This document shows, piece after piece, positions 1-64,000 of a stretch of 64,000 nucleotides of DNA. Where the stretch lies: NCBI GenBank assembly GCA_963728475.1, contig CAVSKL010000001.1, positions 186,001 to 250,000 on the forward strand, written 5' to 3'. The notes below the pieces were generated by a model. It was not told the origin of the DNA and searched no databases. It saw nothing but the letters and a program-made list of their open reading frames with translations. Made by a program: the position numbers and the translations under genes. Every line of letters starts with the position of its first letter. Within the stretch, counting starts at the first letter, position 1. The DNA is from CAVSKL01 sp963728475 [NCBI: Candidatus Eiseniibacteriota bacterium]. GTDB lineage: Bacteria; Eisenbacteria; RBG-16-71-46; JABDJR01.

Positions 1-502
1 GAGGACTCCGGAGGCGGCCAGGAGGCTCGCCGCGAGACCCGCTCCGGCCCGGACCAACCCCCGGCGGGAAAGACTATGAGCTGAAAATCGGTGGACCGGA
101 CCCATTCGACTTCTCCCTGGGGTACCGGCCAATGGGGGCGGGGGGAACCGGCTGAAAACGCGACCCCCCTGGCCTCGGAGGATACCCCTCAGTCCATTTT
201 CCATTTATCACACCGAGGCCAGGGAGGGTCTGGGCCGCCGGGATGTTCCTCAGATCGTCACCCGGCGTCCCGACGAGGAGACTGCGTCCCTCCGTCGCCT
301 GTATGGTAGAGCAACCCGCGTGCCGAAAACGTACATTACAGGTAACCATTTGTCGTTCTTTGTGTTGCGTTACCCCGACCCGGACCGGGAAGCCTTCGCG
401 CGAACCCCTCAAAGCGTCATCAATCATGACTAAACACCGTTTATAGGGGCTAATCCATTGTTGAATTGGGAGTTATAGGCGGTACCCGCCATGGGAATTT
501 CG
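1..502. other. Intergenic left edge, no supported gene
   Basis: No reading frame here has convincing coding character on either strand. The stretch from about 330 to 480 is noticeably richer in A and T than the rest of the window. On the minus strand a TTG at 57 would open a 19-residue signal-peptide-like stretch (about LVRAGAGLAASLLAASGVL) that runs off the left edge. It may be the start of a neighbouring exported protein, but too little is visible to call it. Confidence 0.5.
478..490 (-). terminator. Short hairpin after sigma-54 regulator
   Basis: An inverted repeat GGCGG-GTA-CCGCC lies just past the stop of the sigma-54 activator on the minus strand. It is followed by TATAACT rather than a real T-run. 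The stem is only 5 bp, so this is a weak candidate. Confidence 0.3.
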
Positions 503-2134
503 TCACTTATCATGACTATCGTCACGCCAGGATGCGGATCGGGCCAGGCCGTGCTTCCGGAGCTTGTTGTGAAGATTGGTCCGCGAGATGCCGAGCCGGG
601 CGGCGGCCCGGGCCACCACCCCGTCGCTTTCGGCCAGCGCCCCCAGGATGACGCCCTTCTCGTACACCTCCACCGCGTCGGGGAGGGGGAGGCCGGGGTC
701 CGGAGCCTCGGAGCGGGGACGCGAGGGCGCGGGGCTCACCGCGAGGTCCTCGACCTCGATCCGTTCGCCGCTCCGCTTGAGCAACAAGCTCCGCTCGATC
801 ACGTTCCGGAGTTCCCGCACGTTCCCCGGCCAGTCGTAGGCGGCCAGCGCCGCCTCGGCCGCCGGCGAGAATCCGGCCACCCGGCGGTTGGTCTCGCGCG
901 CCAGCTCCTCCAGGAAGCGCGTGGCCAGGGGGAGGACGTCCTCGCGGCGGCGGCGCAGCGGCGGCACGGTGAGGCTGATCACGTTCAGCCGGTAGTAGAG
1001 GTCCTCGCGGAAGCGGCCGGTGGAGACGCTGGCGGTGAGGTCGGCGTTGGTGGCCGCGATCACCCGCACGTTCACCGGGCGGTCCCGGTTCTCTCCCACC
1101 CGGCGCACCCGTCGCCGCTCGAGCACGGTGAGGAGCTTGACCTGGAGTTCCGGCGGAAGCTCGGCGATCTCGTCGAGGAGGATGGTGCCGCGGTCGGCTT
1201 CCTCGAAGAGCCCCGACCGCTCGCGGTCGGCCCCGGTGAAGGCGCCGCGGGCGTGGCCGAAGAGTTCGCTCTCGATCAGGCTCGGCGCCACCGCCCCGCA
1301 GTTGATCTCCACGAACGGACCCTGCCCGCGGGCGCTCAGACTGTGGAGGATGCGCGCGGCCAGGCTCTTCCCGGTGCCGCTCTCCCCCAGCAGCAGGACG
1401 GTGGCGTCGGTGGCGGCGGCGGCCTCGACCTGCTGGGCCAGCCGCCGCATGGAGGGGCTCGGGCCCCGGATCCAGGCGATGTCGGGGCGGCTCCGCCCGC
1501 CCGACTCGAGCTGCTTCACCCGCCGGCCGAGGGTCCGCGCTTCGTCCTGGAGCTTCTTCAGCAAGTCCGCGTTCCGGATGAAGAGCCCGGCCTGGATGGC
1601 CAGGGTCGAGAGGAGCTTGAGATCGCCGGCGGTGAAGAGATCCCCGAGCTCCCGCTTGCCCAGGCAGATCGCCCCCAGCACCTCGGTGTTGGCCACCAGC
1701 GGCGCCGCGATGAAGGCGCGCGGAAAATCGCCGCTGGCGGCGCGCGCGGTGAGCCGCCCCTTGCGGTCGGTGGGCTCGAGCCGCCCCACCAGGGCCCGCG
1801 GGAGGTCGTCCATCACGGTGGGAAGCCCCCCCTCGGCGATCAGGGGCTCGAGAAGGTGCACGGTCAAGAACTCGGCCACCGAGGGCTTCATCCCGTCGAG
1901 GGCGGTGGTGGCGAGCCGGCCGAACCCGTCCCGCCGCGCCACCCAGCCGCCGTCGGCTCGGAAGATGGTGCGGGTCTCCTGCAACAGGTAGGGGTCGAGA
2001 TCGGCCCCCTCACCGGGGCGCGCCAGGACCTCGGCCAGGCTGTGGACGAAGTCCAGCTCCTCGAACGCGCCGAGGAGCTTCTCGGTCAGGTTCTCCAGCC
2101 GCCGTTCCAGGTCGGCGGCGGTGCGAGCGGCCAC
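503..2134 (-). CDS. Sigma-54-dependent transcriptional activator, GAF-AAA-Fis
   Basis: Enhancer-binding activator for RNA polymerase carrying sigma-54, 543 residues from the chosen GTG. The order is: N-terminal GAF-type sensor (about 20-190), a short coiled linker, AAA+ domain with Walker A GESGTGKS (about 250), the sigma-54 contact loop GAFTGA (about 297) and Walker B GTILLDEI (about 316), then a Fis-type helix-turn-helix at the C-terminus. The frame stays open upstream to 2542, but that part overlaps the preceding gene and has shadow composition. The GTG at 2134 has GGAG eight bases upstream. There is no receiver domain, so it probably senses a small molecule or a partner through GAF. It is the last gene of the run that starts at yajC, 98 bp after its neighbour. 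Its targets are unknown; I found no clear -24/-12 promoter in the window. Confidence 0.93.
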   Translation of the reverse strand: MAARTAADLERRLENLTEKLLGAFEELDFVHSLAEVLARPGEGADLDPYLLQETRTIFRADGGWVARRDGFGRLATTALDGMKPSVAEFLTVHLLEPLIAEGGLPTVMDDLPRALVGRLEPTDRKGRLTARAASGDFPRAFIAAPLVANTEVLGAICLGKRELGDLFTAGDLKLLSTLAIQAGLFIRNADLLKKLQDEARTLGRRVKQLESGGRSRPDIAWIRGPSPSMRRLAQQVEAAAATDATVLLLGESGTGKSLAARILHSLSARGQGPFVEINCGAVAPSLIESELFGHARGAFTGADRERSGLFEEADRGTILLDEIAELPPELQVKLLTVLERRRVRRVGENRDRPVNVRVIAATNADLTASVSTGRFREDLYYRLNVISLTVPPLRRRREDVLPLATRFLEELARETNRRVAGFSPAAEAALAAYDWPGNVRELRNVIERSLLLKRSGERIEVEDLAVSPAPSRPRSEAPDPGLPLPDAVEVYEKGVILGALAESDGVVARAAARLGISRTNLHNKLRKHGLARSASWRDDSHDK

Positions 2135-2232
2135 GCAATCTGCTCCGGTCGAAGGGCGCGGGGCGCCGCACGGGACCGTGCCGGCCGCCTCGAGTGCGCC
2201 GCGGGGAGTGACACGGATTATGACACATGCCC

Positions 2233-3768
2233 CTACGTCCCGTGCGGTGGATTCCGAGGCCCCGCCGGGGTCCCTTCCGGCGGCAATCCCAGGTCCCGGA
2301 GGGAGATCCTGGGCAAGTAAAGGCCTCGCGGCTCGCGGGTCCACCAGGCGCCGGTCCGCCGGTGGAGGCCGAGGCCGGCGAACCGGTAGTTCCAGAGAGT
2401 GGCGCGCACGTAGCGGGGCGGCCGGTCCGGGAAGGGGTTCCCGGCCAGGAGATCCAGGACCGGCGGCGATCCGGTGAGAAGCCGGGCCATCAAGTTCACG
2501 AACCACGGGTTCTGCCGCCAGGTGCCGAGCGCGGCGAACCACATCTGCCAGTCGAGCCGGGGCATGTAGGGGGCCACCAGGCCGGGGCGCTGGTCCGGGT
2601 CGCCGGGCTTGTACCGGAACCGGTAGGGCTTCCAGTCGGCGCCGTCATCGCTCCCCTCCACCTGGATCTCGAGCCGGCTCGTGGTCATGACCCGGAAGAG
2701 GCCGTAGCCGTTCACCGAGCGGAAAGGCTGGACCGCCTCCAGCACCGCCATCGACGGGCCGGGAAGCCCGCGGTATCCACCCACCTCGGCCGCGAAGGAC
2801 AGGGCGCTCAGGGCCAGGAGCGCCGTCCCCAGGACCGCGGTCACCGCGCGGGGCCCGAAGCCGTCGCCGGGCCGCCGGCCGGCGGGCGCCCGATTCCGGG
2901 CCCGGGGGAGGAGACTCCGCCAGTGGCCGTCGTCGAGGAGCGACAGGCAGAGCACGATCGCCAGCAGGTTGAAGAAGCCGTAGTTCCCGGTGGCGGCGAT
3001 GAGAAGCTGAAGCAGGACCAGGAGCCCGAAGCTCGCCAGCCGCCCGCGCCGGCCCAGGAACATGAGGAACGGCGCCCCCAGCTCCACCGCGAACAGGAAC
3101 GCCACCGAGAGCCGGCCGAACCAGGCGGGAAGGTGCGCCGCCCACCAGCCGATCCAGGTGGGAAGGGGCTGGGTCCAGTAGTGGTACGCCAGCGCATCCA
3201 GGTGGAGCCAGTTGGGGTCGCCGCTCGTGATCTTCACCAGTCCCGAGAGGACCATGAGCTTGAACAGGAGGAGCCGCGGAAGCCACACCGTGAAGCGCGC
3301 CGGCTCCCGCAGCCGGCCGGGGGCGGACCACCAGGTCCAGGGCGCGACCAGGATCGCGGTGAGCCCGGCCTCGAGCAGCAGGGTGTCCCACTGGAAGGAG
3401 AGAAAAGGCCCCCCCACCACGGTCAGCGACAGATAGAGGGCCCACAGGAGGACGAGGACGGGAGCCGAGGCCAGGCCGGCCAGGAGCAGGGCGGAGAGCG
3501 CCGCCCCCGCCAGGCACGCCGCCCGCAGCATCCCGTCCGAGGCCCCGAACCAGAACAAGGTGGGGACCCGGCGCCAGGCGGGGTGCCCGAGCTGGTCGCG
3601 GACCTGGGAGAGGAAGTCGGCGGCGGGCCGGATGCCGTGGGAGCCGGAGAGCCCCAGGATCTGCGACCACAGGGAGAGGAAGGCGATCAGGTAGACCGCG
3701 GCCAGGGCCCGGAGGAAGATCCAGCGCGCGAGCGCGTGCTCCGGCTCGCCCCCCCGCGCCGCGTTCAC
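2233..3768 (-). CDS. Lipase maturation factor family membrane protein
   Basis: Polytopic membrane protein of 511 residues resembling the lipase maturation factor (LMF1/DUF1222) family. Eukaryotic members help fold secreted lipases in the ER; the role of bacterial members is not established. Hydrophobic segments run through the first two thirds. The family-like stretch FLSFQWDTLLLEAGL lies near residue 120, and the soluble C-terminal part is rich in W, Y and R (for example MPRLDWQMWFAALG). It starts at a GTG whose last two bases lie in the TGA of rpe (GTGA overlap), so translation is likely coupled to rpe. No lipase gene is nearby, so a folding role is inferred from the family alone. Confidence 0.85.
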   Translation of the reverse strand: MNAARGGEPEHALARWIFLRALAAVYLIAFLSLWSQILGLSGSHGIRPAADFLSQVRDQLGHPAWRRVPTLFWFGASDGMLRAACLAGAALSALLLAGLASAPVLVLLWALYLSLTVVGGPFLSFQWDTLLLEAGLTAILVAPWTWWSAPGRLREPARFTVWLPRLLLFKLMVLSGLVKITSGDPNWLHLDALAYHYWTQPLPTWIGWWAAHLPAWFGRLSVAFLFAVELGAPFLMFLGRRGRLASFGLLVLLQLLIAATGNYGFFNLLAIVLCLSLLDDGHWRSLLPRARNRAPAGRRPGDGFGPRAVTAVLGTALLALSALSFAAEVGGYRGLPGPSMAVLEAVQPFRSVNGYGLFRVMTTSRLEIQVEGSDDGADWKPYRFRYKPGDPDQRPGLVAPYMPRLDWQMWFAALGTWRQNPWFVNLMARLLTGSPPVLDLLAGNPFPDRPPRYVRATLWNYRFAGLGLHRRTGAWWTREPRGLYLPRISLRDLGLPPEGTPAGPRNPPHGT

Positions 3769-4457
3769 ACCGGCGGGCCCGGCCGTCCGCTCCGCCCCGC
3801 GCGCCGGAGGGTCTCGACCATGGCCTCGGGGTCGGAAGCCTTGAAGATGGCGCTACCCGCCACCAGCACCTCCACCCCCGCCGCCACCGCCCGGGGCGCG
3901 GTGCCGGGATCGATCCCCCCGTCGATGTGGATGGCGAACTCCAGGCCGCGCTCGCGCTTCAGCCGTGCCGCCCGCTCCGCCTTGGGCAGCACCTCGGGCA
4001 TGAACGACTGCCCTCCCCAACCCGGACGCACGCTCATCACCAGGAACACGTCCACCGCGTCCAGGTAGGGCTCCACCGCCTCGAACGGAGTATCCGGATC
4101 GCAGGTGATCCCGGCCCGGGCTCCCAGCTCGCGGATCCGGCCCATGGTCTTCCGGGGATCGTCCAACACCTCCACGTGGGCGATCACCGCGTCGGAGCCC
4201 GCCTTCACGAACGCCTCCAGGTACTGCCCGGGGTCGGTGATCATGAGATGGGTGCTCAGGGGAAGGTCGGTGAGCCGGTCGACGGCACCCACGATCATGG
4301 GGCCGAAGGTGATGTTGTTCACGTAGTGGCCGTCCATCACGTCCAGGTGGAGGAGATCGGCGCCCCCCCGCTCCACCCGCGCGATCTCCTCCCCCAGCCG
4401 GCTGAAGTCGGCGGAAAGGACCGAGGGCGCGACCAGGATGTTGCCGGCGTCGGTCAT
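3765..4457 (-). CDS. rpe: Ribulose-phosphate 3-epimerase
   Basis: Interconverts D-ribulose 5-phosphate and D-xylulose 5-phosphate in the pentose phosphate pathway. At 230 residues it has family length for this TIM-barrel enzyme. Recognisable sequences are APSVLSADF at the N-terminus, the metal-ligand region LHLDVMDGHYVNNITFGP, the MSVRPGWGGQSF loop, and IHIDGGI followed by VAGSAIF near the phosphate site. It lies seven bases after the PASTA protein and overlaps the next gene by four bases. The order def-fmt-rsmB-(PASTA)-rpe matches a widespread bacterial arrangement. Confidence 0.97.
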   Translation of the reverse strand: MTDAGNILVAPSVLSADFSRLGEEIARVERGGADLLHLDVMDGHYVNNITFGPMIVGAVDRLTDLPLSTHLMITDPGQYLEAFVKAGSDAVIAHVEVLDDPRKTMGRIRELGARAGITCDPDTPFEAVEPYLDAVDVFLVMSVRPGWGGQSFMPEVLPKAERAARLKRERGLEFAIHIDGGIDPGTAPRAVAAGVEVLVAGSAIFKASDPEAMVETLRRAGRSGRPGPPV

Positions 4458-4464
4458 GACGGGC

Positions 4465-5241
4465 TCAGCCTCCCACCAGGCGAACGGTGTCGGTACGGTC
4501 CACCGCCGCCCCCGCCGGCGGATCGGTGCGCACGATGCGCCGCGACGAGAAGCTGTAGGGATCGGCCCCTTCCACCACCACCGTGAACCCGGCGAAGCGA
4601 AGGCGGTCGGCGGTGAGCTGCACCTCCAGCCCGCGGAGATCCGGCATCACCCAGCGCCGGGACGGGGGCCCGTCGCTCACCAGGAGGTCCACCCGCTCGC
4701 CGGGGCCGGCCTGCTCGCCGGGGGCGGGGTCGCTGGCGATCACGAAGTTGCGGGCCACTCCGGAGGAGGGAACCCGGAGCACGTCCCCCAGCCGGTATCC
4801 ATCCTGGCTCAAGCCCATCCGCGCGAACCGCAGGGTCTGCCCGGTGAGCGCCGGGAGCTTCTGGCTCCGCTTCCCCTCGCTCACCACCAGTTCCACCCCC
4901 CGCCCGGGCTTGATGTGGCTCCCCGCCCGCGGGTCCTGGTCCAGGACCGTGCCCCGGGGAACCGAGGGACTGGTGCGCGCCACCGTGTCCCGCACCGCGA
5001 GCCTCGCCTGGGCGAGGAGGTCGGTGGCCTGGGCCAGCGACCGGCCGCTCACGTCGGGAACCTTGAGTTCCTCGCCGTGGCGCACGAAACGGGGCATGAC
5101 CACGTAGTTGAAGACCAGGAACGCGGCCAAGAACCCGGCCGCCAGCGGCAGCAGCTTTCGCGCCGCCGGCCCGGCGCGCCGCCGCGCCTCCGCGCCCCAA
5201 CGGCGGAGGGTGTCGACAGGGGTTGTCTCAGGTCGTTCCAC
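4465..5241 (-). CDS. Membrane-anchored PASTA-domain protein without kinase
   Basis: 258-residue protein with a short cytoplasmic N-terminus, one transmembrane helix (about 30-50) and three extracytoplasmic PASTA repeats (about 60-125, 126-190, 192-258). PASTA units bind peptidoglycan or muropeptides in penicillin-binding proteins and Ser/Thr kinases. The chosen start is the GTG at 5241, with GGAG nine bases upstream and 20 bp after the rsmB stop; upstream frame extensions only shadow rsmB. In many Gram-positive genomes this operon position, between rsmB and rpe, holds the PASTA kinase PrkC/PknB. Here the kinase half is absent and only the anchor and sensor half remains. A role in cell-wall sensing or divisome scaffolding is inference. 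Confidence 0.9.
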   Translation of the reverse strand: MERPETTPVDTLRRWGAEARRRAGPAARKLLPLAAGFLAAFLVFNYVVMPRFVRHGEELKVPDVSGRSLAQATDLLAQARLAVRDTVARTSPSVPRGTVLDQDPRAGSHIKPGRGVELVVSEGKRSQKLPALTGQTLRFARMGLSQDGYRLGDVLRVPSSGVARNFVIASDPAPGEQAGPGERVDLLVSDGPPSRRWVMPDLRGLEVQLTADRLRFAGFTVVVEGADPYSFSSRRIVRTDPPAGAAVDRTDTVRLVGG

Positions 5242-5261
5242 CGCGGTTTTCTCCGGGGGGT

Positions 5262-6641
5262 TCAGCCCTTCCGCCGCATCCTCGCGGCGAAGGCGCCGTC
5301 GGTCCCATGACGATGAGGGTAGAGGAGAAGGCACCCGTCCGTCACCACCTCGGCGGGCACGAAGGAGGCCGCGTCCTCCAACTCGAAGTCGGGATGGCTC
5401 TCCAGGAACGACTTCACCGGGCTCCGCCCTTCTTCGGGCTCGGTGCTGCACACGCTGTACACCAGCACCCCTCCGGGCCGGACGTGGGTCGAGGCGGCGG
5501 CCAGGAGGTCCTGCTCCAGCGGCATGAGCGCCCGCATCGAGGCCTCGGTCTTGCGCCACCGAGCGTCGGCGCGGCGACGGAGCACCCCCAACCCGCTGCA
5601 CGGGGCGTCGATCAGCACCCGGTCCACCGGGCGGGCCAGGGCCAGGTCGCGCCCGTCGGCGCAGACGATGCCGACGTGCTCCACCCCGATCCGGACCACG
5701 TTTTCGCGGACCCGGGCCAGGCGGCTCTTCTGGACGTCGACGGCGAGGAGAAACCCCTTCGAGTCCCGGGTCTCCTGGATCTGGGTGGCCTTCCCGCCGG
5801 GGGCGGCGGCCAGGTCGAGCACGGTCTCGCCCGGTTCGGGGGCGAGGAGTTCGCCCACCAGGGTCTCGCTCTCGTCCTGCACGAAGAAGTGGCCGGCCGC
5901 GAACTCCGGGAGGGCGGCGAGGACGATGTTCCCGTTCACCCGGAGCGAGAGCCGGCTGTAGGGAGCGGTCTCGACCTCGACCCCGTGGGCGAGGAGGGCC
6001 TGGCGCAAGGTCTCACGGTCGGTGTGAAGCGGGTTCACCCGCAGGCTCACCGGCGCCGGCCGGTTGTCGGCGATGAGAAAGGCGCGGGTCTCCTCCGGCC
6101 CCAGCCGTCGCAGCCATCGCTCCACCAGCCACTGCGGATGGGAGAAGGCCGTCGAGAGCGCCTCGGCCGGTTCGGGAAGCACCGCCTCCGGATCGGGGAC
6201 GGCGCCGCCCTCCCGCAGGAATTTCCGCAGCACCGCGTTCACCAGCCCCGCCGCTCCGGGATTGGTGTAGCGCTTGGCCAGCTCCACGCTCTCCGCCACC
6301 GCCGCGTGGGGGGGGACCTTGTCGAGAAACGCCAGCTGGTACACCCCGAGCCGGAGCACGTTCAGGGTCCAGGGGGTGAGGGTGTCGAGTCCGGCCCGCA
6401 CGAACCGCCCGAGGATCCAGTCCAGCCGGGCCCGCCACCGGAGCGTCCCGTTCACCAGCTCGGTGGCGAAGGCGGTGTCGCGGGCGTCGAGCGACGCTTC
6501 GCGAAGTTCGCGGTTGAGCAGGAGGTCGGCGAACGCCTTCCGGGTGTCCACGTGGAAGAGCACGATGAGCGCGATCTCCCGGGCGGACTTGGGACGGGCG
6601 GGGCGGCGTGGTTTCCGCCCCTTGCGGGTGGCCGGGCTCAT
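5262..6641 (-). CDS. rsmB: 16S rRNA (cytosine-967-C5)-methyltransferase RsmB
   Basis: Methylates C967 of 16S rRNA using S-adenosylmethionine; 459 residues. The N-terminal third is NusB-like, with the signature NPGAAGLVNAVLRKFLREGG. The catalytic domain has the SAM-binding motif LDLAAAPGGKATQI, then DAPCSGLGVLRRR and VYSVCSTEPEEG, which carry the two cysteines of the RNA m5C methyltransferase mechanism. The ATG at 6641 overlaps the fmt stop as ATGA. The frame stays open to 7250, but that is fmt shadow. The lysine/arginine-rich start (about residues 5-20) probably touches RNA. Confidence 0.96.
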   Translation of the reverse strand: MSPATRKGRKPRRPARPKSAREIALIVLFHVDTRKAFADLLLNRELREASLDARDTAFATELVNGTLRWRARLDWILGRFVRAGLDTLTPWTLNVLRLGVYQLAFLDKVPPHAAVAESVELAKRYTNPGAAGLVNAVLRKFLREGGAVPDPEAVLPEPAEALSTAFSHPQWLVERWLRRLGPEETRAFLIADNRPAPVSLRVNPLHTDRETLRQALLAHGVEVETAPYSRLSLRVNGNIVLAALPEFAAGHFFVQDESETLVGELLAPEPGETVLDLAAAPGGKATQIQETRDSKGFLLAVDVQKSRLARVRENVVRIGVEHVGIVCADGRDLALARPVDRVLIDAPCSGLGVLRRRADARWRKTEASMRALMPLEQDLLAAASTHVRPGGVLVYSVCSTEPEEGRSPVKSFLESHPDFELEDAASFVPAEVVTDGCLLLYPHRHGTDGAFAARMRRKG

Positions 6642-7612
6642 GACGCCGCCACCGCGTGCAGCGTCAGGTCCGGCGCCACCGGAGGCGGGGTGAGCCGGCC
6701 CCCCGCGGCCAGTCGCCGTCCGCGGGCGAAGGCCGCCCCTTCCATGTCGTTTCTTCCCGGCGGACGGACCTGGAGCAGATCCACCGCGCCCCGGGCGGCG
6801 GCCACTCGGAGGTGGCGGTGCGCCGCCTCCAGGATCCGGTAGGGCTCGCCCGAGGCCTCGGGCACCGGCCGCACCGCGGTCACCAGGACCGCATCGTCCC
6901 CCACGAACACCCGCGCTCCCGGCGCCGGGGTGGTGCCGCGGAACTGGTCCACCACCTCCCGCGCGGTCCGCGTGAAATCCAGGTAGCCGTGCTCGCGCTC
7001 CAGCCGCGGCGCGTAGCTCGCCCCTTCCACCGGTTGCGGCACCGGGGTCAGGGCCCCGCCCTCCATCCCGGCCAGGGTCTCCACCAGGAGCGCCGCCCCC
7101 TCCCGGGCCAGCCGGTCCAGGAGTTCGCCCGCGGTCTCGAGCGGCCGCACCTCCAGCACCCGGCGGGCGTAGATCGGGCCGGTGTCCACCCCCGCGTCCA
7201 TGCGCATGATGGTGACTCCGGTGGTGCGGTTGCCGTGGATGAGGCTCCACTGGGCCGGCGCCACCCCGCGGTAGGCGGGCAGAAGCGACGCGTGCACGTT
7301 GATCGGTCCCCGGGGGGCCAGGTCCAGGAGCGGCTGCCGCAGGATCGCCCCGAACGCCGCCACCACCAGCACGTCGGGGGCGAGCGCCCGGAAGAGTTCC
7401 AGCGACTCCGCGGTGTTGACCTTGGCCGGCTGCAGCACGGGAAGGCCGTGGGTCTGGGCGCGGACCTTGACCGGGGGCGGGGCGAGCTTCCGGCCCCGTC
7501 CGGTGGGCTTGTCGGGCCGGGTGACCACGCCCACCACGCGATGGCCGGCGGCGACGAGGGCGTCCAGGCTGGGGCAGGAGAAGTCCGGCGTGCCCATGAA
7601 GAGCACGTTCAT
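6638..7612 (-). CDS. fmt: Methionyl-tRNA formyltransferase
   Basis: Formylates initiator Met-tRNA with 10-formyltetrahydrofolate; 324 residues. The N-terminal Rossmann domain begins MNVLFMGTPDFS. The catalytic region contains NVHASLLPAYRGVAPAQW, with the Asn and His of the active site, followed by TGVTIMRMDAGVDTGPI with the catalytic Asp. The C-terminal OB-like tRNA-binding part is present. The start at 7612 lies two bases after the def stop, and its own stop overlaps rsmB. The def-fmt pair links addition and removal of the N-formyl group in one transcript. Confidence 0.97.
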   Translation of the reverse strand: MNVLFMGTPDFSCPSLDALVAAGHRVVGVVTRPDKPTGRGRKLAPPPVKVRAQTHGLPVLQPAKVNTAESLELFRALAPDVLVVAAFGAILRQPLLDLAPRGPINVHASLLPAYRGVAPAQWSLIHGNRTTGVTIMRMDAGVDTGPIYARRVLEVRPLETAGELLDRLAREGAALLVETLAGMEGGALTPVPQPVEGASYAPRLEREHGYLDFTRTAREVVDQFRGTTPAPGARVFVGDDAVLVTAVRPVPEASGEPYRILEAAHRHLRVAAARGAVDLLQVRPPGRNDMEGAAFARGRRLAAGGRLTPPPVAPDLTLHAVAAS

Positions 7613-7614
7613 GC

Positions 7615-8139
7615 TCAAGTGGAGGCTTCTTCGCCGGCGGCGATCTTCTTCAGCCTCTTGGTCAGGAGACGGCGGCGGACGGGGCTCAGGCGATCCACGA
7701 ACAGGATCCCGTCGAGATGATCGATCTCGTGCTGGACGGCGCGGGCGAGAAGATCCTCGCACTCGAACTCGAAGGGCTCGCCCTTCAGGTTCAGCGCCTG
7801 GACCTGGACCCACTGGTGGCGGGCCACCTCCTCGCGGAGCCCGGGGATGGACAGGCACCCCTCGGTCCCCTTCTGGACGCCGTCGTGGGCCAGGATGACC
7901 GGGTTGATGATCGTTCCGCGGAAGCCGCTCCCCTCCTCCATGGGGACGTCGAGCACCGCGATCCGCCGGCCCACGCCGACCTGCGGTCCGGCGAGCCCCA
8001 CCCCCTCCTCCTCGTACATGACCTCGAACATGCGTTCGCTCAGGTCGGCGAGGTCGGGGGTGAACTCGGTGATCTCCTCCGCCCGGCGGCGGAGGACGTC
8101 GGCCCCGTAGATCTGAAGCGCGAGCTCGTTCAGGTTCAT
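7615..8139 (-). CDS. def: Peptide deformylase
   Basis: Removes the formyl group from the N-terminus of nascent proteins; 174 residues. All three signature motifs are present: GVGLAGPQVGVG (motif 1, with Gly in place of the more common Ala), EGCLSIPG with the metal-ligand Cys (motif 2) and QHEIDHLDGILF with the HExxH-type ligands (motif 3). The ATG shares one base with the yajC stop (TGATG). The basic C-terminal tail RRRLLTKRLKK is typical of ribosome-contacting deformylases. Confidence 0.97.
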   Translation of the reverse strand: MNLNELALQIYGADVLRRRAEEITEFTPDLADLSERMFEVMYEEEGVGLAGPQVGVGRRIAVLDVPMEEGSGFRGTIINPVILAHDGVQKGTEGCLSIPGLREEVARHQWVQVQALNLKGEPFEFECEDLLARAVQHEIDHLDGILFVDRLSPVRRRLLTKRLKKIAAGEEAST

Positions 8140-8465
8140 CAGGCCTCCCGACCTCGGGTGACCACGCTGGTGATGGCCGTCTTGGCGACCTCCACCTTGA
8201 CCTGATCCGCGATCTTGAGCACCGCCACGTTCTCCTTGATCGACATCACGGTGCCGAAGAGGCCGCCCGAGGTCAACACCCGGTCCCCCTGCTTGAGCGA
8301 TTCGATCATGTGCGCCAGGTCCTTCTGGCGCTTGCTCTGCGGGCGGATGACCAGGAAGTAGAAGATGCCGAAGATGAGGACGATGGGGAGCAACGTGACC
8401 ACGATGCTTCCCGGCCCTCCCTGGCCGCCGTTTTGGGGCGGAGCCATCAACAGGATTGGACTCAT
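8139..8465 (-). CDS. yajC: Preprotein translocase accessory subunit YajC
   Basis: Single-pass inner-membrane protein that associates with SecDF-SecYEG; 108 residues. One transmembrane segment (about 25-45, LLPIVLIFGIFYFLVIRPQ) is followed by the family motif RPQSKRQKDL and a soluble domain with GDRVLTSGGLFGTV. The N-terminus MSPILLMAPPQNGG is longer and more glycine-rich than in E. coli. It is the first gene of the yajC-def-fmt-rsmB run. tgt lies 149 bp upstream in the same direction, matching the common queA-tgt-yajC order. Confidence 0.95.
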   Translation of the reverse strand: MSPILLMAPPQNGGQGGPGSIVVTLLPIVLIFGIFYFLVIRPQSKRQKDLAHMIESLKQGDRVLTSGGLFGTVMSIKENVAVLKIADQVKVEVAKTAITSVVTRGREA

Positions 8466-8578
8466 GGGTCTCCTCGTGCCGCCCGTGGGCGGCGTCGAAC
8501 ACTCGGATCGCGCGGGCCGGCCTGCCCATGCGGGCGGGCCGGGGCGGGCCCCGTCTCCGGGGCATGAAACGGTGCAAG

Positions 8579-8605
8579 TCTATATGGGAAGCAGGATAAC
8601 CGCAA
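8579..8605 (-). promoter_or_regulatory. Possible promoter for yajC-def-fmt run
   Basis: On the minus strand a TATAGA -10-like box lies at 8584-8579, with a weak TTGCGG at 8605-8600 and a short 15-base spacer. It lies in the tgt-yajC gap, about 115 bp before yajC. It could give the downstream cluster transcription independent of queA-tgt. The evidence is weak. Confidence 0.3.
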
Positions 8606-8614
8606 CCGGGCCGC

Positions 8615-9760
8615 TCAGCGGGCCTCGGCCGCGCTCTCGCTCCGGAATGCCTCCAGGAATTCCCGCGCCCAGCTCTCGAACCGCCCCACGACGACGGCGC
8701 GGCGCATGCGCCTCATGGTTTCGAGGTAGAAGTGAAGGCTGTGGATGCTGGCCAGTTCCAGGGCCAGGACCTCACGGACCTGGAACAGGTGCCGGACGTA
8801 GGCCCGCGAGTAGTTGCGGCAAGTATAGCAGGCGCAGCCGGGCTCCAGGGGGCGGGGGTCGGCGGCGAAGGCGGCGTTCTTGACCACCAGGCGCCCCCGT
8901 CCGGTGAACACCGTGCCCTTGCGGGCGTTACGGGTGGGCATCACGCAGTCGAAGAGGTCCACTCCCCGGCGCACCCCCTCCACCAGGTCCTCGGGGGTGC
9001 CCACCCCCATCAGGTACCGGGGCTTGTCCGCGGGCATGAGGGGCACCCCCGCCCCCACCATCTCCCACATCGCCTCCTTGGGCTCGCCCACCGAGAGCCC
9101 CCCGATCGCGTACCCGTCGAACCCGATCCCTCCCAGCTCCTCCAGGCATCGGGCCCGGAGATCCGGGTAGATCCCCCCCTGGACGATCCCGAACAGCGAG
9201 GGGTCGGCCCCGGCCACCGGGTCGCCGCGGTCGAACGCCGCCCGGCTCCGCCGGGCCCAGCCCAGGGTGAGGTCGACCGAGGCCTCGGCGACGGGACGCT
9301 CGACCGGAAATTCCAGGCACTGGTCCAGCGCCATCACGATGTCCGATCCCAGCGAGAGCTGGATCTCCATGGAGAGCTCGGGGGTGAACTCGTGGCTGGA
9401 GCCGTCCAGGTGCGACTTGAACCGCACCCCCTCGGGGCGGACCCGGTTGAGGTCGGCCAGGCTCCAGATCTGGAACCCCCCGGAGTCGGTGAGCAGTAGC
9501 CGGTCCCACCCCATGAAGCGGTGGAGCCCACCCTGCTCGCGGATCAGCCGGTGACCGGGGCGGAGGTAGAGATGGTAGGTGTTGCCGAGGATGATCTCCG
9601 CGCCGAGTTCCCGCAGGTCGGACTGGCGGAGCGTCTTCACCGTGCCCTGGGTGCCCACCGGCATGAACGCGGGGGTGCTGACGGCGCCGCGGGCGCTGCG
9701 GAGCACGCCGGCGCGGGCCCCGCCGGGGTCGCGCGCGACCACCTCGAAGGAGAGCGCCAT
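8615..9760 (-). CDS. tgt: tRNA-guanine(34) transglycosylase
   Basis: Exchanges guanine-34 for the queuosine precursor preQ1 in GUN-anticodon tRNAs; 381 residues. The TIM-barrel start PAFMPVGTQGTVK is clear. LLTDSGGFQIWSL carries the catalytic-region Asp, and LFDCVMPTRNARKGT the nucleophile region. The zinc site CACYTCRNYSRAYVRHL supplies three Cys and a His. It starts three bases after the queA stop, so the two genes that act on the same modification are co-transcribed. Confidence 0.97.
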   Translation of the reverse strand: MALSFEVVARDPGGARAGVLRSARGAVSTPAFMPVGTQGTVKTLRQSDLRELGAEIILGNTYHLYLRPGHRLIREQGGLHRFMGWDRLLLTDSGGFQIWSLADLNRVRPEGVRFKSHLDGSSHEFTPELSMEIQLSLGSDIVMALDQCLEFPVERPVAEASVDLTLGWARRSRAAFDRGDPVAGADPSLFGIVQGGIYPDLRARCLEELGGIGFDGYAIGGLSVGEPKEAMWEMVGAGVPLMPADKPRYLMGVGTPEDLVEGVRRGVDLFDCVMPTRNARKGTVFTGRGRLVVKNAAFAADPRPLEPGCACYTCRNYSRAYVRHLFQVREVLALELASIHSLHFYLETMRRMRRAVVVGRFESWAREFLEAFRSESAAEAR

Positions 9761-9763
9761 GGA

Positions 9764-10822
9764 TCAGAGGATGAGCATGGCGTCGCCGTAGGAGTAGAAC
9801 CGGTAGCCCCGGTTCACCGCCTCCCGGTAGGCGCGCCGGACCAGCTCCAGGCCCCCGAATGCCGAGACCAGCATGAGGAGGGTGGAGCGCGGCAAGTGGA
9901 AGTTGGTGACGAGTGCGTCCACCAGGTGGAACTCGTAGGGCGGGTAGATGAACTTCTCGCTCCAGCCGTCCCCGGGCCGCACCGTCCACATATCCTCGTC
10001 GGGCAGGTGGAGTTCCGCGCTCTCCAGCGTCCGCACCACCGTGGTCCCCACCGCCACGATCCGCCCCCCGGCCCGGCGGGTGGCCGAGATCCCGTCCGCC
10101 GCCTCGGGGAGGACCCGGAAGTACTCCCGCTCCATGTGATGCATGCGCGGATCCTGCTCGGTGACCGGAGCGAAGGTGCCGAGTCCCACGTGGAGAGTGA
10201 TGTGGGTGGCGCCCACCCCGTTCCGGGAGAGCCGGTCCAGGAGGTCCCGGGTGAAGTGGAGCCCCGCGGTGGGCGCGGCCACCGCGCCCGGGCGCTCCGC
10301 GAACACGGTCTGGTAGCGCTCCTTGTCCTCGGGGGTGTCCTCGTGCTGGATGTAAGGGGGAAGCGGGACGTGCCCTTCCCGGTTCAGGAAGTCCATGATC
10401 GAGAAGTGTTCGGGGAACTCCACCAGGCGCGTCTTGTCGTCCAGTTCCTGCAGGACCGACACCGGGATCTTGCTCGTCCCCAGGTGCACCACGGTTCCGG
10501 CGGTGATCTTCCGGGCGGGCCGGGCCAGGGCCTGGAAGGTGGGATGGTTTTCGCGGCCGCGAACCGGGCCGAGGAGCAGGATCTCGATCCCGGCGCTCCC
10601 GCCGGTGCGGGTGCCGAAGAGGCGCGCGGGGATCACCCGGGTGTCGTTCACCACCAGGCGGTCGCCCGATCGCAGAAGCTCGGGCAGCTCGGAGAAGTGC
10701 CGGTGGTCGAGGGTCCCCGAGGCGCGGTCCACCACCAGGAGCCGGCTCGCGTCGCGCTCGGAGAGCGGATGCTGGGCGATCAGCTCCTTGGGAAGCTCGT
10801 AGTCGAAATCGGAGATGTGCAC
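9764..10822 (-). CDS. queA: S-adenosylmethionine:tRNA ribosyltransferase-isomerase
   Basis: Transfers the ribosyl part of SAM to preQ1 in tRNA to make epoxyqueuosine; 352 residues, family length. Family stretches include the N-terminal FDYELPKELIAQHPLSERDASRLLV, GDRLVVNDTRVIPARLFG, and AAPTAGLHFTRDLLDRL, plus the C-terminal NFHLPRSTLLMLVSAFGG. It lies between the DUF2905 gene and tgt. The order ruvB-DUF2905-queA-tgt-yajC is conserved in many bacteria. Confidence 0.97.
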   Translation of the reverse strand: MHISDFDYELPKELIAQHPLSERDASRLLVVDRASGTLDHRHFSELPELLRSGDRLVVNDTRVIPARLFGTRTGGSAGIEILLLGPVRGRENHPTFQALARPARKITAGTVVHLGTSKIPVSVLQELDDKTRLVEFPEHFSIMDFLNREGHVPLPPYIQHEDTPEDKERYQTVFAERPGAVAAPTAGLHFTRDLLDRLSRNGVGATHITLHVGLGTFAPVTEQDPRMHHMEREYFRVLPEAADGISATRRAGGRIVAVGTTVVRTLESAELHLPDEDMWTVRPGDGWSEKFIYPPYEFHLVDALVTNFHLPRSTLLMLVSAFGGLELVRRAYREAVNRGYRFYSYGDAMLIL

Positions 10823-10829
10823 GGGCGGA

Positions 10830-11045
10830 TCACTTACGGAACAGGTTCAACAGGATCGTGAGCACGATGCTCAGGATCAACAGGGTGGCGAAGGGAAAAT
10901 ATACCGCCCATCCCTTCCCGGAAAAGTGGAAGTCGCCGGGGAGGCGGCCCAGGAAGGGTACCCTCCCGGCCAGGAGGAGGACCACCCCTGCCGCGACCAG
11001 GGCCAGCCCGGCCAGGATGAGGATGCGGCCCAGCGGGGCGAGCAG
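10830..11045 (-). CDS. DUF2905 small membrane protein, non-ATG start
   Basis: 71-residue protein with two hydrophobic helices separated by the family signature GRVPFLGRLPGDFHF, followed by WAVYFPFATLLILSIV and ending NLFRK. This matches the DUF2905 family, which often sits between ruvB and queA. Function is unknown. No ATG, GTG or TTG opens the frame after the preceding in-frame region. The best start is a CTG at 11045, three bases after the ruvB stop, with GAGGG nine bases upstream; a second CTG four codons later is an alternative. Its stop lies 8 bp before queA. The non-canonical start probably hides it from automatic gene callers. Confidence 0.85.
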   Translation of the reverse strand: MLAPLGRILILAGLALVAAGVVLLLAGRVPFLGRLPGDFHFSGKGWAVYFPFATLLILSIVLTILLNLFRK

Positions 11046-11047
11046 GG

Positions 11048-12085
11048 CTAGCGACCCTCGAAGATGTCGTTCTGGCCGGCGGGGGCCCTCCCCGGCGCGA
11101 TCCCCAGATGCTGGTAGGCGCGGGCGGCGGCGATCCGGCCCCGGGGGGTGCGCTGGATGAAGCCCTGCTGGAGGAGAAAGGGCTCGTACACGTCCTCCAG
11201 GGTCTCGGGTTCCTCCCCCACCGCCATGGCCAGGGTGTTGAGCCCGACCGGCCCCCCGCCGTACCGGGTGATGAGCGCTTCCAGGTAACGGCGGTCCATG
11301 GGATCCAGTCCGAGGGTGTCCACCTCCAGGAGGTCGAGCGCCGCCTCGGCCACCTCGCGGGTGACCGTGCCGTCGGCGCGGACCTGGGCATAATCCCGGA
11401 TCCGCCGGAGCAGACGGTTGGCGATCCTGGGGGTGCCGCGGGAACGGCGGGCCACCTCCGTGCGACCGCCGGGGTCGACCTCCAGGGAGAGGATGCGCGC
11501 GGTGCGCTCCACGATGATCTCGAGCTCGGCCGGCTCGTAGTAGTCCAGGCGGTGGATCATGCCGAACCGGGCGCGGAGCGGCGAGGTGAGGAGTCCCGCC
11601 CGGGTGGTCGCGCCGACCAGGGTGAAGGGCGCGAGGCTCAAGCGCACCGAGCGCGCTCCGGGACCGCGGTCGATCATGATGTCGAGGGAGTAGTCCTCCA
11701 TCGCCGGGTAGAGGTACTCCTCGATCACGGGATGGAGGCGGTGCACCTCGTCGATGAAGAGGATCCCGCGATCGCCCAGGGTGGTGAGGATGCCGGCCAG
11801 ATCCCCCGGCCGCTCCAGCACCGGTCCCGAGGTGTAGACGATGGGAACCTCGAGCTCCTGGGCCACGATCGCGGCCAGGGTGGTCTTCCCCAGCCCCGGC
11901 GGGCCGTAGAGGAGCAGATGGTCCAGCGATTCGCCGCGCTGCCGGGCCGCTTCCAGCGCGATCCGCAGGTTCTCCCGGAGCGCGCTCTGCCCCACGAAAT
12001 CGGCCAGCCGCCGGGGGCGGAGCGAGGTGTCGAGACCGGACTCGTCCTCCTGGAGGATCGGATCGGTGATGCCGCGTGAGGTCAT
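11048..12085 (-). CDS. ruvB: Holliday junction branch-migration ATPase RuvB
   Basis: Hexameric motor that drives branch migration of Holliday junctions together with RuvA; 345 residues. The N-terminal [19 protein letters not shown] is typical. Walker A is [12 protein letters not shown], Walker B FIDEVHRL, and sensor region [19 protein letters not shown]; the C-terminal winged helix contains TPRGRIAA. The ATG at 12085 is preceded by GAGG at five bases; a more upstream ATG at 12154 lacks family sequence. ruvA and ruvC are not adjacent on this side. It is the first gene of the ruvB-DUF2905-queA-tgt run. Confidence 0.97.
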
Positions 12086-12129
12086 GGAATCCTCGGGGGG
12101 AAGGCCGGGCCGGCGAACGTCGAACAGGC

Positions 12130-12341
12130 TATCACGCCGGGGGGGCAGGCTCAACGGCGGGGGTTGGGTGGGGGGCGGGAGGGGTGACGGCGAGGGTTGG
12201 GTAGTCTTGGGGCTGAGGGCGGGCGGGGTGACGGCGGCGTCTGGGTGGGGGGACGGTGGGGTTTGGGTGGGGTGGGGGGGTTCGGGTGCGGGACGACGAG
12301 GAGGGCCTGGGACGAGGGTCGGCTAGGCCGAATGGCGGGTG
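12130..12341 (+). repeat. G-rich low-complexity tract
   Basis: About 210 bp in which the plus strand is dominated by runs of three to seven G separated by short loops. Examples are GGGTTGGGTGGGGGGCGGG and GGGTGGGGGGACGGTGGGG. No frame looks coding. It lies directly upstream of ruvB (C-rich on ruvB's coding strand), so the ruvB promoter must lie in or beside it. G-quadruplex formation is a reasonable inference from the run spacing. Confidence 0.7.
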
Positions 12342-13246
12342 GACCCGGGTCCATATCCGGGGGGGGACGGGCCGCCCGGCCGGCCTGGATCAACGGCGGA
12401 TCGAGCGTCGGCGCCGCGACGGTCTCCGGCTTTGGCGCCGGAGCGGCAACCGGGCGAAATAGGGACCCGGGTCCACATCGGGGGGGACGGGCCGCGCGGC
12501 CGGCCTGGAAGATCGATTGGCGGGCGGATCGAGCGTCGGCGCCGCGACGGTCTCCGGCCTTGGCGCCGCGACGGTCTCCGGCTTTGGCGCCGGAGCGGCA
12601 ACCGGGCGAAATAGGGACCCGGGTCCACATCGGGGGGGGACGGGCCGCGCGGCCGGCCTGGATCAACGGCGGATCGAGCGTCGGCGCCGCGACGGTCTCC
12701 GGCCTTGGCGCCGCAACGGTCTCCGGCTTCGGTGGCGCGAGAGCCTCCGGCCTCGGCGCCGCATCGGCAACCGGGCGAAATAGGGATCCGGGTCCACATC
12801 CGGGGGGAACGGGCCGCGCGGCCGGCCTGGATCAACGGCGGATCGAGCTTCGGCGCCGCGACGGTCTCCGGCTTCGGTGCCGCGAGAGCCTCCGGCCTCG
12901 GCGCCGCATCGGCAACCGGGCGAAATAGGGATCCGGGTCCACATCCGGGGGGAACGGGCCGCGCGGCCGGCCTGGATCAACGGCGGATCGAGCGTCGGCG
13001 CCGCGACGGTCTCCGGCTTCGGTGCCGCGAGAGCCTCCGGCCTCGGCGCCGCAACGGCTACCTGGCGAAATAGGGATCCGGGTCCACATCCGGGGGGGGA
13101 CGGGCCGCGCGGCCGGCCTGGATCAACGGCGGATCGAGCGTCGGCGCCGCGACGGTCTCCGGCCTTGGCGCCGCAACGGCTTCCGGGCGAAATAAGGACC
13201 CGGGTCCACATCGGGGGGGACGGGCCGCCCGGCCGGCCTGGATCAG
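12342..13246. repeat. Nested tandem minisatellite, six units plus partial
   Basis: Six imperfect tandem units begin at about 12342, 12464, 12616, 12785, 12930 and 13075, with a partial seventh at 13197. Each opens with GACCCGGGTCCA or GATCCGGGTCCA and a G-run, followed by GGGCCGCGCGGCCGGCC (self-complementary) and GGATCGAGCGTCGGCG. Each ends with CGGGCGAAATAGG. Between these constant parts lies a variable number of roughly 24-bp sub-repeats of the type GGCGCCGCGACGGTCTCCGG. Sub-repeat counts appear to be 2, 3, 4, 3, 3, 2, which explains unit lengths of about 122, 152, 169, 145, 145 and 122 bp. Unit lengths are not all multiples of three, so no frame is preserved and the array is probably non-coding. 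Confidence 0.9.
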
Positions 13247-13372
13247 ACGCCCTCACCGAAAAGGTCCACCCACCCCCCGGCCCGCTCAAGACGCGACCGC
13301 TGGTACCATGAAGGCGCGGTGCCAGGAGGCGCGCGGCGACCCGGAGACCAGGACGGCGACGAGGCGATCCCC

Positions 13373-13630
13373 ATGTCCGAAAAGCCTTCTCCCCAAGACC
13401 TGGCCCGCGAGGAGGCGCGGATCCGGCGGCTTCGGATCCTGGTGGATCTCACCGCGAGCCTCCTCCGCCAGAGCGACCTTCCCCTGGCCGAGGCGGTGCA
13501 CCTGGTGCGGGCGGTGCGCACGCAGGCGCTCCGGCTCTTCCCGGACAAGGCCGCGACCTACAACCTCGTCTATGCGCCCCGGTTCGCGCGCATCCTGCGC
13601 GAGAAGTACGGGGTGCGGCTCGAGGGATGA
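13373..13630 (+). CDS. Small conserved hypothetical protein (85 aa)
   Basis: 85-residue, largely helical, charged protein with no signal peptide or membrane segment. The central part RILVDLTASLLRQSDLPLAEA, followed by RTQALRLFPDKAATYNLVYAPRF, has the look of a conserved small cytoplasmic family, but I cannot name one. The ATG at 13373 has GAGG eight bases upstream, better than the in-frame start at 13319. It is transcribed away from the minisatellite and convergent with the HAD phosphatase, whose stop lies 50 bp away. Function unknown. Confidence 0.75.
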   Translation: MSEKPSPQDLAREEARIRRLRILVDLTASLLRQSDLPLAEAVHLVRAVRTQALRLFPDKAATYNLVYAPRFARILREKYGVRLEG

Positions 13631-13680
13631 CCCCGCGCCCGGACGCGCGCGGCCCGCAGGAAGCGGTTCGCGGGGAGACG

Positions 13681-14337
13681 CTATCCCGGCTCCCCCAGCA
13701 ACAACCGCCGGAGCGCCGCTACCGAGGCCACGGTGTAGATCTTGGGAAAGGCGTCGAACTCCTCGGGGGCATGCGTTCCCCAGAGCGCCCCCACCACCTC
13801 GACCCCCGCCCCCTCGGCCGCCTGGGCGTCGAGAGGGCTGTCCCCCACGTAGACCGCGTCGGCGGGCGTAAGCCCGGCCTGCGCCAGCACCTTCACCAGG
13901 CCGTCGGGCGAGGGCTTGGACGCCGCCACCTCGTCGCCGGTCACCGTATCCTCGAAGAGTTCCCGGATCCCCATCCCATCGAGGATGGCGTCGGTGCTCC
14001 TCCGGCCCCGCCCGGTGAAAAGCGCGGTCCGGCGTCCGGCGGTGCGCAGGTCGGCGATCAGCTCGCGCATCCCGGGAAACGGCCCGAGGCCGGCGAAGCG
14101 CCGCTCATAGGCCGCGTACAGGCGATCCACCGCGTCCTCGGCATGCTCCTCGCCCACCCAGTCGGCGATGATGTGCTGATCCGCCGGCCCCATCCGGCCC
14201 AGGATCTCCTCGCGGGTGGGCCGCCGTCCGAGCGCGGGCTCGAGCGCGTCCTGGAATGCGGAGAAGGTGGCGGGCATGGTGTCCACCACCGTCCCGTCCA
14301 GGTCGAAAATGACGAGCGGCTGAGCGAGTGCTGGCAT
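13681..14337 (-). CDS. HAD-superfamily hydrolase, phosphoglycolate-phosphatase-like
   Basis: 218-residue soluble phosphatase of the haloacid dehalogenase superfamily. Motif I is FDLDGTVVDT with the nucleophile Asp, motif II LFTGRG, motif III the Lys of SKPSPDG, and motif IV VGDSPLDAQAAEGAG with the metal ligands. A helical cap between motifs I and II makes it a C1-type member of the Gph/PpaX group. Substrates in this group include phosphoglycolate and pyrophosphate, and sequence alone does not decide between them. It is a single gene, convergent with the upstream small protein. Confidence 0.93.
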   Translation of the reverse strand: MPALAQPLVIFDLDGTVVDTMPATFSAFQDALEPALGRRPTREEILGRMGPADQHIIADWVGEEHAEDAVDRLYAAYERRFAGLGPFPGMRELIADLRTAGRRTALFTGRGRRSTDAILDGMGIRELFEDTVTGDEVAASKPSPDGLVKVLAQAGLTPADAVYVGDSPLDAQAAEGAGVEVVGALWGTHAPEEFDAFPKIYTVASVAALRRLLLGEPG

Positions 14338-14473
14338 GCAGGACTAGGAGACCGGATCGGGCGGCTCCGCGTCAAGCGACCAGGTGGGGATCGCCGGCGC
14401 GACGGGAGCGGACGGCCGGGCGGGCCGGAACCGGCGACCCAACGAAGTCCTTGTGCGTGTTCGGGTTAAGCGG

Positions 14474-14502
14474 TTGACAGCCCCGGTACCGGTCGCTAGA
14501 GT
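14474..14502 (+). promoter_or_regulatory. Sigma-70-type promoter for SNF transporter
   Basis: TTGACA (14474-14479) is followed after exactly 17 bases by TAGAGT (14497-14502). The transporter start codon lies about 54 bp downstream. The -35 box is a perfect match to the vegetative consensus. Confidence 0.75.
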
Positions 14503-14555
14503 GCGGCCAGCGCACACCCACGGTGCCACGGGCCGCCACCAAGGAGTCATCCCCC

Positions 14556-16124
14556 TTGAGTTCCACGACACGCGGGCAGTGGGGGTCGAGGGTCGGTTTC
14601 ATTCTCGCCGCATCGGGATCGGCCATCGGCCTCGGGAACATCGTCTTCTTCTCCGCCAACGCCTACAAGTTCGGCGGCGGCGCCTTCTACCTCCCCTACT
14701 TCATCGCCCTCTTCGTGATCGGGATTCCGGTCATGATCCTGGAGTTCGGGCTCGGCCACGTGACCCGGCGGGCGCTCCCCGAATCGCTCCATCGGGTGGC
14801 GGGCCGGGGCGGCGAGTTCGTGGGGTGGTGGGCGCTCATGAACGCCGGCTTCATCACCCTCTACTACTGCACCATCCTCGCCTGGGTGATCGGGATGTTC
14901 GTGGGGGCGTTCGGGGGTCTCTGGAAGGCCTCGTTCCCCACCCCGCACTTCGCGGTGGCGAGCCTTCCCAACCCCTACGGCTACTTCTTCCATATGCTCA
15001 GCACCTGGAGGCCGATTCTGTTCGTGGCGGTCGTGTGGATCCTGAACGGCTGGATCATCCGCCGGGGCGCCGCCACCATCGAGGCCGCGGTCAAGGTCTT
15101 CGTGCCGCTCATGTGGCTATTCATGGTGGCGCTCATCGTGCGCGGGGTGACCCTTCCCCACGGCGCCCAGGGGGTATGGTTCCTGTTCACCCCGGACTGG
15201 GGGGTGATGAAGAACCCGGCGGTCTGGCAGGGGGCGTTCAGCCAGATGTTCTTCACCCTGTCCCTGGGCTTCGGGATCATGACCGCCTATGCCAGCTACC
15301 TGCCCAAGAACAGCGACCAGACCAATAACGCGGTGCTTACCTCGCTCATGAACTGCGGGTTCGAGTACATCGCCGGGCTCGCGGTATTCTCCATCCTGTT
15401 CGCCTTCGCCATGGTGCCCAAGGCCAGTACCCTGGCCATGATGTTCTTCATCGTGCCCAGGGGGATCGCCCAGCTCCCCGGCGGAAGCCCCGCGGTGGTC
15501 GGATTCGGCCTGCTCTTCTTCGTCCTCCTTCTCCTGGCCGGCGTCTCGTCCTCGGTGTCCCTGGTGGAGGGGCTGGCCAGCGCGGTCATCGACAAGTACC
15601 GCATCCCGAGGGGCCGCGCGGTGTGGATCTTCATCGGGCTGGGGTTCCTGGGAAGCTCGCTCTTCGCGCTCCCCCACGTGGTGAACCCGGGGATCGAGAA
15701 CGACGGCACCCTGGGGTTGACGCTCCTGGATCTCACCGACCACTGGGCCTTCAGCTACGGCCTTCTCATCGTGGGGCTCCTGGAATGCCTGCTGATCGGG
15801 TGGGCGTTCGGGGTGAAGAAGCTCCGCGCCGACGTCAACCTCTACTCCCGGTTCCACCTGGGCGGATGGTACGACGTGCTCATCCGCTGGGTGATCCCCG
15901 CCATCATCCTGTTCGTGCTGGTGTACGCGGTGATCGGCGAGTTCCGGAGCCACCTCTACGGGAGCGGTTTCGCCCCCAACTTCAGCCGGGGGTGGCGGGC
16001 GATGGCGGGCTCGCCCTGGGCGGTGCTCCTGGTCTGGCTCGCCGCCACCGTGGGCATGGCCGGTCTCTTCACCGCGCGCGGCGGCTACTCGGGCCACGAA
16101 CCGGGGAGGGGCGGGGATGAGTAG
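14556..16124 (+). CDS. Sodium-dependent transporter, SNF (neurotransmitter symporter) family
   Basis: Na+-coupled amino-acid-type symporter of 522 residues in the LeuT fold, with about twelve hydrophobic helices. The first helix carries the family signature GSRVGFILAASGSAIGLGNI, including the unwound Gly region that binds Na+ and substrate. The chosen start is a TTG at 14556 with a strong AAGGAG nine bases upstream. An in-frame GTG at 14523 would add 11 residues without a ribosome site. A good promoter lies just upstream. The last eight bases overlap the next gene. The substrate cannot be told from sequence. Confidence 0.94.
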   Translation: MSSTTRGQWGSRVGFILAASGSAIGLGNIVFFSANAYKFGGGAFYLPYFIALFVIGIPVMILEFGLGHVTRRALPESLHRVAGRGGEFVGWWALMNAGFITLYYCTILAWVIGMFVGAFGGLWKASFPTPHFAVASLPNPYGYFFHMLSTWRPILFVAVVWILNGWIIRRGAATIEAAVKVFVPLMWLFMVALIVRGVTLPHGAQGVWFLFTPDWGVMKNPAVWQGAFSQMFFTLSLGFGIMTAYASYLPKNSDQTNNAVLTSLMNCGFEYIAGLAVFSILFAFAMVPKASTLAMMFFIVPRGIAQLPGGSPAVVGFGLLFFVLLLLAGVSSSVSLVEGLASAVIDKYRIPRGRAVWIFIGLGFLGSSLFALPHVVNPGIENDGTLGLTLLDLTDHWAFSYGLLIVGLLECLLIGWAFGVKKLRADVNLYSRFHLGGWYDVLIRWVIPAIILFVLVYAVIGEFRSHLYGSGFAPNFSRGWRAMAGSPWAVLLVWLAATVGMAGLFTARGGYSGHEPGRGGDE

Positions 16125-16581
16125 GGCCGCGCTGGCAGCGGTGGCGGCCGGCCTCGGGCTGGTGGCGGCGGCGGCCGGGGCCGGCGCCGACATCACCGTC
16201 GACCCCGCCTTCCCCACCACCGGGAAACCCGCGGTGGTGAGGGTGGCCGGCGAGGCGGGGCCGGTGGCCGGAGCCCGGGTCTCGGTGCTCTACCGGCCGG
16301 GGAGCGAGGTCTCGCGGACCGATTCCCTAGGGGTGACCGGCTCCGACGGCGCACTCTCCTGGACCCCGGTCGAGGCCGGAGTGGCCACGATCTCCGCGGG
16401 CGTGCCCGACTCCACCGGCGCGATCGTCGCGCAGAGCCGAAACCTCTCGGTGCGCTTCCGGGGGCTCCCCGCGTCGGGCCTCTTCATCCTGATCGCGGCC
16501 GGGGTGATCCTCTACGGCGGGGTGATCCTGGGCTTCCGCATGCTGGGGAGCCCCCCGCCCGCGTTGCCGCCCGACACCTAG
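16117..16581 (+). CDS. Exported Ig-like protein with C-terminal membrane anchor
   Basis: 154 residues: signal peptide (about 1-24, ending AGAGA), a beta-rich Ig-like domain (TGKPAVVRVAGEAGPVAGAR, about 30-120), then one transmembrane helix (LFILIAAGVILYGGVILGF, about 123-142). It starts inside the end of the transporter gene (ATGAGTAG), so it is almost certainly co-translated with it. The topology is a periplasmic domain with a short cytoplasmic tail. It may be an accessory subunit of the transporter; that is inference from coupling only. No family recognised. Confidence 0.8.
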   Translation: MSRAALAAVAAGLGLVAAAAGAGADITVDPAFPTTGKPAVVRVAGEAGPVAGARVSVLYRPGSEVSRTDSLGVTGSDGALSWTPVEAGVATISAGVPDSTGAIVAQSRNLSVRFRGLPASGLFILIAAGVILYGGVILGFRMLGSPPPALPPDT

Positions 16582-16649
16582 CCCCCAAGCGCCCCGGCTC
16601 GTCCCGATACCCCTCCCCCCCCGCACGGGGAGGTAGAACGCGTTCCGGT

Positions 16650-16866
16650 CACAGCTCAACGACTGTTCCCTGGCCGTGTCCGGCGGGGTCTGGCGGGTGC
16701 CTCTCCTGGTGCTGCTGGTCCAGCACCGGGGTGCTCCTCACCGTCGTGCTCCGGGGCGTGCAGTTCCGCAAGCTGGGGCACGCCTTCCGCGCCATCTCCG
16801 GCCGGTACGACCGGGCCGGGGACGCCGGAGACATCGACGGCTTCCAGGCGCTGTCCGCCGCGCTAC
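16650..16866 (+). pseudogene. Truncated, frameshifted AGCS (alanine/glycine:cation) symporter remnant
   Basis: Two adjacent frames together give the N-terminus of an amino-acid carrier of the AGCS (Na_Ala_symp) family. First comes SGGVWRVPLLVLL in one frame (about 16680-16716). A frameshift follows, then GVLLTVVLRGVQFRKLGHAF and SGRYDRAGDAGDIDGFQALS (about 16728-16857). Intact family members continue with a conserved SATVG(T/I)GN block. Here the similarity stops at SAAL and the DNA turns into the 3' end of the convergent TM2 gene. About 70 of the family's roughly 450 residues remain, so this is a decayed fragment. Confidence 0.75.
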
Positions 16867-17231
16867 CCGAAGATGGGACCGAAGGCCCCGGCCGGCGCCA
16901 CGTGGGCAGCCCGGAACTCGGCGTCGTTCTTCACCAGGATGAGGATGCCGTCGATGAGGCCGAGGAGGCTCGGCACGCCGGTCCAGCAGAGGACCAGGAA
17001 CACCAGGCCCCACCCCCACTGCCCCAGGTAGAACTTGTGGACCCCCAGACCCCCGACCAGAATCGCCAGCACCCCGGCGGCGATCCGGTCCTTGCCTCCG
17101 GCGACGGCGGGACCGGGCCCGGCGGAGGCGCCGGGGCCGGGGCCGAGCGGCGCGGAGCATGTGGGACAGAACCGGTCGGCGGGCTGGATGGGGGCGTTGC
17201 AGCGGGGGCAGCGGGTTTCGATCGTGCTCAT
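16863..17231 (-). CDS. Zinc-ribbon TM2-domain membrane protein
   Basis: 122 residues. A short zinc ribbon at the N-terminus (CPRCNAPIQPADRFCPTC, four Cys) is followed by a low-complexity GPGPGASAGPGP linker. Then comes a TM2 domain with two helices and the signature GGLGVHKFYLGQWGWGLVF. TM2 proteins are widespread and mostly uncharacterised. It is the last gene of a three-gene cassette joined by 4-base ATGA/GTGA overlaps. Its stop coincides with the break of the AGCS pseudogene on the other strand. Confidence 0.9.
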   Translation of the reverse strand: MSTIETRCPRCNAPIQPADRFCPTCSAPLGPGPGASAGPGPAVAGGKDRIAAGVLAILVGGLGVHKFYLGQWGWGLVFLVLCWTGVPSLLGLIDGILILVKNDAEFRAAHVAPAGAFGPIFG

Positions 17232-17650
17232 GCCAGGTTCCTCCAGAGAATGAAGATCACAATGACCGCGGGCAGGAGCCAGGCCGACCGGCCCAGCCGG
17301 GGATCCAGCCGCCAGCTCCGGCGGCCGGCGAGGATCCGGACCTCGTTCACCCAGAGGAGCCCGATCACCGGGCTGAACAGAGTGCTGAGCGGGTTCAGCC
17401 GGAACGCGGCCTCGGGGTGTCCGTGCGCGAGCTGGTGGACGGCGCGAAGGGTGCCACACCCCGCGCACTGCCAGCCGGTGAGATCGAGAAAGGGGCACGA
17501 CGGGTATCCGCCGCGCGCCGGATCGCGGAGCGCGAGCACCGCCACCGCGAGGGCGCCCCCCACGGCGAAGCCCAGGGCCAGCCGGCGCCGGAACCGGTCG
17601 GACGCCGCGGGAACGGTGGGGAGGGCGAGGAACGCGGCGAGTCCGGTCAC
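17228..17650 (-). CDS. DUF2752 membrane protein
   Basis: 140 residues with two to three hydrophobic segments and the DUF2752 signature CPFLDLTGWQCAGCGTLRAV, followed by LAHGHPEAAFRLNP. The paired cysteines (CAGCGTLR) and histidines suggest a metal or redox site, but no function is established. It begins with a GTG inside the stop of the CD225 gene and ends inside the start of the TM2 gene, so all three are translated together. Much longer in-frame extensions upstream are antisense-like shadow. Confidence 0.88.
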   Translation of the reverse strand: MTGLAAFLALPTVPAASDRFRRRLALGFAVGGALAVAVLALRDPARGGYPSCPFLDLTGWQCAGCGTLRAVHQLAHGHPEAAFRLNPLSTLFSPVIGLLWVNEVRILAGRRSWRLDPRLGRSAWLLPAVIVIFILWRNLA

Positions 17651-18027
17651 CGGTCGGCCGCCACCCCGAGGAGGACGATGAGGCCGTAGAGGAGCATCCC
17701 CGCCAGGCCGCAACCGAACGCCACCCAGCTCCAGGTGCGCGCGGATGCCGAGGCGGACCGCGCCCCGCCGTAATCCCCCGCCGCCAACCTGCCGTTCACC
17801 TGGGCGGCGTAGACGATGGCCACGATACCGAACGGCATGCAGCAGAAAAGGGTGGCGAGGATCGCCTGGGCCAGGTACGAGGGGATGTGGACGGGGTGGA
17901 CCCCGGAGCTTTCCGGCGGGGCAGAGGGCGGGGCGGTCACGGCGTCGTTCCCGGAGACCGGGGTTCCGCAGCCGGGACAGTAGGCGTCGGTGGCCGCCAA
18001 CCGGGTCCCGCAATGGGTGCAATACAT
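17647..18027 (-). CDS. Zinc-ribbon CD225/dispanin-family membrane protein
   Basis: 126 residues. The N-terminal zinc ribbon CTHCGTRLAATDAYCPGC is followed by a proline-rich linker and a CD225 domain. In it, PSYLAQAILATLFCCMPFGI precedes VAIVYAAQVNGRLAAGDYG and a final helix. CD225 proteins include the animal IFITMs; bacterial members are of unknown function. The ATG at 18027 has GGAGG upstream. It is the first gene of the CD225-DUF2752-TM2 cassette, a combination often found together, which suggests one membrane complex (inference). Confidence 0.9.
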   Translation of the reverse strand: MYCTHCGTRLAATDAYCPGCGTPVSGNDAVTAPPSAPPESSGVHPVHIPSYLAQAILATLFCCMPFGIVAIVYAAQVNGRLAAGDYGGARSASASARTWSWVAFGCGLAGMLLYGLIVLLGVAADR

Positions 18028-18229
18028 GCCGCCCCTCCCCGCCGCGGGCCCCGGACCCGGTTCTGCGGGCCCGCCCCGGCGCGCCGAAACCATAGCATCC
18101 CCCCGGGCCACCCGCACCCCACCGCTGAAACGTGCGTGAGGCCCGCGCCCGGACCGGCCTCACGCGGCGGCGGGGGTCGATGGGGGAGCCGGCCGGGGGC
18201 GGCTTCGGCACGCGAATCCCCACGAAGCA

Positions 18230-18257
18230 AGGGCCCGGAGCTTCCGCTCCGGGCCCT
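18230..18257 (-). terminator. Terminator hairpin after 816-aa glucan-binding protein
   Basis: A perfect 12-bp inverted repeat AGGGCCCGGAGC-TTCC-GCTCCGGGCCCT lies 20 bp past the stop on the minus strand. The following minus-strand bases (TTGCTTCG) hold only a partial T-run. Confidence 0.75.
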
Positions 18258-18277
18258 CGGGTGGGTGCCGCCCGCGA

Positions 18278-20728
18278 TCAGGGAAGAAGGATCATGCGGC
18301 GGGTGGTGGTCGTGGAGTTCACCTCGAGCGTATAGAAGTACACGCCCGGGCGGACCGAGCGGCCGGCATCGTCGCGGCCGTCCCACTGCACCACGTGAAG
18401 CCCCTCGCCGGTCCGGCCGGAGACCAGGGACTTCACCTTGCGACCGGCCACATCGAACACGGTGAGGTCGGCCCGGCCGGGCGTGTCCAGCCGGAACTCG
18501 ATGACGGTCGAGGATCCGAACGGGTTCGGGTAGTTCTGAGCCAGGTTCAGGGTCCGGCCGCCGCGACCGGGCAGGTCCGGGAGGCCGGTGGTGATGTCCG
18601 AGCAGTAGTCCCAGATCCCCACCGGCGGCACCTGCGGCACCGAGGTCGAGTAGGCGACGTCGTCCAGGGTCAGGACGCGGTCCGGATATCCCATGCACTC
18701 GTAGCCGTCGTTGATGAGGTACTTGTAGTTCACGATGAGGTTGGTGGAATCGGGGAAGATCACCGCCACCGTGAAGGTGTCGTCGCCGGCGGCGGCGTCC
18801 GGCGACACCCCGTTGTCGGCCATCGGGTTGAGCGAGGGGACGTCGAAGGTGAGCGGCAGCCGGTCGCCGTTCACCCCCACCGAGGTGATGGGCCCGCCGA
18901 ACCAGTAGCCGGCGTCCACCCGGAAGACGACCTTGACCGCCTTGTCGGTCACCGTGCAACGATCGATACCGCGCGGGGGGAGCACCAGGGCCCCGTCGGT
19001 CCCGCCCACGGTATCGTAGGCGGCGTCGTTCAGGTAGACGTTCCGGTCCCCCTGGCCCAGGCACTCGTAGGAGCCGTTGAAGGTGTACTTGTAGTTGACG
19101 TACTTGTAGCTGCCGGTGGGGAATCGCACGTACCCGGCGTAGATCTTGTCCCCGGCGGTCTGGTCCCCGTTGGTGCCGGCGTCGTTGAGAAGGATCCCCG
19201 GGGTCGCGAAGTTCGGGAGCGGCGACTGGTCTCCGGTCACCCCCACCGTATCGCCGGGACCCGGATTGAACCGGGTCGCATCCACCTGGAAGAGCACGTC
19301 CACGGGGTGGCCGGTGACGGTGGAAGGCAGGTCGTCGTTCCAGTACGCGAAGACCGTATCCACCCCGCCGTTGTCGCTGGAGTAGGCGAACTGACGGTTC
19401 GACCGTGGCTCGTAGCCCTGTCCGTTGTGATAGAACTTCCAGTCCAGGCTCGCCTCGGCCTTGCCGGTCCCCTTGTCCCTGGACACGCTGATCGGGACGT
19501 CGGTCACGTAGACGCTGTCGTGGTCGGCGTCGGTGAGGAGCGCGTTGTCCTTGGGGGTGAAGGTGAGGGGCGAGAGGCTCCCCTCCACGAAGAAGCTGTC
19601 GGGGGGGCTGGAGTGGGTGAGAAGGAACACGCTCATGTTCCCCTCGAAGTGGACGTCCTTGAGGAAGAACCCGGCCACGTTCCCCGTCCCGTTGTTGACG
19701 ATCGGGTTCCCGGCCAGATCCTGCACGTTGACCGCGGTCACGTTGTAGAAGCTGCCGGAGTTCATGACGGTGGAGGAGAGGGTGAGGTGCACGACGCTGG
19801 GATCGGAGCCGTCCACCGAGGCCGCGGTCACGGTGGCCGCGGTGTTGGAGATCGAGTAGTTGCCGGCGGTGGCGGCGCCGGTCCCCACCGGCTCGCTGAA
19901 CTGCACGTCCACGGAACTGGTGGCGAGCGAGATCTGCTTCTGGGCGTTGACCGTGAATCCGACCGCCCTGGCGGCGTTCAGGGTGGGCGGAGTCGAGTCC
20001 GCCGCCCCCTGGACCACGTAGGTGAGCATGCAGGTCATCTCCACCGGGCTCGCCACGTCGAAGGTGGTTCCTCCGGGAGTGGAGAGCTGGATCCCGTCGC
20101 TGCAGGCCGCGTCCAGCGGACCCTTGGTGCTTCCCTCCTGGGTCACGAAGAACTCCACGTGGACGGTGTCCCCGGCGGCCACGCCGAGGGTGGCAAGGGA
20201 GAGCTTGCCCTCCTCGAACCCGGTGTTGTCCACGATTCCCAGGCCGTTGGGGCCGTCGGTCTGGACCGTCCAGGAACCGGTCCACTTGTACAGCACCTCG
20301 TAGTTGTAGGTATTGCACGAGGTCGGGGCCACGTCGTAGAGGTAAAAGTCCGGCTTGTCGACCAGGTTGTCCCAGGCGATCTTTCGCCCGAACGCGTCGG
20401 TGGCCCCGCCGGCGGCGGTGTTGACGTCGATGGCGATTCCCAGGTCGATGTCGCAGAAGCAGGCGTGGTCGTACTGGAAGCCGAAGTAGAGAAAGTTGGC
20501 GTCGTTGGTGACGTAGATGTCGCCCAGATCCAGGGGACTCTCGTTACCGGAGGTGCCGGTGCACCAGTCCTTGGTCTCGGTGTCGCCCCCGTCGGCGTCC
20601 AGGAGGTTTCCGGAGTCGAAATCGTTCACGCCGTCCACGGTGATGGTCTGGGGGGTGAACGCCCGCGCCGCCGGGGCGGCGAGGAGCATCACCATCCCGC
20701 CGGTGAGCCAGAGAGACAGCTTCTTCAT
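18278..20728 (-). CDS. Secreted glucan-binding-like protein with T9SS/FlgD-type tail
   Basis: 816 residues. Signal peptide about 1-23 (ending PAARA). Residues about 25-230 form a DOMON/glucodextranase-like beta domain (ITVDGVNDFDSGNLLDADGG). A Big-5-like Ig domain follows (SVDVQFSEPVGTGAATAGNY, about 270-370). Next are two similar beta domains of starch-binding look (VLFQVDATRFNPGPGDTVGV and VVFRVDAGYWFGGPITSVGV), each ending with a Cys-containing YEC(L/M)G turn. The last 85 or so residues are a FlgD-Ig/T9SS type A tail: AQNYPNPFGSSTVIEF, WDGRDDAGRSVRPGVYFYTL, ending MILLP. The ATG at 20728 has GGAGG seven bases upstream. Two LacI-type operators lie upstream, so it belongs to the glucan regulon. 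Substrate and enzymatic activity, if any, are unknown. Confidence 0.9.
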   Translation of the reverse strand: MKKLSLWLTGGMVMLLAAPAARAFTPQTITVDGVNDFDSGNLLDADGGDTETKDWCTGTSGNESPLDLGDIYVTNDANFLYFGFQYDHACFCDIDLGIAIDVNTAAGGATDAFGRKIAWDNLVDKPDFYLYDVAPTSCNTYNYEVLYKWTGSWTVQTDGPNGLGIVDNTGFEEGKLSLATLGVAAGDTVHVEFFVTQEGSTKGPLDAACSDGIQLSTPGGTTFDVASPVEMTCMLTYVVQGAADSTPPTLNAARAVGFTVNAQKQISLATSSVDVQFSEPVGTGAATAGNYSISNTAATVTAASVDGSDPSVVHLTLSSTVMNSGSFYNVTAVNVQDLAGNPIVNNGTGNVAGFFLKDVHFEGNMSVFLLTHSSPPDSFFVEGSLSPLTFTPKDNALLTDADHDSVYVTDVPISVSRDKGTGKAEASLDWKFYHNGQGYEPRSNRQFAYSSDNGGVDTVFAYWNDDLPSTVTGHPVDVLFQVDATRFNPGPGDTVGVTGDQSPLPNFATPGILLNDAGTNGDQTAGDKIYAGYVRFPTGSYKYVNYKYTFNGSYECLGQGDRNVYLNDAAYDTVGGTDGALVLPPRGIDRCTVTDKAVKVVFRVDAGYWFGGPITSVGVNGDRLPLTFDVPSLNPMADNGVSPDAAAGDDTFTVAVIFPDSTNLIVNYKYLINDGYECMGYPDRVLTLDDVAYSTSVPQVPPVGIWDYCSDITTGLPDLPGRGGRTLNLAQNYPNPFGSSTVIEFRLDTPGRADLTVFDVAGRKVKSLVSGRTGEGLHVVQWDGRDDAGRSVRPGVYFYTLEVNSTTTTRRMILLP

Positions 20729-20772
20729 CTTGGGACCTCCCGAGGCCCTGGGGCCCGCCCCGCCGCTCGGCC

Positions 20773-20786
20773 TTGGACCGGTCCAA
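20773..20786. promoter_or_regulatory. LacI-type operator O1
   Basis: Perfect 14-bp palindrome TTGGACCGGTCCAA, 45 bp upstream of the start codon of the 816-aa secreted protein. It matches the motif found at the other promoters of this locus and at the lacI gene. Confidence 0.8.
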
Positions 20787-20888
20787 AGCCGGGGAAGCTG
20801 AACGGGGAACCCGATGCGTGTTGCTCCGGGTCGCCGCCCAGCGGGGGGCGGCCCGGAAGGTGGATAGAGGAACCCTGTCGCGACGCAG

Positions 20889-20902
20889 TTTGACCGGTCC
20901 AA
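20889..20902. promoter_or_regulatory. LacI-type operator O2
   Basis: TTTGACCGGTCCAA, one mismatch from the O1 palindrome. It lies about 23-36 bp downstream of the predicted transcription start for the 816-aa gene, a position suited to blocking or looping with O1, 116 bp away. Confidence 0.78.
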
Positions 20903-20931
20903 CCGCTCCGCATCCCACGCGTACAGAGCAG

Positions 20932-20961
20932 ATTTTATCGAATCCACCCACCTCTGGTCAA
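20932..20961 (-). promoter_or_regulatory. Promoter for 816-aa secreted protein
   Basis: On the minus strand, TTGACC (20961-20956), an 18-base spacer, and TAAAAT (20937-20932). Operator O2 lies just downstream. The surrounding 20930-21050 stretch is AT-rich for this genome. Confidence 0.6.
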
Positions 20962-21130
20962 TGCCGGGGCACCGGAATCGATCATATAAGCCACGGCAAA
21001 ACAAATGGTTACACGATTTGTTAGGAAAACTTTACGTAGACAGGCCGGCCGAAGGGGGGCGGGCGCGCCTGGGGCGTCCCTCCTCCCATTCCAAGGCCTC
21101 GGATGGGGGCGCTCCGCGGCGCAAGAGAAA

Positions 21131-21152
21131 GGCGGGGCCTTGCGGCCCCGCC
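21131..21152 (-). terminator. Rho-independent terminator after 255-aa protein
   Basis: Perfect 9-bp stem GGCGGGGCC-TTGC-GGCCCCGCC, followed on the minus strand by a T-rich TTTCTCTTGC. It separates the 255-aa gene from the promoter of the 816-aa gene. Confidence 0.85.
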
Positions 21153-21181
21153 CTGATTCGATCAGCGCGACGAGCGTGCGA

Positions 21182-21949
21182 TCAATAGAGGGTCTTGATC
21201 CTGCTCCAGGTGGTCTCCTTGGTGGGGACCGGAGCATTGTGGTACGCGTAGATCCGGCCGGTGTTGGTGTCGAGCTGGAAGACCCAGTCCTCGGTCGGGT
21301 CGTTGACGGTGACCGACCAGGTCCCGGCGTTGACCGAGGGCCCGTCGGTTCCGAACTGCTGGGACCAGTTGTCGTTCACCGCCACCTTCCACTGATAGGT
21401 GCCGGCGGGGAGGGTCCCTTCGAAAGTGTAGATCCCGTCGCCCGCCGCCGCGTCGCCGTTCAGACCGTCGTCGTGCATGTGGGTGGCCGCGCTGGCGGGA
21501 TCCCAGTCGCCGGCGGCGCCGAGCTCGCTCTGAAGCTCGCCGACCAGGGTATAGCTTCCGCCCACGCTGAGGTCGGCGTCGGGCCAATAGGAATCGGGCG
21601 CCCACCCGTCCCCGGCGGAGTTGGTATCGAAGGTCAGAACCACGTCCTGGTTGTCGGCCGAGGTGATGAACCAGCAGTTGCCGGTGGAAGGCCAGGAGCT
21701 GCTCCAGTCGCCGACCGCGGCCTTCCACTCGTAGGCGCCGGCGGTGGCGACGTTGACCGTCGCGGTGTAGACGCCGTCGCCGGCGGTGACGTCGCCGTTG
21801 GTCCCGTCGTCGACGAGCTGGGCGGCGCTGCCGATATCCCACGGGACGGCCTGGTAGCTCCCCGGACCGTAGTAGGGCTGGGCCCACGCCGCCGCGGCCA
21901 CCAGAAGGACGAGCGACGAGGCGAAGAGCGCGAGTAGCGACTTTCTCAT
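21182..21949 (-). CDS. Secreted protein with two X25/starch-binding-like modules
   Basis: 255 residues. Signal peptide about 1-23 (ending AAAWA). Two similar beta modules follow. The first has DDGTNGDVTAGDGVYTATV and AYEWKAAVGDWSSSWPS. The second, SYTLVGELQSELGAAGDWDP, leads to HDDGLNGDAAAGDGIYTFEG and YQWKVAVNDNWSQQFG. The repeated pattern DDG.NGD..AGDG(V/I)YT with a following Y.WK.AV resembles the X25 modules of pullulanases and SusE-type starch-binding proteins, so alpha-glucan binding is likely. It has no catalytic domain. A LacI-type operator and a TATAAT box lie upstream and a good terminator follows, so it is a single-gene unit of the glucan regulon. Confidence 0.88.
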   Translation of the reverse strand: MRKSLLALFASSLVLLVAAAAWAQPYYGPGSYQAVPWDIGSAAQLVDDGTNGDVTAGDGVYTATVNVATAGAYEWKAAVGDWSSSWPSTGNCWFITSADNQDVVLTFDTNSAGDGWAPDSYWPDADLSVGGSYTLVGELQSELGAAGDWDPASAATHMHDDGLNGDAAAGDGIYTFEGTLPAGTYQWKVAVNDNWSQQFGTDGPSVNAGTWSVTVNDPTEDWVFQLDTNTGRIYAYHNAPVPTKETTWSRIKTLY

Positions 21950-21997
21950 GGTGCAGAGCCTCCAAACTTTGCGAGTCGGGGGTGCCGGACCGCCCGG

Positions 21998-22048
21998 GTG
22001 GACCGGTCCAACCCACGAAATACCGAAGCCTTGGACCCCATTATTATA
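21998..22048 (-). promoter_or_regulatory. Promoter -10 and LacI-type operator O3
   Basis: The operator GTGGACCGGTCCAA lies at 21998-22011, 48 bp upstream of the 255-aa gene. A perfect TATAAT lies at 22048-22043 on the minus strand, with the operator about 31 bp downstream of it. A half-site TTGGACC lies at 22031-22037. The -35 region is poorly conserved. Confidence 0.7.
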
Positions 22049-22099
22049 GGACCTCTTAGCAGGCCGATTCCACCCTAATCGGCGGAGGGGGCTCTCGGT

Positions 22100-22126
22100 C
22101 TAACCCTTTACTCCTCCAAGGGTTAG
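22100..22126 (-). terminator. Possible hairpin at malG stop
   Basis: A 9-bp inverted repeat CTAACCCTT/AAGGGTTAG with a 9-base loop overlaps the malG stop codon. No T-run follows, so termination here is uncertain. Confidence 0.3.
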
Positions 22127-22939
22127 GCCACTCACCAGAAACCGGTTCAGGAGCAGGAATAGGATCACCACCGGGACCGAGACCAGGACGCTTCCCGCCG
22201 CATAGTTGGCCCACTCGGTCTGGAAGGTCCCGGCCAGCGCCTCCAGCCCCAGCGGGAGGGTGAAGAGATCGCGGCTCTGGAGCACCACCCGCGCCACGAT
22301 GAACTCGCTCCACGCCGCCATGAACGAGAAGAGCGCGGTGATGGTGAGCGCGGGAAGGGAAAGCGGGAGCACGATCCGCACGAACGCCCCCATGGGGGTG
22401 AGGCCGTCGATGAGGGCGGCCTCTTCCAGGTCGCGGGGGATCGAGTCGTAGTATCCCTTCATGGTCCAAACGCAGAAGGGAAGGGCGGTGGTCACGTAGA
22501 CCACCATGAGACCGGCCAGGCTGTTGAGGAGATGGAGCTTCTGCAGGAGGAGGTAGAGGGGCAGGAGCAACATGGTGGCCGGGAACATCTGGGTGAGGAG
22601 AAACGACATCAGGCCGATCCGGTGTCCGGGGAACCGGTACCGGCTGAAGGCGTAACCCGAGGTCGCGGCCAGCGCCACCCCGATCAGGGTCACGCTCAGC
22701 GAGACGATGAGGCTGTTCTTGAGCCAGAGCAGGAACGGCTTCTCGAATAGGATGGCATGGTAGGAGTGCAGGCTGGCCCCGGCCGGGATCAGCCGGAGCG
22801 ACGTCGAATAGAGTTGGTCCCCGGGGCGGAGCGAGATCCCGATCACCAGGAGGATCGGGTACAGGGTGACCAGGGTCACCGCGATGAGGGCGGCATGAGT
22901 AAGACCGCGTTGCCAGAGAGGAGTCTTTCCCGCGTTCAT
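22100..22939 (-). CDS. malG: Maltodextrin-type ABC transporter permease (MalG-like)
   Basis: Inner-membrane permease of the carbohydrate ABC uptake family CUT1; 279 residues with about six transmembrane helices. The cytoplasmic EAA loop, which contacts the ATPase, is EEAALIDGLTPMGAFVRIVLP. The N-terminal SLRPGDQLYSTSLRLIPAG is typical of MalG. The ATG shares a base with the malF stop (TGATG). It is the last gene of the glucan operon. No MalK ATPase lies nearby, so a shared MsiK-type ATPase encoded elsewhere is expected (inference). Confidence 0.92.
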   Translation of the reverse strand: MNAGKTPLWQRGLTHAALIAVTLVTLYPILLVIGISLRPGDQLYSTSLRLIPAGASLHSYHAILFEKPFLLWLKNSLIVSLSVTLIGVALAATSGYAFSRYRFPGHRIGLMSFLLTQMFPATMLLLPLYLLLQKLHLLNSLAGLMVVYVTTALPFCVWTMKGYYDSIPRDLEEAALIDGLTPMGAFVRIVLPLSLPALTITALFSFMAAWSEFIVARVVLQSRDLFTLPLGLEALAGTFQTEWANYAAGSVLVSVPVVILFLLLNRFLVSGLTLGGVKG

Positions 22940-23817
22940 CAGTATACCGACTCCGTTCCCCGTGATAGCCGCATGTAGAGCAGCACGAATACGAGCAGAA
23001 TGAGGAAGATCACCAGCGAGAACGCGGCCGCATAGCCGTAGCGGTAGAGGGTGAAGGCCGCCTTGTACACGTAGGTGACCAGGATGTGGCTCTTGTCCGC
23101 GGGCTTCCCCCCGTCGGTCACCAGCCAGATCACGTTCAGGTTGTTGAAGGTCCAGATCGTCCCCAGCACGATCGCCGGCACCAGCACCGGCTTCAGGAGC
23201 GGTAGGGTGACGTGGCGGAGCCGGTTCCACCAGTCGGCGCCGTCGATCGAGGCCACCTCGTAGAGCTCGTGGGGAATGGACTGGAGCCCGCCCAGGGCGA
23301 TCACCATCATGAAGGGGAAGCCGAGCCAGATGTTGGTGATGATGGCGGCGGCGAAGGCGGCGTGGGCATTGCTGAGCCAGGCCACCTGGGGAAGCCCGAA
23401 CTTGATCAGCCAGAGGTTCACCGCGCCGTACTCGTAGTTGAACATCCCCCGCCAGGTGAGGGCGGAGATGTACTGGGGCACCGCCCAGGGAATGATCAGG
23501 AGCGCCCGGTAGATCCACCGCCCTCGGAGGGGACGGTTCAGGACGACCGCCAGCCCCACCCCCAGGGTCACGTGGGCGGCCACGTTCACCCCGGTCCAGA
23601 TCACCGTCTTGAGCAGCACCACGTAGAGGGTGGGGGTGCTGAAGAGCTCGACGAAGTTCCCCAGCCCGATGAACTCGGGGTTCCGGAAGTGCCGGAGGCT
23701 CATGTTGGAGAAGGCGATCCGGAAGTTGTAGAGGAAGGGGTAGGCGACCACCGCCAGCATCACCAAGAGCGACGGCAGGACGAGGGCGTAGGCCAGGGGG
23801 ATGTTTCTCCGATTCAT
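22939..23817 (-). CDS. malF: Maltodextrin-type ABC transporter permease (MalF-like)
   Basis: CUT1-family permease of 292 residues with about six transmembrane helices. The N-terminus YALVLPSLLVMLAVVAYPF is typical. The EAA loop is YEVASIDGADWWNRLRHVTLP, and TDGGKPADKSHILVTYVYK matches the periplasmic loop of sugar permeases. It lacks the long extra periplasmic domain of E. coli MalF. It lies 54 bp after malE and overlaps malG. Confidence 0.93.
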   Translation of the reverse strand: MNRRNIPLAYALVLPSLLVMLAVVAYPFLYNFRIAFSNMSLRHFRNPEFIGLGNFVELFSTPTLYVVLLKTVIWTGVNVAAHVTLGVGLAVVLNRPLRGRWIYRALLIIPWAVPQYISALTWRGMFNYEYGAVNLWLIKFGLPQVAWLSNAHAAFAAAIITNIWLGFPFMMVIALGGLQSIPHELYEVASIDGADWWNRLRHVTLPLLKPVLVPAIVLGTIWTFNNLNVIWLVTDGGKPADKSHILVTYVYKAAFTLYRYGYAAAFSLVIFLILLVFVLLYMRLSRGTESVY

Positions 23818-23871
23818 CCTCTTCGGCCCCTTCCGCCTTCGGTCACCGTCGCCTCCGCCCCGGTCACCGGC

Positions 23872-25110
23872 CTACCGGTTCATGGCCTCGATCTTGTCCA
23901 GGGCGTCCTTCTGCATGTCCCGGGCCGCGTCCCCGGGGCTCTTGCTCCCGTTCATCACCGACTGCATGTTCGGGCGCATCGCGTCCCAGATCGCCCGCAT
24001 CTCCGGCACCACCGGCATCCGGCGCCCCACCTTCCACTGCTCCAGCGAGGCCTGGAGGATCGCGTCGTTCTTGATCTCGGGCAGGTCGTAGGCCTCTTTC
24101 ACGCTGGGGAGGATACCCAATTCGGTGGCGAAGCGGGCGGTGACCTTTTCCGAGGAGAGGTAGGCCAGGAGATCCTTCACCGTCGCTTCCTTGCTCTTGT
24201 CCAGGTTCACGTTCACCGAGTATCCCTTGGTCCCGATCATGGGGGCGGCCCAGGGGCCGCCGGGGGTGGCCCGGGGAATGCGGGCAAGGGCGAACGGCAC
24301 CCCCGCCTTGCCATAGTCGCCGAAGGACCAGGGGCCGTTGATGATCATGGCCGCCTTGCCGGTCTTGAACAGGGTGTCCATGAGCTGGTAGTTGCACTCG
24401 CGGGGCACCACCTTGTCCTTCTCCCGCAGGTCGCTCACGAAGGTGAGCGCCTTCACCATGGCCGGGGTGTCCAGGGTAGGACGGTTCTGGTCGTCCATCA
24501 CCCATCCGCCGTAGGCGGTGAGGAACGGCACCAGCCAGAACGGCTCGTTGAACTCGAAGGCAAGGCCGTAGCGGTCGGTGCGGCCGTCGGCCTGGGTGGT
24601 CATGGCGCCCTTGGCGATCTCCACCCACTGGTCGAAGGTCTGGGGCGGGGACTTCACCGCCTCGGTGTTGTAGAGCAGGTTGAGATGGTTTCCCACCTGG
24701 TCCGGGAGCGACCATACGTGGCCGTCCAGGGTATCGAGCGCGGCGGGGAGGAACCGGTTCCAGTCCTCTCCGGGCAGGAAGTCGTCCATGGGCTGGATGA
24801 TCTTCAGCACCGAGAACGGACCCACCTGGTCCGAGGGGCCGTAGACCAGGTCGGGCCCGCCGTTGGCCAGGGCCGCGGTCTGGTACTGGGTCCGGAGATT
24901 CTCGGTATCGTAGTGGACCAGGGAGACCTGCACGTTCGGGTGCGCGGCCTGGTAGTCCCGGAGCACCTCCTCCATGACCCCTTTCTCCTGGGGATCGCGC
25001 TGCTCCCAGATGGTGAGCTGGACCGCGCCGCTCGTGCTCCCCTTCCCCCCGCAGCCGGCCAGGAGCAGGCCCGCGAACCCCAGAATCCAACCGTTGCGCC
25101 CGATTCTCAT
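23872..25110 (-). CDS. malE: Maltodextrin-type ABC transporter substrate-binding lipoprotein (MalE-like)
   Basis: 412-residue extracytoplasmic sugar-binding protein. Its signal peptide ends in the lipobox LLLAGC (Cys20), so it is lipid-anchored rather than free as in E. coli. Family stretches include LTIWEQRDPQEKGVMEEVLR, DLVYGPSDQVGPFS, and KTGKAAMIINGPWSFGDYGK. The last of these is very like E. coli MalE and favours maltodextrin as substrate. The start at 25110 follows the preceding CBM48 lipoprotein by 14 bp; the longer frame upstream shadows that gene. Context with CBM48 and starch-binding lipoproteins supports alpha-glucan uptake. Confidence 0.93.
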   Translation of the reverse strand: MRIGRNGWILGFAGLLLAGCGGKGSTSGAVQLTIWEQRDPQEKGVMEEVLRDYQAAHPNVQVSLVHYDTENLRTQYQTAALANGGPDLVYGPSDQVGPFSVLKIIQPMDDFLPGEDWNRFLPAALDTLDGHVWSLPDQVGNHLNLLYNTEAVKSPPQTFDQWVEIAKGAMTTQADGRTDRYGLAFEFNEPFWLVPFLTAYGGWVMDDQNRPTLDTPAMVKALTFVSDLREKDKVVPRECNYQLMDTLFKTGKAAMIINGPWSFGDYGKAGVPFALARIPRATPGGPWAAPMIGTKGYSVNVNLDKSKEATVKDLLAYLSSEKVTARFATELGILPSVKEAYDLPEIKNDAILQASLEQWKVGRRMPVVPEMRAIWDAMRPNMQSVMNGSKSPGDAARDMQKDALDKIEAMNR

Positions 25111-25124
25111 GACCGCCGCCTCCC

Positions 25125-25616
25125 TTACTGGACCGTGACCACCGAGTTCTTGCCGCCGTACCCGTCGTCGGTGGTGTTGGGATTGGCGGGGTCGGCCTTC
25201 CACTCGGTGCCGTTGACCACGAACTTGTACTGGTAGGTCCCGGGGTCGAGCGGCTTGACCACGCTCCACACCCCGGTCGTCCCCTTGGTCAACGGGTCCG
25301 CCGAGGTGGACCAGTCGTTGAAGGTACCGGCCAGGGCCACCGCATTGGCCTGAGGCCCGAGATAGGTGAACCGCCAGCCCTGGTCGGTCCGGACCGGGGC
25401 CTCGGCCTGGGCCGCCGGCACCGAAGGTTGCGCCGGCGCCGCCGTCGCCGGAACCGTACCCTGGGTCGGCGACGGGGCCCCGGGCGGCACGTAGGGCCGG
25501 GTTCGGTCGCAGCCGGAGGCGGACAGGACGAGCAGGGCCGCCGCTCCCACCGCGATCCAGGCCGGGATCCGGGGGGCGCGCGTGGTTTGCGGCCGGGGCC
25601 GCCGGTGGTCTTTCAT
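25125..25616 (-). CDS. CBM48 (AMPK-type glycogen-binding) lipoprotein
   Basis: 163 residues: a signal peptide with lipobox LSASGC (Cys36), a Pro/Ala/Gln/Thr-rich linker (about 40-75), and a C-terminal CBM48/E-set domain (about 78-163). The domain shows VALAGTFNDWSTSADPL, YQYKFVVNGTEWKADP and NPNTTDDGYGGKNSVV. These match the glycogen-binding domain of AMPK beta and branching enzymes, including the Trp and Lys that stack on alpha-glucan. It is probably a surface or periplasmic glucan-capture protein that feeds MalE, encoded 14 bp downstream. Confidence 0.9.
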   Translation of the reverse strand: MKDHRRPRPQTTRAPRIPAWIAVGAAALLVLSASGCDRTRPYVPPGAPSPTQGTVPATAAPAQPSVPAAQAEAPVRTDQGWRFTYLGPQANAVALAGTFNDWSTSADPLTKGTTGVWSVVKPLDPGTYQYKFVVNGTEWKADPANPNTTDDGYGGKNSVVTVQ

Positions 25617-25704
25617 GGTGCTGACTCCTCTCCGCCGGGGCCTCGGAGCGGATCCGCTCCCGCCCGGCCGGTGCCCGAGGGGACCGCTTCCGGACCGTCG
25701 CCGG

Positions 25705-27708
25705 TCAAGGCGTCACCAGGGTCACGGTGAAGGTCTGGCGCCGCTCGTCGAGCGAGAACGCGTAGGCGCCGGGATTCGCGAACCGGATGTGGAGCGCGGT
25801 CCCCGTCCCCGATACCTGGCGCACCGGATAGCTCCCGGGCAGGTCCAGGGTCTGGCTTTCGTCCCCGCCGTAGTCCTTGGGGGTGTCGAAGGCGCCGTCG
25901 GTCACGAACTTCATGTTGAAGGTGCCGGCGGCGGCCACCGTCACCGTGTCCGTCCACACGCAGTTCGCCCCCTCGGTCATGGCCGGGGCCTGGCCCAGGT
26001 CGAACGAGGTGAAGTCCGCGGCGAGCTGGATGGTGGTGAAGCTCGAACTCCCCGCCGCGAGGCTCACCGTGCCTACGTCGGTCGGGGACCCGGAGACCGA
26101 CACGTTGGTGCGGGTCTCGGTGATGTAGCAGGGGGCCGACACTTCCAGGTCGTAGACGCCGTTGGCCAGCGCCTGGAACTTGAACGCCCGGGTCGAGGCG
26201 TCGGTGGTGGTCTGGGTGAGGGCGGTGTCCGAACCCGCCCGGAACAGCCGCACCACCGCCCGCGGGAAGGGCGCCGAAGCGATGCCGGAGAAGGCGGCGG
26301 TCCCGGTGATGGATCCGGTGGGCCCTCCCTGGAGCTCGGCGGTGAAGGTGAGGTCCTGTTCGTTCAGCGTGATCAGGTACTTGCCGGCGGTGGCCACCGA
26401 GATCCTGAGCGCGGTGCCGGTTCCGGAGACCTGTTTCACCGGATAGACCCCGGGCACGTTCAGGGTCTGGCCCTCGTCCCCGCCGTAGTCCTTGGGCGTG
26501 TCGAAGGCGCCGTTGGTCACGAATTTCATGTTGTAGGTGCCGGCGGCCAGGGTGAGGGTGTCCGTCCACACGCAGTTCGGCCCCTGCACCAGGAAGGGCG
26601 CCTGGGTCAGGTTGAAGGCGTTGAAGTCGCCGGCGAGCTGGATGGTGGTGAACTGGCTGCGGCAGCCGGGCTGCAGGGTGAGGGTTCCCACGTCCACGGT
26701 CTGGCCGTTCACGTAGGAGATGCCCACCACGGTGGTGTCCAGGTAGCCGTCGGCGGCGGCGGTCACGTCGTAGGTGCCGGAGTCGAGCCCGGTGAACGCG
26801 AACGCGCTGTCGGTCTGGGCGGTCTGGACCACCGCCCCCCCGCCGCTCCGCATGACCTGGACCGTGGCCAGGGGCCGGGGATCGGGGTGGTCGGCGAAGT
26901 CCACGGAGCCGCCGAGCCTTCCGGAGGCGGTGGTCATGGCGATGACCCCGAGATCCGCGGCGCGGTTGGGGAGCACCTCCACCGAGCCGATCCGCTTGGG
27001 CAGGTAGTCGGGGACCTCGATGCTCACGTCGTAGGTGCCCACCGGCAGGCCGGTGACCTGGAACTGCCCGGTCTGGGCGTCGCTCTCGATCTGGAGGTTC
27101 CCCTGGACCAGCCGGTAGGTGGCCGGACTCACCGCTTCGTTGACCTCAAAGGTCCAGTCCCCCGCGGAGGGAACGGTCAGGGACACGTTGCCGTCGGGCC
27201 CGTTGGCCGGGTTGTCGAGGGTCCCCTCCAGGGGGTCGGTTCCGGCGTTGGTGGCGGTCACCCCGTAGTCGCCGGGGTTGTCGAAGGCCAGCGTGGCGGG
27301 GCTGTATCCGGTCACGAACTTGAATTCCAAAAGGCCCTTGTCGAGATGGGTCTCGAACACCCACAGGCAGGGCAGCACCTCGGACATCGAATACTGCGCG
27401 GCCTGCGCGAGGTCGAAGTTGTTGAGCGTGCCCATCACCGCGATCGCCCCGTACGGGCTCACGCAGTCGGGATTCTCGTTCTGGAACGCGAGGATCCTGG
27501 CCACCGGGAAGGGCGGCTGGGCGTCGTTCTCGAAGGTGAGGGTGCCGACGATGTCCCCCCGGCCGCCGGGAGGGATCAGGACCGAGGTCTTGGGATTGTC
27601 GGAGCACCCCCCTCCCGCGAGCAGGGCCAGAAGGAGGATCGCCGTCCCCGCCGTCCACCGGCGCCGGCTCCCCGTGTGCGCCGGGAAACCCGGCCTTGTC
27701 CGCTTCAT
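25705..27708 (-). CDS. Multi-module SusE-like lipoprotein
   Basis: 667 residues with lipobox AGGGC (Cys35). Carboxypeptidase-regulatory-like beta domains (for example GTYDVSIEVPDYLPKRIGSV and GVYDLEVSAPCYITETRTNV) alternate with three copies of a starch-binding-like module. The last two copies are nearly identical in plan: TTIQLAGDFNAFNLTQAPF, CVWTDTLTLAAGTYNMKFVT, DTPKDYGGDEGQTL, then a short strand pair ending in TFTAEL or TFTVTL. The first copy (GTLNNFDLAQAAQYSMSEVL) is more diverged. The pattern resembles SusE/SusF of Bacteroides, but no SusC/D is present. An outer-surface glucan receptor is the best inference. It is in the operon, 88 bp before the CBM48 lipoprotein. Confidence 0.85.
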   Translation of the reverse strand: MKRTRPGFPAHTGSRRRWTAGTAILLLALLAGGGCSDNPKTSVLIPPGGRGDIVGTLTFENDAQPPFPVARILAFQNENPDCVSPYGAIAVMGTLNNFDLAQAAQYSMSEVLPCLWVFETHLDKGLLEFKFVTGYSPATLAFDNPGDYGVTATNAGTDPLEGTLDNPANGPDGNVSLTVPSAGDWTFEVNEAVSPATYRLVQGNLQIESDAQTGQFQVTGLPVGTYDVSIEVPDYLPKRIGSVEVLPNRAADLGVIAMTTASGRLGGSVDFADHPDPRPLATVQVMRSGGGAVVQTAQTDSAFAFTGLDSGTYDVTAAADGYLDTTVVGISYVNGQTVDVGTLTLQPGCRSQFTTIQLAGDFNAFNLTQAPFLVQGPNCVWTDTLTLAAGTYNMKFVTNGAFDTPKDYGGDEGQTLNVPGVYPVKQVSGTGTALRISVATAGKYLITLNEQDLTFTAELQGGPTGSITGTAAFSGIASAPFPRAVVRLFRAGSDTALTQTTTDASTRAFKFQALANGVYDLEVSAPCYITETRTNVSVSGSPTDVGTVSLAAGSSSFTTIQLAADFTSFDLGQAPAMTEGANCVWTDTVTVAAAGTFNMKFVTDGAFDTPKDYGGDESQTLDLPGSYPVRQVSGTGTALHIRFANPGAYAFSLDERRQTFTVTLVTP

Positions 27709-27775
27709 GCCTCTTCCCCCTCCCGGCCCCGGAATTCGGGGCCGGTGAGCGCCCGGCGGGCGTTCGGGCCCGCCG

Positions 27776-28176
27776 TCAGTCCACGATCAGGAGTGAGTTG
27801 AATCCCCCGTAGCCGTCGTCCACGCGCTGGGGATTGTTGGGATCTTCCTTCCAGTTCTGCTCGTCGATGACGAACTTGTACTGGTACCGCCCCGGCGGCA
27901 GGACCTCCCTCCGCTCCCAGATGCCGTCCCCGTCCTTGTCCTCCATCTTGCCGACCAGGTAGCTTCCGGTCTGCGCCTGGCCCGCCAGCCAGTTGTTGGC
28001 CGGCCAGTTCCCCGCGACCTGGACCACCCGGGCCGACGGCGCCTGGAACCGGAACAGGATGCTGCCGTCCGCTTCCCGGGTGGGGGGGGAAGCCGCTTCT
28101 TGATGAAGTTCATGCCGCATCCGGAAAGTCCCACCGCCGTGGTGAGGATGAGGACCCCCAGAATCATACGACGCAT
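27776..28176 (-). pseudogene. CBM48 lipoprotein broken by a C8-tract frameshift
   Basis: The signal peptide (MRRMILGVLILTTAVGLSGC, lipobox Cys20) lies in one frame from the ATG at 28176. The CBM48 domain (VVQVAGNWPANNWLAG, YQYKFVIDEQNWKEDPNNP, DDGYGGFNSLLIV) lies in another frame that ends at 27776. The switch falls at a run of eight C on the coding strand (28089-28082). Nine C, or six, would restore one frame of about 130 residues. The domain is otherwise intact and closely resembles its sister lipoprotein 25125-25616. It may be a recent mutation, a phase-variable gene, or a sequencing error. It is the fifth gene of the glucan operon. Confidence 0.8.
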
Positions 28177-28193
28177 TTCGGGTCACCTCGCGA

Positions 28194-30386
28194 TCAGAAC
28201 GTGATGATGGCTTCGAGCTGGATCCGCTTCTCGTCCTCCAGCTGCTGTTCCGCGCGGCGAACGGTGTCGGTCATGTCCAGGAACCGGGTCTTCGCCGCGT
28301 CTCCGGTGGCCCCCTGCTGGAACAGGAACAGATCCCGGCCGATGTGGGCGTACTGGTTGCTGAGGGGATCGATCACCCAGGGGTCCACCCCCCAGGACAG
28401 GCCCACGTTCATGTCGGGCGTGAACTTGTATTTTAGCTCCACGAAGTGGGAGGTGAAGGTGTCCTTCAGGTTCAATACCGGGTCGTCGTACCGGGCGATC
28501 CGCGAGTCGGTGTTGAGCCCCAGCCGGGAATTCAGGTCCACGTGCAGCGCGATCTGGTTTCCCCAGTACTTGGGCTTGCGGTCGGGCCGGGTGGTGTTGA
28601 GAACCCCCCGGTACTCGACCGAGGCGTGGCGAGGGGCATAGAACATCCATCGGAAGTGGGGCCGCCAGGTGGCCACGTTGTTCCCGCCCAGCAACACCAG
28701 CCGGTCCACCGAGACCAGGTGCTCCCCGTTCTCCAGCCAGAAGTTGCGGTCGTCGAACCAGAACTGGTCCGTCCACCGGGCCGAAGCGGCGTAGTTGAAG
28801 TCGAAGTACTCGAACTCCAGGCCCGCCTCCCACGGCCAGCGCTTCCACTCGTCCCCGCTGAAGCGAACCCCCGTCCGGTAAACCGTCATCCGGTTGTAGC
28901 GGCGGGCCGGGGGACCGTTCCGGTCGGTGATGTCCTCGTCCTGGAACTCCACCGATCCCGTCCAGTGCCAGCCGCGATAGGCGAAGTACTCGCCCCCCAG
29001 CTTGAACCGCTTGCTGGAGTTGAGTTCGGGACTCTCGGGGGAGGCCGCGGACAGCCTTTCCTGGCTGCGGTCCGCGGTTCCCGCCGCGGTATCGATGTTG
29101 GTGTAGGTGACCCGGAGGAGGTCGCCGGTCCCGGTGCTGATCCACTTCTTGCCGGCCAGGAACTCCCCGTAGAGATCGATCCCCTGGGGATCGCTGTGGT
29201 AGCGGAGATCCCCTCCCCCGCCTTGCCAGCTTTCCACCGTCCCCGGGAAGGAGCGCAGAGTGAGCACCCGGGTGCCGGGGTCGGGCGTGCTCTGATCGAT
29301 CACCTCGCCCAGGGCTCCGGGGTCCAGGCCCCGGTCCAGGCGGTAGGAGAGCCCGGCGGTGAGGTTCCCCCGCACCGGGCCGGTGACGCGCGCGGCGAGG
29401 ACGTTCTTGTTGTTCTCGGAGCGATTGAACGCGTACTGGAACGAGCCGGGGAGCGGATCGTCGGGATGCGCGACGAGCTGGCCCGCCAGCGCGTCCAGAA
29501 ATGGGTCGATGGCGGGGCTGGTCTGGCCGCCGGACTGAAAGTTGTCCGAGTACAGGAGCCGCCCTTCGTAGTTCCCGAACTTCCTCCAGGCGGTGGCCCC
29601 CTGCTGGTTGAACCCCCAGGGGTGGTGGTAGATCCCGATGTCCCCCACGATGTGGAGGGGATCGTTCCAGGTTCCCACCGAATCGTTGTCGAAGGCGAGG
29701 AGGTTGATGTCCGCGTTCTGGAGCAGCAGGCTCCCACGATCGAAGGTGAGGTTCGTCTCCCAGAGCTGGACGTTCTGGTTGGCGTTGTTGATGTTGGTGA
29801 GGACGTGGGCGGTCAGGTCCTCGTTGACCCGGATGTCGAAGTCGAGGTCGATGTCGTAGTTGGGGCGGTCCAGGTTCCACTGGGGATTGCTCCCCTCCAC
29901 CTTCCGGTCCTGCATGAGGACCACGTAGCGGGAGCCCAGGAAGATCTTGGGGGAGAGTTCGGTGTTGGAGGTGGCCTTCATCGCCACCACCTTCCCGTCC
30001 GGCCCCACCGTCACCACCGAGTTGCCGAAGTCGCCGCCGGTCACCGGATTGGTGGGGTCCGCGGTCCACTGTCCGTCCACCACGAACTTGTACTGGTGCT
30101 CGCCCGGAGGCAGGCTCACGGTGGCGGTCCAGATTCCGTCGTCGTTCTTCACCATGGGATTGGCACCCGCGCTCCACGCGTTGAAGTCTCCGGCCAGGAA
30201 CACGTTGCCCGCATAGGGGTCCTTGTGGGTGAACAGCACGCCGCCCCCCGGGGCATTGTCCACCGCCGACCACGCCGGGCGCGGACCGGGCGCGGCCACT
30301 GCCGCCAGCAGGAGAAGGACCAGCGCCGCCCTCCCTCCCCGGGACCGGATCGCCTTTCCCGGCCAGTACTTTTCCATGGTTCGCAT
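28194..30386 (-). CDS. CBM48 domain fused to predicted outer-membrane beta-barrel
   Basis: 730 residues. Signal peptide about 1-40 (ending RPAWSA). A CBM48 domain (about 48-130) shows VFLAGDFNAWSAGANPMVKN and HQYKFVVDGQWTADPTNP. The rest is long and rich in aromatic residues and alternating polar/apolar strands of beta-barrel type (for example WPWEAGLEFEYFDFNYAAS, KYWGNQIALHVDLNSRLGL). It ends with the aromatic terminus EAIITF, usual for outer-membrane proteins. The start at 30386 overlaps the upstream stop (TGATG); a second ATG lies three codons later. I infer a porin or receptor that carries its own glucan-binding domain. I do not recognise the barrel family. Confidence 0.85.
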   Translation of the reverse strand: MRTMEKYWPGKAIRSRGGRAALVLLLLAAVAAPGPRPAWSAVDNAPGGGVLFTHKDPYAGNVFLAGDFNAWSAGANPMVKNDDGIWTATVSLPPGEHQYKFVVDGQWTADPTNPVTGGDFGNSVVTVGPDGKVVAMKATSNTELSPKIFLGSRYVVLMQDRKVEGSNPQWNLDRPNYDIDLDFDIRVNEDLTAHVLTNINNANQNVQLWETNLTFDRGSLLLQNADINLLAFDNDSVGTWNDPLHIVGDIGIYHHPWGFNQQGATAWRKFGNYEGRLLYSDNFQSGGQTSPAIDPFLDALAGQLVAHPDDPLPGSFQYAFNRSENNKNVLAARVTGPVRGNLTAGLSYRLDRGLDPGALGEVIDQSTPDPGTRVLTLRSFPGTVESWQGGGGDLRYHSDPQGIDLYGEFLAGKKWISTGTGDLLRVTYTNIDTAAGTADRSQERLSAASPESPELNSSKRFKLGGEYFAYRGWHWTGSVEFQDEDITDRNGPPARRYNRMTVYRTGVRFSGDEWKRWPWEAGLEFEYFDFNYAASARWTDQFWFDDRNFWLENGEHLVSVDRLVLLGGNNVATWRPHFRWMFYAPRHASVEYRGVLNTTRPDRKPKYWGNQIALHVDLNSRLGLNTDSRIARYDDPVLNLKDTFTSHFVELKYKFTPDMNVGLSWGVDPWVIDPLSNQYAHIGRDLFLFQQGATGDAAKTRFLDMTDTVRRAEQQLEDEKRIQLEAIITF

Positions 30387-31969
30387 CAGAAGGTCCCCTT
30401 CACGATGAGCCGGACCAGGTCCTTGTTGTCGGCGCTCCCCTGCAGGTTCCCCTCGAACACCGGGTTGCTCCCGGCGCCGATCCAGAACGGGCCGTAGGAC
30501 AGGAACATCTCCAGGTTCGGACGGGGCCGGTACTGGAGCTCGCTGAACAGCCCCTTGCGGACCTGCGCGGGGTCGTTGCCGAAGGTGAATCGGTTGTAGA
30601 TCTTCACCGTCGAGGACACGTTCACCGAGGTCTCGAACGAGGCCAATTCCTTCTGGAACACGGTGTCGAGGTCCCGGATACGGAACTGGAGCCGGAGCCA
30701 GGCCAGCTTGTCCTCGACCTGCATTTCCGCGAACACGTCGTCGTTGTGGCTGATCTGCTCGATGGTGGTCTGTCCGTCGGAGAACCAGTCGCGGGTGGTG
30801 TGCTTGTGGTAGAAGAGTTTTCCGGTGAACCCGTTCACGAACTCGACGTAGGCCTCGGAGTAGAAGTCGGTGATGTGCTGGCTCTGGTTCACCCGCTTCA
30901 CGTACGACGTGTAGTTGTTGGTGAGGGTGACGGCGCGCCCCGGCACCAGGTACCAGGTGTTGATGAAGTAGCCGGATTCGTCGTTGTTGCCGTCGCCGAG
31001 CTGGTTCCGGTACTGCGGCCCCAGCACCCAGAAGCTGGGAGCGAGGTTCAGGTAGCCGGTCCGGTAGTTCCCCAGCCGGATCGACCGGATCTCCCCCCGC
31101 ACCACCCCGTGGTTGGACACAGAGCGGTAGGGCCAGGCGGAGGAGGACGCCTCGGTGGCGGCGCTGTCGGCCGCGGTGGCCCCGAGATCGTGCTGGTAGC
31201 CCTCGGCGTACTCCAGGGAGAAGTCGGTGCCGTGCCACGAGTAGCGGGTGTCGAATCCCAGGACCTGGGTGATGAACCGCTGGTCGTTTCCGGGGCGGCT
31301 CTTGGAGTCCTTCCGGTTCCAGGTGATCCCGGTCCGGAGCGCTCCGCCGAAGAACTCCCGGCGGAGGCGACCGACGTAGGCGTCGTCGGTCGGGGTCGCG
31401 GTGGGGGGCTGGTAGCCGGTGTCGGTGCTGCCCGAGGGGCCGGTGGCCCCGGTGGTGGGGTTGCTCTGCGAGGAGAAGTCGCTGGCGATGAGGGTCAGGT
31501 TGGTGGGGCCGCCCCCCCACAGATCCACCCGCGCCCCCTGCGCGTTGCCTCCGTCGTTGGCGGGGCCGCCCTGCACCACCTGGATGAGGTGGTTGTCCAC
31601 CCAGAAGCGGTCCTGGCGGCTGAACAGGTAGGAGTCGATCCCCTTGTCCCCGAATTCCTTGCGGAAGCGGAGGTGGGCCTCGCGATACTGGAACAGCGGA
31701 CGCCGGTTGCTGTTGTTGCCGGTGTTCCAGTCCGCCTCGAACCGGGTGAACGCCTCCACCCCTTGCACCGGCTGGCTGAACAGCCGGAACTGGACGTCGT
31801 TGAAGGTGTCGTCGCTGTTGCTGTCGAAATCCCACAGATAGCGCCGGTCCTGCTTGCGGACGTCCACCATGAAATCGTATTCGCCCTCCAGCCGGGTGAA
31901 GGCGGCGGCCGGCAACGCCGCCCCCAGGGCGGTTACGACCAGGGCGAGGACGAGCGGCCAGCGCTTCAT
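30386..31969 (-). CDS. Predicted outer-membrane beta-barrel protein
   Basis: 527 residues. Signal peptide about 1-23 (ending PAAA), then a long series of amphipathic strands beginning FTRLEGEYDFMVDVRKQDRR and ending with a C-terminal Phe (RLIVKGTF). Many Trp/Tyr/Arg residues and periodic charged turns fit a large barrel, resembling alginate-export or DUF1302-type porins in style. I cannot assign a family. It sits between a PorV-like gene and the CBM48-barrel gene, with overlaps at both ends, so the three products are made together. A glucan-specific outer-membrane channel is the likely role (inference). Confidence 0.82.
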   Translation of the reverse strand: MKRWPLVLALVVTALGAALPAAAFTRLEGEYDFMVDVRKQDRRYLWDFDSNSDDTFNDVQFRLFSQPVQGVEAFTRFEADWNTGNNSNRRPLFQYREAHLRFRKEFGDKGIDSYLFSRQDRFWVDNHLIQVVQGGPANDGGNAQGARVDLWGGGPTNLTLIASDFSSQSNPTTGATGPSGSTDTGYQPPTATPTDDAYVGRLRREFFGGALRTGITWNRKDSKSRPGNDQRFITQVLGFDTRYSWHGTDFSLEYAEGYQHDLGATAADSAATEASSSAWPYRSVSNHGVVRGEIRSIRLGNYRTGYLNLAPSFWVLGPQYRNQLGDGNNDESGYFINTWYLVPGRAVTLTNNYTSYVKRVNQSQHITDFYSEAYVEFVNGFTGKLFYHKHTTRDWFSDGQTTIEQISHNDDVFAEMQVEDKLAWLRLQFRIRDLDTVFQKELASFETSVNVSSTVKIYNRFTFGNDPAQVRKGLFSELQYRPRPNLEMFLSYGPFWIGAGSNPVFEGNLQGSADNKDLVRLIVKGTF

Positions 31970-32868
31970 CGTCCCTTCTCCCGGGACAGGGTGTACTGGA
32001 ACGAGGCCCGGTAGGTGTTTCCCAGGTCCTTGTGGGTGAGGAAGGCGGTATCGACCTCCCAGCGCCCCCCCTTGATCCCGAACCCGCCCGAGAATTCCTC
32101 GTCGAACACCCCGGCCCGCACCGCGAACACGTTGTAGAACCAGATCTCCCCCGCGTAGTCGTATGTGGGGTGGTCTCCCACGTCGGAGCGGCTGAACATG
32201 ATCGTGGATTCGGGGCGCCAGCGGTAGGAGGCGGAGAGTTCCAGGCCTCCCGGCATCCGGGTGCCCCCACCGGAGCCCACGAAGTTGAACTCGGGGCGGC
32301 CCAGGTGCCGGAGCACCGCGCCCATCCGCACCCGTCCGCGCTCCTGCCATAGGAGGCCCAGATCGCCGGTAACCTTGCTCTTGGACCCGAAGTCCCGGAT
32401 CCCGGCCCCGGGGTCGAACGCCACCGAGGCGAAGAGCGCGGTCCCCCCCACCGCGATCGTGCGGTCGTCGTCCCGGTAAACCCAGCGGCCGTAGGAGAGG
32501 CCGATCAGATTCTCGGAGATCACGTTGTCGACCCCGGTCCGGTTCCAGCTCAAGGCGGCCCCGCCCGAGGCCAGGGGCATTCCCGCCACCACCGATCCGG
32601 CCGAGAGGCCGTTCACCACGTAAGGCCGCGAGTAGGTGAAGAGCCCCTGCGGATCCGGCAGGAGCGACAGGGCCCCGGGATTCCAGTAGGCGGCGGAGAC
32701 GTCGTCCACCATCGAGCCGTAGGCGCCGGCCAGGGCCAGGCCCCGGGCCCCGATCTCCACCCGTTCGAAGTAAGCGGACGCGGGTCCGGCGGACAGGGCC
32801 GGCCACGCCCCCACCGCCACCACCGCCGCGATCCGGATCAAGTTCGTTCGGGCCCCCCGGGTGATCAT
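31966..32868 (-). CDS. PorV/PorQ-like outer-membrane barrel protein
   Basis: 300 residues. Signal peptide about 1-32 (ending PASA). The start of the mature protein, ARGLALAGAYGSMVDDVSAA, followed by YWNPGALSLL, is the characteristic N-terminus of FadL-fold PorV/PorQ/UPF0164 proteins. PorV is the shuttle that helps T9SS cargo reach the surface. A member inside an operon with a FlgD-tailed secreted protein therefore suggests a dedicated surface-display partner (inference). The ATGA overlap with the next barrel gene implies coupling. Confidence 0.85.
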   Translation of the reverse strand: MITRGARTNLIRIAAVVAVGAWPALSAGPASAYFERVEIGARGLALAGAYGSMVDDVSAAYWNPGALSLLPDPQGLFTYSRPYVVNGLSAGSVVAGMPLASGGAALSWNRTGVDNVISENLIGLSYGRWVYRDDDRTIAVGGTALFASVAFDPGAGIRDFGSKSKVTGDLGLLWQERGRVRMGAVLRHLGRPEFNFVGSGGGTRMPGGLELSASYRWRPESTIMFSRSDVGDHPTYDYAGEIWFYNVFAVRAGVFDEEFSGGFGIKGGRWEVDTAFLTHKDLGNTYRASFQYTLSREKGR

Positions 32869-32902
32869 GATCCGCTCCGCCCCGGTCCCCGAGGCCCCGC
32901 TC

Positions 32903-34243
32903 TCATCGCGCCACCGCGAACGCCCGCCGGACCTGGTCCTGGCCGGGCTCGAGGATCACCTGGAGCACGTAGATCCCCCCCGCGAGCATCCGTCCCGAGT
33001 CGTCCTTGCCGTCGATCAGGTTCCGGACCGGAGGCTCGGTCTGGTCGAGCTCGTCCAGGGTGAAGGGCTCGTTCTCGTAGATGGTGCGCACCCGTTTCCC
33101 GGTCACGTCGAAGATCCGCGCCGAGAAGTTCACCCGCCTCGATTCCCGGAGCCGCGGGTCGTCGATGTGCGGGGTCACGGTGAACCGGAAGTGCGCCTGG
33201 TCGCCGAGCTCCGGGGCCACCGCCTTCGGATCCAGGGTCATGTCGCTCAGCTGGAGCGCCTGTCCGCGGATGGGCGGCGGCACGAAGAAGAACTTGCGCA
33301 CGTAGGTCTCGTACCCGGCCCGGGTCTGCTCGGAGCTGGGGATCCGCACCGGCACGCCGAAGTCGGGGAAGCCGTCGGGAACGGCATTTCCGGAGGCGTC
33401 CACGCTGTCCACCACGATCCGGATGAAGTTGTCGAGAACCACCGGCACCGCGGAGTCCACCTGGTGTCCGCTCAAGTTGTCGGGGGCGGAGTCCGGCCCC
33501 CCCAGCCCGTCGGATCCGGTGGTGATCCACGCCGCCAGCTTGAAGTCGTGGACCCCCTCGGGGAGCTGGTAGACGGTGTCGCCGTAGGCGGCGTTGAACA
33601 CCCGCTTCCCCTTTCCCAGGAAGAACGTGTCCCAGGGGATGGCCGCCTCCATCGCCCGGTTGGGCAGATCCCGGCTGAAGGTGGCCACGGTGGGGAAGGT
33701 CCCCTGGGCAACCTGGGCGTCGTTGTTGGGGCCGGTGTACTGCCAGAGCTGGGGGGTGGTGTTCCCATCCCAGGTGGAGAGGAAGAGATCGGGGGCGAGA
33801 CCGTTGTCGAACGAGACCGCGCGCCGCCATCCCCCCACGATCGAGGACATGTCGCTCCAGCCCGGCGCCTGCCCGTCCGGGGAGGGCAGGGTATCGAAGA
33901 AGATCATGACGTTGTTGTCGAAGATGTATCCCTCGACCGCCACGTAGACGAAGTTGGCGTCCCAGGTCACGCGGATGTTGTTGAGGTCGTCGAAGCGTCC
34001 CCACCGCGAATCGATGGTGCTCTCCTCGGGCCCGCCCAGTTCCCCGATCGAGGTGACCACGCGCTGGAACAGGGTCTCGTCGGGGAGGTAATCGGAGGTG
34101 AAGCCGTCCACCTGGATGCGCCCGGACAGGTCGATCGCGGTCCCGGCGAGGAGCCGGGAGGAGGGGATGAACAGGGCGGCGAGCACGGCGAAGGCCGCGA
34201 CGGCGAGGGTTCGAAACCGGGGGAGAGGGGCGGTTGGATTCAA
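32903..34243 (-). CDS. Secreted protein with C-terminal FlgD-Ig-type domain, operon leader
   Basis: 446 residues from a TTG at 34243; no better start is visible. Signal peptide about 1-33 (ending SSRLLA). The N-terminal half looks like a CBM9/DOMON-type beta domain (FTSDYLPDETLFQRVVTSIG, NNIRVTWDANFVYVAVEGYI). The C-terminal 130 or so residues resemble a FlgD-like Ig domain (NFSARIFDVTGKRVRTIYEN, DGKDDSGRMLAGGIYVLQVI). It lacks the PNPF motif and final tail of the 816-aa protein, so it may be displayed differently. It is the first gene of the ten-gene glucan operon, directly behind a LacI-controlled promoter. Confidence 0.85.
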   Translation of the reverse strand: MNPTAPLPRFRTLAVAAFAVLAALFIPSSRLLAGTAIDLSGRIQVDGFTSDYLPDETLFQRVVTSIGELGGPEESTIDSRWGRFDDLNNIRVTWDANFVYVAVEGYIFDNNVMIFFDTLPSPDGQAPGWSDMSSIVGGWRRAVSFDNGLAPDLFLSTWDGNTTPQLWQYTGPNNDAQVAQGTFPTVATFSRDLPNRAMEAAIPWDTFFLGKGKRVFNAAYGDTVYQLPEGVHDFKLAAWITTGSDGLGGPDSAPDNLSGHQVDSAVPVVLDNFIRIVVDSVDASGNAVPDGFPDFGVPVRIPSSEQTRAGYETYVRKFFFVPPPIRGQALQLSDMTLDPKAVAPELGDQAHFRFTVTPHIDDPRLRESRRVNFSARIFDVTGKRVRTIYENEPFTLDELDQTEPPVRNLIDGKDDSGRMLAGGIYVLQVILEPGQDQVRRAFAVAR

Positions 34244-34303
34244 CGTTCCACGCAGGCCTTCATGGTTGCGGCGAGGACCGGGAATTTTCGGGTTCGAGGG
34301 CCG

Positions 34304-34346
34304 TTGGACCGCTCCAAAACCTAGTGGAGCGAATGGGGCATGTCAA
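34304..34346 (-). promoter_or_regulatory. Main glucan-operon promoter with LacI-type operator O4
   Basis: On the minus strand, TTGACA (34346-34341), a 17-base spacer and TAGGTT (34323-34318). The operator TTGGACCGCTCCAA (34317-34304, one mismatch) abuts the -10 box and covers the start point. Binding here would block polymerase directly. The first gene starts 60 bp downstream. Confidence 0.8.
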
Positions 34347-34425
34347 GGAGCAGAAGGACGATAGGGAATTTTGTCCGGCGCCGCGGGAGGGCGGCGGGAA
34401 AGGGGGCCGGGAAGGCTCTCCCCGG

Positions 34426-35460
34426 CTACCGTCGGGGGGGCGGTCCGCTCGATTCCCGCAGCACCAGCTGGGTGGGCATGACCTCGGTCCGGGCGGGCAA
34501 GTCCTTGTTTTCCAACCCCTCCAGGAGCATGCGGGTGGCCCGGATCCCGATCTCGTAGATCGGCTGCGAGATCGTGGTCAGCCGCGGCCGGACGTAGGTG
34601 GTGAGGCGGATGTCGTCGGCCCCGACCACGGTGAGGTCCCCGGGAACTTCAAGCCCGAGTTCCTCCTGGGCGACCCGCATCGCACCGATGGCCATGGTGT
34701 CGTTCGCCACCACCAGGGCGGTGGGCCTCGGGCGGAGGGCAAGGAGTTCACGGGCGGCGGCGGCGCCGCTCTCCTCGGAGAAATTGCCCCACAGGCGCGG
34801 CACCGCATCGATGGAGATCCCGGCCTCGCGGAGGGCGTCGGCCATGCCGCGGCTTCGCTCCTCCCCCACCGTGGTGTTCTCCAGCCCGCCGATGAGGGCG
34901 AGGCGCCGGTGGCCCAGTCCAAGCACGTGGCGCACCATGTCGCGCGCCCCGGTCCGGTTGTCGGCGACCACCGCCGCCGCGCCCTCCCGCATGGAGTTCA
35001 CCAGCACCAGCGGGGCGTGCATGTCGACGAGTTCCTGCACGAACGCGTCCTCGGCGATGGTGCCGAGAAGCAGCATGCCGTCCACCCCCCCCTTGCGGAT
35101 GAGGCGGGTGTGGGTCCGGTCCTTGAGGAACCGGTCGTCGGCGATCTCGATGAGGAGCCGGAACCCGGCCTCGCTGAGGCCGCTCGAGATACCGCTGATC
35201 GCCTCCGCGAAGTAGAAGTCGGCGAAGACGTGGGAATCGGTCTTGGGGAGCACCACCACCACCGCGTCCGCGCGCCGCCGGGCCAGCCCCCGGGCCATGG
35301 TGTTGGGTTCGTAGCCCGCCTTGTCGATGACCTTGAGCACCCGGGCCTTGGTCTCGGCGGAGATGCGCGGATCGTCGTTGATGACCAGGGAAACGGTGGA
35401 CCGCGAGACCCCGGCGAGCTTGGCGATGTCGCGAATGGTGGGTTTGGCCGCGTGCTCCAC
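34426..35460 (-). CDS. LacI-family transcriptional regulator of the glucan locus
   Basis: 344 residues. The N-terminal LacI helix-turn-helix TIRDIAKLAGVSRSTVSLVI is followed by the hinge YEPNTMARGLARRRA. The periplasmic-binding-protein-like effector domain includes LALIGGLENTTVGEERSRGM and DLTVVGADDIRLTTYVRPRL. The GTG at 35460 has AAAGGA six bases upstream; the long upstream frame extension is not protein-like. It probably represses the locus and releases it on binding a maltodextrin or similar sugar (inference from family and context). An operator lies in its own promoter, so autoregulation is likely. It is transcribed in the same direction as the operon, about 180 bp ahead of it. Confidence 0.94.
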   Translation of the reverse strand: MEHAAKPTIRDIAKLAGVSRSTVSLVINDDPRISAETKARVLKVIDKAGYEPNTMARGLARRRADAVVVVLPKTDSHVFADFYFAEAISGISSGLSEAGFRLLIEIADDRFLKDRTHTRLIRKGGVDGMLLLGTIAEDAFVQELVDMHAPLVLVNSMREGAAAVVADNRTGARDMVRHVLGLGHRRLALIGGLENTTVGEERSRGMADALREAGISIDAVPRLWGNFSEESGAAAARELLALRPRPTALVVANDTMAIGAMRVAQEELGLEVPGDLTVVGADDIRLTTYVRPRLTTISQPIYEIGIRATRMLLEGLENKDLPARTEVMPTQLVLRESSGPPPRR

Positions 35461-35523
35461 GGGCGTTCCTTTCGGGGGGCGAGGCCCGGAGGACAATCCG
35501 GGGCGGCGACGGTCCCCGGCGTT

Positions 35524-35542
35524 TTGAACCGGTCCAATTATA
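35524..35542 (-). promoter_or_regulatory. lacI-family gene promoter -10 with operator O5
   Basis: TATAAT at 35542-35537 on the minus strand overlaps by one base the operator TTGAACCGGTCCAA (35524-35537, one mismatch). The regulator start codon lies 64 bp downstream. This is the classic position for self-repression. Confidence 0.78.
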
Positions 35543-35891
35543 CCCGGAGGGCGGCCGCCGGGGGGAGCAACCGCCGTCCCGGCCCGGAATTCCGACCGCA
35601 TACGTCCTGAACTGCCGCGCGGGCGCTCTACGCGGGGGGGAGGGCGGCGGAGGGACCCTCCTCCGGGGGCCCTTCCTCCCCGTCCGAGGCCTCGGGCCGG
35701 GGGGCGGGAGCCCGGTTCACGCGGGCCAGGAGAAGCGCGGCGGCCAGGGCCGCCCCCGCCGCGACCAGCGCCGCCGGAAGCGGGATCGAGCCCCCCCAAC
35801 GGCCCGGAAGGGCGCGCGCCGCCGGGGCCGGCATACTCCTTGGTCAGTCCCCGGACTTCGATCCCCTCCCCCTGGCCGGATGGAAGCGAGG
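35543..35891. other. GC-rich intergenic stretch, doubtful 68-aa frame
   Basis: No secure gene. A minus-strand frame at 35628-35834 would encode 68 residues with one hydrophobic segment (PAALVAAGAALAAALLLARV) and an acidic proline-rich tail, but its only AAGGAG lies a single base before the ATG. In a second frame just upstream, minus 35865-35825 reads GIEVRGLTKEYAGPGG, which looks like the first residues of an ABC-transporter ATPase and then stops resembling one. Either is weak. Confidence 0.35.
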
Positions 35892-36104
35892 TCACCGGGT
35901 CTTGTGGCTCTCCTTGGTGTCTTCGGGCCGTTCCGTGAACTTGACGTCGACGATGCGCCCCCCCCTCACGGGGTTATCGGCGGGCGGAGGCCGGTGATGT
36001 ACCTCCGAGCGTGGACGCGAAGACCCGGAGAGCCCCCGCGCCAGCATCTTGAGGAAGCGGTAGAGGGCGTAGAAGAGGATGAGGTAAAGGAAGAGTCTCA
36101 ACAT
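35892..36104 (-). CDS. Small membrane protein, DUF4834-like
   Basis: 70 residues. An N-terminal transmembrane helix (MLRLFLYLILFYALYRFLKM) is followed by a basic, proline-rich cytoplasmic stretch and a short C-terminal acidic/aromatic segment (GRIVDVKFTERPEDTKE). The layout is like the small DUF4834 proteins of Bacteroidota, but the similarity is by eye only. It is transcribed 35 bp after the zinc-ribbon DUF2007 gene and probably with it. Function unknown. Confidence 0.65.
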   Translation of the reverse strand: MLRLFLYLILFYALYRFLKMLARGLSGSSRPRSEVHHRPPPADNPVRGGRIVDVKFTERPEDTKESHKTR

Positions 36105-36139
36105 CGGCGATGGTTTCCCGCCCGGCGGCGCGGCGGAGG

Positions 36140-36493
36140 TCAGTGGAGCCCGGGCCCAAGGCTCCGGAGATAACCCTCGATCGCGCGGCAGGCGGCCGCT
36201 TCCCGGTCCTCCAGGACCAGAACCCGCCCCCAGAACGGCCGGCCGAACCCGGCCCGGCCGTCGAATCCACCTCCCGGCGGGGAATCGAGCCAGGCCTCGA
36301 TTCCTTCGGACTCCAGGAGCTTCTGCACGGTGCGGCCGGAAAGCTCGTCGAGGGCCTGATAGACCACCCGGGTCCGGAGTTCCCGGTCCTCGCGGGGGGC
36401 GTCGCCCTCCGCCGGCCGGGCCAGCTTCACCCCGCAATCCGGACAGAACTCCTCTCCCACCGCCTCCAGCCCGCAGTTCGGGCAGTTGTGCAT
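36140..36493 (-). CDS. Zinc-ribbon protein with DUF2007-like domain
   Basis: 117 residues. The N-terminal zinc ribbon CPNCGLEAVGEEFCPDCG is followed by a DUF2007-type ferredoxin-fold signal-transducing domain (about 45-117): VVYQALDELSGRTVQKLLES, EGIEAWLDSPPGG, RVLVLEDREAAACRAIEGYL. Such domains are thought to be regulatory binding modules. The chosen start is the ATG at 36493 with a GGGGGA-type ribosome site; an upstream ATG at 36538 adds 15 low-complexity residues. Confidence 0.8.
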   Translation of the reverse strand: MHNCPNCGLEAVGEEFCPDCGVKLARPAEGDAPREDRELRTRVVYQALDELSGRTVQKLLESEGIEAWLDSPPGGGFDGRAGFGRPFWGRVLVLEDREAAACRAIEGYLRSLGPGLH

Positions 36494-36593
36494 CGGATCT
36501 TCCCCCTCGGCGGCTCCGGCTTCGCCGCCGGCCGCCAACCCGGCAATCCTAGCACAGCGATCCCAAGCGCCGCGGACTCCGGCGCATCAAATG

Positions 36594-36625
36594 ACACGCC
36601 CCCCGTGCGCGCACGGGGGGCGTGT
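36594..36625 (-). terminator. 32-bp perfect palindrome after OmpA fusion gene
   Basis: ACACGCCCCCCGTGCG is followed directly by its exact complement CGCACGGGGGGCGTGT, 39 bp past the OmpA stop. The minus strand then reads CATTTGATG, with a short T-run. It most likely terminates the OmpA transcript, although a protein-binding palindrome cannot be excluded. Confidence 0.75.
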
Positions 36626-36664
36626 GGAGGTAAAAGGAACCCGCTTCGTCGGAGCGGAAGCCGT

Positions 36665-38302
36665 TTACTTCTGGATGACCACGAACTCGATGCGGCGATT
36701 GCGCGCCCGCCCCAGGTCGGTGTCGTTGGTGTCGATCGGGCGCGCCTCGCCGAACCCGCGGGTCTCGAGGCGGCTCGCCTCGATGCCGTGATTGACGAGA
36801 TACGTCTTCACCGCGTCCGCGCGCCGTTCGGACAGTTTCATGTTCGAATCGTCGCTACCGATGTTGTCGGTGTGGCCCTGGATCTCGACGCGGATGTCGG
36901 GATGATCCTTCATGATCTTGATCACTTCGTCCAGCACCGGGATCGGATCCGCTCCGCTGATTTCCGCGGTCCCGAACTTGAAGTTGATGTGCGCCATCGG
37001 GAAGTAGATCGGCGCCTCATCCGGGCAACCGTCCGAATCCTCGTAGCCGTTGAAGGTCTCGGCCTCGTTCGGACACTTGTCGTCCTTGTCGAGGATGCCG
37101 TCGCCGTCGTTGTCCAGATCGGGGCAACCGTCGGTGTCCTGGTATCCGTCGAAGTCCTCGGGCTGGTTCGGGCACTGGTCGTTGACGTCGAGAATGCCGT
37201 CGCCGTCATTGTCCACGTCCGGGCACCCGTCGGTGTCCTGGTACCCGTCGAAGTCCTCGGGCTGGTTGGGGCACTGGTCCTCGGAATCGGCGATCCCGTC
37301 CCCGTCCGAATCCTTGATGCCCCCGGCGCCGCCCGCACGATACATGTCGCGCTGCTCGCCGAAGTCCAAGGTGACGGAGAACCGGTGGTTCTCGTTCAGG
37401 AACTCCTGGGGTTCGACCACGTAGGCGTAGTCGAAACGGAAGAACTTGATCCCCAGGCCGATGCCGCCCGCGAACTTGCCGTCGTCCACGCCCAGACGGA
37501 GCGCGCCGCGGAAGTCGTCGCTGAGCGGAACCCAGTATTCGGCGCCGCCGTGGAAACGATAGTTCTCGTCATCGCGAGTCTTCTCCACGTCGCCGCCCAG
37601 GGTCAGTCCGTCGACCGGAGCCACCGCCGCGCCGAAGCGCAGGTTGGTAGGCACGCTGTTGACGTGCCCCTGGCTCTGATCGCCCACCTTGGTTCCGAGG
37701 TCCTGGACCACCATGCCAAGGCGCACATACTGCGTGAGCGCAAACTGGGCGCCGAGGTCGATGCCCTGTCCGGTCACGTTATCCTCGCCGCTGCCGGGAG
37801 CCGCGGTGCCGACGTTCTGGGTATACAACTTGCCGTTGATGCCCAGGCTCACCGGCCCCGCCATGGTGGCGGCGGAGAGCATGATCAGGTTCTCGGAGAA
37901 GTTGAACGTCTTCCCGAAGGACCCGTCGAGATTGGTCTGGGTCAGGTTGTCGGTACTGGCATTGATCCAGGACAACCCCAGGGAGAACTTGTCCCAGCCG
38001 TAGGCCACCCCAACATAGTTGTGGTTACGGTCCAGGGTCATGCCTCCGGTGAACATACCGGTCGCACTGAATCCGCGCACCAGCGACAGTCCGGCCGGGT
38101 TCCAATACCCGGCTTCAACGTCGTTGGCGGTCGCGGCTCCGGTGCCGCCCATGCCGAAGTACCTGGCACCCACGCCCGCCCTGCTGAAGGCGACGGCGTG
38201 GTTGCTCTGCTGCTCTACGGCGTACGCCGCCCCGGGGACGGTTGCCGCGAGGAGCAGGCCAGTCAGCGCAAGGGCCCACGCGCCTCGGTTCCGACGAAAC
38301 AT
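36665..38302 (-). CDS. PorV-like barrel / TSP3 / OmpA fusion protein
   Basis: 545 residues. Signal peptide about 1-28 (ending AAYA). A PorV/PorQ-type barrel follows (about 30-315, with GVGARYFGMGGTGAATANDV then AGYWNPAGLSLV). Next are three thrombospondin-type-3 calcium-binding repeats (about 317-425, for example DSDGDGIADSEDQCPNQPED). The C-terminus is an OmpA peptidoglycan-binding domain (about 430-545, VEIQGHTDNIGSD, LSERRADAVKTYL, GRARNRRIEFVV). The ATG at 38302 has a perfect AAGGAGG eight bases upstream. It links the outer membrane to the cell wall and, through its PorV-like half, may bind secreted proteins such as the giant neighbour (inference). Confidence 0.93.
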   Translation of the reverse strand: MFRRNRGAWALALTGLLLAATVPGAAYAVEQQSNHAVAFSRAGVGARYFGMGGTGAATANDVEAGYWNPAGLSLVRGFSATGMFTGGMTLDRNHNYVGVAYGWDKFSLGLSWINASTDNLTQTNLDGSFGKTFNFSENLIMLSAATMAGPVSLGINGKLYTQNVGTAAPGSGEDNVTGQGIDLGAQFALTQYVRLGMVVQDLGTKVGDQSQGHVNSVPTNLRFGAAVAPVDGLTLGGDVEKTRDDENYRFHGGAEYWVPLSDDFRGALRLGVDDGKFAGGIGLGIKFFRFDYAYVVEPQEFLNENHRFSVTLDFGEQRDMYRAGGAGGIKDSDGDGIADSEDQCPNQPEDFDGYQDTDGCPDVDNDGDGILDVNDQCPNQPEDFDGYQDTDGCPDLDNDGDGILDKDDKCPNEAETFNGYEDSDGCPDEAPIYFPMAHINFKFGTAEISGADPIPVLDEVIKIMKDHPDIRVEIQGHTDNIGSDDSNMKLSERRADAVKTYLVNHGIEASRLETRGFGEARPIDTNDTDLGRARNRRIEFVVIQK

Positions 38303-38364
38303 CACCTTTACCTCCTTGCTCATCCCTGCGGCCCTACCTCTCTGTGCCGCTTCATCAAGAGTGC

Positions 38365-38389
38365 CGGGGGGCCGGCGTCCGGCCCCCCG
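38365..38389 (-). terminator. Terminator hairpin after the giant gene
   Basis: Perfect 11-bp stem CGGGGGGCCGG-CGT-CCGGCCCCCCG, 9 bp past the stop of the giant gene on the minus strand. No T-run follows. It lies between the giant gene and ompA-type gene, so the two are probably separate transcripts. Confidence 0.7.
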
Positions 38390-38397
38390 ACCCCTGA

Positions 38398-41300
38398 CTA
38401 TCGTTCGTTCCAGATGGCGACCTTGAGGACCTTCGGCTCCTGGCGCGAGCCGTCGCTCACCACGATCCGGACGATGTACACGCCGTTCGCGAGAGCCCGC
38501 CCGTCCTCGGTCTGGCCGCTCCACTCCAGGTTCACCGGGCCGATGCCCTTGGTTCCCTTGAAGATGGTGGCCACGTAGTCGCCGGCCCAGTCGTACGCCG
38601 TCACTTCAACGTCCGCGGGCCGGGTCACGTCGAAGTGAATCGTCGCATTGCCCACCAGCGGGTTGAAGGGGTTCGGAATCACTTCCGCCCCGCTCACCTT
38701 GATGACGTCGGCGCCCACCTGGAAGGTGCAGGTCGAGCTGAACTTGTTGCCCAGCTTGTCCTGGCCGGAGATCGTCACCGAGTAGGTGCCCGGAGCCAGC
38801 AGATTCCCACCGTTGGTGATGTTCACGCTGACGCCGTTCTCGGTGACTTCCGGCTCGGCCGCGATCGTGTTCCCGTTCGGGCCCATGACCTTGACCGTGA
38901 CCGTGCTCGGATCCACCCCCACCCCCGCATCCTGGAAGGAGGCGGTGAAGGTGTAGTGATCCGTCTGCTCGACCGGGGTCGCGGTCCCGCCGTCGCAGGC
39001 CACGCCGGGCGAGGAGGGCACCACCACCGGCGGGGTCATGTCCACGATGAAGCGCTGCTCAACGAACCGGCTGCCGGCGTTGAACACGTTGTCCATCGGG
39101 CCCCGGGTGTACACGGTGTACTCCTGGCCGGCCGCGTCGTACTTGATCGGGCCGAACACCTTCATGGCGTCCAGCGCCGCCTGCAGGTCCGCGGACACCG
39201 TAGCCTGGCCGCCCACCGTCACCTTGTCGCTGTAGAGCGTGATCTCCAGCACGGCGCCGTCGTGGAGACGGTGCCCGCCGGTGAGGACCGCCAGCGGCAC
39301 GTTCAGGGTGTCGCCGGGGGTGTACTCGCTCAGCGAGGGAGTGATGTAGGGCGCCAACGCATCCGCGGTTCCGGTGTACAGGAGAGTCCGCTGTTCCTGG
39401 TTGTCGATGTCCAGCTGGCTCCCCTGACCGCAGGAAACGCAGTCGTCGATGACCCAGACGTCGTACTTGAACCCACCGTCACCGGGCACCAGCTCGTCGC
39501 AGTCCATGCTGAGCGACCCGTAAAGTTCGCACAGCTCCTCTGCGTTCTCCTGCTCGCACTCGTTGTTGTCGTTCGAGGTCAGGTCGTCGATCCGGTCCTC
39601 CCGGAAGAGGAGGCCCGAACCGCCGTCGAACATGCGCACGGTGAGGATGTTCTGGTTGAGGTTCGTGTAACCCGCAGCAAACGTCAGCTTCGGACTGCCG
39701 ACGAACCCGCCATGGAACTCGATGTAGGGCGCGGTCCGGTCAACCATGAAGTTGAACGTGTAGTCGCTCCCGTACACCTTTCCACTGTCGTCCTTGAAGA
39801 CGATGCGGGCGGTGTGCGCGCCTTCCTTCAGCGCGTCGTTGTTGCTGCAGGTGTGCTGGTACTCCCAACCGTAGACCTGGCCGTCGCTCGTTGCCGGGGA
39901 GACGCTCAGGTTCGAGCCGGGATAGAGCACGTAGTCGCTGTACGTCGTCGCCGCGAGCTTACCGTCGAGGTAGAGCTCGATGCTGTTGTCGTCGATGTCC
40001 CCGCCCGCGCTCCGGATCACGCCGCGCAGGATCGGATCCTGATCGGTGTAGCCGGACCACTCGGGCGAAGCAACGATCTCGACGGGAGCGGTCTTGTCGG
40101 TGGTGACCACCGCCCAGACCTCGCTGGCGATGTCGTTGGTGTTGAACCGGATGACGTGGGCGGTGGTATCGACCACCACGTTTTGCACACCCGCGCCGGT
40201 CCAGCCCGTGGTCGAATTGCCCGACCAGCGCCGCACGGTCAGCTTGGACTGCGAGGCACCGTTCAGGTCGGCCGGGTCGTACCGGACCCACACCGTCGCG
40301 TCGTAACCGGCCGCGGTAAGCACATTGGCCGCGGTCCAGTTCGAATTGTGCAGCGAGGTACGGAAGGCCTGGCCCACGGTGTCGATGTAGCGGTCCTGCC
40401 ACTCGGGCGTTACCGGCATGTCGGTCCGCTTGATCAGCAGGCCGTAGTTGCTGGAGAACGCACCCGCGGGGACGCTCACGTCGAACGCGTCGGTCGGGTA
40501 GCCGTCGGAGGCCAGCAGCCCGCGGCCGTCCACGCCCGCCACGCCGTTGCTGCCCTTGTTGGGCGTGACCTGATGGAAGATGAGGGAGCTCATCACCATC
40601 TGGGTCTTCGGCGCGGGAGCGTTGTTGTCCGTCCGCTTCTTGCTGGCGGTAGCGTACACCGACAGGATCGCACCCTGGGTCGGGTCCAGGCTGGTGAAGT
40701 GCTGTCCGATGTCGAACGCTTCACCCGCCCACACCTTGTTGTCGTCGGCCTTGCGGTCCATCTCGGGGATGGCCTCGGCGATCGCGCCGGTTCCGTCCTC
40801 GCCGACCACCACCACGAACGGGGCGATCGTCGCGTCTCCGGTGGAGACCTCGATCCGGCCCGTCTGCAGCGTGCTGCCGGTGACCCAGACCCCCAGGTTG
40901 GTGATGTAGCCCAGGCCGGTGTCCGTCGGGGTCAGCTTGGTGGAGCCGTCCTCGGCGCGGTCCACGCGCATGGTCAACACCGGTGTGTTGGCCAGGTCGT
41001 AGAGGCCGCTGAAGATCTGCGTGTCGCCGGCGAGCGGAACGATCCCACCCTGACCGGGAAGCGCACCCTTCAGGCTCAGGTCACCGTCGCCCGGCTTGGC
41101 CGGGAGCGCGTCGGTGGCCACCGCCCGGAACTCGAGCATCTGGCCCGAGGCGAAGTTCGAGGTCCGAAGCTGCGCGTACCACAGGTCCTGCGGGATCAGC
41201 CCCGCCTGACGGGTAACCAGGCTTACGCCGGTGTCCATCGCGGTACCGATGGTGGTCCAGTCGGTGGTGCCGACCGGGCGGTACTGGAAGAACACCGTCG

Positions 41301-44300
41301 CCGCTTCCTTCTCCCCGAAGGTGAGGCCGTACACCCGGTCGTTGGTCCCCTTGGTGATGTAGGAGAGCAGATCGGGATTGAAGGCCGACACCTGCGCGAG
41401 CGGAGTGGCCACGTTCCGCACCGAGACGGTGACGGTGGTGTGGCTGTCCCCGCAGTTGGCCGCCTCGTCGGTGGCCCGCGCCTTGACCTCGTAGTCACCC
41501 TCGGCAAGGCCGGTGGTGTTCCAGTTGATCTTCCACAGGCCGTGGACGGCGTCGTAGCCCGCCGTACCCAGAAGGCCCCAGTCGCCGCCCACCGGCCGCA
41601 CGAAGAACTGGACCTCGGAGACGCCGGTCTCGTGATCGGCGGGGAGGTTCGGCTCGTCGTCGTCCACCGTCGCGTAGACGGTGACGGTGTTGCCGGCGGA
41701 CACGTCGGTGATCTGGCCGTTGTTGATCGGTTCGATCGTGGTGTCGTCGGTGGTGGTGTCGTTGGTCGACACGTGGAAGTTGGTCACTTCCACGTCCGGC
41801 GCCACGTTGTCCACGATCGTCTTCGCAGCCACCGTCTTCTTGGTCGTGTTTCCGGCGACGTCGGTCGCCACCACCCGCCAGTCCACCAGACCGGCGGCAT
41901 GGCCGAACTCGGCCAGGAGATCGACAGTGCTGCTGTACCGCGACAGGTTGGAGTCGAAGAGAGTCATGGCGTCGAAGTCATGCCAGTTCTCGTCGACATC
42001 CTCCTGCGCAGACCACTTCCACTGCCAGTTCACGCAGTTGTTCCAGGAGTCCTTGTAGGCCACATCCGCATCCGGGGTGGTCGCGATGAGGTCGGCGACC
42101 CGCTGGGCGGGATCGCAGACCTGGGTCGGCGTCACCGACCCGGCCAGACCCTGGATCCCGGCCTTGACCGCGTCCGTGTTGTTCGAGGCCACGTTCTCCG
42201 GAACGATGATCTGGTCGTTCTTCGGCGTGACCGCGGTGAACGCGGGTCCGGTCCGGTCGATGATGATCCGCGTCACCGCGGGGGCGGCGTCGGTGTTACC
42301 GGCGTCGTCGGTGGCGATGGCCGCGAGCTCGTAGGCACCCTCGGCGAGGGGAGAGGTGCTCCACTCGGACAAGGTCCACGTCTGGATGCTATCCAGGTCC
42401 TTCATCGTGATGTCGCCGTCGGCGAGGGTCCAGGCGCTGGTGCCGGCCGCGCGATAGTAGAACTTCACGTCCTGCGTATCGGTGCTGCCGTCCAGGATCC
42501 GGGCCAGGAGAACGTCCACGCCGTTCACCCGGGCGTTGTCCGGGTTCCAGACGAAGCTGTTCTCGTCGACGTAGCAGTCGGCCCCGTCGTAGTCGCGGCC
42601 GATGGCGACGATGCTCGCCTGCGGAGCCTTGGTGTCCACGACCTTCAGGGTCGCGTCCACGCTGTTGGCGTAGTTCTGGACCACGCTGGTCGTGTTGCAG
42701 ACCAGGTCCTGCACCGCCACCGACACGTCGTAGGTCGCGTTGGCGACCAGCGGGTTCCCGTCGGGATCCCGGTGCCCGTTCGTATTCCAGGCGAACGAGT
42801 AGGGACGGGTCTCGTCCGGGTTGTCGTTGGTCGGCGCGAACCCGTTCTGCGGATCCAGCAGGACCCAGCTGTTCGCGTCGTTCAGGTCCGTCTTGAGCTT
42901 GTAGTAGAAGGTCACGGTCAGGTCGTTGTTGACGAAGTCGGTCGACCCGCCGGTGGCCTCGATCACCACGCCGGTCTTGTCGTTGCGCTCGACCTGGGTC
43001 ACGGTCGCACCGTTCGCCGGGTTCTTGAGCGCCACCGCGACCGTGGGCGCGGTGTTGTCCACCACCAGGCGGTAGATGGCGTCGTCGACGTTGACCTCCG
43101 CGTTACCCCAGGCGTCCACGGAGCGGACCCGGACCTGGACCAGCGTCCCGTCGGTCGAGGGATCGAACCAGGTACGGCTGCCGTCCGGGTTCTGGGCCAG
43201 GGTGTTCCACTCGGTGGCCCAGATCGGCCCCATGTGGGAGGCCGCACCGGTCACGCCGGGCGCCGGCTCGTACACGAACTCGCCGCAGCGGTACACGCAC
43301 TCGCCCTCGCCGATCGGAATCCACGGCCCGGCCGCGTTCGGCTTCGAGGCGTCCAGGCGGCGTCCCTCGAAGTACACGTGGCCGCCGTCCATGGACGCGT
43401 CGCCCTGGGGCGTGGCCGCGTAGAGGGTCACCCCGCGCGCCACCGTTCCCAGGGTCTTGGCGCCGGTGAGGTCCTGGGTCAGCACGGTCTCGTCGATCCC
43501 GATGCCGTCCTGGTGTTCCTCGCCGATGGTCAGCCCGAAGAGCGGGGTCCGCGGATAGGTGTTGCAGTCGTCGTCGGCCTGGACCGCGATGAGCTGGGTG
43601 TCCTGCGGGGGAGTCACGTCCTGGACGGTGACGATCCCGCTGGCGCTGTTGCTGCCGCAGTTGCCGGAGCTGTCGCGGACCGCCACCACGATGGTGTACG
43701 TGCTGTCCGTGCTTCCGGCCAGGTTCTCGGGAGTCACCCAGTCGATCTTCCAGAGGTCGTCGGCGCCGTCCGGGGTACCCATGTCGTCCAGGGTGCCGAG
43801 GCCGATGACGTTCTGGTGTCCCTGGCCGTCGATGTAGGAGAACTGGACGGCGTAAAGGCCCGCCGACTCGTCCTTGATGGTGTGGTCATCGGGCCACTCG
43901 CCGGACGGGTAGCTCCACCACAGGCCGTCGTTGATCCGGGCCGCCAGCGGCACCGTATCCCCACCGGCCACGTGGACGCTGTTTCCCTCGGCACCCGAAC
44001 CCGCCTCGAACTGTTTGTTCCCGGCGTAGATGTAGGTGACGATCGGGTCCACGTCGTCCAGGCGGAGCCAGATCCCCTCGCTGTCGTCGTTGCTGTTGCA
44101 GGCGTAGTCGGTGGCAAGCACGCGGAACCGGTATTCCTTGGCGGGGAGATCGCTCCCCACCGCGTTCCGCATGGCCTCGCCGAGGGCCGAGACACTCGGC
44201 ACCTCGAGCCGCCACTTGCCGTCCGGATTCTGGGAGTCGCCGGCCGCGTCCCGGTACTGGAACCCGCCCAGCTCACCACCCAGATCCACCCAGCGGGGAT

Positions 44301-47300
44301 TCTCCGGATCGGTCACGTCGTCGTAGAACTGCAGGCTCATCCCGTTGATGGCCTCGACGTCGTTCGCCTGGTCCACCAGCGAGGCCACGAACGTGATCTG
44401 GCCCGCATCGGGGCAGAGATCCGTCATCTGGTCCAGCATGTCCGGCCGGATGTTGTCGTGGTCATCGAGAGTGGTTCCGTTCGCGCCTTCCGGCCCGACC
44501 TGGGTCAGGACGAAGTGCGGAGCGGTGTGGTCGATGGTGACCGGAATGACCGGAAGTTCGTCCGGGGTGCCGTCGTTGTTGGTATCACCCTGGACGTTGC
44601 CGTCCGCGTCGGTGGCGTAGCTCCGGAGGTACCAGGTCCCCTCGGTGGTGTACGGAGCCACGTCGGTGTTCCAATCGAACTGCCAGGCGGCCAGAAGCGG
44701 CCCGGGCAGTGCGTTGAACTCGTTGATCACGGCGAGGTCGGTCCAGGTGGTCTGGTCTTGCGAGACCTGCACCACCACCGTGGCCACGTCGTGAGCGTTC
44801 CATCCGGTCGCCCGCCCGAAGACCGTGACCGTATGGCTCAGAGCCAGGGTCGGGTCGAAGGGCTTCTTGTAGTTGCCGCCCAGAAGCGGGTCGTTCGGGA
44901 AGCACCCGGCATAGAAGCGGGTGATCGCCGAGACCGGCCCGGTCTGGTCGTTCAGGATCACGTTCACGTGGCAGTTCAGCTCGGGATCGTCGCCCTGGTC
45001 GTTGCCGGCCTTGTCCACGGCCCGGGCCCGGAGCGTGACGTAGAAGTCACCGGCCAGGTTCTCGGCCAGGAAGCCGGTGTTCCAGCTGCTGTGCCACTTC
45101 CCGTCCTCGCCCGCCGCCGAGACCCAGGGGTCGTCGTCGCTGTTGAGCGGGGTCGGGTCGATCACGTTCCAGTTCTGGCCGCCGTCCAGGCTGTACTCGA
45201 ACTGAACGTGGTCGAGATCCGTGTCCGAGCTGGTGGCCACGAGGTCCACCGTGTCACCGATCTTGATCACGGTGCCGTCGGTGGGCGACTCCAGGCAGGC
45301 CTGAGGAATCCCCGAGTCCACGGTGATCTCGCCGCAGACCTGCGGATCCTGGGCCCGCGGGTGGCTGCAGGAGTAACCGGTGTTGAAGCAGTCGTCCACC
45401 GTCACTACCCGCAGCTTGTAGGTGTAGACCGCTTCGCTCGCGTCGTCGGTCACACCGTCCCGGTTGTTGTCGATGCCGTCGTGGAGCGGATCCATCCATC
45501 CCGGCAGGGTGACGGTGCCGCCCCACCCACCGTCGTCGGTGTGCAGGGTGTTCCAATCACCGTTGTTGGTGTCGGTGAGCAGGGTCCGCCAGCGGCCGTT
45601 GGTGTCGTCCACCGAGGCCTGGATGACGACCTTCTTCACCCGGATGATGTCGGCGCTGAGGTCGACCGGGTCGTGAACCTCGGCGTTGAACTGGACCGTA
45701 GCGCCCGGGGCCACCACGTCCTGGGAGGCCCAGAACTTGGTGACCTTCTCGGGCACGTTGTCGTAGACGTTCCAGATCTGGCCGAGGGCCCCGCCGTTCA
45801 CCCCACCCGACATGAGGTTGGTGCTGGCGTTGCCCTGGTCGTCGGTGACCGTCACCACCGTCTGCCGGAGCTGGTTCAGCCCGAACAGAGCGCCCGGGTC
45901 CGTGGTCGAGTAGATCCAGACGACGTCCGGAAGGACGATGCTGGAACCCGCGTTCCGCGGATCCGCGATGTTGGTGACCTGGTCGTCGCCCACCAGGTCC
46001 ACGCTGAAGCTGTAGGCGTAGGTCGCCCCCAGGGGCAGCGTGGCCATGTAGCTGAAGGTCCCGTCTCCATTGTCCGTCATCTCGGCGTTGGTGACGCTGA
46101 TGCCGGGGATGGAGATGGTCACGTTCTCGACGGAGTCGGGGTTGATGGCTTGGAGCTTGCCGTTGGCCATCACGCTCGCCATGTCGTCGATGTAGAACGT
46201 GATCGGGAGGGTCACCACCGAGTCGGAGTCCGCGGTGAACTTGGTGAAGGTCACCGCCGGATTCCCGGCCACCGACATGGTGACCGAGGCCCAATCGGAC
46301 CCGTCGTCGCCCAGCGGGATCTGAACCCCGTTGCCGGCCAGCTTGGCCTTGTCGAGCTGCTGGGCCGGGGTGACGAAGAACTGCTCCTCGATCCCGGAGA
46401 GCTTCGACTTGCTGGAACCGAAGTCACCGCTCACGTCGGTGCCGCCCACGGACTCGCAGAGCGGGTTGCCGGGGAAGTTCGGGTTCCGGTAGTCGAGGCC
46501 CCAGACCGTGAACATCGGAGCCGAGGTGTCGGCGATCGGAAGGACGAAGCCCTCCGAGAAGCACGACTCGGCGCAACCGTCGAACCCGGCGAAGTTCCGG
46601 GTGGCGGTGGCGATGATGTCGTAGGCCGTGGTGGCCGAGATGGAGGGAACCGGAACCAGCCCGCCGGGGCTGTCCGCATCCCACGCGACCGAGTACGGGG
46701 CCACCTCGTCGCCGGTGGCGATCATCTGGCAGGTGGTCACGTCGTAGTCGATGGTGACCGAGTCGGTGGCCGCCATGGCGCCGCCGAAGACCAGGGTGTT
46801 CGGACCGGTGATCGTGTAGTCCGTCTTGGTCTTGGTGGCCAGGGCCGCGAAGTCGGCCGTCGAGTACCACATGGCCTCGACGCCGTTCACGTTCACCGTC
46901 TCGTTGCCGTGCATCCCGGCGGTGTTGTCGGCGTAGATGGTGTGGCTGGTGGTCGCGGTGTAGGGATACGAGGTCGAGACGTCGAGGACCTCGCCCTGAA
47001 TCCGCTCCGCGTACCAGAAGTTCACCGTCACCGACTGGGTGTCGGTCGGGTCGTCGAGCGTGCCCTTCACGACCACTTCCTCACCCGGGGTGAGGCTGGT
47101 CACCGGGACGCCGTTCTTCTCCACCGACGCCACCGTGGCGGTCCGGTGGTTCAGGCTGAACCGGAAGGGATTCCCGAAGACCGGCGTCATGTTCCCGTTG
47201 GCGTCGAAGCCGCGCGGGAAGAACTCGTACACCCCGTCGGCGAGACCGTTCAGGTCCCACGCGAAGGTATACGGGTAGCTGCTGTCGCTCAGGCCGGGAA

Positions 47301-50300
47301 CCATGGCCCACGAGGTGGTGTCGGAAGCCGTGAGGCCCGCCACCTTGCGGTACCAGATCTCGACCCGGTCGATCGCCTGGGTGTCCTCGGCGGTCACCAG
47401 CATCGTGATGGTGGTCGGCTGGAGGCAGAACGCATCCGCCGAGCCGCGCAGCACCGTGTTGGCGTCGAGAGTGTCCCCCTCGGCGGTCACGATGTACACG
47501 ATGTCGGTTTCCGGACCCTTGTTCTCGCTCAGGACCAGACAGGCCTTGCAGAGATTCGGATCGCTGTCGAAGTTGCCGGCGTGGTCGTAGGCGATGGCGC
47601 GGACGTTGGCCTCGGTGTCGGTCGGGAAGACCATGTCCCCGTAGTGGAAGACGGCGGTCCAATCCGGCCCGACGATGTCGGTGGCGAACCAGGTCCAGGT
47701 CACGCCGCCGTCGAGGCTATAGAAGAACCGCACCGAGTCGATGTCGGCCGCGGTGGTCCCCCCGGTCGTCTCCGCCACGAAGGTGAGGGAGTCCTGGGGA
47801 GAGACCTGCGGACACACCGGACCGGCAGGGAGCGCCACCGCGGCGCTTCCATCGGCCGGGATGTAGGAGGTCACGCAGACCGTCGGGGCCTGGCTGTCGA
47901 TGGTGCACTGCTCGAACCAGATGTTGGTGTCGGTATCCGGCACGCCGTCGTGGTTCGCGTCGTCGTCCACGTTTCCGAACTCGTCGGTGGCCACCGCACG
48001 GGTGAGGTAGCTGCCGTTGAGACCGGCCACGGACCACGCCGTGCTCCAGAGGTCGACCTGGTTGTCGCCGGCGCCGTTGAGGCGGTTGTCCAGCATCAGC
48101 CAGTCGCTGGTGTCGAGCGTCCCGTTGGTGTTCACGTCGGCGAAGTACTCGCCGGTCGCGAACGCCGACAAGGTGGCGCCGTTGGCGGGAGTGGTCCCGG
48201 TGGAGAACACCGGGGTCTGACCGCTGTAGGTGCCGCTCACGGTGTTGTAGACCGGGTCGACGGGGTTGTAACCGTCCCCGTCCACGTCGTAGAAGCGGTA
48301 GTTGGCCAGGCTGGCGTGATTCGCCCCCGCCAGCGTCTCGACGTGGGCAAACCCGGCCCGGAGGACCACGTCGCCCTTGCGCTCGCCCGCGACGTCGCCC
48401 TGGGTGTCGATCGAAACCCAGCTCGAACCGTCGTTGGGCTGGCCGTCGCCGTTGGTGTCCGCGTAGTACTGGAACTCGACCTTCTTCACCGCGGTGTCGT
48501 GGATGTACACGTTGGCGAAGAGGCTGTCCGTACCGGGGTTGGCGGTCGGGACGCAGGGCTGCATGTAGGCGCGGAGGCCGATGTTGTCGAGGGTCGCCGT
48601 GGCCACGCAGGCCATGTTGGCGTTGTTGTTCCCCTCGATGTCGAAGGCGATCGCGCGCAGGTCGTAGCTCCCGGCGGCGAGCCCGTGGGTGTCCCAGGTC
48701 ACGGTGGCCACGAGGGTGTCGGGGCCCGTGCTGATGATCGGATGCTTGATCCCGGTCACGTCCACCAGAACGTCCGGGATGCCGTCGCCGGTGGTGTCCA
48801 CCGGCACGCCGGTCAGGGACGGCAGGCTCTGCCAGGTGGTGGTGCCCACCGGGCGGTACTGGAACTCGATCCGGACCACATCGTTGGTGGTCGAGTCACC
48901 GTCCCCGTCGGTGAAGCAGGCGGAGATGTCCACCGCGCTCTCGAGCGGGACGAACGCGCCGTCGGTCACGTCGTAGTCGCTGCCGATCTGGCAGAGGCAG
49001 GACATGGGCGGCGTGCAGTCGGTGATGATCGCCTGCAGTTCGAAGCACGGGGTGGTCGCGGTGGCGTCGGTGTACAGGCTGTCACACAGCGCTTGCGGCT
49101 CCACGTTGCCGAACTTGTCGGTGGCGATGGTCCGGAAGTAGACCGTGTCCTGGCGCGCGGGCGGCATGTTGCCGATCGGAGCGCCGGCGTAGGTCCACTG
49201 CAGGGTGAAGGGCGAGGAGGTGTCGGTCCCGATGGTGGTCCAGCTCTTGGTGCCGGCATCCCACATCTGGAAGTCCACCGAGGCCACGTCGTTGACGTCG
49301 CCGCTCACCAGGTCGGCCTGCAGCGTGTAGGTCTTCGGGGCCATGTTCCCGTCCACGTCGCAGATCTGAAGCCCGTCCATCGACGGGTTGGTGTCCACGA
49401 AGTCGTCGAAGGGAGGCGGAGGGATCGAGACCTCGGGGGCGGTGCTGTCCACCGAGAACTTCAGCGGAACCGCCCAATCCGGGTTGCCCTGGTAGCACTT
49501 GTCGTAAGCCACCGCGCGCAGCCGGTAGGTGTCGCCGTCGTTCAACCCGTAGAGGCTCTTGATCACCTTCATGTTCAGGTTCCGGCCGTTCTGGGCGCGG
49601 TAATCGAACGCGAAGGCGGTCCCGCCGTTGTTCACGGGAACGCCGCCGCCACCGGTGATGGAGGCGTAGGAGATGATGTTCCCGGCGCCGTAGGCCCAGG
49701 AGGCGGCGCCGAAGTTGTCGGCGCCGTGGGTCACCATCGAGTTCACGTCCCGCTTGCCGGGGGTGCCGTCGTTGGCGGTGAGGCCATCGGCGTAGGTGTT
49801 GAAGTCCGCCGGCTTGCTGGCGGCCGGAGTCCCGGCGTACTTGGCGATCATGCTGGGATCGCTGAAGCCGGCGACCCAGATCGGACCGCTGTAGGCCGGG
49901 TTCGGCAGGTACTGGCCGGCGGAGACGGTGATGGCGACGGCGGACCCGTCGTCGATCCCGTCCTCGTCGTCGTCGGTGGCCGGATTGTAGGTCTCGACCT
50001 CGGACGCGTCGTCGACTACGCCGTTTCCGTCGTCGTCCACGCCGTTGGAGTCCGACTCGTCGATGTTGAACCACACCCACTGGCCGGAGATGACGTTGTA
50101 ACGGAAGAAGGCGTCGTTGTCGTTGTCGCGGAGGTCGGTGACGCGGCTGATGCCGTCGCCGCCGGACGCCTGGGCGTCGGCGTAAGCGTCGGCCTGCATG
50201 GCGTCCACCACCTGCGCATCGTGGAGGTCGGTGCCTTCCTCGAGGTTGTCGTTGACGCCGTCCTCGTCGTCGTCCAGACCGTTGGTCACGGTCGCGACCG

Positions 50301-53300
50301 AGTCGCCGTCGTCGTCGTAGCCCGCGATGCCGGGCATGCCGTCCGTGTTGGCGTCGCCGGCCGGATCGAAGCTCAGCCACTGGAAGTTGGCACTGCTGCT
50401 GCTTCCGGCGACCGGGTCGATCTGGAGCCCCACGAAGGCCACGTCGTCGTCGCTGAGGGTGGAATCCGCCAGGTTGAAGTACGGATTCACCACCCCCGCC
50501 GCGAGCTTGTAGACGTGGTCGCCCGGCTCGATGATGTTGTCGGCAGGGTTGCCGGTGGCGTTGGTGGCCGAGGTCTGCCGCTCCAAGAAGGAGATCTCCG
50601 ACACCGTCGGAGCCTGGCTGTCCTCGGTCGCGGTCAGCACGCTGTCGTTCACCGACTCCTGGGTCAGGGAGAAGCTCGGCACCGACGCGCTCAGGTCGGC
50701 GGTGGTGGGAGCGTTCTCGGTGATGGCGTTCAGGATCGCCTGGCTGGAGACGGCGTTGTCCTTGGCGTGCAGGACCACGGGAACGTCCTCGAGCACGGCG
50801 AAATTGTTGAACCCCTGGGGATCGGCGACGAGGTCGGCCGTGGCGAAGGCGTACTTCACGAAGTAGCGGCCGTGCTCGGCGGGATCGCTGGAGTCCAGGT
50901 TCTGGTCGCCGTAGTCGTAGAGGTGCGGCCGGTAGTCCGTGCCGTTGACGTCGACGAAGGTCTCGCCGGGATCCCACTGCCCGTTACCGTTCTCGTCCAC
51001 GTACGGCTCCGGGAAGTCCTTCTTGCCGTTGCCGGTGAAGGTGGGGTTCACGGCGCCGTTGACGGCCACGTCGATCCAGTTGTTGTTGTCGTCGATCTGG
51101 TTCGCGCCCAGCGAGATGAAGGTCACGCTGTCCGCGCCCGCGGTCTTCACGAACCCGGTGAGGTCCGCGTAGACCAGCAGCAGATCGTTGAGGGCCGGGT
51201 TGCCGCCGGTGGGATCGCTCAGCGAGGCGACCACCCGGAGGGTATCCCCACCGGAGTAGCACGCCGCCTCGTTCATGTTGTTGAGCGGATCCACCGCCGC
51301 CAGCACCTCCGGCGCCTCGGTGTCGTTCAGGATCGCGGTTCCGACGCCGCAGGGGGAGCCGAAGTCGTCGATCGAGACCAGGTAGATCGTGTCGCCGGTG
51401 TAGTTGCCGAAGTCGATCGGCCCGAAGGAGCCGTCCGAATTCACCTGGCCGCTGCCGAGCAGGGTGCCGGTCGGGTAACCCGGCGTGCCGTACACCCGGA
51501 CCGAGTCCACGTTGGTGGAGAGCACGGCGTTGGGATCGCCGCCCACGAACCGGGTGATTCCGTTGCTCCAGACGTGGATGATGTCGTCATCCTCGCCGGC
51601 AATGAAGTCCACCGGGCAGGGGGTCGGGCCGGCCACCAGTCCGCCGAAGAAGAGGTTGGAAGGCGTCAGGAACGCCACGTTTCCTTCCAGGTCGGCGGCG
51701 AGGACACCGAAACGCACCACGTCGGTGGAGTCGATCGGTTGGCCGTTGCTGTAGATGCCGGTCCCCGGTGTGATGTCGTAGGTGGTGATGATGTTCTTGT
51801 CGAGGGATCCCGGGCCGGGGCTCGGATCCGTCACCCACGCCGCGTTGTTGAAGTGCGACTGGGCGTAGAGGATGTCCACCGGATCCGACTTCCGGGTGAA
51901 GAAGAGATAGTAGCCGGCATCGTCGGTGCCCAGCTCGTTCAACGCCACGAAGGCGGTGTCGGTGGGGCTGGCGATGGTCCGCGTGTCCCGCGTGTAGAAG
52001 ATGTTCTGCTGGAACAGGAGGGTGCGAGGAGCAGAACCATCCCGCACGGGGTCGATCGCGCGACCGGCGTAGGCGTCACCGGGAACGAACACGCCCGCGC
52101 GCCATCCGGCGAGGGCGGCGCCCGGCCGGATCTGGACGCGGTCGCCCGGCGTCCAGGTGTTGCCTGCGGTGAAGCCGGTGAGGACCAGCAACGAATCGTT
52201 GTCGTTGTTGTCGGTCACCTGCAGCCCGGTATTGCTGAATCCGAAGAAGTTGAAGCTCGAGGTGTCCGCCGTCGACCCGGTCACCGGGGTGTCGAAGATC
52301 AGCTCGAGATTGTCGGTGCTGAGGGTCGCGTCGCCCCCGTCGTTGTAACGGGCGAGAACCAGGATCGGCGAAGGACGAACGGTCACCGCGTTGCCCACCG
52401 CCGGGTTGCCCTGGAAGTCGAGGACCGCCGGGGACACGCTGATGGTGGTGGTCCCGGGAGCGATGTTCGACCCCTTCATGTTCGTGAACCGGACCTCGTG
52501 GTCGCCGTCCATCGAAGACAGGGAGGGGGAGAAGTCGGCGCCGGGAGCCGTGCTGAGCCCCAGGTCGGTCATGTCCAGCAGGATGTTGCTGGGAATGTCC
52601 CGGTTGAAGACCAAGGTCAGGATGTCGTCGGAGGAGTCCGCGACCGTCCCCCGGTTGTTGTAACCGGCCTCCAGCAGCACCGGCCCCGCGGCCCGCACCG
52701 TGACCCAGCGGGTCGATGCGCTGAGCACGTCGGTGACGTCGCCCGCTCCGCCGTGCCCGCTGACCACGCCGGCCGCGACCATCCGGATCACGGACACGCC
52801 CGCCTTCACCCGGCCGAAGTGGTAGTCCTCGGTGGTGACGGCGGCCGCGTCGAAGGAGACGTCGACGTAGCGCTTGCCGGCGGCCGCGACCTCGACGGGA
52901 TTCACCGAGTCGCTGCCGAACTCCGGCATGTCGAAGTCGAGCTTCGCGTTGGCGGTGCTCAGGGTGGCCGTGTTCAACACGTGGGTGTACCACACGCGGA
53001 GCACGTCGTCCGAGATCGCCTGGGTGTCGTAGCCCGCGATGAAGTCCACGCGGGTGATCACCGGCCCGGTGTTGATGTGGATGAGCGAGACGTCCTCGTT
53101 GATGTTGGACACCCCGCCCGAGGCCGCGATCACCCCCCGACCCGAAAGCTGCAGCGAGTCGGTGGTGGTGGGCTCGGCGGTGAAGCCGGCCAGCCTGACC
53201 ACGTTCGGGTACATCGGGGAAACGTCGGCCACGAAGCCTCCGCTCTTGCCGACCCCGCCCGCGGACGAGTTGAACGCGAAGTCCGCGGCGCCGACCGTCG

Positions 53301-53559
53301 CGGGGTTCACGTCCTTGTTGAACACCACGTACAACGTGTCGTTCGCCAGGCTGTTGTCGTTACCTACGTCGCGATACGTCGCATCGACGATCGCGGGACC
53401 CAGATTGCCCGGCAACCCATCGCCCACCTTGAACGGGGCATAGGCTCCCAGTCGCTCCGGTTCCGGGCGAGGCGCCGCTCCGGAGAAGGTCGCGATGCTG
53501 AACGCAACGACGACCGCCGCCAGGGCCAACGCCACCGTGAACCTTCCTCTCCAGTCCAT
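38398..53559 (-). CDS. Giant secreted multi-Ig protein (about 5,053 aa) with FlgD-type tail
   Basis: The longest gene here, about 15.2 kb. The ATG at 53559 has AAGGAGG eight bases upstream. Signal peptide about 1-30. Residues to about 550 contain at least four Big-5-like Ig domains (TLYVVFNKDVNPATVGAADF, DILTLVFNRDIPSNILLDMT). An acidic Asp/Asn calcium-binding-like stretch follows (DDDGDSVATVTNGLDDDEDG, DDDGNGVVDDASEVE). I count about 20 further Ig/FN3-like modules. Each has a DTTAP-like linker, a W-containing strand, and an ending such as YLRSYATDADGN or YELAAIATDDAGN, many with paired Cys. The last 90 or so residues are a FlgD-Ig sorting-like domain (EVIPNPFNPLVGNATIHFDV, ALANGVYIVRIVV). 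No enzyme domain seen. Probably a cell-surface adhesin or scaffold (inference). An equally long open frame on the opposite strand is a codon-bias shadow. Confidence 0.95.
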   Translation of the reverse strand: MDWRGRFTVALALAAVVVAFSIATFSGAAPRPEPERLGAYAPFKVGDGLPGNLGPAIVDATYRDVGNDNSLANDTLYVVFNKDVNPATVGAADFAFNSSAGGVGKSGGFVADVSPMYPNVVRLAGFTAEPTTTDSLQLSGRGVIAASGGVSNINEDVSLIHINTGPVITRVDFIAGYDTQAISDDVLRVWYTHVLNTATLSTANAKLDFDMPEFGSDSVNPVEVAAAGKRYVDVSFDAAAVTTEDYHFGRVKAGVSVIRMVAAGVVSGHGGAGDVTDVLSASTRWVTVRAAGPVLLEAGYNNRGTVADSSDDILTLVFNRDIPSNILLDMTDLGLSTAPGADFSPSLSSMDGDHEVRFTNMKGSNIAPGTTTISVSPAVLDFQGNPAVGNAVTVRPSPILVLARYNDGGDATLSTDNLELIFDTPVTGSTADTSSFNFFGFSNTGLQVTDNNDNDSLLVLTGFTAGNTWTPGDRVQIRPGAALAGWRAGVFVPGDAYAGRAIDPVRDGSAPRTLLFQQNIFYTRDTRTIASPTDTAFVALNELGTDDAGYYLFFTRKSDPVDILYAQSHFNNAAWVTDPSPGPGSLDKNIITTYDITPGTGIYSNGQPIDSTDVVRFGVLAADLEGNVAFLTPSNLFFGGLVAGPTPCPVDFIAGEDDDIIHVWSNGITRFVGGDPNAVLSTNVDSVRVYGTPGYPTGTLLGSGQVNSDGSFGPIDFGNYTGDTIYLVSIDDFGSPCGVGTAILNDTEAPEVLAAVDPLNNMNEAACYSGGDTLRVVASLSDPTGGNPALNDLLLVYADLTGFVKTAGADSVTFISLGANQIDDNNNWIDVAVNGAVNPTFTGNGKKDFPEPYVDENGNGQWDPGETFVDVNGTDYRPHLYDYGDQNLDSSDPAEHGRYFVKYAFATADLVADPQGFNNFAVLEDVPVVLHAKDNAVSSQAILNAITENAPTTADLSASVPSFSLTQESVNDSVLTATEDSQAPTVSEISFLERQTSATNATGNPADNIIEPGDHVYKLAAGVVNPYFNLADSTLSDDDVAFVGLQIDPVAGSSSSANFQWLSFDPAGDANTDGMPGIAGYDDDGDSVATVTNGLDDDEDGVNDNLEEGTDLHDAQVVDAMQADAYADAQASGGDGISRVTDLRDNDNDAFFRYNVISGQWVWFNIDESDSNGVDDDGNGVVDDASEVETYNPATDDDEDGIDDGSAVAITVSAGQYLPNPAYSGPIWVAGFSDPSMIAKYAGTPAASKPADFNTYADGLTANDGTPGKRDVNSMVTHGADNFGAASWAYGAGNIISYASITGGGGVPVNNGGTAFAFDYRAQNGRNLNMKVIKSLYGLNDGDTYRLRAVAYDKCYQGNPDWAVPLKFSVDSTAPEVSIPPPPFDDFVDTNPSMDGLQICDVDGNMAPKTYTLQADLVSGDVNDVASVDFQMWDAGTKSWTTIGTDTSSPFTLQWTYAGAPIGNMPPARQDTVYFRTIATDKFGNVEPQALCDSLYTDATATTPCFELQAIITDCTPPMSCLCQIGSDYDVTDGAFVPLESAVDISACFTDGDGDSTTNDVVRIEFQYRPVGTTTWQSLPSLTGVPVDTTGDGIPDVLVDVTGIKHPIISTGPDTLVATVTWDTHGLAAGSYDLRAIAFDIEGNNNANMACVATATLDNIGLRAYMQPCVPTANPGTDSLFANVYIHDTAVKKVEFQYYADTNGDGQPNDGSSWVSIDTQGDVAGERKGDVVLRAGFAHVETLAGANHASLANYRFYDVDGDGYNPVDPVYNTVSGTYSGQTPVFSTGTTPANGATLSAFATGEYFADVNTNGTLDTSDWLMLDNRLNGAGDNQVDLWSTAWSVAGLNGSYLTRAVATDEFGNVDDDANHDGVPDTDTNIWFEQCTIDSQAPTVCVTSYIPADGSAAVALPAGPVCPQVSPQDSLTFVAETTGGTTAADIDSVRFFYSLDGGVTWTWFATDIVGPDWTAVFHYGDMVFPTDTEANVRAIAYDHAGNFDSDPNLCKACLVLSENKGPETDIVYIVTAEGDTLDANTVLRGSADAFCLQPTTITMLVTAEDTQAIDRVEIWYRKVAGLTASDTTSWAMVPGLSDSSYPYTFAWDLNGLADGVYEFFPRGFDANGNMTPVFGNPFRFSLNHRTATVASVEKNGVPVTSLTPGEEVVVKGTLDDPTDTQSVTVNFWYAERIQGEVLDVSTSYPYTATTSHTIYADNTAGMHGNETVNVNGVEAMWYSTADFAALATKTKTDYTITGPNTLVFGGAMAATDSVTIDYDVTTCQMIATGDEVAPYSVAWDADSPGGLVPVPSISATTAYDIIATATRNFAGFDGCAESCFSEGFVLPIADTSAPMFTVWGLDYRNPNFPGNPLCESVGGTDVSGDFGSSKSKLSGIEEQFFVTPAQQLDKAKLAGNGVQIPLGDDGSDWASVTMSVAGNPAVTFTKFTADSDSVVTLPITFYIDDMASVMANGKLQAINPDSVENVTISIPGISVTNAEMTDNGDGTFSYMATLPLGATYAYSFSVDLVGDDQVTNIADPRNAGSSIVLPDVVWIYSTTDPGALFGLNQLRQTVVTVTDDQGNASTNLMSGGVNGGALGQIWNVYDNVPEKVTKFWASQDVVAPGATVQFNAEVHDPVDLSADIIRVKKVVIQASVDDTNGRWRTLLTDTNNGDWNTLHTDDGGWGGTVTLPGWMDPLHDGIDNNRDGVTDDASEAVYTYKLRVVTVDDCFNTGYSCSHPRAQDPQVCGEITVDSGIPQACLESPTDGTVIKIGDTVDLVATSSDTDLDHVQFEYSLDGGQNWNVIDPTPLNSDDDPWVSAAGEDGKWHSSWNTGFLAENLAGDFYVTLRARAVDKAGNDQGDDPELNCHVNVILNDQTGPVSAITRFYAGCFPNDPLLGGNYKKPFDPTLALSHTVTVFGRATGWNAHDVATVVVQVSQDQTTWTDLAVINEFNALPGPLLAAWQFDWNTDVAPYTTEGTWYLRSYATDADGNVQGDTNNDGTPDELPVIPVTIDHTAPHFVLTQVGPEGANGTTLDDHDNIRPDMLDQMTDLCPDAGQITFVASLVDQANDVEAINGMSLQFYDDVTDPENPRWVDLGGELGGFQYRDAAGDSQNPDGKWRLEVPSVSALGEAMRNAVGSDLPAKEYRFRVLATDYACNSNDDSEGIWLRLDDVDPIVTYIYAGNKQFEAGSGAEGNSVHVAGGDTVPLAARINDGLWWSYPSGEWPDDHTIKDESAGLYAVQFSYIDGQGHQNVIGLGTLDDMGTPDGADDLWKIDWVTPENLAGSTDSTYTIVVAVRDSSGNCGSNSASGIVTVQDVTPPQDTQLIAVQADDDCNTYPRTPLFGLTIGEEHQDGIGIDETVLTQDLTGAKTLGTVARGVTLYAATPQGDASMDGGHVYFEGRRLDASKPNAAGPWIPIGEGECVYRCGEFVYEPAPGVTGAASHMGPIWATEWNTLAQNPDGSRTWFDPSTDGTLVQVRVRSVDAWGNAEVNVDDAIYRLVVDNTAPTVAVALKNPANGATVTQVERNDKTGVVIEATGGSTDFVNNDLTVTFYYKLKTDLNDANSWVLLDPQNGFAPTNDNPDETRPYSFAWNTNGHRDPDGNPLVANATYDVSVAVQDLVCNTTSVVQNYANSVDATLKVVDTKAPQASIVAIGRDYDGADCYVDENSFVWNPDNARVNGVDVLLARILDGSTDTQDVKFYYRAAGTSAWTLADGDITMKDLDSIQTWTLSEWSTSPLAEGAYELAAIATDDAGNTDAAPAVTRIIIDRTGPAFTAVTPKNDQIIVPENVASNNTDAVKAGIQGLAGSVTPTQVCDPAQRVADLIATTPDADVAYKDSWNNCVNWQWKWSAQEDVDENWHDFDAMTLFDSNLSRYSSTVDLLAEFGHAAGLVDWRVVATDVAGNTTKKTVAAKTIVDNVAPDVEVTNFHVSTNDTTTDDTTIEPINNGQITDVSAGNTVTVYATVDDDEPNLPADHETGVSEVQFFVRPVGGDWGLLGTAGYDAVHGLWKINWNTTGLAEGDYEVKARATDEAANCGDSHTTVTVSVRNVATPLAQVSAFNPDLLSYITKGTNDRVYGLTFGEKEAATVFFQYRPVGTTDWTTIGTAMDTGVSLVTRQAGLIPQDLWYAQLRTSNFASGQMLEFRAVATDALPAKPGDGDLSLKGALPGQGGIVPLAGDTQIFSGLYDLANTPVLTMRVDRAEDGSTKLTPTDTGLGYITNLGVWVTGSTLQTGRIEVSTGDATIAPFVVVVGEDGTGAIAEAIPEMDRKADDNKVWAGEAFDIGQHFTSLDPTQGAILSVYATASKKRTDNNAPAPKTQMVMSSLIFHQVTPNKGSNGVAGVDGRGLLASDGYPTDAFDVSVPAGAFSSNYGLLIKRTDMPVTPEWQDRYIDTVGQAFRTSLHNSNWTAANVLTAAGYDATVWVRYDPADLNGASQSKLTVRRWSGNSTTGWTGAGVQNVVVDTTAHVIRFNTNDIASEVWAVVTTDKTAPVEIVASPEWSGYTDQDPILRGVIRSAGGDIDDNSIELYLDGKLAATTYSDYVLYPGSNLSVSPATSDGQVYGWEYQHTCSNNDALKEGAHTARIVFKDDSGKVYGSDYTFNFMVDRTAPYIEFHGGFVGSPKLTFAAGYTNLNQNILTVRMFDGGSGLLFREDRIDDLTSNDNNECEQENAEELCELYGSLSMDCDELVPGDGGFKYDVWVIDDCVSCGQGSQLDIDNQEQRTLLYTGTADALAPYITPSLSEYTPGDTLNVPLAVLTGGHRLHDGAVLEITLYSDKVTVGGQATVSADLQAALDAMKVFGPIKYDAAGQEYTVYTRGPMDNVFNAGSRFVEQRFIVDMTPPVVVPSSPGVACDGGTATPVEQTDHYTFTASFQDAGVGVDPSTVTVKVMGPNGNTIAAEPEVTENGVSVNITNGGNLLAPGTYSVTISGQDKLGNKFSSTCTFQVGADVIKVSGAEVIPNPFNPLVGNATIHFDVTRPADVEVTAYDWAGDYVATIFKGTKGIGPVNLEWSGQTEDGRALANGVYIVRIVVSDGSRQEPKVLKVAIWNER

Positions 53560-54437
53560 TCCAGCACCCTCCTTGTTGGACACCTTTCCCGCGTCCAGCC
53601 GTCCGCTCCTACCCGAACCGAGAAGCGAAGTCGGGAAACCCCGCTCCCGTGGTCTAGTCGGTTTCATGGAACCTCCCTGCCGCTGAACGCAGGACGTGAC
53701 GCAAACATCCGTTCAAATCCTTCCGGGGGTCGCGCGAAAAGCCGTTCTCTTCCGTCAAAAACACAAATAGGAATCTGCGCATAGCTCTCAGTCCCATCGT
53801 TGGTGGCGCTGTCCGTCCAAGCAGGCCGTACGATGCCGAAAGTAACGCAGATTCCCGTTAAGCCGAGGTGAAGCTGCAGTTGTTGCTTCGGTCGTTCGCT
53901 AGAGTGCCGTTACCTTCCGCCCTCTAGTAGCCGGGTCACGTGCCCGAGAGCTCGTTCCCCGCTACAGGTCCGGCCTGTGGATTCACCTCCCGGTTGAAAG
54001 ATGTCGCGTCCGTGTTTCGGTTTTTTTCTCTGCTGACTGATTCGAATGCGAGACTATCGCAAAGCCTCACATCGCTGTCAACAGCAGGCACCCGCGATCC
54101 GGCCGTCCACCGGCGCTTACGGCGAGGCAGGCGTCGGTGCGCGACAGGGGCGCGGTATATGTTTCAGGGGTGAGTCGATTCCATCGGCCGCAAACGGCGG
54201 CGAGGCCGAGATTGCCGCGGCCGGAGTCGAGCACAACCCTCCTTGTGCTGTTGATCAGACTTCCCCCCCAAGGGGAGTGGAGAATCAGTCCGTCTGGCGA
54301 CGCCAACATCGTGAAGACGCTCTCGGCTTCGAGCAACCCCACGAGCCTACGTTGTCGGCACCTGCGCCCGTAACTTGACCCAACGCTTTGGCCCCGTCAA
54401 CCCGAAAAATGCAAAGCGGGGCGAAACGCCCTCGATC
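53560..54437. other. Gene-free stretch upstream of the giant gene
   Basis: 878 bp with no convincing coding frame on either strand and a composition visibly less GC-rich than the genes around it. It must hold the promoter and leader of the giant gene. I could not identify a convincing -35/-10 pair or a known riboswitch. A plus-strand T7 run lies near 54020. An interrupted inverted repeat with CTAGAG/CTCTAG ends lies at about 53900-53927. Confidence 0.6.
54419..54431 (-). terminator. Weak terminator after YchF-like gene
   Basis: On the minus strand GGGCG-TTT-CGCCC is followed by CGCTTTGCATTTTTC. The stem is short, but the later T-run is suitable. Confidence 0.4.
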
Positions 54438-55511
54438 TCATACGCTGAACCGGATGTTAAGGACGTCCCCGTCCTGGACGACGTAGTCCTTTCCTTCGAC
54501 CTTTAGCAAATTCCGGGCCTTTGCCTCGGAAAGACCACCCGCATCCAAAAGATCTTGTGCCGCAACGACCTCCGACCGGATGAACCCGCGCTCCAGGTCG
54601 CTGTGGATCTTGCCGGCGGCGTTCACCGCCCGGGTCCCCCGCTCGATCGTCCAGGCGCGGACCTCGTCCGGTCCCACGGTAAAAAACGAGCACAGGCCCA
54701 GAAGTTGGTAGCTCGTACGGATGACCCGGGCCAGCCCGGATTCCTCGATTCCCAGGAGATCCATGAACTCGCGGGCTTCCGGATCGGGAAGCTCCGCGAT
54801 CTCCATTTCCGCTTTCCCGCATATCTCCACCGCTGCCGTTCTCGGGCGGGGCTCCAGCCCCCCGGCCAGCCCCGCGCCGGCCACGCGGTCCTCGCCCACG
54901 TTGAACACGGCCAGGAGGGGCTTGGCGCTCAGGAGCTGGTAGCCGCGGAGCAGGCGTTCCTCCTCGGGCTTCAGATCCGACTCCCGGAGGGGCGTTCCCG
55001 ACTCCAGGGCGGCCAGGCAGCGCTCCAGGAGCTCGAGCTCCTCGGCGCCCGACCCCTTGGCCCCCACCTGTTTGGCCTTCCGCACCCGCTCCAGGCGCCC
55101 CTCCAGCACCGTCATGTCTTTGAGCAGGAGTTCGTCCTGGAAGCGGGTGAGATCCCGGCGCGGGTCGACCGAGCCCGCGGGATGGGGGACCGCATCGTCC
55201 TCGAACGCCCGCACCACCACCAGGATCAAATCCGAAGTGGTGATCTGCTGGGGGAGGAGCGCGCCCGCGGCGTCCTTGCCGGCGGGGGCGGCTCCGGCCA
55301 GATCCACGTACTCGATGCGGGCGGGGGTGTACTTCTTGGGGGCGAACAGGTCCCGCAGGGTCTCGAGCCGGTGGTCGGGGACCTGCACCGTCCCCACGTT
55401 GATGCCGCCCGCCCCCGAGGCGAAGGCGCCGGTCGGGGCGTGGGCCCGGGCGAGGACGTTGAAGAGGGTGGTCTTTCCGCTCAGGGGAAAGCCGAGAATC
55501 CCGGTACGCAC
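54438..55511 (-). CDS. ychF: YchF/OBG-type GTPase with DUF933 domain
   Basis: 357 residues. The N-terminal P-loop is GFPLSGKTTLFN, differing from the standard YchF GLPNVGKSTLFN. The G3 motif is DLAG. A helical insert follows, and the C-terminal TGS/DUF933 part has SFFTVGPDEVRAWTIERGT and KVEGKDYVVQDGDVLNIRF. YchF proteins bind ATP or GTP and associate with ribosomes. The variant P-loop and NVGE in place of the usual nucleotide-specificity motif suggest a side branch of the family. The GTG at 55511 has GGAGG six bases upstream. It is a single gene between minisatellite DNA and a long gene-free stretch. Confidence 0.85.
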   Translation of the reverse strand: MRTGILGFPLSGKTTLFNVLARAHAPTGAFASGAGGINVGTVQVPDHRLETLRDLFAPKKYTPARIEYVDLAGAAPAGKDAAGALLPQQITTSDLILVVVRAFEDDAVPHPAGSVDPRRDLTRFQDELLLKDMTVLEGRLERVRKAKQVGAKGSGAEELELLERCLAALESGTPLRESDLKPEEERLLRGYQLLSAKPLLAVFNVGEDRVAGAGLAGGLEPRPRTAAVEICGKAEMEIAELPDPEAREFMDLLGIEESGLARVIRTSYQLLGLCSFFTVGPDEVRAWTIERGTRAVNAAGKIHSDLERGFIRSEVVAAQDLLDAGGLSEAKARNLLKVEGKDYVVQDGDVLNIRFSV

Positions 55512-55590
55512 GCGACACCTCCCGTCCACCGGCCGCACGCGCGGCGGACCTCCGGCACGGCCGCCGGCCGCGGACCCGGCGGCAGCCGGC

Positions 55591-55680
55591 CGCCGGCGGT
55601 CGTGGCCGGTCGTGGCCGGTCGTAACCGGCCGCCGCCGGACGCCGCCGGTCGTGGCCGGTCGTAGCCGGTCGTGACCGGT
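55591..55680. repeat. Nine 10-bp tandem repeats
   Basis: Nine consecutive 10-bp units of the type CGTGGCCGGT, with variants such as CGTAACCGGC, CGCCGCCGGA and CGTGACCGGT. They sit between the ychF-like start (80 bp away) and tRNA-Lys. The ychF-like promoter must lie in or beyond them. Confidence 0.85.
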
Positions 55681-55690
55681 CGCCGAAAAC

Positions 55691-55766
55691 TGGTGAGCCG
55701 TGCTGGGATCGAACCAGCGACCCTCTGCTTAAAAGGCAGATGCTCTACCGACTGAGCTAACGGCTC
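55691..55766 (-). tRNA. tRNA-Lys (TTT anticodon)
   Basis: The minus strand folds into a full cloverleaf: acceptor GAGCCGT paired with ACGGCTC, D-arm region TAGCTCAGTCGGTAGAGC, anticodon loop CTTTTAA within the stem CTGC...GCAG (anticodon TTT), and T-arm GCTGGTTCGATCCCAGC. The discriminator base is A and the CCA end is encoded (55693-55691). It reads AAA/AAG lysine codons. Confidence 0.98.
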
Positions 55767-55809
55767 GCCGAAACCCCCGGGGCCGTCGGCCCTCGCCTCG
55801 GTCCCGGAC

Positions 55810-57078
55810 TCAACGCATCAAGACGGTCTGTTCCCTGGCCTGGCCCACCGAGACCAGGCCCACCGGCACTCCGGCGATCTCCGCCACCCGCTTCAGGAAC
55901 GCGCGGACGGGCCCGGGGAGCGCGGCTTCGGTGCGGATGCCGCCGAGGGCGCCTTCCCATCCCGGCAACTCCTCGTAAACCGGTTCCGCCCGTTCCAAAT
56001 CCCCGATCCGGCCGGGGAACTCGGTCACGAGCCGGTCCCCCACCCGGTAGGCGGTGGCGATACGAACGCTGTCCTTTCCGGAGAGCACGTCGAGCTTGGT
56101 CACCGCCAGCCAGTCGAGCCCGTTCATCCGGGCGGCGTGGCGGAGCGCCACCCCGTCCAGCCACCCGCAGCGGCGGGGCCGGCCGGTGGTGGCCCCGAAC
56201 TCCGCTCCCTGGTCGCGGAGGGCGTCCCCCTCCTCGCCGTGAAGCTCGGTCGGGAACGGCCCCAGCCCCACCCGGGTTGAATAGGCCTTGGTGACCCCGA
56301 TCACCTCGTCGATCCGCCGGGGACCGAGGCCGGAGCCGGTGGAGGCCCCGCCGGCCGCGGCGTTGGACGAGGTCACGTAAGGATAGGTGCCCAGATCCAC
56401 GTCCAGGAGCGTCCCCTGGGCGCCTTCCATGAGGATCCGCTTCCCTTCCCGGACCGCGCGGTCGAGAAGGAGCCCGGTGTCCGCGGCCATCGGCTCGAGG
56501 CGGGCCCGGAAGGGCCCCAGCGCCGCCTCCACCGCGTCGGGGTCCATGGCCGCCTCCGGAAGCGACGACACCGTGCGCCGGCGCCACTCCCGCTGCCGGT
56601 CGAGGGCGGCCAGGAACCGCTCGCGGTTCAGGTACTCGCCCACGGTGATGCCGATCCGCGCCATCTTGTCGCGATAGGCGGGGCCGATCCCGCGGAGGGT
56701 GGTCCCCACCGCGCCCGGACCCTTTTCCTCGTGCTCCTCCATGGCCCGGTGAGCGGGAAGGATCACGTGCGCCCGCTCGCTCACCCACACCCGCCCTTCC
56801 CAGTCCACCCCGCGCGCGGCCAGGCCGTCGAGTTCCCGGAAGAGCCCCTCCAGGTTGATCACCACCCCGTTCCCGAGCACGCAGGTCCGGCCGGGATGGA
56901 GCACGCCGGAGGGGACGAGGTGAAGCACGGTGGTGTCGCCGTTCACCACCACGGTGTGGCCGGCGTTGGGACCGCCCTGGTAACGGACCACCACGTCCGC
57001 CTCGTCGCTCATGAGATCGACGATCTTGCCTTTTCCCTCGTCGCCCCACTGGGCGCCGACCACCACTCGCACCGGCAT
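55810..57078 (-). CDS. purA: Adenylosuccinate synthetase
   Basis: GTP-dependent conversion of IMP and aspartate to adenylosuccinate, the first committed step to AMP; 422 residues. Signatures: GAQWGDEGKGKIVDLM (P-loop and catalytic Asp), YQGGPNAGHTVV (catalytic His), GTTLRGIGPAYRDKMARIGI, and GAQGTLLDVDLGTYPYVTSS, with the C-terminal nucleotide-site TKLDVL. The ATG at 57078 has GAGG seven bases upstream. A good promoter lies 135 bp upstream and tRNA-Lys follows 43 bp after the stop. Confidence 0.97.
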   Translation of the reverse strand: MPVRVVVGAQWGDEGKGKIVDLMSDEADVVVRYQGGPNAGHTVVVNGDTTVLHLVPSGVLHPGRTCVLGNGVVINLEGLFRELDGLAARGVDWEGRVWVSERAHVILPAHRAMEEHEEKGPGAVGTTLRGIGPAYRDKMARIGITVGEYLNRERFLAALDRQREWRRRTVSSLPEAAMDPDAVEAALGPFRARLEPMAADTGLLLDRAVREGKRILMEGAQGTLLDVDLGTYPYVTSSNAAAGGASTGSGLGPRRIDEVIGVTKAYSTRVGLGPFPTELHGEEGDALRDQGAEFGATTGRPRRCGWLDGVALRHAARMNGLDWLAVTKLDVLSGKDSVRIATAYRVGDRLVTEFPGRIGDLERAEPVYEELPGWEGALGGIRTEAALPGPVRAFLKRVAEIAGVPVGLVSVGQAREQTVLMR

Positions 57079-57213
57079 CGGATGTCCTCGCGCGGACCGG
57101 GAAAAACCACGCTCCGCCGGCGGCGGGCTCCGTGGAGACGCGCCGGGGAAGGGGAGGCACAAAAAAAGCCGAAGCCGTCCGGCTCGCGGCTCCCGCCGAA
57201 AAATGCGCGGCTC

Positions 57214-57242
57214 AGGTTATCAGCGGGGCGGATGGGGGTCAA
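57214..57242 (-). promoter_or_regulatory. Sigma-70-type promoter for purA
   Basis: On the minus strand TTGACC (57242-57237), exactly 17 bases, then TAACCT (57219-57214). The predicted leader to the purA ATG is about 130 nt. Confidence 0.65.
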
Positions 57243-57303
57243 CTCCGGGGGCCGGCGGGCCGGGTCCGAGGCCTCGGAGCGGGCCGGATGGACGCCCGGA
57301 AAA

Positions 57304-57325
57304 GGGCGGGGCCGCGCTCCCGCCC
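57304..57325 (-). terminator. Rho-independent terminator after serA
   Basis: On the minus strand GGGCGGG, an 8-base loop, CCCGCCC and then TTTT, five bases past the serA stop. It separates serA from the purA promoter. Confidence 0.8.
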
Positions 57326-57330
57326 GGCCG

Positions 57331-58977
57331 CTACGCCGGGTCCGGGGGAAGCGCCACCCGCGCCGCCCACTTCACCTTGGGATGGCGCCGGATGCGATCG
57401 AAGAGCGCGTCGTCCATGGGGCCGTCCAGGTTGATCAGGGTGAAGGCCTCCCCCGCCTCGGGGTCGCGGCCCCAGGCGATGTGGGCGATGTTGACCCCGG
57501 CTTCGCCCAGGAGCGTTCCGATCGAGCCGACCACGCCGGGAACGTCGGGATTGCGCAGCACCAGGATGTGCCCGCGGGGAGGCGCATCCAGGCCGAGCCC
57601 TTCCCAGCGCGCCAGGCGGAGGTTGCCGGCTGCGGTCACCGTTCCCGCCACCGAGGCCGCGCCGCCGGCCCCGGAAAGCCGGAGCTCGATCAGGCCGGCG
57701 TGGTCCCCCGCCTTCTCCATCGCCTTCTCTTCCACCTCGAGGCCGGTCTCCCCGGCCAGGAACCGGGCGTTGACGAAGTTGACCGAGGCCCCGCCCGGGG
57801 CCCGGCCGAGGATCCCCACCAGGGCGGCGGCGGTGACCGGGACGCGGGGGAGATCGGTGCACTCCCCGCGGAAGGTGATCTCGGCCCGCTCCGGACGCGG
57901 GCCGGCGATCTGAGCGGCCAGGCTCCCCAGCCGCTCCGCCAGCTCCAGGTAGGGCCGGACCTGGGCGTAACGTTCGGCGCTGAGGGCGGGGAGGTTCACC
58001 GCGTTCCGCACCTCGCCGCGGAGGAAGTAGTCGCGCACCTGCTCCACGATCTCGAGCGCGACGTTCCGCTGCGCCTCCTGGGTGGAGGCGCCCAGGTGCG
58101 GGGTGGCCACCACCCGGGGATGGGCGAGGAGCGGGCCGGGCGGCGGGGGCTCGGTCTCGAACACGTCGAGGGCGGCGCCGCCGAGGCGGCCGCTTTCCAG
58201 CGCGGCCAGGAGCGCGTCCTCGTCCACCAGCCCTCCCCGGGCGCAGTTGACGATCACCGCCCCCGGCTTCATCGCCGCCAGCGCGGAGGCGTCGATGAGG
58301 TGCCGGGTCTCGGGGGTGAGGGTGACGTGAAGGCTCACCACGTCGGCCGCGGCCAGAAGCCCGGGAAGCTCCACCAGGCGGGCGTCGTGCTCCCGCGCCA
58401 CCGACGCGGTCACGAAGGGATCGGCGACCAGCACCCCCATGCCGAAGGCGCGGGCGCGGGCGGCCACCTCGCGGCCGATCCGGCCGAAACCTACCACCCC
58501 CAGCACCTTCCCCTGGAGCTCGCGCCCCATGTACTTCTTGCGGTTCCAGTTCCCCCCGGCCAGGTCGCGGGCGGCGGCGGGGACGTTGCGGAAGAGCGCG
58601 AGCATGAGCGCCCAGGTGTGCTCGGCGGCGGCGATCGAGTTCCCGCCCGGGGTGTTCATCACCGCCACCCCGCGCCGGGTGGCGGCGGCGACGTCGATGT
58701 TGTCCACCCCGGTGCCGGCGCGGCCCACCAGCTTGAGGCGCGGCGCCGCCGCCAGCACCTCCGCGGTCACCCGGGTTCCGCTCCGGACGAGGAGCGCGTG
58801 GGCCTCGGACATCTCGCGCAGGAGGTCGTCGCCCTTCGCTCCCGCCCGCACCCGCACCTCGAACCGGGGCTCGGCCGCGAGGACGCCGAGGCCCTCCTCG
58901 TCCAGGGGATCGGTGACCAGCACCACCCACCGTTCGTCGGGAGTCACGGCGTCGGGAGTCACGGCGTCGGGAGTCAC
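57331..58977 (-). CDS. serA: D-3-phosphoglycerate dehydrogenase
   Basis: First step of serine synthesis, NAD-dependent oxidation of 3-phosphoglycerate; 548 residues, the long type with a C-terminal regulatory region. The Rossmann motif is GVVGFGRIGREVAARARAFG. The active site includes NCARGGLVDEDAL (Arg) and PHLGASTQEAQ (His), with a catalytic Glu in FETEPPP. An intervening ASB domain and a C-terminal ACT domain (LRNPDVPGVVGSIGTLLGEA) follow, so serine feedback is possible. Three in-frame GTG codons lie in tandem 15-bp repeats at the very start; the outermost (58977) has GAGG eight bases upstream. It lies 31 bp after the aminotransferase gene. Confidence 0.96.
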   Translation of the reverse strand: MTPDAVTPDAVTPDERWVVLVTDPLDEEGLGVLAAEPRFEVRVRAGAKGDDLLREMSEAHALLVRSGTRVTAEVLAAAPRLKLVGRAGTGVDNIDVAAATRRGVAVMNTPGGNSIAAAEHTWALMLALFRNVPAAARDLAGGNWNRKKYMGRELQGKVLGVVGFGRIGREVAARARAFGMGVLVADPFVTASVAREHDARLVELPGLLAAADVVSLHVTLTPETRHLIDASALAAMKPGAVIVNCARGGLVDEDALLAALESGRLGGAALDVFETEPPPPGPLLAHPRVVATPHLGASTQEAQRNVALEIVEQVRDYFLRGEVRNAVNLPALSAERYAQVRPYLELAERLGSLAAQIAGPRPERAEITFRGECTDLPRVPVTAAALVGILGRAPGGASVNFVNARFLAGETGLEVEEKAMEKAGDHAGLIELRLSGAGGAASVAGTVTAAGNLRLARWEGLGLDAPPRGHILVLRNPDVPGVVGSIGTLLGEAGVNIAHIAWGRDPEAGEAFTLINLDGPMDDALFDRIRRHPKVKWAARVALPPDPA

Positions 58978-58980
58978 GGC
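58936..58980. repeat. Three 15-bp repeats over the serA start
   Basis: Three exact copies of GTCGGGAGTCACGGC. On the coding strand each copy supplies an in-frame GTG followed by ACTCCCGAC, giving MTPDAVTPDAVTPDE at the N-terminus. Copy-number change would move the start codon by five residues without breaking the frame. Confidence 0.92.
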
Positions 58981-59008
58981 GATCGCCTCGTCCGGGGGGC
59001 CGGCGGCC

Positions 59009-60181
59009 TCACGCCGAGGCCTCGGACCGGTCCCCGGGTTCCACCCGGTCCAGCTCGCGCTCCGCGGCCCCCATCGCGTCGCCCCCCTCGGCCCACCCCA
59101 ACTCGAGGAGAACGCCGGTCAGCGCCGCCACCAGGCCGCGGATGTCGCCGTCGGCGTAATGCCCCATGTGGCCCAGCCGGAAGAGCTTTCCCTTCATCGG
59201 CTCCTGTCCGCCGGCGATCCGGATGCCGTGCTTCTCACGAAGAAGCTTGACCACCTCCTGGCTGTCGCGGTCCTCGGGGGCGCGGACCGCGGTCACGCCG
59301 TTCGAGGGGCTCTCGGCGAAGAGCGGGAGGCCGAGCGCCCCCATCGCCGCCCGGCACGCCCCGGCATGGCGCGCGTGGCGCGCGTGGACCTCGGACAGCC
59401 CCTCCTTCTCGATCATCCGTATCGATTCCTCCAGGGCCAGCACCAGGGGCACCGCGGGGGTGAAGGGGGTCGCGTTCTTGTTGAGGGAGGCGCGGGCGCG
59501 GTTCAGGTCCAGGTAGAAGCGGGGCAGGGTCGCCTTCCGGGTGCGCTCCCACGCCGCCTCGCTCAGGACGGTGAAGGCGAGGCCGGGGGGAAGCATGAGC
59601 CCCTTCTGCGAGCCGGTCACCGCCGCCCCCAGGCCCCAGGTGTCGAAGCGGACCGGGTGCACGCCGAACGAGGTCACCACGTCGGCGACCAGGAGCCGCC
59701 CCCGCTCGCGAACGGCGGCCGCGATGCCCTCCAGATCGTGGAGCGCCCCGGTCGAGGTCTCGCTGTGGGTGGCCAGGACCAGGGTGGCGGCCGCGCCCTC
59801 CTTGTCCAGGAACCGGCCTACCTCCTCCGCGGTGAAGGACGCTCCCCAGGGGCGGGCCAGCTCCACCACCTTGAGGCCGTAGGCCCGGGCGAGGCCGAGC
59901 CAGCGCTCGCCGAACTTCCCCGCGTTCAGCACCGCCACCGTCTCGCCGGGGCTGGCGAGATTGACCACCAGCGCCTCCATCCCCGCGCTCCCGCTCCCGG
60001 TGAGGGTCAACACCGGCTGGCGGGTCTCGAAGAGCCGCATGAGCCCCGCGGTGACCCGCGCGAGCACGGTCTGGAACTCGGCGGTGCGGTGGTGGAGGAT
60101 CGGCCGCCCCAGGATCTCCCGCACCGAATCGGGAAGCGGGGTCGGCCCCGGCGTGAACAAGCGTTCCTGTGTCGAGCCCAA
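59009..60181 (-). CDS. Class V aminotransferase (serine/phosphoserine or alanine-glyoxylate type)
   Basis: 390-residue pyridoxal-phosphate enzyme of the small-chain class V group that includes alanine-glyoxylate and serine-pyruvate transaminases. The N-terminal FTPGPTPLPDSVREILGRPI leads to HHRTAEF. The cofactor Lys lies in VTGSQKGLMLPPGLAF, and the Asp contacting the pyridine nitrogen in VADVVTSFGVHPV. The TTG start at 60181 has GGAGGT at the right distance. Co-transcription with serA suggests that it makes phosphoserine from phosphohydroxypyruvate, standing in for SerC (inference). The acidic C-terminal tail of about 25 residues is unusual. Confidence 0.92.
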   Translation of the reverse strand: MGSTQERLFTPGPTPLPDSVREILGRPILHHRTAEFQTVLARVTAGLMRLFETRQPVLTLTGSGSAGMEALVVNLASPGETVAVLNAGKFGERWLGLARAYGLKVVELARPWGASFTAEEVGRFLDKEGAAATLVLATHSETSTGALHDLEGIAAAVRERGRLLVADVVTSFGVHPVRFDTWGLGAAVTGSQKGLMLPPGLAFTVLSEAAWERTRKATLPRFYLDLNRARASLNKNATPFTPAVPLVLALEESIRMIEKEGLSEVHARHARHAGACRAAMGALGLPLFAESPSNGVTAVRAPEDRDSQEVVKLLREKHGIRIAGGQEPMKGKLFRLGHMGHYADGDIRGLVAALTGVLLELGWAEGGDAMGAAERELDRVEPGDRSEASA

Positions 60182-60289
60182 AGTGCAACCTCCGGCGGGA
60201 ACCGGCGGCCGGTGGGCCGCCCGCGGTGACGCGTGAGGACGACGCGGATCAAGAACAGCCGGTGATTATACATGGGGGCCGCGGAGGAG

Positions 60290-60530
60290 CCGAAGGGAGA
60301 TTGCCGGGTGCGGCGCGCTTGGGGGGGCGGTCGGGGCGGCGCGGGGGAACGGGCTATCTGGGGGGCGGCGCGGCGCGGCGCGGCGCGGGCGTGGGGGGGC
60401 GGCCGGGCCGTGCGGCGCGCGCGTGGGAAGGGGCGGTTGGGCGGCGCGGAGGATCGGGTTTCCTGGGGGCGGCGCGGCGCGGGGCGCGCGTGGGGGGGGC
60501 GGCGCGGGGCGGAGGAGCCTTGATCCCGCT
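60290..60530. repeat. GC-only low-complexity tract
   Basis: About 240 bp almost entirely of G and C, built from short interrupted units such as GGCGCGGCGCGG and GCGTGGGGGGGCGG. It occupies most of the gap between the aminotransferase and the first PEP-CTERM gene. No gene is visible. Confidence 0.75.
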
Positions 60531-60593
60531 CGGGGCCGCGCGGCGGAGCGGTGACCGCCCGGGGCTCTCTTGGTCCCCCGCTCGCCGGAAAGA

Positions 60594-60619
60594 GGGGGCC
60601 CCGGCAGATCGGGGCCCCC
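60594..60619 (-). terminator. Terminator hairpin after PEP-CTERM copy 1
   Basis: Perfect 10-bp stem GGGGGCCCCG / CGGGGCCCCC with a 6-base loop, 36 bp past the stop; TCTTTCC follows on the minus strand. Confidence 0.75.
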
Positions 60620-60655
60620 GGTCGGAGTCGGATTGAAGGAGGACGGACGCGCCGG

Positions 60656-61351
60656 CTACCTGCGCCGGCGGCGGGAGGCCAGCCCGCCGCCGCTGAGAAG
60701 CCCCAGGCCCAACAGGAGCAGGGAACCCGGTTCCGGAACGGAGGAGGCGGCGCTGGCGTCCACCTCCGCGGGTCCGGCCGCGGTAAACCTGCTCATGAAG
60801 TTCCCGTCGGTCCCGTAGTCGGTGACGTTCGAGGTGACCGAGAACGTCACCGGCGTGCCGAGCTGGAGTCCGAACGGCAGGTTCTGGTTGGCGATGAGAC
60901 CGGCGACCCCGTTGGCCTGGATCTTCATGGTCTGATTGTCGGTGTAGATCACCTCGACCGGCGAGGTGAACTGAAGCGCCAAACCCCACCCCGGATTGTT
61001 GCTCGAGGTCAGGAGGTCGAGGCCGAACCCGGTGTACGGGTTCATGCTGTATACCGTCCCGCCGGTCGTGGGGATGTTCTGCACCCCGGGGATGTAGAGA
61101 TCGGCGTAGATGTCGCTGGTGAGCGTCCCCAGGGAGGTTCCGTCCTCGAGGAAGCTCATGGTGAGCAGCGGATCCGCATCGGCCGGGTCCCCGGTCGAGG
61201 CGGTGTTGTGGACGCCTGCGTCGTAGATGGCGGAGCCGTCATAGACGAGATTGAGTCCGGTGAATTGGATCTGAACCATGGACGCGGCGGCTGCCCCGGC
61301 CGAACCGATGGCCACGGCCGCGACAACGGTGCCAAGGAAAATTGCCTTCAT
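60656..61351 (-). CDS. PEP-CTERM secreted protein, copy 1
   Basis: 231 residues. Signal peptide about 1-23 (ending GAAAA). A beta-rich body begins SMVQIQFTGLNLVYDGSAIY and includes LYIPGVQNIPTTGGTVYSMN. The C-terminal sorting signal has VPEPGSLLLLGLGLL, then a basic RRRRR end. This is the PEP-CTERM layout: motif, transmembrane helix, basic tail. Exosortase enzymes process such tails in exopolysaccharide-making bacteria. The body is about 75% identical by eye to the next two copies. The start codon is preceded by a hairpin that holds the ribosome site. Function of the body unknown. Confidence 0.9.
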   Translation of the reverse strand: MKAIFLGTVVAAVAIGSAGAAAASMVQIQFTGLNLVYDGSAIYDAGVHNTASTGDPADADPLLTMSFLEDGTSLGTLTSDIYADLYIPGVQNIPTTGGTVYSMNPYTGFGLDLLTSSNNPGWGLALQFTSPVEVIYTDNQTMKIQANGVAGLIANQNLPFGLQLGTPVTFSVTSNVTDYGTDGNFMSRFTAAGPAEVDASAASSVPEPGSLLLLGLGLLSGGGLASRRRRR

Positions 61352-61362
61352 TTCAAAATAAT

Positions 61363-61376
61363 CTCCTTTCCAGGAG
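61363..61376 (-). promoter_or_regulatory. SD-sequestering leader hairpin, copy 1
   Basis: On the minus strand CTCCT-GGAA-AGGAG. The 3' arm AGGAG is the Shine-Dalgarno sequence of PEP-CTERM copy 1, 11 bases before its ATG. The same structure precedes copy 2. Confidence 0.65.
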
Positions 61377-61684
61377 CGAAGGTAATGCGATGAGCGATTC
61401 CATTGCCGGCCTGAGTCCCCCTTCAAGTAGGGCTTCCGATTCCTTGATAAGTGCACAACGAACCCGGCGTGAGTGAACGATCCTTCTTTCATCCTACTCC
61501 CGCGGGGAGGGCCGGAACTCAAGAGAATCCGGTTTCATTTTCGGAGATTTCCCGGCCGTTGCGTATCGCGACTACGCAGGTTCACCTACCCGCGAACCGC
61601 TCGCGGCCTTAGGTCGTTTGCCGCACGTCGCGCCCGGAGGCGAAGCAGCTCCCCAAGCGGTGACGGGATTCACCGAACGGAAAC

Positions 61685-61990
61685 GCAGGCGGCGGGGCGC
61701 GGGGGCGCGCGGCGCGTGGGGCGCGCGGCGCGTGGGGCGCCGGTCCCGGGATGCGGTGCAGGACCCGGGCGCGCGGGGCGCGGCGCCGGTCCCGGGGTGC
61801 GGTGCAGGGCGCGGGGGCGCGCGGCGCCGGTCCCGGGGTGCGGTGCAGGACCCGGGGGCGCGGGGCGCGGCGCTCGAGGTGCCCGGGTGGCCTCCGCGCT
61901 GGCCCGCTGGTGCGCTGATGCGCTGACCCGCTGGCGTTGAGCCGCTGGCGCGATGATGCGTTGAGCCGCTCGCGCGTTGAGCCGCCGGCG
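61685..61990. repeat. Compound tandem repeats between PEP-CTERM copies 1 and 2
   Basis: Three copies of a 41-46 bp unit (starting about 61740, 61786 and 61827) contain CCGGTCCCGGGGTGCGGTGC, flanked by GCGCGGGGCGCGG stretches. From about 61905 a second array of short units around TTGAGCCGCTGGCGCG follows. No frame looks coding. Confidence 0.8.
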
Positions 61991-62000
61991 GGCTGAATGG

Positions 62001-62030
62001 CCCGAGGCCCCGGTTTCCCGGAGCCTCGGG
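62001..62030 (-). terminator. Terminator hairpin after PEP-CTERM copy 2
   Basis: CCCGAGGC / GCCTCGGG outer stem with an inner CCGG/CCGG pairing, 32 bp past the copy 2 stop. No strong T-run. Confidence 0.65.
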
Positions 62031-62062
62031 TGGGAATCGGAATGGAGGTCAGCGCGCAGGCT

Positions 62063-62761
62063 CTACCGTCGCTTGCGGCGCCTGAGCACGCCGCCTCCCC
62101 CCAAAAGCCCCATCCCCAGAAGCAGAAGACTCCCGGGCTCGGGCACGGTGGAGGCTTCGACGGGAGCGTCAACCTCGCTCGGCCCGGCGGCGGTGAAATG
62201 GGTGAGGAAGCTCCCGTTGTCGCTCGAGGTCACGACGTTCGAGGTCAGGGAGAAGGTCACCGGCGTGCCGACGGCCAATCCGAACGGCAGGTGCTGGTTG
62301 GTGATGCTGGTGGTGATCCCGCTGGCCTGGATCTTCGTTCTTTCGCCGGCGGTGTAGATGATCTCGACCGGGGAGGTGAACTGAAGCGCCAACCCCCAGC
62401 CGGGGTTGTTGCTCGAGGTCAGGAGGTCGAGCCCGAACCCGGTGTACGGGTTCATGCTGTAGACCGTGCCGCCGCTTACCGGGATGTTCTGGACCCCGGG
62501 AATGTAGAGGTCGGCGAAGATGTCGCTGGTGAGGGTCCCGAGCGACGTGCCGTCCTCGAGGAAGCTCATGGTGAGCAACGGATCGGCGTCCGCGGGATTT
62601 CCGGTCGAGGTGGTGTTGTGAACGCCCGTGTCGTAGATGGCGGATCCATCGTAGACGATATCGAGCCCGGTGAATTGAATCTGGACCATGGACGCCGAGG
62701 CCAGGCCGGCCAGGCCGACGGCCAGGGACGCCGTAAGGACGCTGATGAAGGCAGTCTTCAT
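62063..62761 (-). CDS. PEP-CTERM secreted protein, copy 2
   Basis: 232 residues with the same plan as copy 1. Signal peptide about 1-23 (ending LASA). The conserved body has SMVQIQFTGLDIVYDGSAIY, ADLYIPGVQNIPVSGGTVYS and PYTGFGLDLLTSSNNPGWGL. The C-terminal VPEPGSLLLLGMGLLGGGG is followed by RRRKRR. Differences from copy 1 cluster in the region after the shared LQFTSPVE and before the sorting tail. It is a separate transcription unit: hairpin leader upstream and its own terminator downstream. Confidence 0.9.
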   Translation of the reverse strand: MKTAFISVLTASLAVGLAGLASASMVQIQFTGLDIVYDGSAIYDTGVHNTTSTGNPADADPLLTMSFLEDGTSLGTLTSDIFADLYIPGVQNIPVSGGTVYSMNPYTGFGLDLLTSSNNPGWGLALQFTSPVEIIYTAGERTKIQASGITTSITNQHLPFGLAVGTPVTFSLTSNVVTSSDNGSFLTHFTAAGPSEVDAPVEASTVPEPGSLLLLGMGLLGGGGVLRRRKRR

Positions 62762-62771
62762 GTGAAGGTTT

Positions 62772-62785
62772 CTCCTTTCGAGGAG
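62772..62785 (-). promoter_or_regulatory. SD-sequestering leader hairpin, copy 2
   Basis: On the minus strand CTCCT-CGAA-AGGAG, ten bases before the ATG. The stem is identical to copy 1 while the loop and the bases after it differ. Both leaders also share CATCGCAT a little further upstream. Confidence 0.65.
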
Positions 62786-63144
62786 CATAAGGATGCGATG
62801 GGAGTCGCCGTTCGGAGTCGAACCTCCCTCCAGATGGATTCCGATTCCCCGGTGAGAGCGGATCGATCGATTACACATGATCTCCGGCCCCGAAAGCATG
62901 AAGCGTGCCTTCGCTCGGGGAAGCGCCCGGAGCCGATTCCAACCCCCACGCCCGCGGCGTCTTGGAGCGACACCGCCCACGGCCGGCCGGCTCGGAGCCG
63001 GGGTGGCGCCGGATCAAAGAAGTTCGCGATTCCGACATCGGTAAAGCGCCGAAAGGAAACGGCTTATGGGTTCGGCAGAAGAACGCCGAAAGAATCGCAG
63101 GGATTCGGCCAGGGGTGGAACGCCCTCTCTGACCGAAGCCGGAG

Positions 63145-63294
63145 CCGCGGCGCCATCCCCCGCGGAGCTATCCCCCGCGGCGCCATCCCCCGCGGAGCTA
63201 TCGCCCGCGGAGCTATCCCCCGCGGAGCTATCCCCCGCGGAGCGGTCCCCAGCGGAGCGGTCCCCAGCGGAGCGGTCCCCCGCGGCGCCGGGCA
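63145..63294. repeat. Ten 15-bp tandem repeats
   Basis: Ten consecutive 15-bp units, mainly CCGCGGAGCTATCCC with variants CCGCGGCGCCATCCC and CAGCGGAGCGGTCCC. Because the period is a multiple of three, both strands give repetitive open frames (AGDSS on minus, RGAIP on plus). Neither has a ribosome site or a plausible protein context. Confidence 0.9.
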
Positions 63295-63296
63295 CG

Positions 63297-63329
63297 AAAA
63301 ACCGGGGCCCCGGATTACCGGGGCCCCGG
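63297..63329 (-). terminator. Rho-independent terminator after PEP-CTERM copy 3
   Basis: Perfect 12-bp stem CCGGGGCCCCGG-TAAT-CCGGGGCCCCGG followed by TTTTT on the minus strand, 54 bp past the stop. It is the strongest terminator in the window. Confidence 0.9.
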
Positions 63330-63383
63330 CCACGAATCGGAACGGAGGATGGCGAAGCCGATTACTTACGCCGAAACGTCGTC

Positions 63384-64000
63384 TTACTTGCGGCGGCGCC
63401 GCGCAAGCAGCCCGCCCCCGCCGAGGAGCCCCATGCCCAGGAGCATAAGGGTTCCGGGCTCGGGCACGGTCGATGCCGGAGCATCCACTTCGCCGGGGCC
63501 GGCCGCAGTGAACCGCGTGACAAAGCCGCCGTCCTGCCCGAAGTCAATCACGTTCGCGGTCAGCGAGATGGTGACCGGCGTGCCGATGTTCAGCCCGTAA
63601 GGAAGAGCCTGGTGCGAAATGCTGGTCGTCGTCGCGTTGGCCTGGATCTTCATGGTCCCACCGGCGGTGTAGATCAGTTCGACCGGGCTCGTGAACTGCA
63701 GCGCCAACCCCCAACCGGGGTTGCTGTTCGAGGTCAGCAGGTCCAGGCCGAACCCGGTGTACGGGTTCATGCTGTAGACGGTTCCGCCGGCCACCGGGAT
63801 GTTCTGCACGCCCGGGATGTAGAGGTCGGCGAAGATGTTGCTGCTGAGGGTTCCCAGAGGCACGGCGTCCTGCAGGAAGCTCATGGTGAGGAGCTGGTCC
63901 GCGTCGGTCGGATTCCCGGTGGAGGCCGAGTTGTGAACGCCCGCGTCGTAGATGGCGGAGCCGTCATAGACCAGGTCGAGCCCGCTGAATTGGATCTGGA
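63384..64000 (-). CDS. PEP-CTERM secreted protein, copy 3 (5' end outside window)
   Basis: About 205 residues visible; the signal peptide and start lie beyond the right edge. The visible part begins QIQFSGLDLVYDGSAIYDAG and contains ADLYIPGVQNIPVAGGTVYS. It ends with VPEPGTLMLLGMGLLGGGG and a basic RRRRK tail. It is the same family as copies 1 and 2, with most changes in the stretch before the sorting signal. Confidence 0.9.
   Translation of the reverse strand, partial: QIQFSGLDLVYDGSAIYDAGVHNSASTGNPTDADQLLTMSFLQDAVPLGTLSSNIFADLYIPGVQNIPVAGGTVYSMNPYTGFGLDLLTSNSNPGWGLALQFTSPVELIYTAGGTMKIQANATTTSISHQALPYGLNIGTPVTISLTANVIDFGQDGGFVTRFTAAGPGEVDAPASTVPEPGTLMLLGMGLLGGGGLLARRRRK

What the first reader, a model, noticed from the sequence alone, without database searches (positions are those of the whole stretch)
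22100..34243. SUS-like alpha-glucan uptake operon without SusC/SusD
About ten consecutive same-strand genes with tiny gaps or overlaps combine a FlgD-Ig-type secreted protein, a PorV-like barrel, two large barrels, three glucan-binding lipoproteins and MalEFG. It looks like a complete surface-to-cytoplasm glucan capture route, built from parts other than the TonB-dependent SusCD pair or LamB. No TonB box, amylase or ATPase is present. This is the best candidate in the window for an undescribed system.
Basis: partly seen in the sequence, partly recalled or inferred. Interest (0 to 1): 0.78.

Follow-up and report, generated by a model that had tools for sequence, protein, structure and literature searches.

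The report
Unusual bacterial starch-uptake gene cluster
A run of genes in an uncultured Eisenbacteria-type bacterium seems to build an outer-membrane machine that captures and takes in starch-like sugar chains without the proteins (SusC and SusD) used by well-studied starch eaters, and its core genes keep the same order in several other little-known bacterial phyla.

Summary
In detail: ten same-strand genes (34243 to 22100), gaps of -4 to 88 bases, encode a FlgD-tailed secreted protein, a PorV-family barrel, two large barrels, three lipoproteins with CBM48 or X25-like domains, and MalEFG. The core (FlgD-tailed protein, PorV, BarB, BarA, CBM48 lipoprotein) is complete in 50 of 63 fetched loci; 12 of the other 13 are cut by contig ends. 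They come from Eisenbacteria, Krumholzibacteriota and Cloacimonadota records. In the Eisenbacteria phylum, BarB and window-type MalG occur in the same 17 of 47 genomes. Neither barrel matches a Pfam family; both model as plugless barrels of about 24 strands. SusD was found in 0 of 19 BarB genomes, the type IX translocon SprA in 18 of 19. The CBM48 lipoprotein carries a conserved peptide behind its lipidated Cys in 52 of 57 loci. Best reading: a type IX/PorV-based alpha-glucan capture and import complex that works like Sus but is built from other parts. Transport is inferred, not shown; many loci lack adjacent MalEFG. The papers searched do not describe it.

The parts
34426..35460 (-). LacI-family regulator upstream, same strand, 182 bases before the first gene; possible regulator
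   Evidence: Pfam LacI and Peripla_BP_3; gap. Link to the operon is inference only
32903..34243 (-). FlgD446: secreted protein, predicted carbohydrate-binding domain (relative of the c6 proteins, one of which was scanned and has Glucodextran_C) plus FlgD/T9SS-type C-terminal tail
   Evidence: FlgD_ig in 10 of 10 aligned members, Por_Secre_tail in 4, CHU_C in 3 (the window member alone is weak, 0.01); FlgD446 profile matches c6 and c7 proteins; Glucodextran_C in the c6 protein of L024
31966..32868 (-). PorV-family outer-membrane barrel
   Evidence: NCBIfam PorV_fam 2.8e-12, 46.9 bits, below its cut-off of 90; profile A6 matches PorV of 6h3i at 9.1e-11
30386..31969 (-). BarB: 527 aa, plugless barrel of about 24 strands, no known family
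   Evidence: AlphaFold2 model pLDDT 75.5, pTM 0.67; VIA Z 18.7 to PapC usher 7lhh_C, 380 aligned, 3.9 A; no credible Pfam family in 19 members; C-terminal aromatic in 62 of 63 rows
28194..30386 (-). BarA: 730 aa, N-terminal CBM48 (about residues 49-124) then a large plugless barrel (about 142-730)
   Evidence: Pfam AMPK1_CBM 9.5e-15; phmmer to AMPK-beta 3.4e-14; model pLDDT 67.3, pTM 0.57; VIA Z 16.2 to the Fiu barrel, 383 aligned, 4.7 A; CBM residues conserved
27776..28176 (-). CBM48 lipoprotein with the conserved peptide behind the lipid Cys; reading frame broken in this assembly at a C8 run
   Evidence: Frames; AMPK1_CBM 26.6 bits, cut-off 26.8; motif in relatives
25705..27708 (-). CPDlp: lipoprotein with CarboxypepD_reg domains and X25/CBM48-like stretches
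   Evidence: Pfam CarboxypepD_reg 2e-17, X25_BaPul_like 8.6e-6 at 26.2 bits, cut-off 27; lipobox by eye
25125..25616 (-). Second CBM48 lipoprotein
   Evidence: AMPK1_CBM 51 bits (cut-off 26.8), CBM_48 45.6 bits (cut-off 22.4); lipobox by eye
23872..25110 (-). MalE-type binding lipoprotein
   Evidence: SBP_bac_8 2.6e-36; PDB 6ffl at 5.2e-99; lipobox by eye
22939..23817 (-). MalF permease
   Evidence: BPD_transp_1; NCBIfam MalF 1.7e-50, below the equivalog cut-off
22100..22939 (-). MalG permease
   Evidence: BPD_transp_1; NCBIfam MalG 1.5e-55, below the equivalog cut-off; 79% identical to L001
21182..21949 (-). Secreted protein with two X25 starch-binding-type domains; probably belongs to the cluster
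   Evidence: X25_BaPul_like 5.6e-28, two stretches; relatives lie next to MalG or the core in several loci
18278..20728 (-). 816 aa secreted protein with T9SS type A sorting tail; probably belongs to the cluster
   Evidence: TIGR04183 42.5 bits, cut-off 23; relatives lie near the core or MalEFG in many loci

Best explanation
The genes encode an outer-membrane alpha-glucan (starch, glycogen or maltodextrin) capture and import complex that plays the part of Sus but is built from type IX secretion parts and two new plugless barrels. Proposed path: (1) FlgD446 is exported by the type IX system through its C-terminal tail and held at the surface by its own PorV-family barrel, where it binds glucan [inferred from tail, partner gene and SprA in relatives]. 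(2) Glucan chains cross the outer membrane through the wide barrels BarB and/or BarA [inferred]. (3) The CBM48 at the N-terminus of BarA, which should face the periplasm, and the CBM48 lipoprotein, docked by its conserved peptide, catch the chain on the inner side and keep it from slipping back [CBM48 and motif shown; location and action inferred]. (4) MalE takes the maltodextrins to MalFG, powered by a MalK encoded elsewhere [families shown; MalK not seen in the window]. In relatives, GH13 and GH57 enzymes, several with CBM48, would trim the chains.
For: Core order complete in 50 of 63 loci, 12 of the other 13 cut by contig ends. With distance limits, PorV lies within 400 bases upstream of BarB in 60 of 63 loci and BarA within 1,300 downstream in 59 of 63. 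GH13, GH57 or GDE_C profile hits in 39 of 64 fetched loci and MalE, MalF or MalG in 29. Phyletic coupling: BarB and window-type MalG in the same 17 of 47 Eisenbacteria-phylum genomes (Fisher 3.6e-13, not corrected for kinship); of 117 Cloacimonadota genomes, 11 of 13 with BarB carry a MalG hit over 440 bits against 1 of 104 without. CBM48 residues in BarA: W71 in 61 of 61 aligned rows, K100 60 of 61, W107 60 of 61, N122 59 of 60. Both barrel families end in an aromatic residue, BarA 59 of 59 and BarB 62 of 63 rows, and model as barrels. SprA_N in 18 of 19 BarB genomes, SusD in 0 of 19. Peptide behind the lipid Cys in 52 of 57 loci, 51 by pattern and L122 by eye; the same pattern is in 57 of 7,054 six-frame open stretches of the fetched loci and window region.
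Against: There are no transport, binding or expression data. MalEFG lies with the core in only 29 of 64 fetched stretches, and in many Krumholzibacteriota loci it is divergent. In Cloacimonadota two BarB genomes lack the high-scoring MalG and one genome with it lacks BarB. Four divergent loci in stretches of 16 to 20 kb (L156, L157, L159, L160) have the core or most of it with no glucan enzyme or MalEFG recognised. The one BarB genome without SprA_N is G001, the nearest relative of the window, though that MAG may be incomplete. The best structural match of BarB is a pilus usher, an exporter. A plugless 24-strand pore must be gated somehow, and no energy source is apparent. The BarA model is of middling confidence (pLDDT 67.3). 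The motif pattern was written after looking at the sequences.
Confidence: 0.6

Rival explanations
1. Surface adhesion or display complex. PorV, BarB, BarA and the FlgD-tailed protein assemble a surface structure that holds cells and amylases on starch or glycogen, like an amylosome; uptake of the released sugars runs through other porins.
For: FlgD-tailed GH13 enzymes lie beside MalEFG or on the same stretch as the core (L002, L017). BarB resembles ushers. The module is often not adjacent to MalEFG. A cellulosome-like starch and chitin complex has been proposed in Ca. Stygibacter (PMC8542988, section 7); L038, titled Ca. Stygibacter frigidus, holds MalF, MalG, FlgD446, PorV and BarB.
Against: Adhesion does not need two wide barrels, nor a CBM48 on what should be the periplasmic end of one of them. 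Presence tracks one MalG type closely. BarA follows BarB in all 60 loci of 63 that are not cut before it.
Confidence: 0.2
2. Exporter of an alpha-glucan or of a glucan-bearing protein: the barrels work outward, like AlgE or an usher, and the CBM48 domains guide a nascent chain.
For: Nearest folds of BarB include the usher PapC/FimD and the alginate exporter AlgE. A starch synthase lies near MalEFG in some loci, e.g. L006, though not beside the core there.
Against: Coupling to a binding-protein-dependent importer (MalEFG) and nearness to hydrolytic GH13, GH57 and GDE_C enzymes speak for uptake. Wide barrels resemble each other whatever the direction.
Confidence: 0.08
3. Ordinary maltodextrin operon with two general porins that happen to lie beside it.
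For: Maltoporin and OccK/OprD porins appear among tied fold matches of BarA.
Against: The same two barrel families lie next to each other, to PorV and to the CBM48 lipoprotein across phyla. BarB gives one match in each genome that has it (second matches are short pieces). One barrel carries its own CBM48.
Confidence: 0.07
4. A diverged SusCD system.
For: Role, CBM-bearing lipoproteins and large barrels resemble Sus; a SusCD-type entry (5t3r, BT1762-1763) appears at Z 14.4 among barrel matches of BarB.
Against: No plug, TonB-receptor or SusD family in any BarA or BarB member by Pfam; SusD in 0 of 19 BarB genomes; the BarB barrel begins at residue 24 with no plug-sized domain before it.
Confidence: 0.02

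Closest known systems
Bacteroides Sus system (SusCDEFG)
   Same: Same apparent job: surface glucan binding, outer-membrane passage and CBM-bearing lipoproteins for alpha-glucan
   Different: No plug barrel of the SusC type recognised and no SusD; surface binder is FlgD-tailed with a PorV partner; inner-membrane step is MalEFG. Sus components recalled; SusD absence tested
Enterobacterial maltose system (LamB plus MalEFGK)
   Same: MalE, MalF and MalG families; outer-membrane barrels encoded with a binding-protein-dependent importer
   Different: Two barrels of about 24 strands with no LamB family match; CBM48 on one barrel and on lipoproteins; no linked MalK in the window
Type IX secretion PorV/PorQ and CTD cargo
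   Same: PorV300 belongs with the PorV family by profile; FlgD446 tail matches FlgD_ig and, in some members, T9SS sorting tails; SprA_N in 18 of 19 BarB genomes
   Different: PorV300 falls far under the PorV equivalog cut-off; here PorV and its tailed partner are kept with two barrels and CBM48 proteins
Chaperone-usher pore (PapC/FimD) and AlgE
   Same: Best fold neighbours of BarB; wide pore
   Different: No usher family match in Pfam; no chaperone or pilin family among the cluster genes scanned; context is glucan
Ca. Stygibacter starch/chitin multienzyme complex (Cloacimonadota, PMC8542988)
   Same: Cloacimonadota, starch, surface complex with a C-terminal attachment domain; the paper lists a maltooligosaccharide transport system
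   Different: That proposal rests on cohesin and dockerin; the section read does not mention a PorV-BarB-BarA module

Membership tests
SusCD-type polysaccharide utilisation system | SusD/RagB lipoprotein | tested here: not met
   PF07980 in 0 of 19 BarB genomes; control Bacteroides ihuae rings
SusCD-type polysaccharide utilisation system | TonB-dependent barrel with plug domain | tested here: not met
   No plug or TonB-receptor Pfam family in 19 BarB or 12 BarA; BarB strands start at residue 24
LamB maltoporin | Sequence match to the maltoporin family | tested here: not met
   No porin family hit at E up to 1
LamB maltoporin | 18-strand barrel fold | tested here: inconclusive
   Maltoporin 1mpr at Z 14.9 covers BarA 148-614 only, 269 aligned, tied with many barrels; models show about 24 strands
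PorV/PorQ family | Profile similarity to PorV | tested here: met
   A6 to 6h3i PorV 9.1e-11; NF033709 2.8e-12 but 46.9 bits against a cut-off of 90
T9SS PorV equivalog | Score above the NCBIfam cut-off | tested here: not met
   NF033710 12.7 bits against 250
T9SS cargo (FlgD446) | FlgD or T9SS C-terminal tail | tested here: met
   FlgD_ig in 10 of 10 members at E up to 0.1, best 1.5e-6; the window member alone is weak, 0.01 and below the cut-off
T9SS cargo (FlgD446) | Type IX translocon in the genome | tested here: inconclusive
   SprA_N over cut-off in 18 of 19 BarB genomes; missing in G001, the window's nearest relative; 0 of 14 named control genomes ring. The window's own genome is not held
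T9SS cargo (FlgD446) | Secretion depends on T9SS | not testable with these tools
   Needs an experiment
CBM48 (BarA N-terminus) | Family score and glucan-contact residues | tested here: met
   55 bits against 26.8; W, K, W, N conserved in 61 of 61, 60 of 61, 60 of 61 and 59 of 60 rows; W, K, W align with AMPK-beta, N lies beyond that alignment; the role of these residues in AMPK-beta is recalled
MalEFG importer | SBP and permease domains in one gene run | tested here: met
   SBP_bac_8 and BPD_transp_1 over cut-off; equivalog cut-offs for E. coli-type MalE, MalF, MalG not reached
MalEFG importer | Cognate ATPase MalK | tested here: inconclusive
   None in the window genes scanned in frame; MalK profile over 250 bits in 8 of 64 fetched loci
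Usher family | Usher Pfam domains | tested here: not met
   No usher family hit in 19 BarB members

The most novel reading that the evidence does not exclude
A TonB-independent outer-membrane glucan importer of a kind not described before. A PorV-anchored, type IX-exported receptor hands glucan to a pair of plugless barrels of about 24 strands, and CBM48 domains fixed at the periplasmic mouth, one fused to BarA and one on a lipoprotein docked by its conserved peptide, act as a ratchet that pulls the chain in by binding alone. It would stand in for SusCD across several phyla (Eisenbacteria, Krumholzibacteriota, Cloacimonadota and at least one more).
Probability: 0.35. Interest if true: 0.88.

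Novelty: new variant of a known kind. Interest (0 to 1): 0.72.

Why it matters
How large glycans might cross the outer membrane without TonB is an open question, and how Eisenbacteria, Krumholzibacteriota and Cloacimonadota take up polysaccharide without SusCD has no answer in the papers I searched. This gives a defined set of five to ten genes, two barrel families without a Pfam entry, and a short docking-like motif, each of which can be tested. It also suggests a second job for PorV-family barrels beyond protein secretion.

Tried and rejected
Scanning genome contigs with the BarA protein found no relative, probably because exact 8-residue patterns are too strict for this family; MalG worked (best 80 of 264 relatives kept). 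Searches scanned BarA one base out of frame and so missed its CBM48; corrected. In one search five window genes (491-7720) were scanned on the wrong strand, and a few were off frame or strand; most were rescanned and are a sigma-54 activator, LMF1, rpe, PASTA, RsmB, Fmt, an SNF symporter, purA and serA. A few window genes were not scanned in frame at all (e.g. 9764-10822, 13681-14289, 60656-64000).

PDB sequence searches with BarB gave nothing credible. BarA and BarB may be distant paralogues: hhalign gives 83% over 163 columns at the start of the barrels, too weak to claim. Fold neighbours of BarA are tied between siderophore receptors, ushers, OccK porins and maltoporin, and those of BarB run from ushers to AlgE and others, so I name no fold family. 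The models' coordinates are not readable here, so I could not see whether the BarA CBM48 sits inside or below the barrel.

BarB was not found in 198 genomes of the phylum of an Ignavibacteriae MAG, in 24 of 49 further MalG genomes, or in 5 of 24 handle genomes. One search has no positive control inside it, though the same query rings in other phyla.

Rows dropped: of 35 Krumholzibacteriota genomes with BarB, 31 were fetched; G194, G209, G211 and G230, with partial matches or contig ends, were left out. G010 and G039 were not refetched because L020 and L025 already cover them. L112 (G037) holds BarA at a contig end; no BarB or window-type MalG was found in that genome. The tree used 63 rows; one row under 380 aa was dropped, and L159 and L160 sit on very long branches. 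'Consecutive' means next to each other among genes that my profiles recognise; unrecognised genes may lie between. With distance limits, L120 (PorV), L122 and L136 (lipoprotein) and L158 (upstream gene) fail although the genes are listed. My first statement of the lipoprotein motif was too narrow (it fits 5 of 57); the form given now fits 51 of 57 plus L122 by eye, and the L159 hit is not counted.

Papers: searches. Seen: listings and starts of abstracts; passages of PMC11495043, PMC11285876, PMC8542988 and PMC6851124; section 7 of PMC8542988. None of what I saw describes this module. The role of the AMPK-beta residues, the function of PorV and the parts of Sus are partly recalled.


Full report
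What is there. The window carries, on the minus strand from 34243 down to 22100, ten genes in one run: FlgD446, PorV300, BarB, BarA, a CBM48 lipoprotein, CPDlp, a second CBM48 lipoprotein, MalE, MalF and MalG. Gaps run from -4 to 88 bases, and BarB and BarA overlap in TGATG. A LacI-type gene lies 182 bases upstream. Two further same-strand genes lie downstream: a protein with two X25 domains, and an 816-residue protein with a T9SS type A tail. The window's own genome is not held. The nearest BarB, 66% identical, is in G001, the genome of L001, whose record is titled Candidatus Eisenbacteria.

BarA begins with a CBM48 that is closest among solved structures to the glycogen-binding domain of AMPK-beta (3.4e-14). 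The W, K and W that line up with AMPK-beta there, and an N just beyond, are kept in 61 of 61, 60 of 61, 60 of 61 and 59 of 60 aligned BarA rows. That these residues touch glucan in AMPK is recalled. Because the CBM48 follows the signal peptide and the barrel ends with a C-terminal phenylalanine, it should lie on the periplasmic side; this is inference.

Conservation. A scan with MalG gave 80 loci, and mapping the window's proteins on them showed much of the cluster in Eisenbacteria, Krumholzibacteriota and Cloacimonadota records. BarB was then sought in whole genomes; the phyla are named here after record titles. It was found in 17 of 47 in the phylum of L019 (Eisenbacteria), 13 of 117 in that of L043 (Cloacimonadota) and 35 of 80 in that of L052 (Krumholzibacteriota, two of them weak). 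It was also found in 2 of 5 in the phylum of L015, and in 0 of 198 in that of L074 (Ignavibacteriae). Four more BarB genomes (G002, G003, G004, G011) are not among the 47 of the Eisenbacteria phylum. I fetched 64 neighbourhoods, of which 63 hold BarB. In 50 of 63 the five-gene core, FlgD446 or its longer counterpart c6, then PorV, BarB, BarA and a CBM48 lipoprotein, is consecutive on one strand among the genes my profiles recognise. Of the other 13, twelve are cut by contig ends and one (L159) is a very divergent relative. In most Krumholzibacteriota loci the c6 protein of about 2,000 residues takes the place of FlgD446. Its L024 member has a Glucodextran_C domain, and FlgD446 and c6 proteins share domain and tail by profile.

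Link to alpha-glucan. Profile hits of any score to GH13, GH57 (over 300 bits) or GDE_C lie in 39 of 64 fetched stretches and to MalE, MalF or MalG in 29; 49 have at least one of these and 15 have none, ten of the 15 being under 12 kb. In a Cloacimonadota locus (L043) the core runs on into a GH13 enzyme with four CBM48 stretches. Across the 47 genomes of the Eisenbacteria phylum, window-type MalG (E up to 1e-60) occurs in exactly the 17 genomes that have BarB. In the 117 Cloacimonadota genomes, 12 have a MalG hit over 440 bits and 13 have BarB; 11 have both. G091 has only the MalG type, and G079 and G099 have only BarB; ten more have a lower-scoring MalG (about 345 bits) and no BarB. Fisher values are 3.6e-13 and 1.1e-12, but related genomes are not independent. 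I did not run this test in Krumholzibacteriota.

The barrels. No Pfam family matches BarB in 19 members at E up to 1 except chance-level ones, and BarA matches in substance only through its CBM48. BarB models well enough to read (pLDDT 75.5, pTM 0.67) as a barrel of about 24 strands that begins at residue 24, with no plug domain. Its best structural neighbour is the PapC usher pore, Z 18.7, 380 aligned, 3.9 A, with AlgE, OccK and a SusCD-type entry further down. BarA models less well (pLDDT 67.3, pTM 0.57). Its residues 142-730 match siderophore-receptor barrels, OccK porins, ushers and maltoporin at tied scores. Shared barrel folds do not show function.

Type IX parts. PorV300 is a PorV-family protein by profile (9.1e-11 to 6h3i PorV) but far below the equivalog cut-off. 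The FlgD446 family has an FlgD-type tail in 10 of 10 members, weakly in the window's own. SprA_N is found in 18 of 19 BarB genomes; the one without it is G001, the window's nearest relative. SusD is found in 0 of 19. Passages read in PMC11285876 say that T9SS may be present in FCB phyla including Cloacimonadota, and place PorV in the attachment complex.

A conserved peptide. Directly behind the lipidated cysteine of the CBM48 lipoprotein that follows BarA lies C-x(3,5)-[FILVA]-[ILV]-[KRE]-x-R-[LIVM]-x-x-P, for instance CSMNFIKKRLSPP in Cloacimonadota (L118), CSTLTFIKRRLPPP in Eisenbacteria (L115) and CSYSRILRNRLPTP in Krumholzibacteriota (L140). It is in 51 of 57 loci by pattern and in L122 by eye; L128, L156, L157, L159 and L160 lack it. 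Of 7,054 six-frame open stretches in the fetched loci and window region, 57 hold the pattern. The pattern was written after looking at the sequences. The other lipoproteins of the window cluster lack it by eye, so it is unlikely to be a general sorting signal. I propose that it docks the lipoprotein on BarA or BarB. In the window this gene is split between two frames at a run of eight C; I cannot tell a sequencing slip from a real change.

How it probably works. See Best explanation. Shown here: gene order, families, conservation, coupling to MalG in two phyla, SusD not found and SprA found in relatives. Inferred: export of FlgD446, its hold on PorV, passage of glucan through BarB or BarA, periplasmic site of the CBM48 domains, docking by the peptide, hand-over to MalE. 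The main rival is a surface adhesion complex; an exporter is possible but less likely; unrelated porins and a diverged SusCD are disfavoured.

Novelty. The job is known (Sus, maltose system), but the parts and their arrangement are not described in what I saw of the papers searched. The nearest report, on Ca. Stygibacter, proposes a cohesin-dockerin complex for starch and chitin and lists a maltooligosaccharide transporter; the section I read does not mention the barrels. The library holds only open-licence papers, so absence from print is not shown. A tree of BarB mostly follows the sets fetched per phylum, with a few exceptions (6 changes against a least possible of 4), so the module looks old.

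Noticed in passing
28083-28090: Run of eight C where the CBM48 lipoprotein changes frame; lipid signal in one frame, CBM48 in the next.
   Followed up: partly
L097-L160, lipoprotein after BarA: Conserved peptide behind the lipid cysteine, C-x(3,5)-[FILVA]-[ILV]-[KRE]-x-R-[LIVM]-x-x-P, in 52 of 57 loci across phyla.
   Followed up: partly
38398-53535: Giant 5,045-residue minus-strand gene with Ig-like domains and an FlgD tail, next to a PorV-OmpA fusion at 36665-38323; an open frame of 5,049 codons lies on the other strand over nearly the same stretch (probably a high-GC shadow).
   Followed up: partly
60656-64000: Three paralogous minus-strand genes (low ends at 60656, 62063 and 63384) that cluster together; no member in the 80 loci.
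   Followed up: no
2233-3768: Homologue of lipase maturation factor LMF1, a family that I recall mainly from animals.
   Followed up: no
23872-25110: MalE is far closer to PDB 6ffl (5.2e-99) than to E. coli-type MalE chains; 6ffl is recalled to be from Bdellovibrio.
   Followed up: no
L110, L104 (G012, G034): Two Eisenbacteria-phylum genomes carry BarB inside the Krumholzibacteriota branch of the tree, which suggests transfer of the module between phyla.
   Followed up: partly
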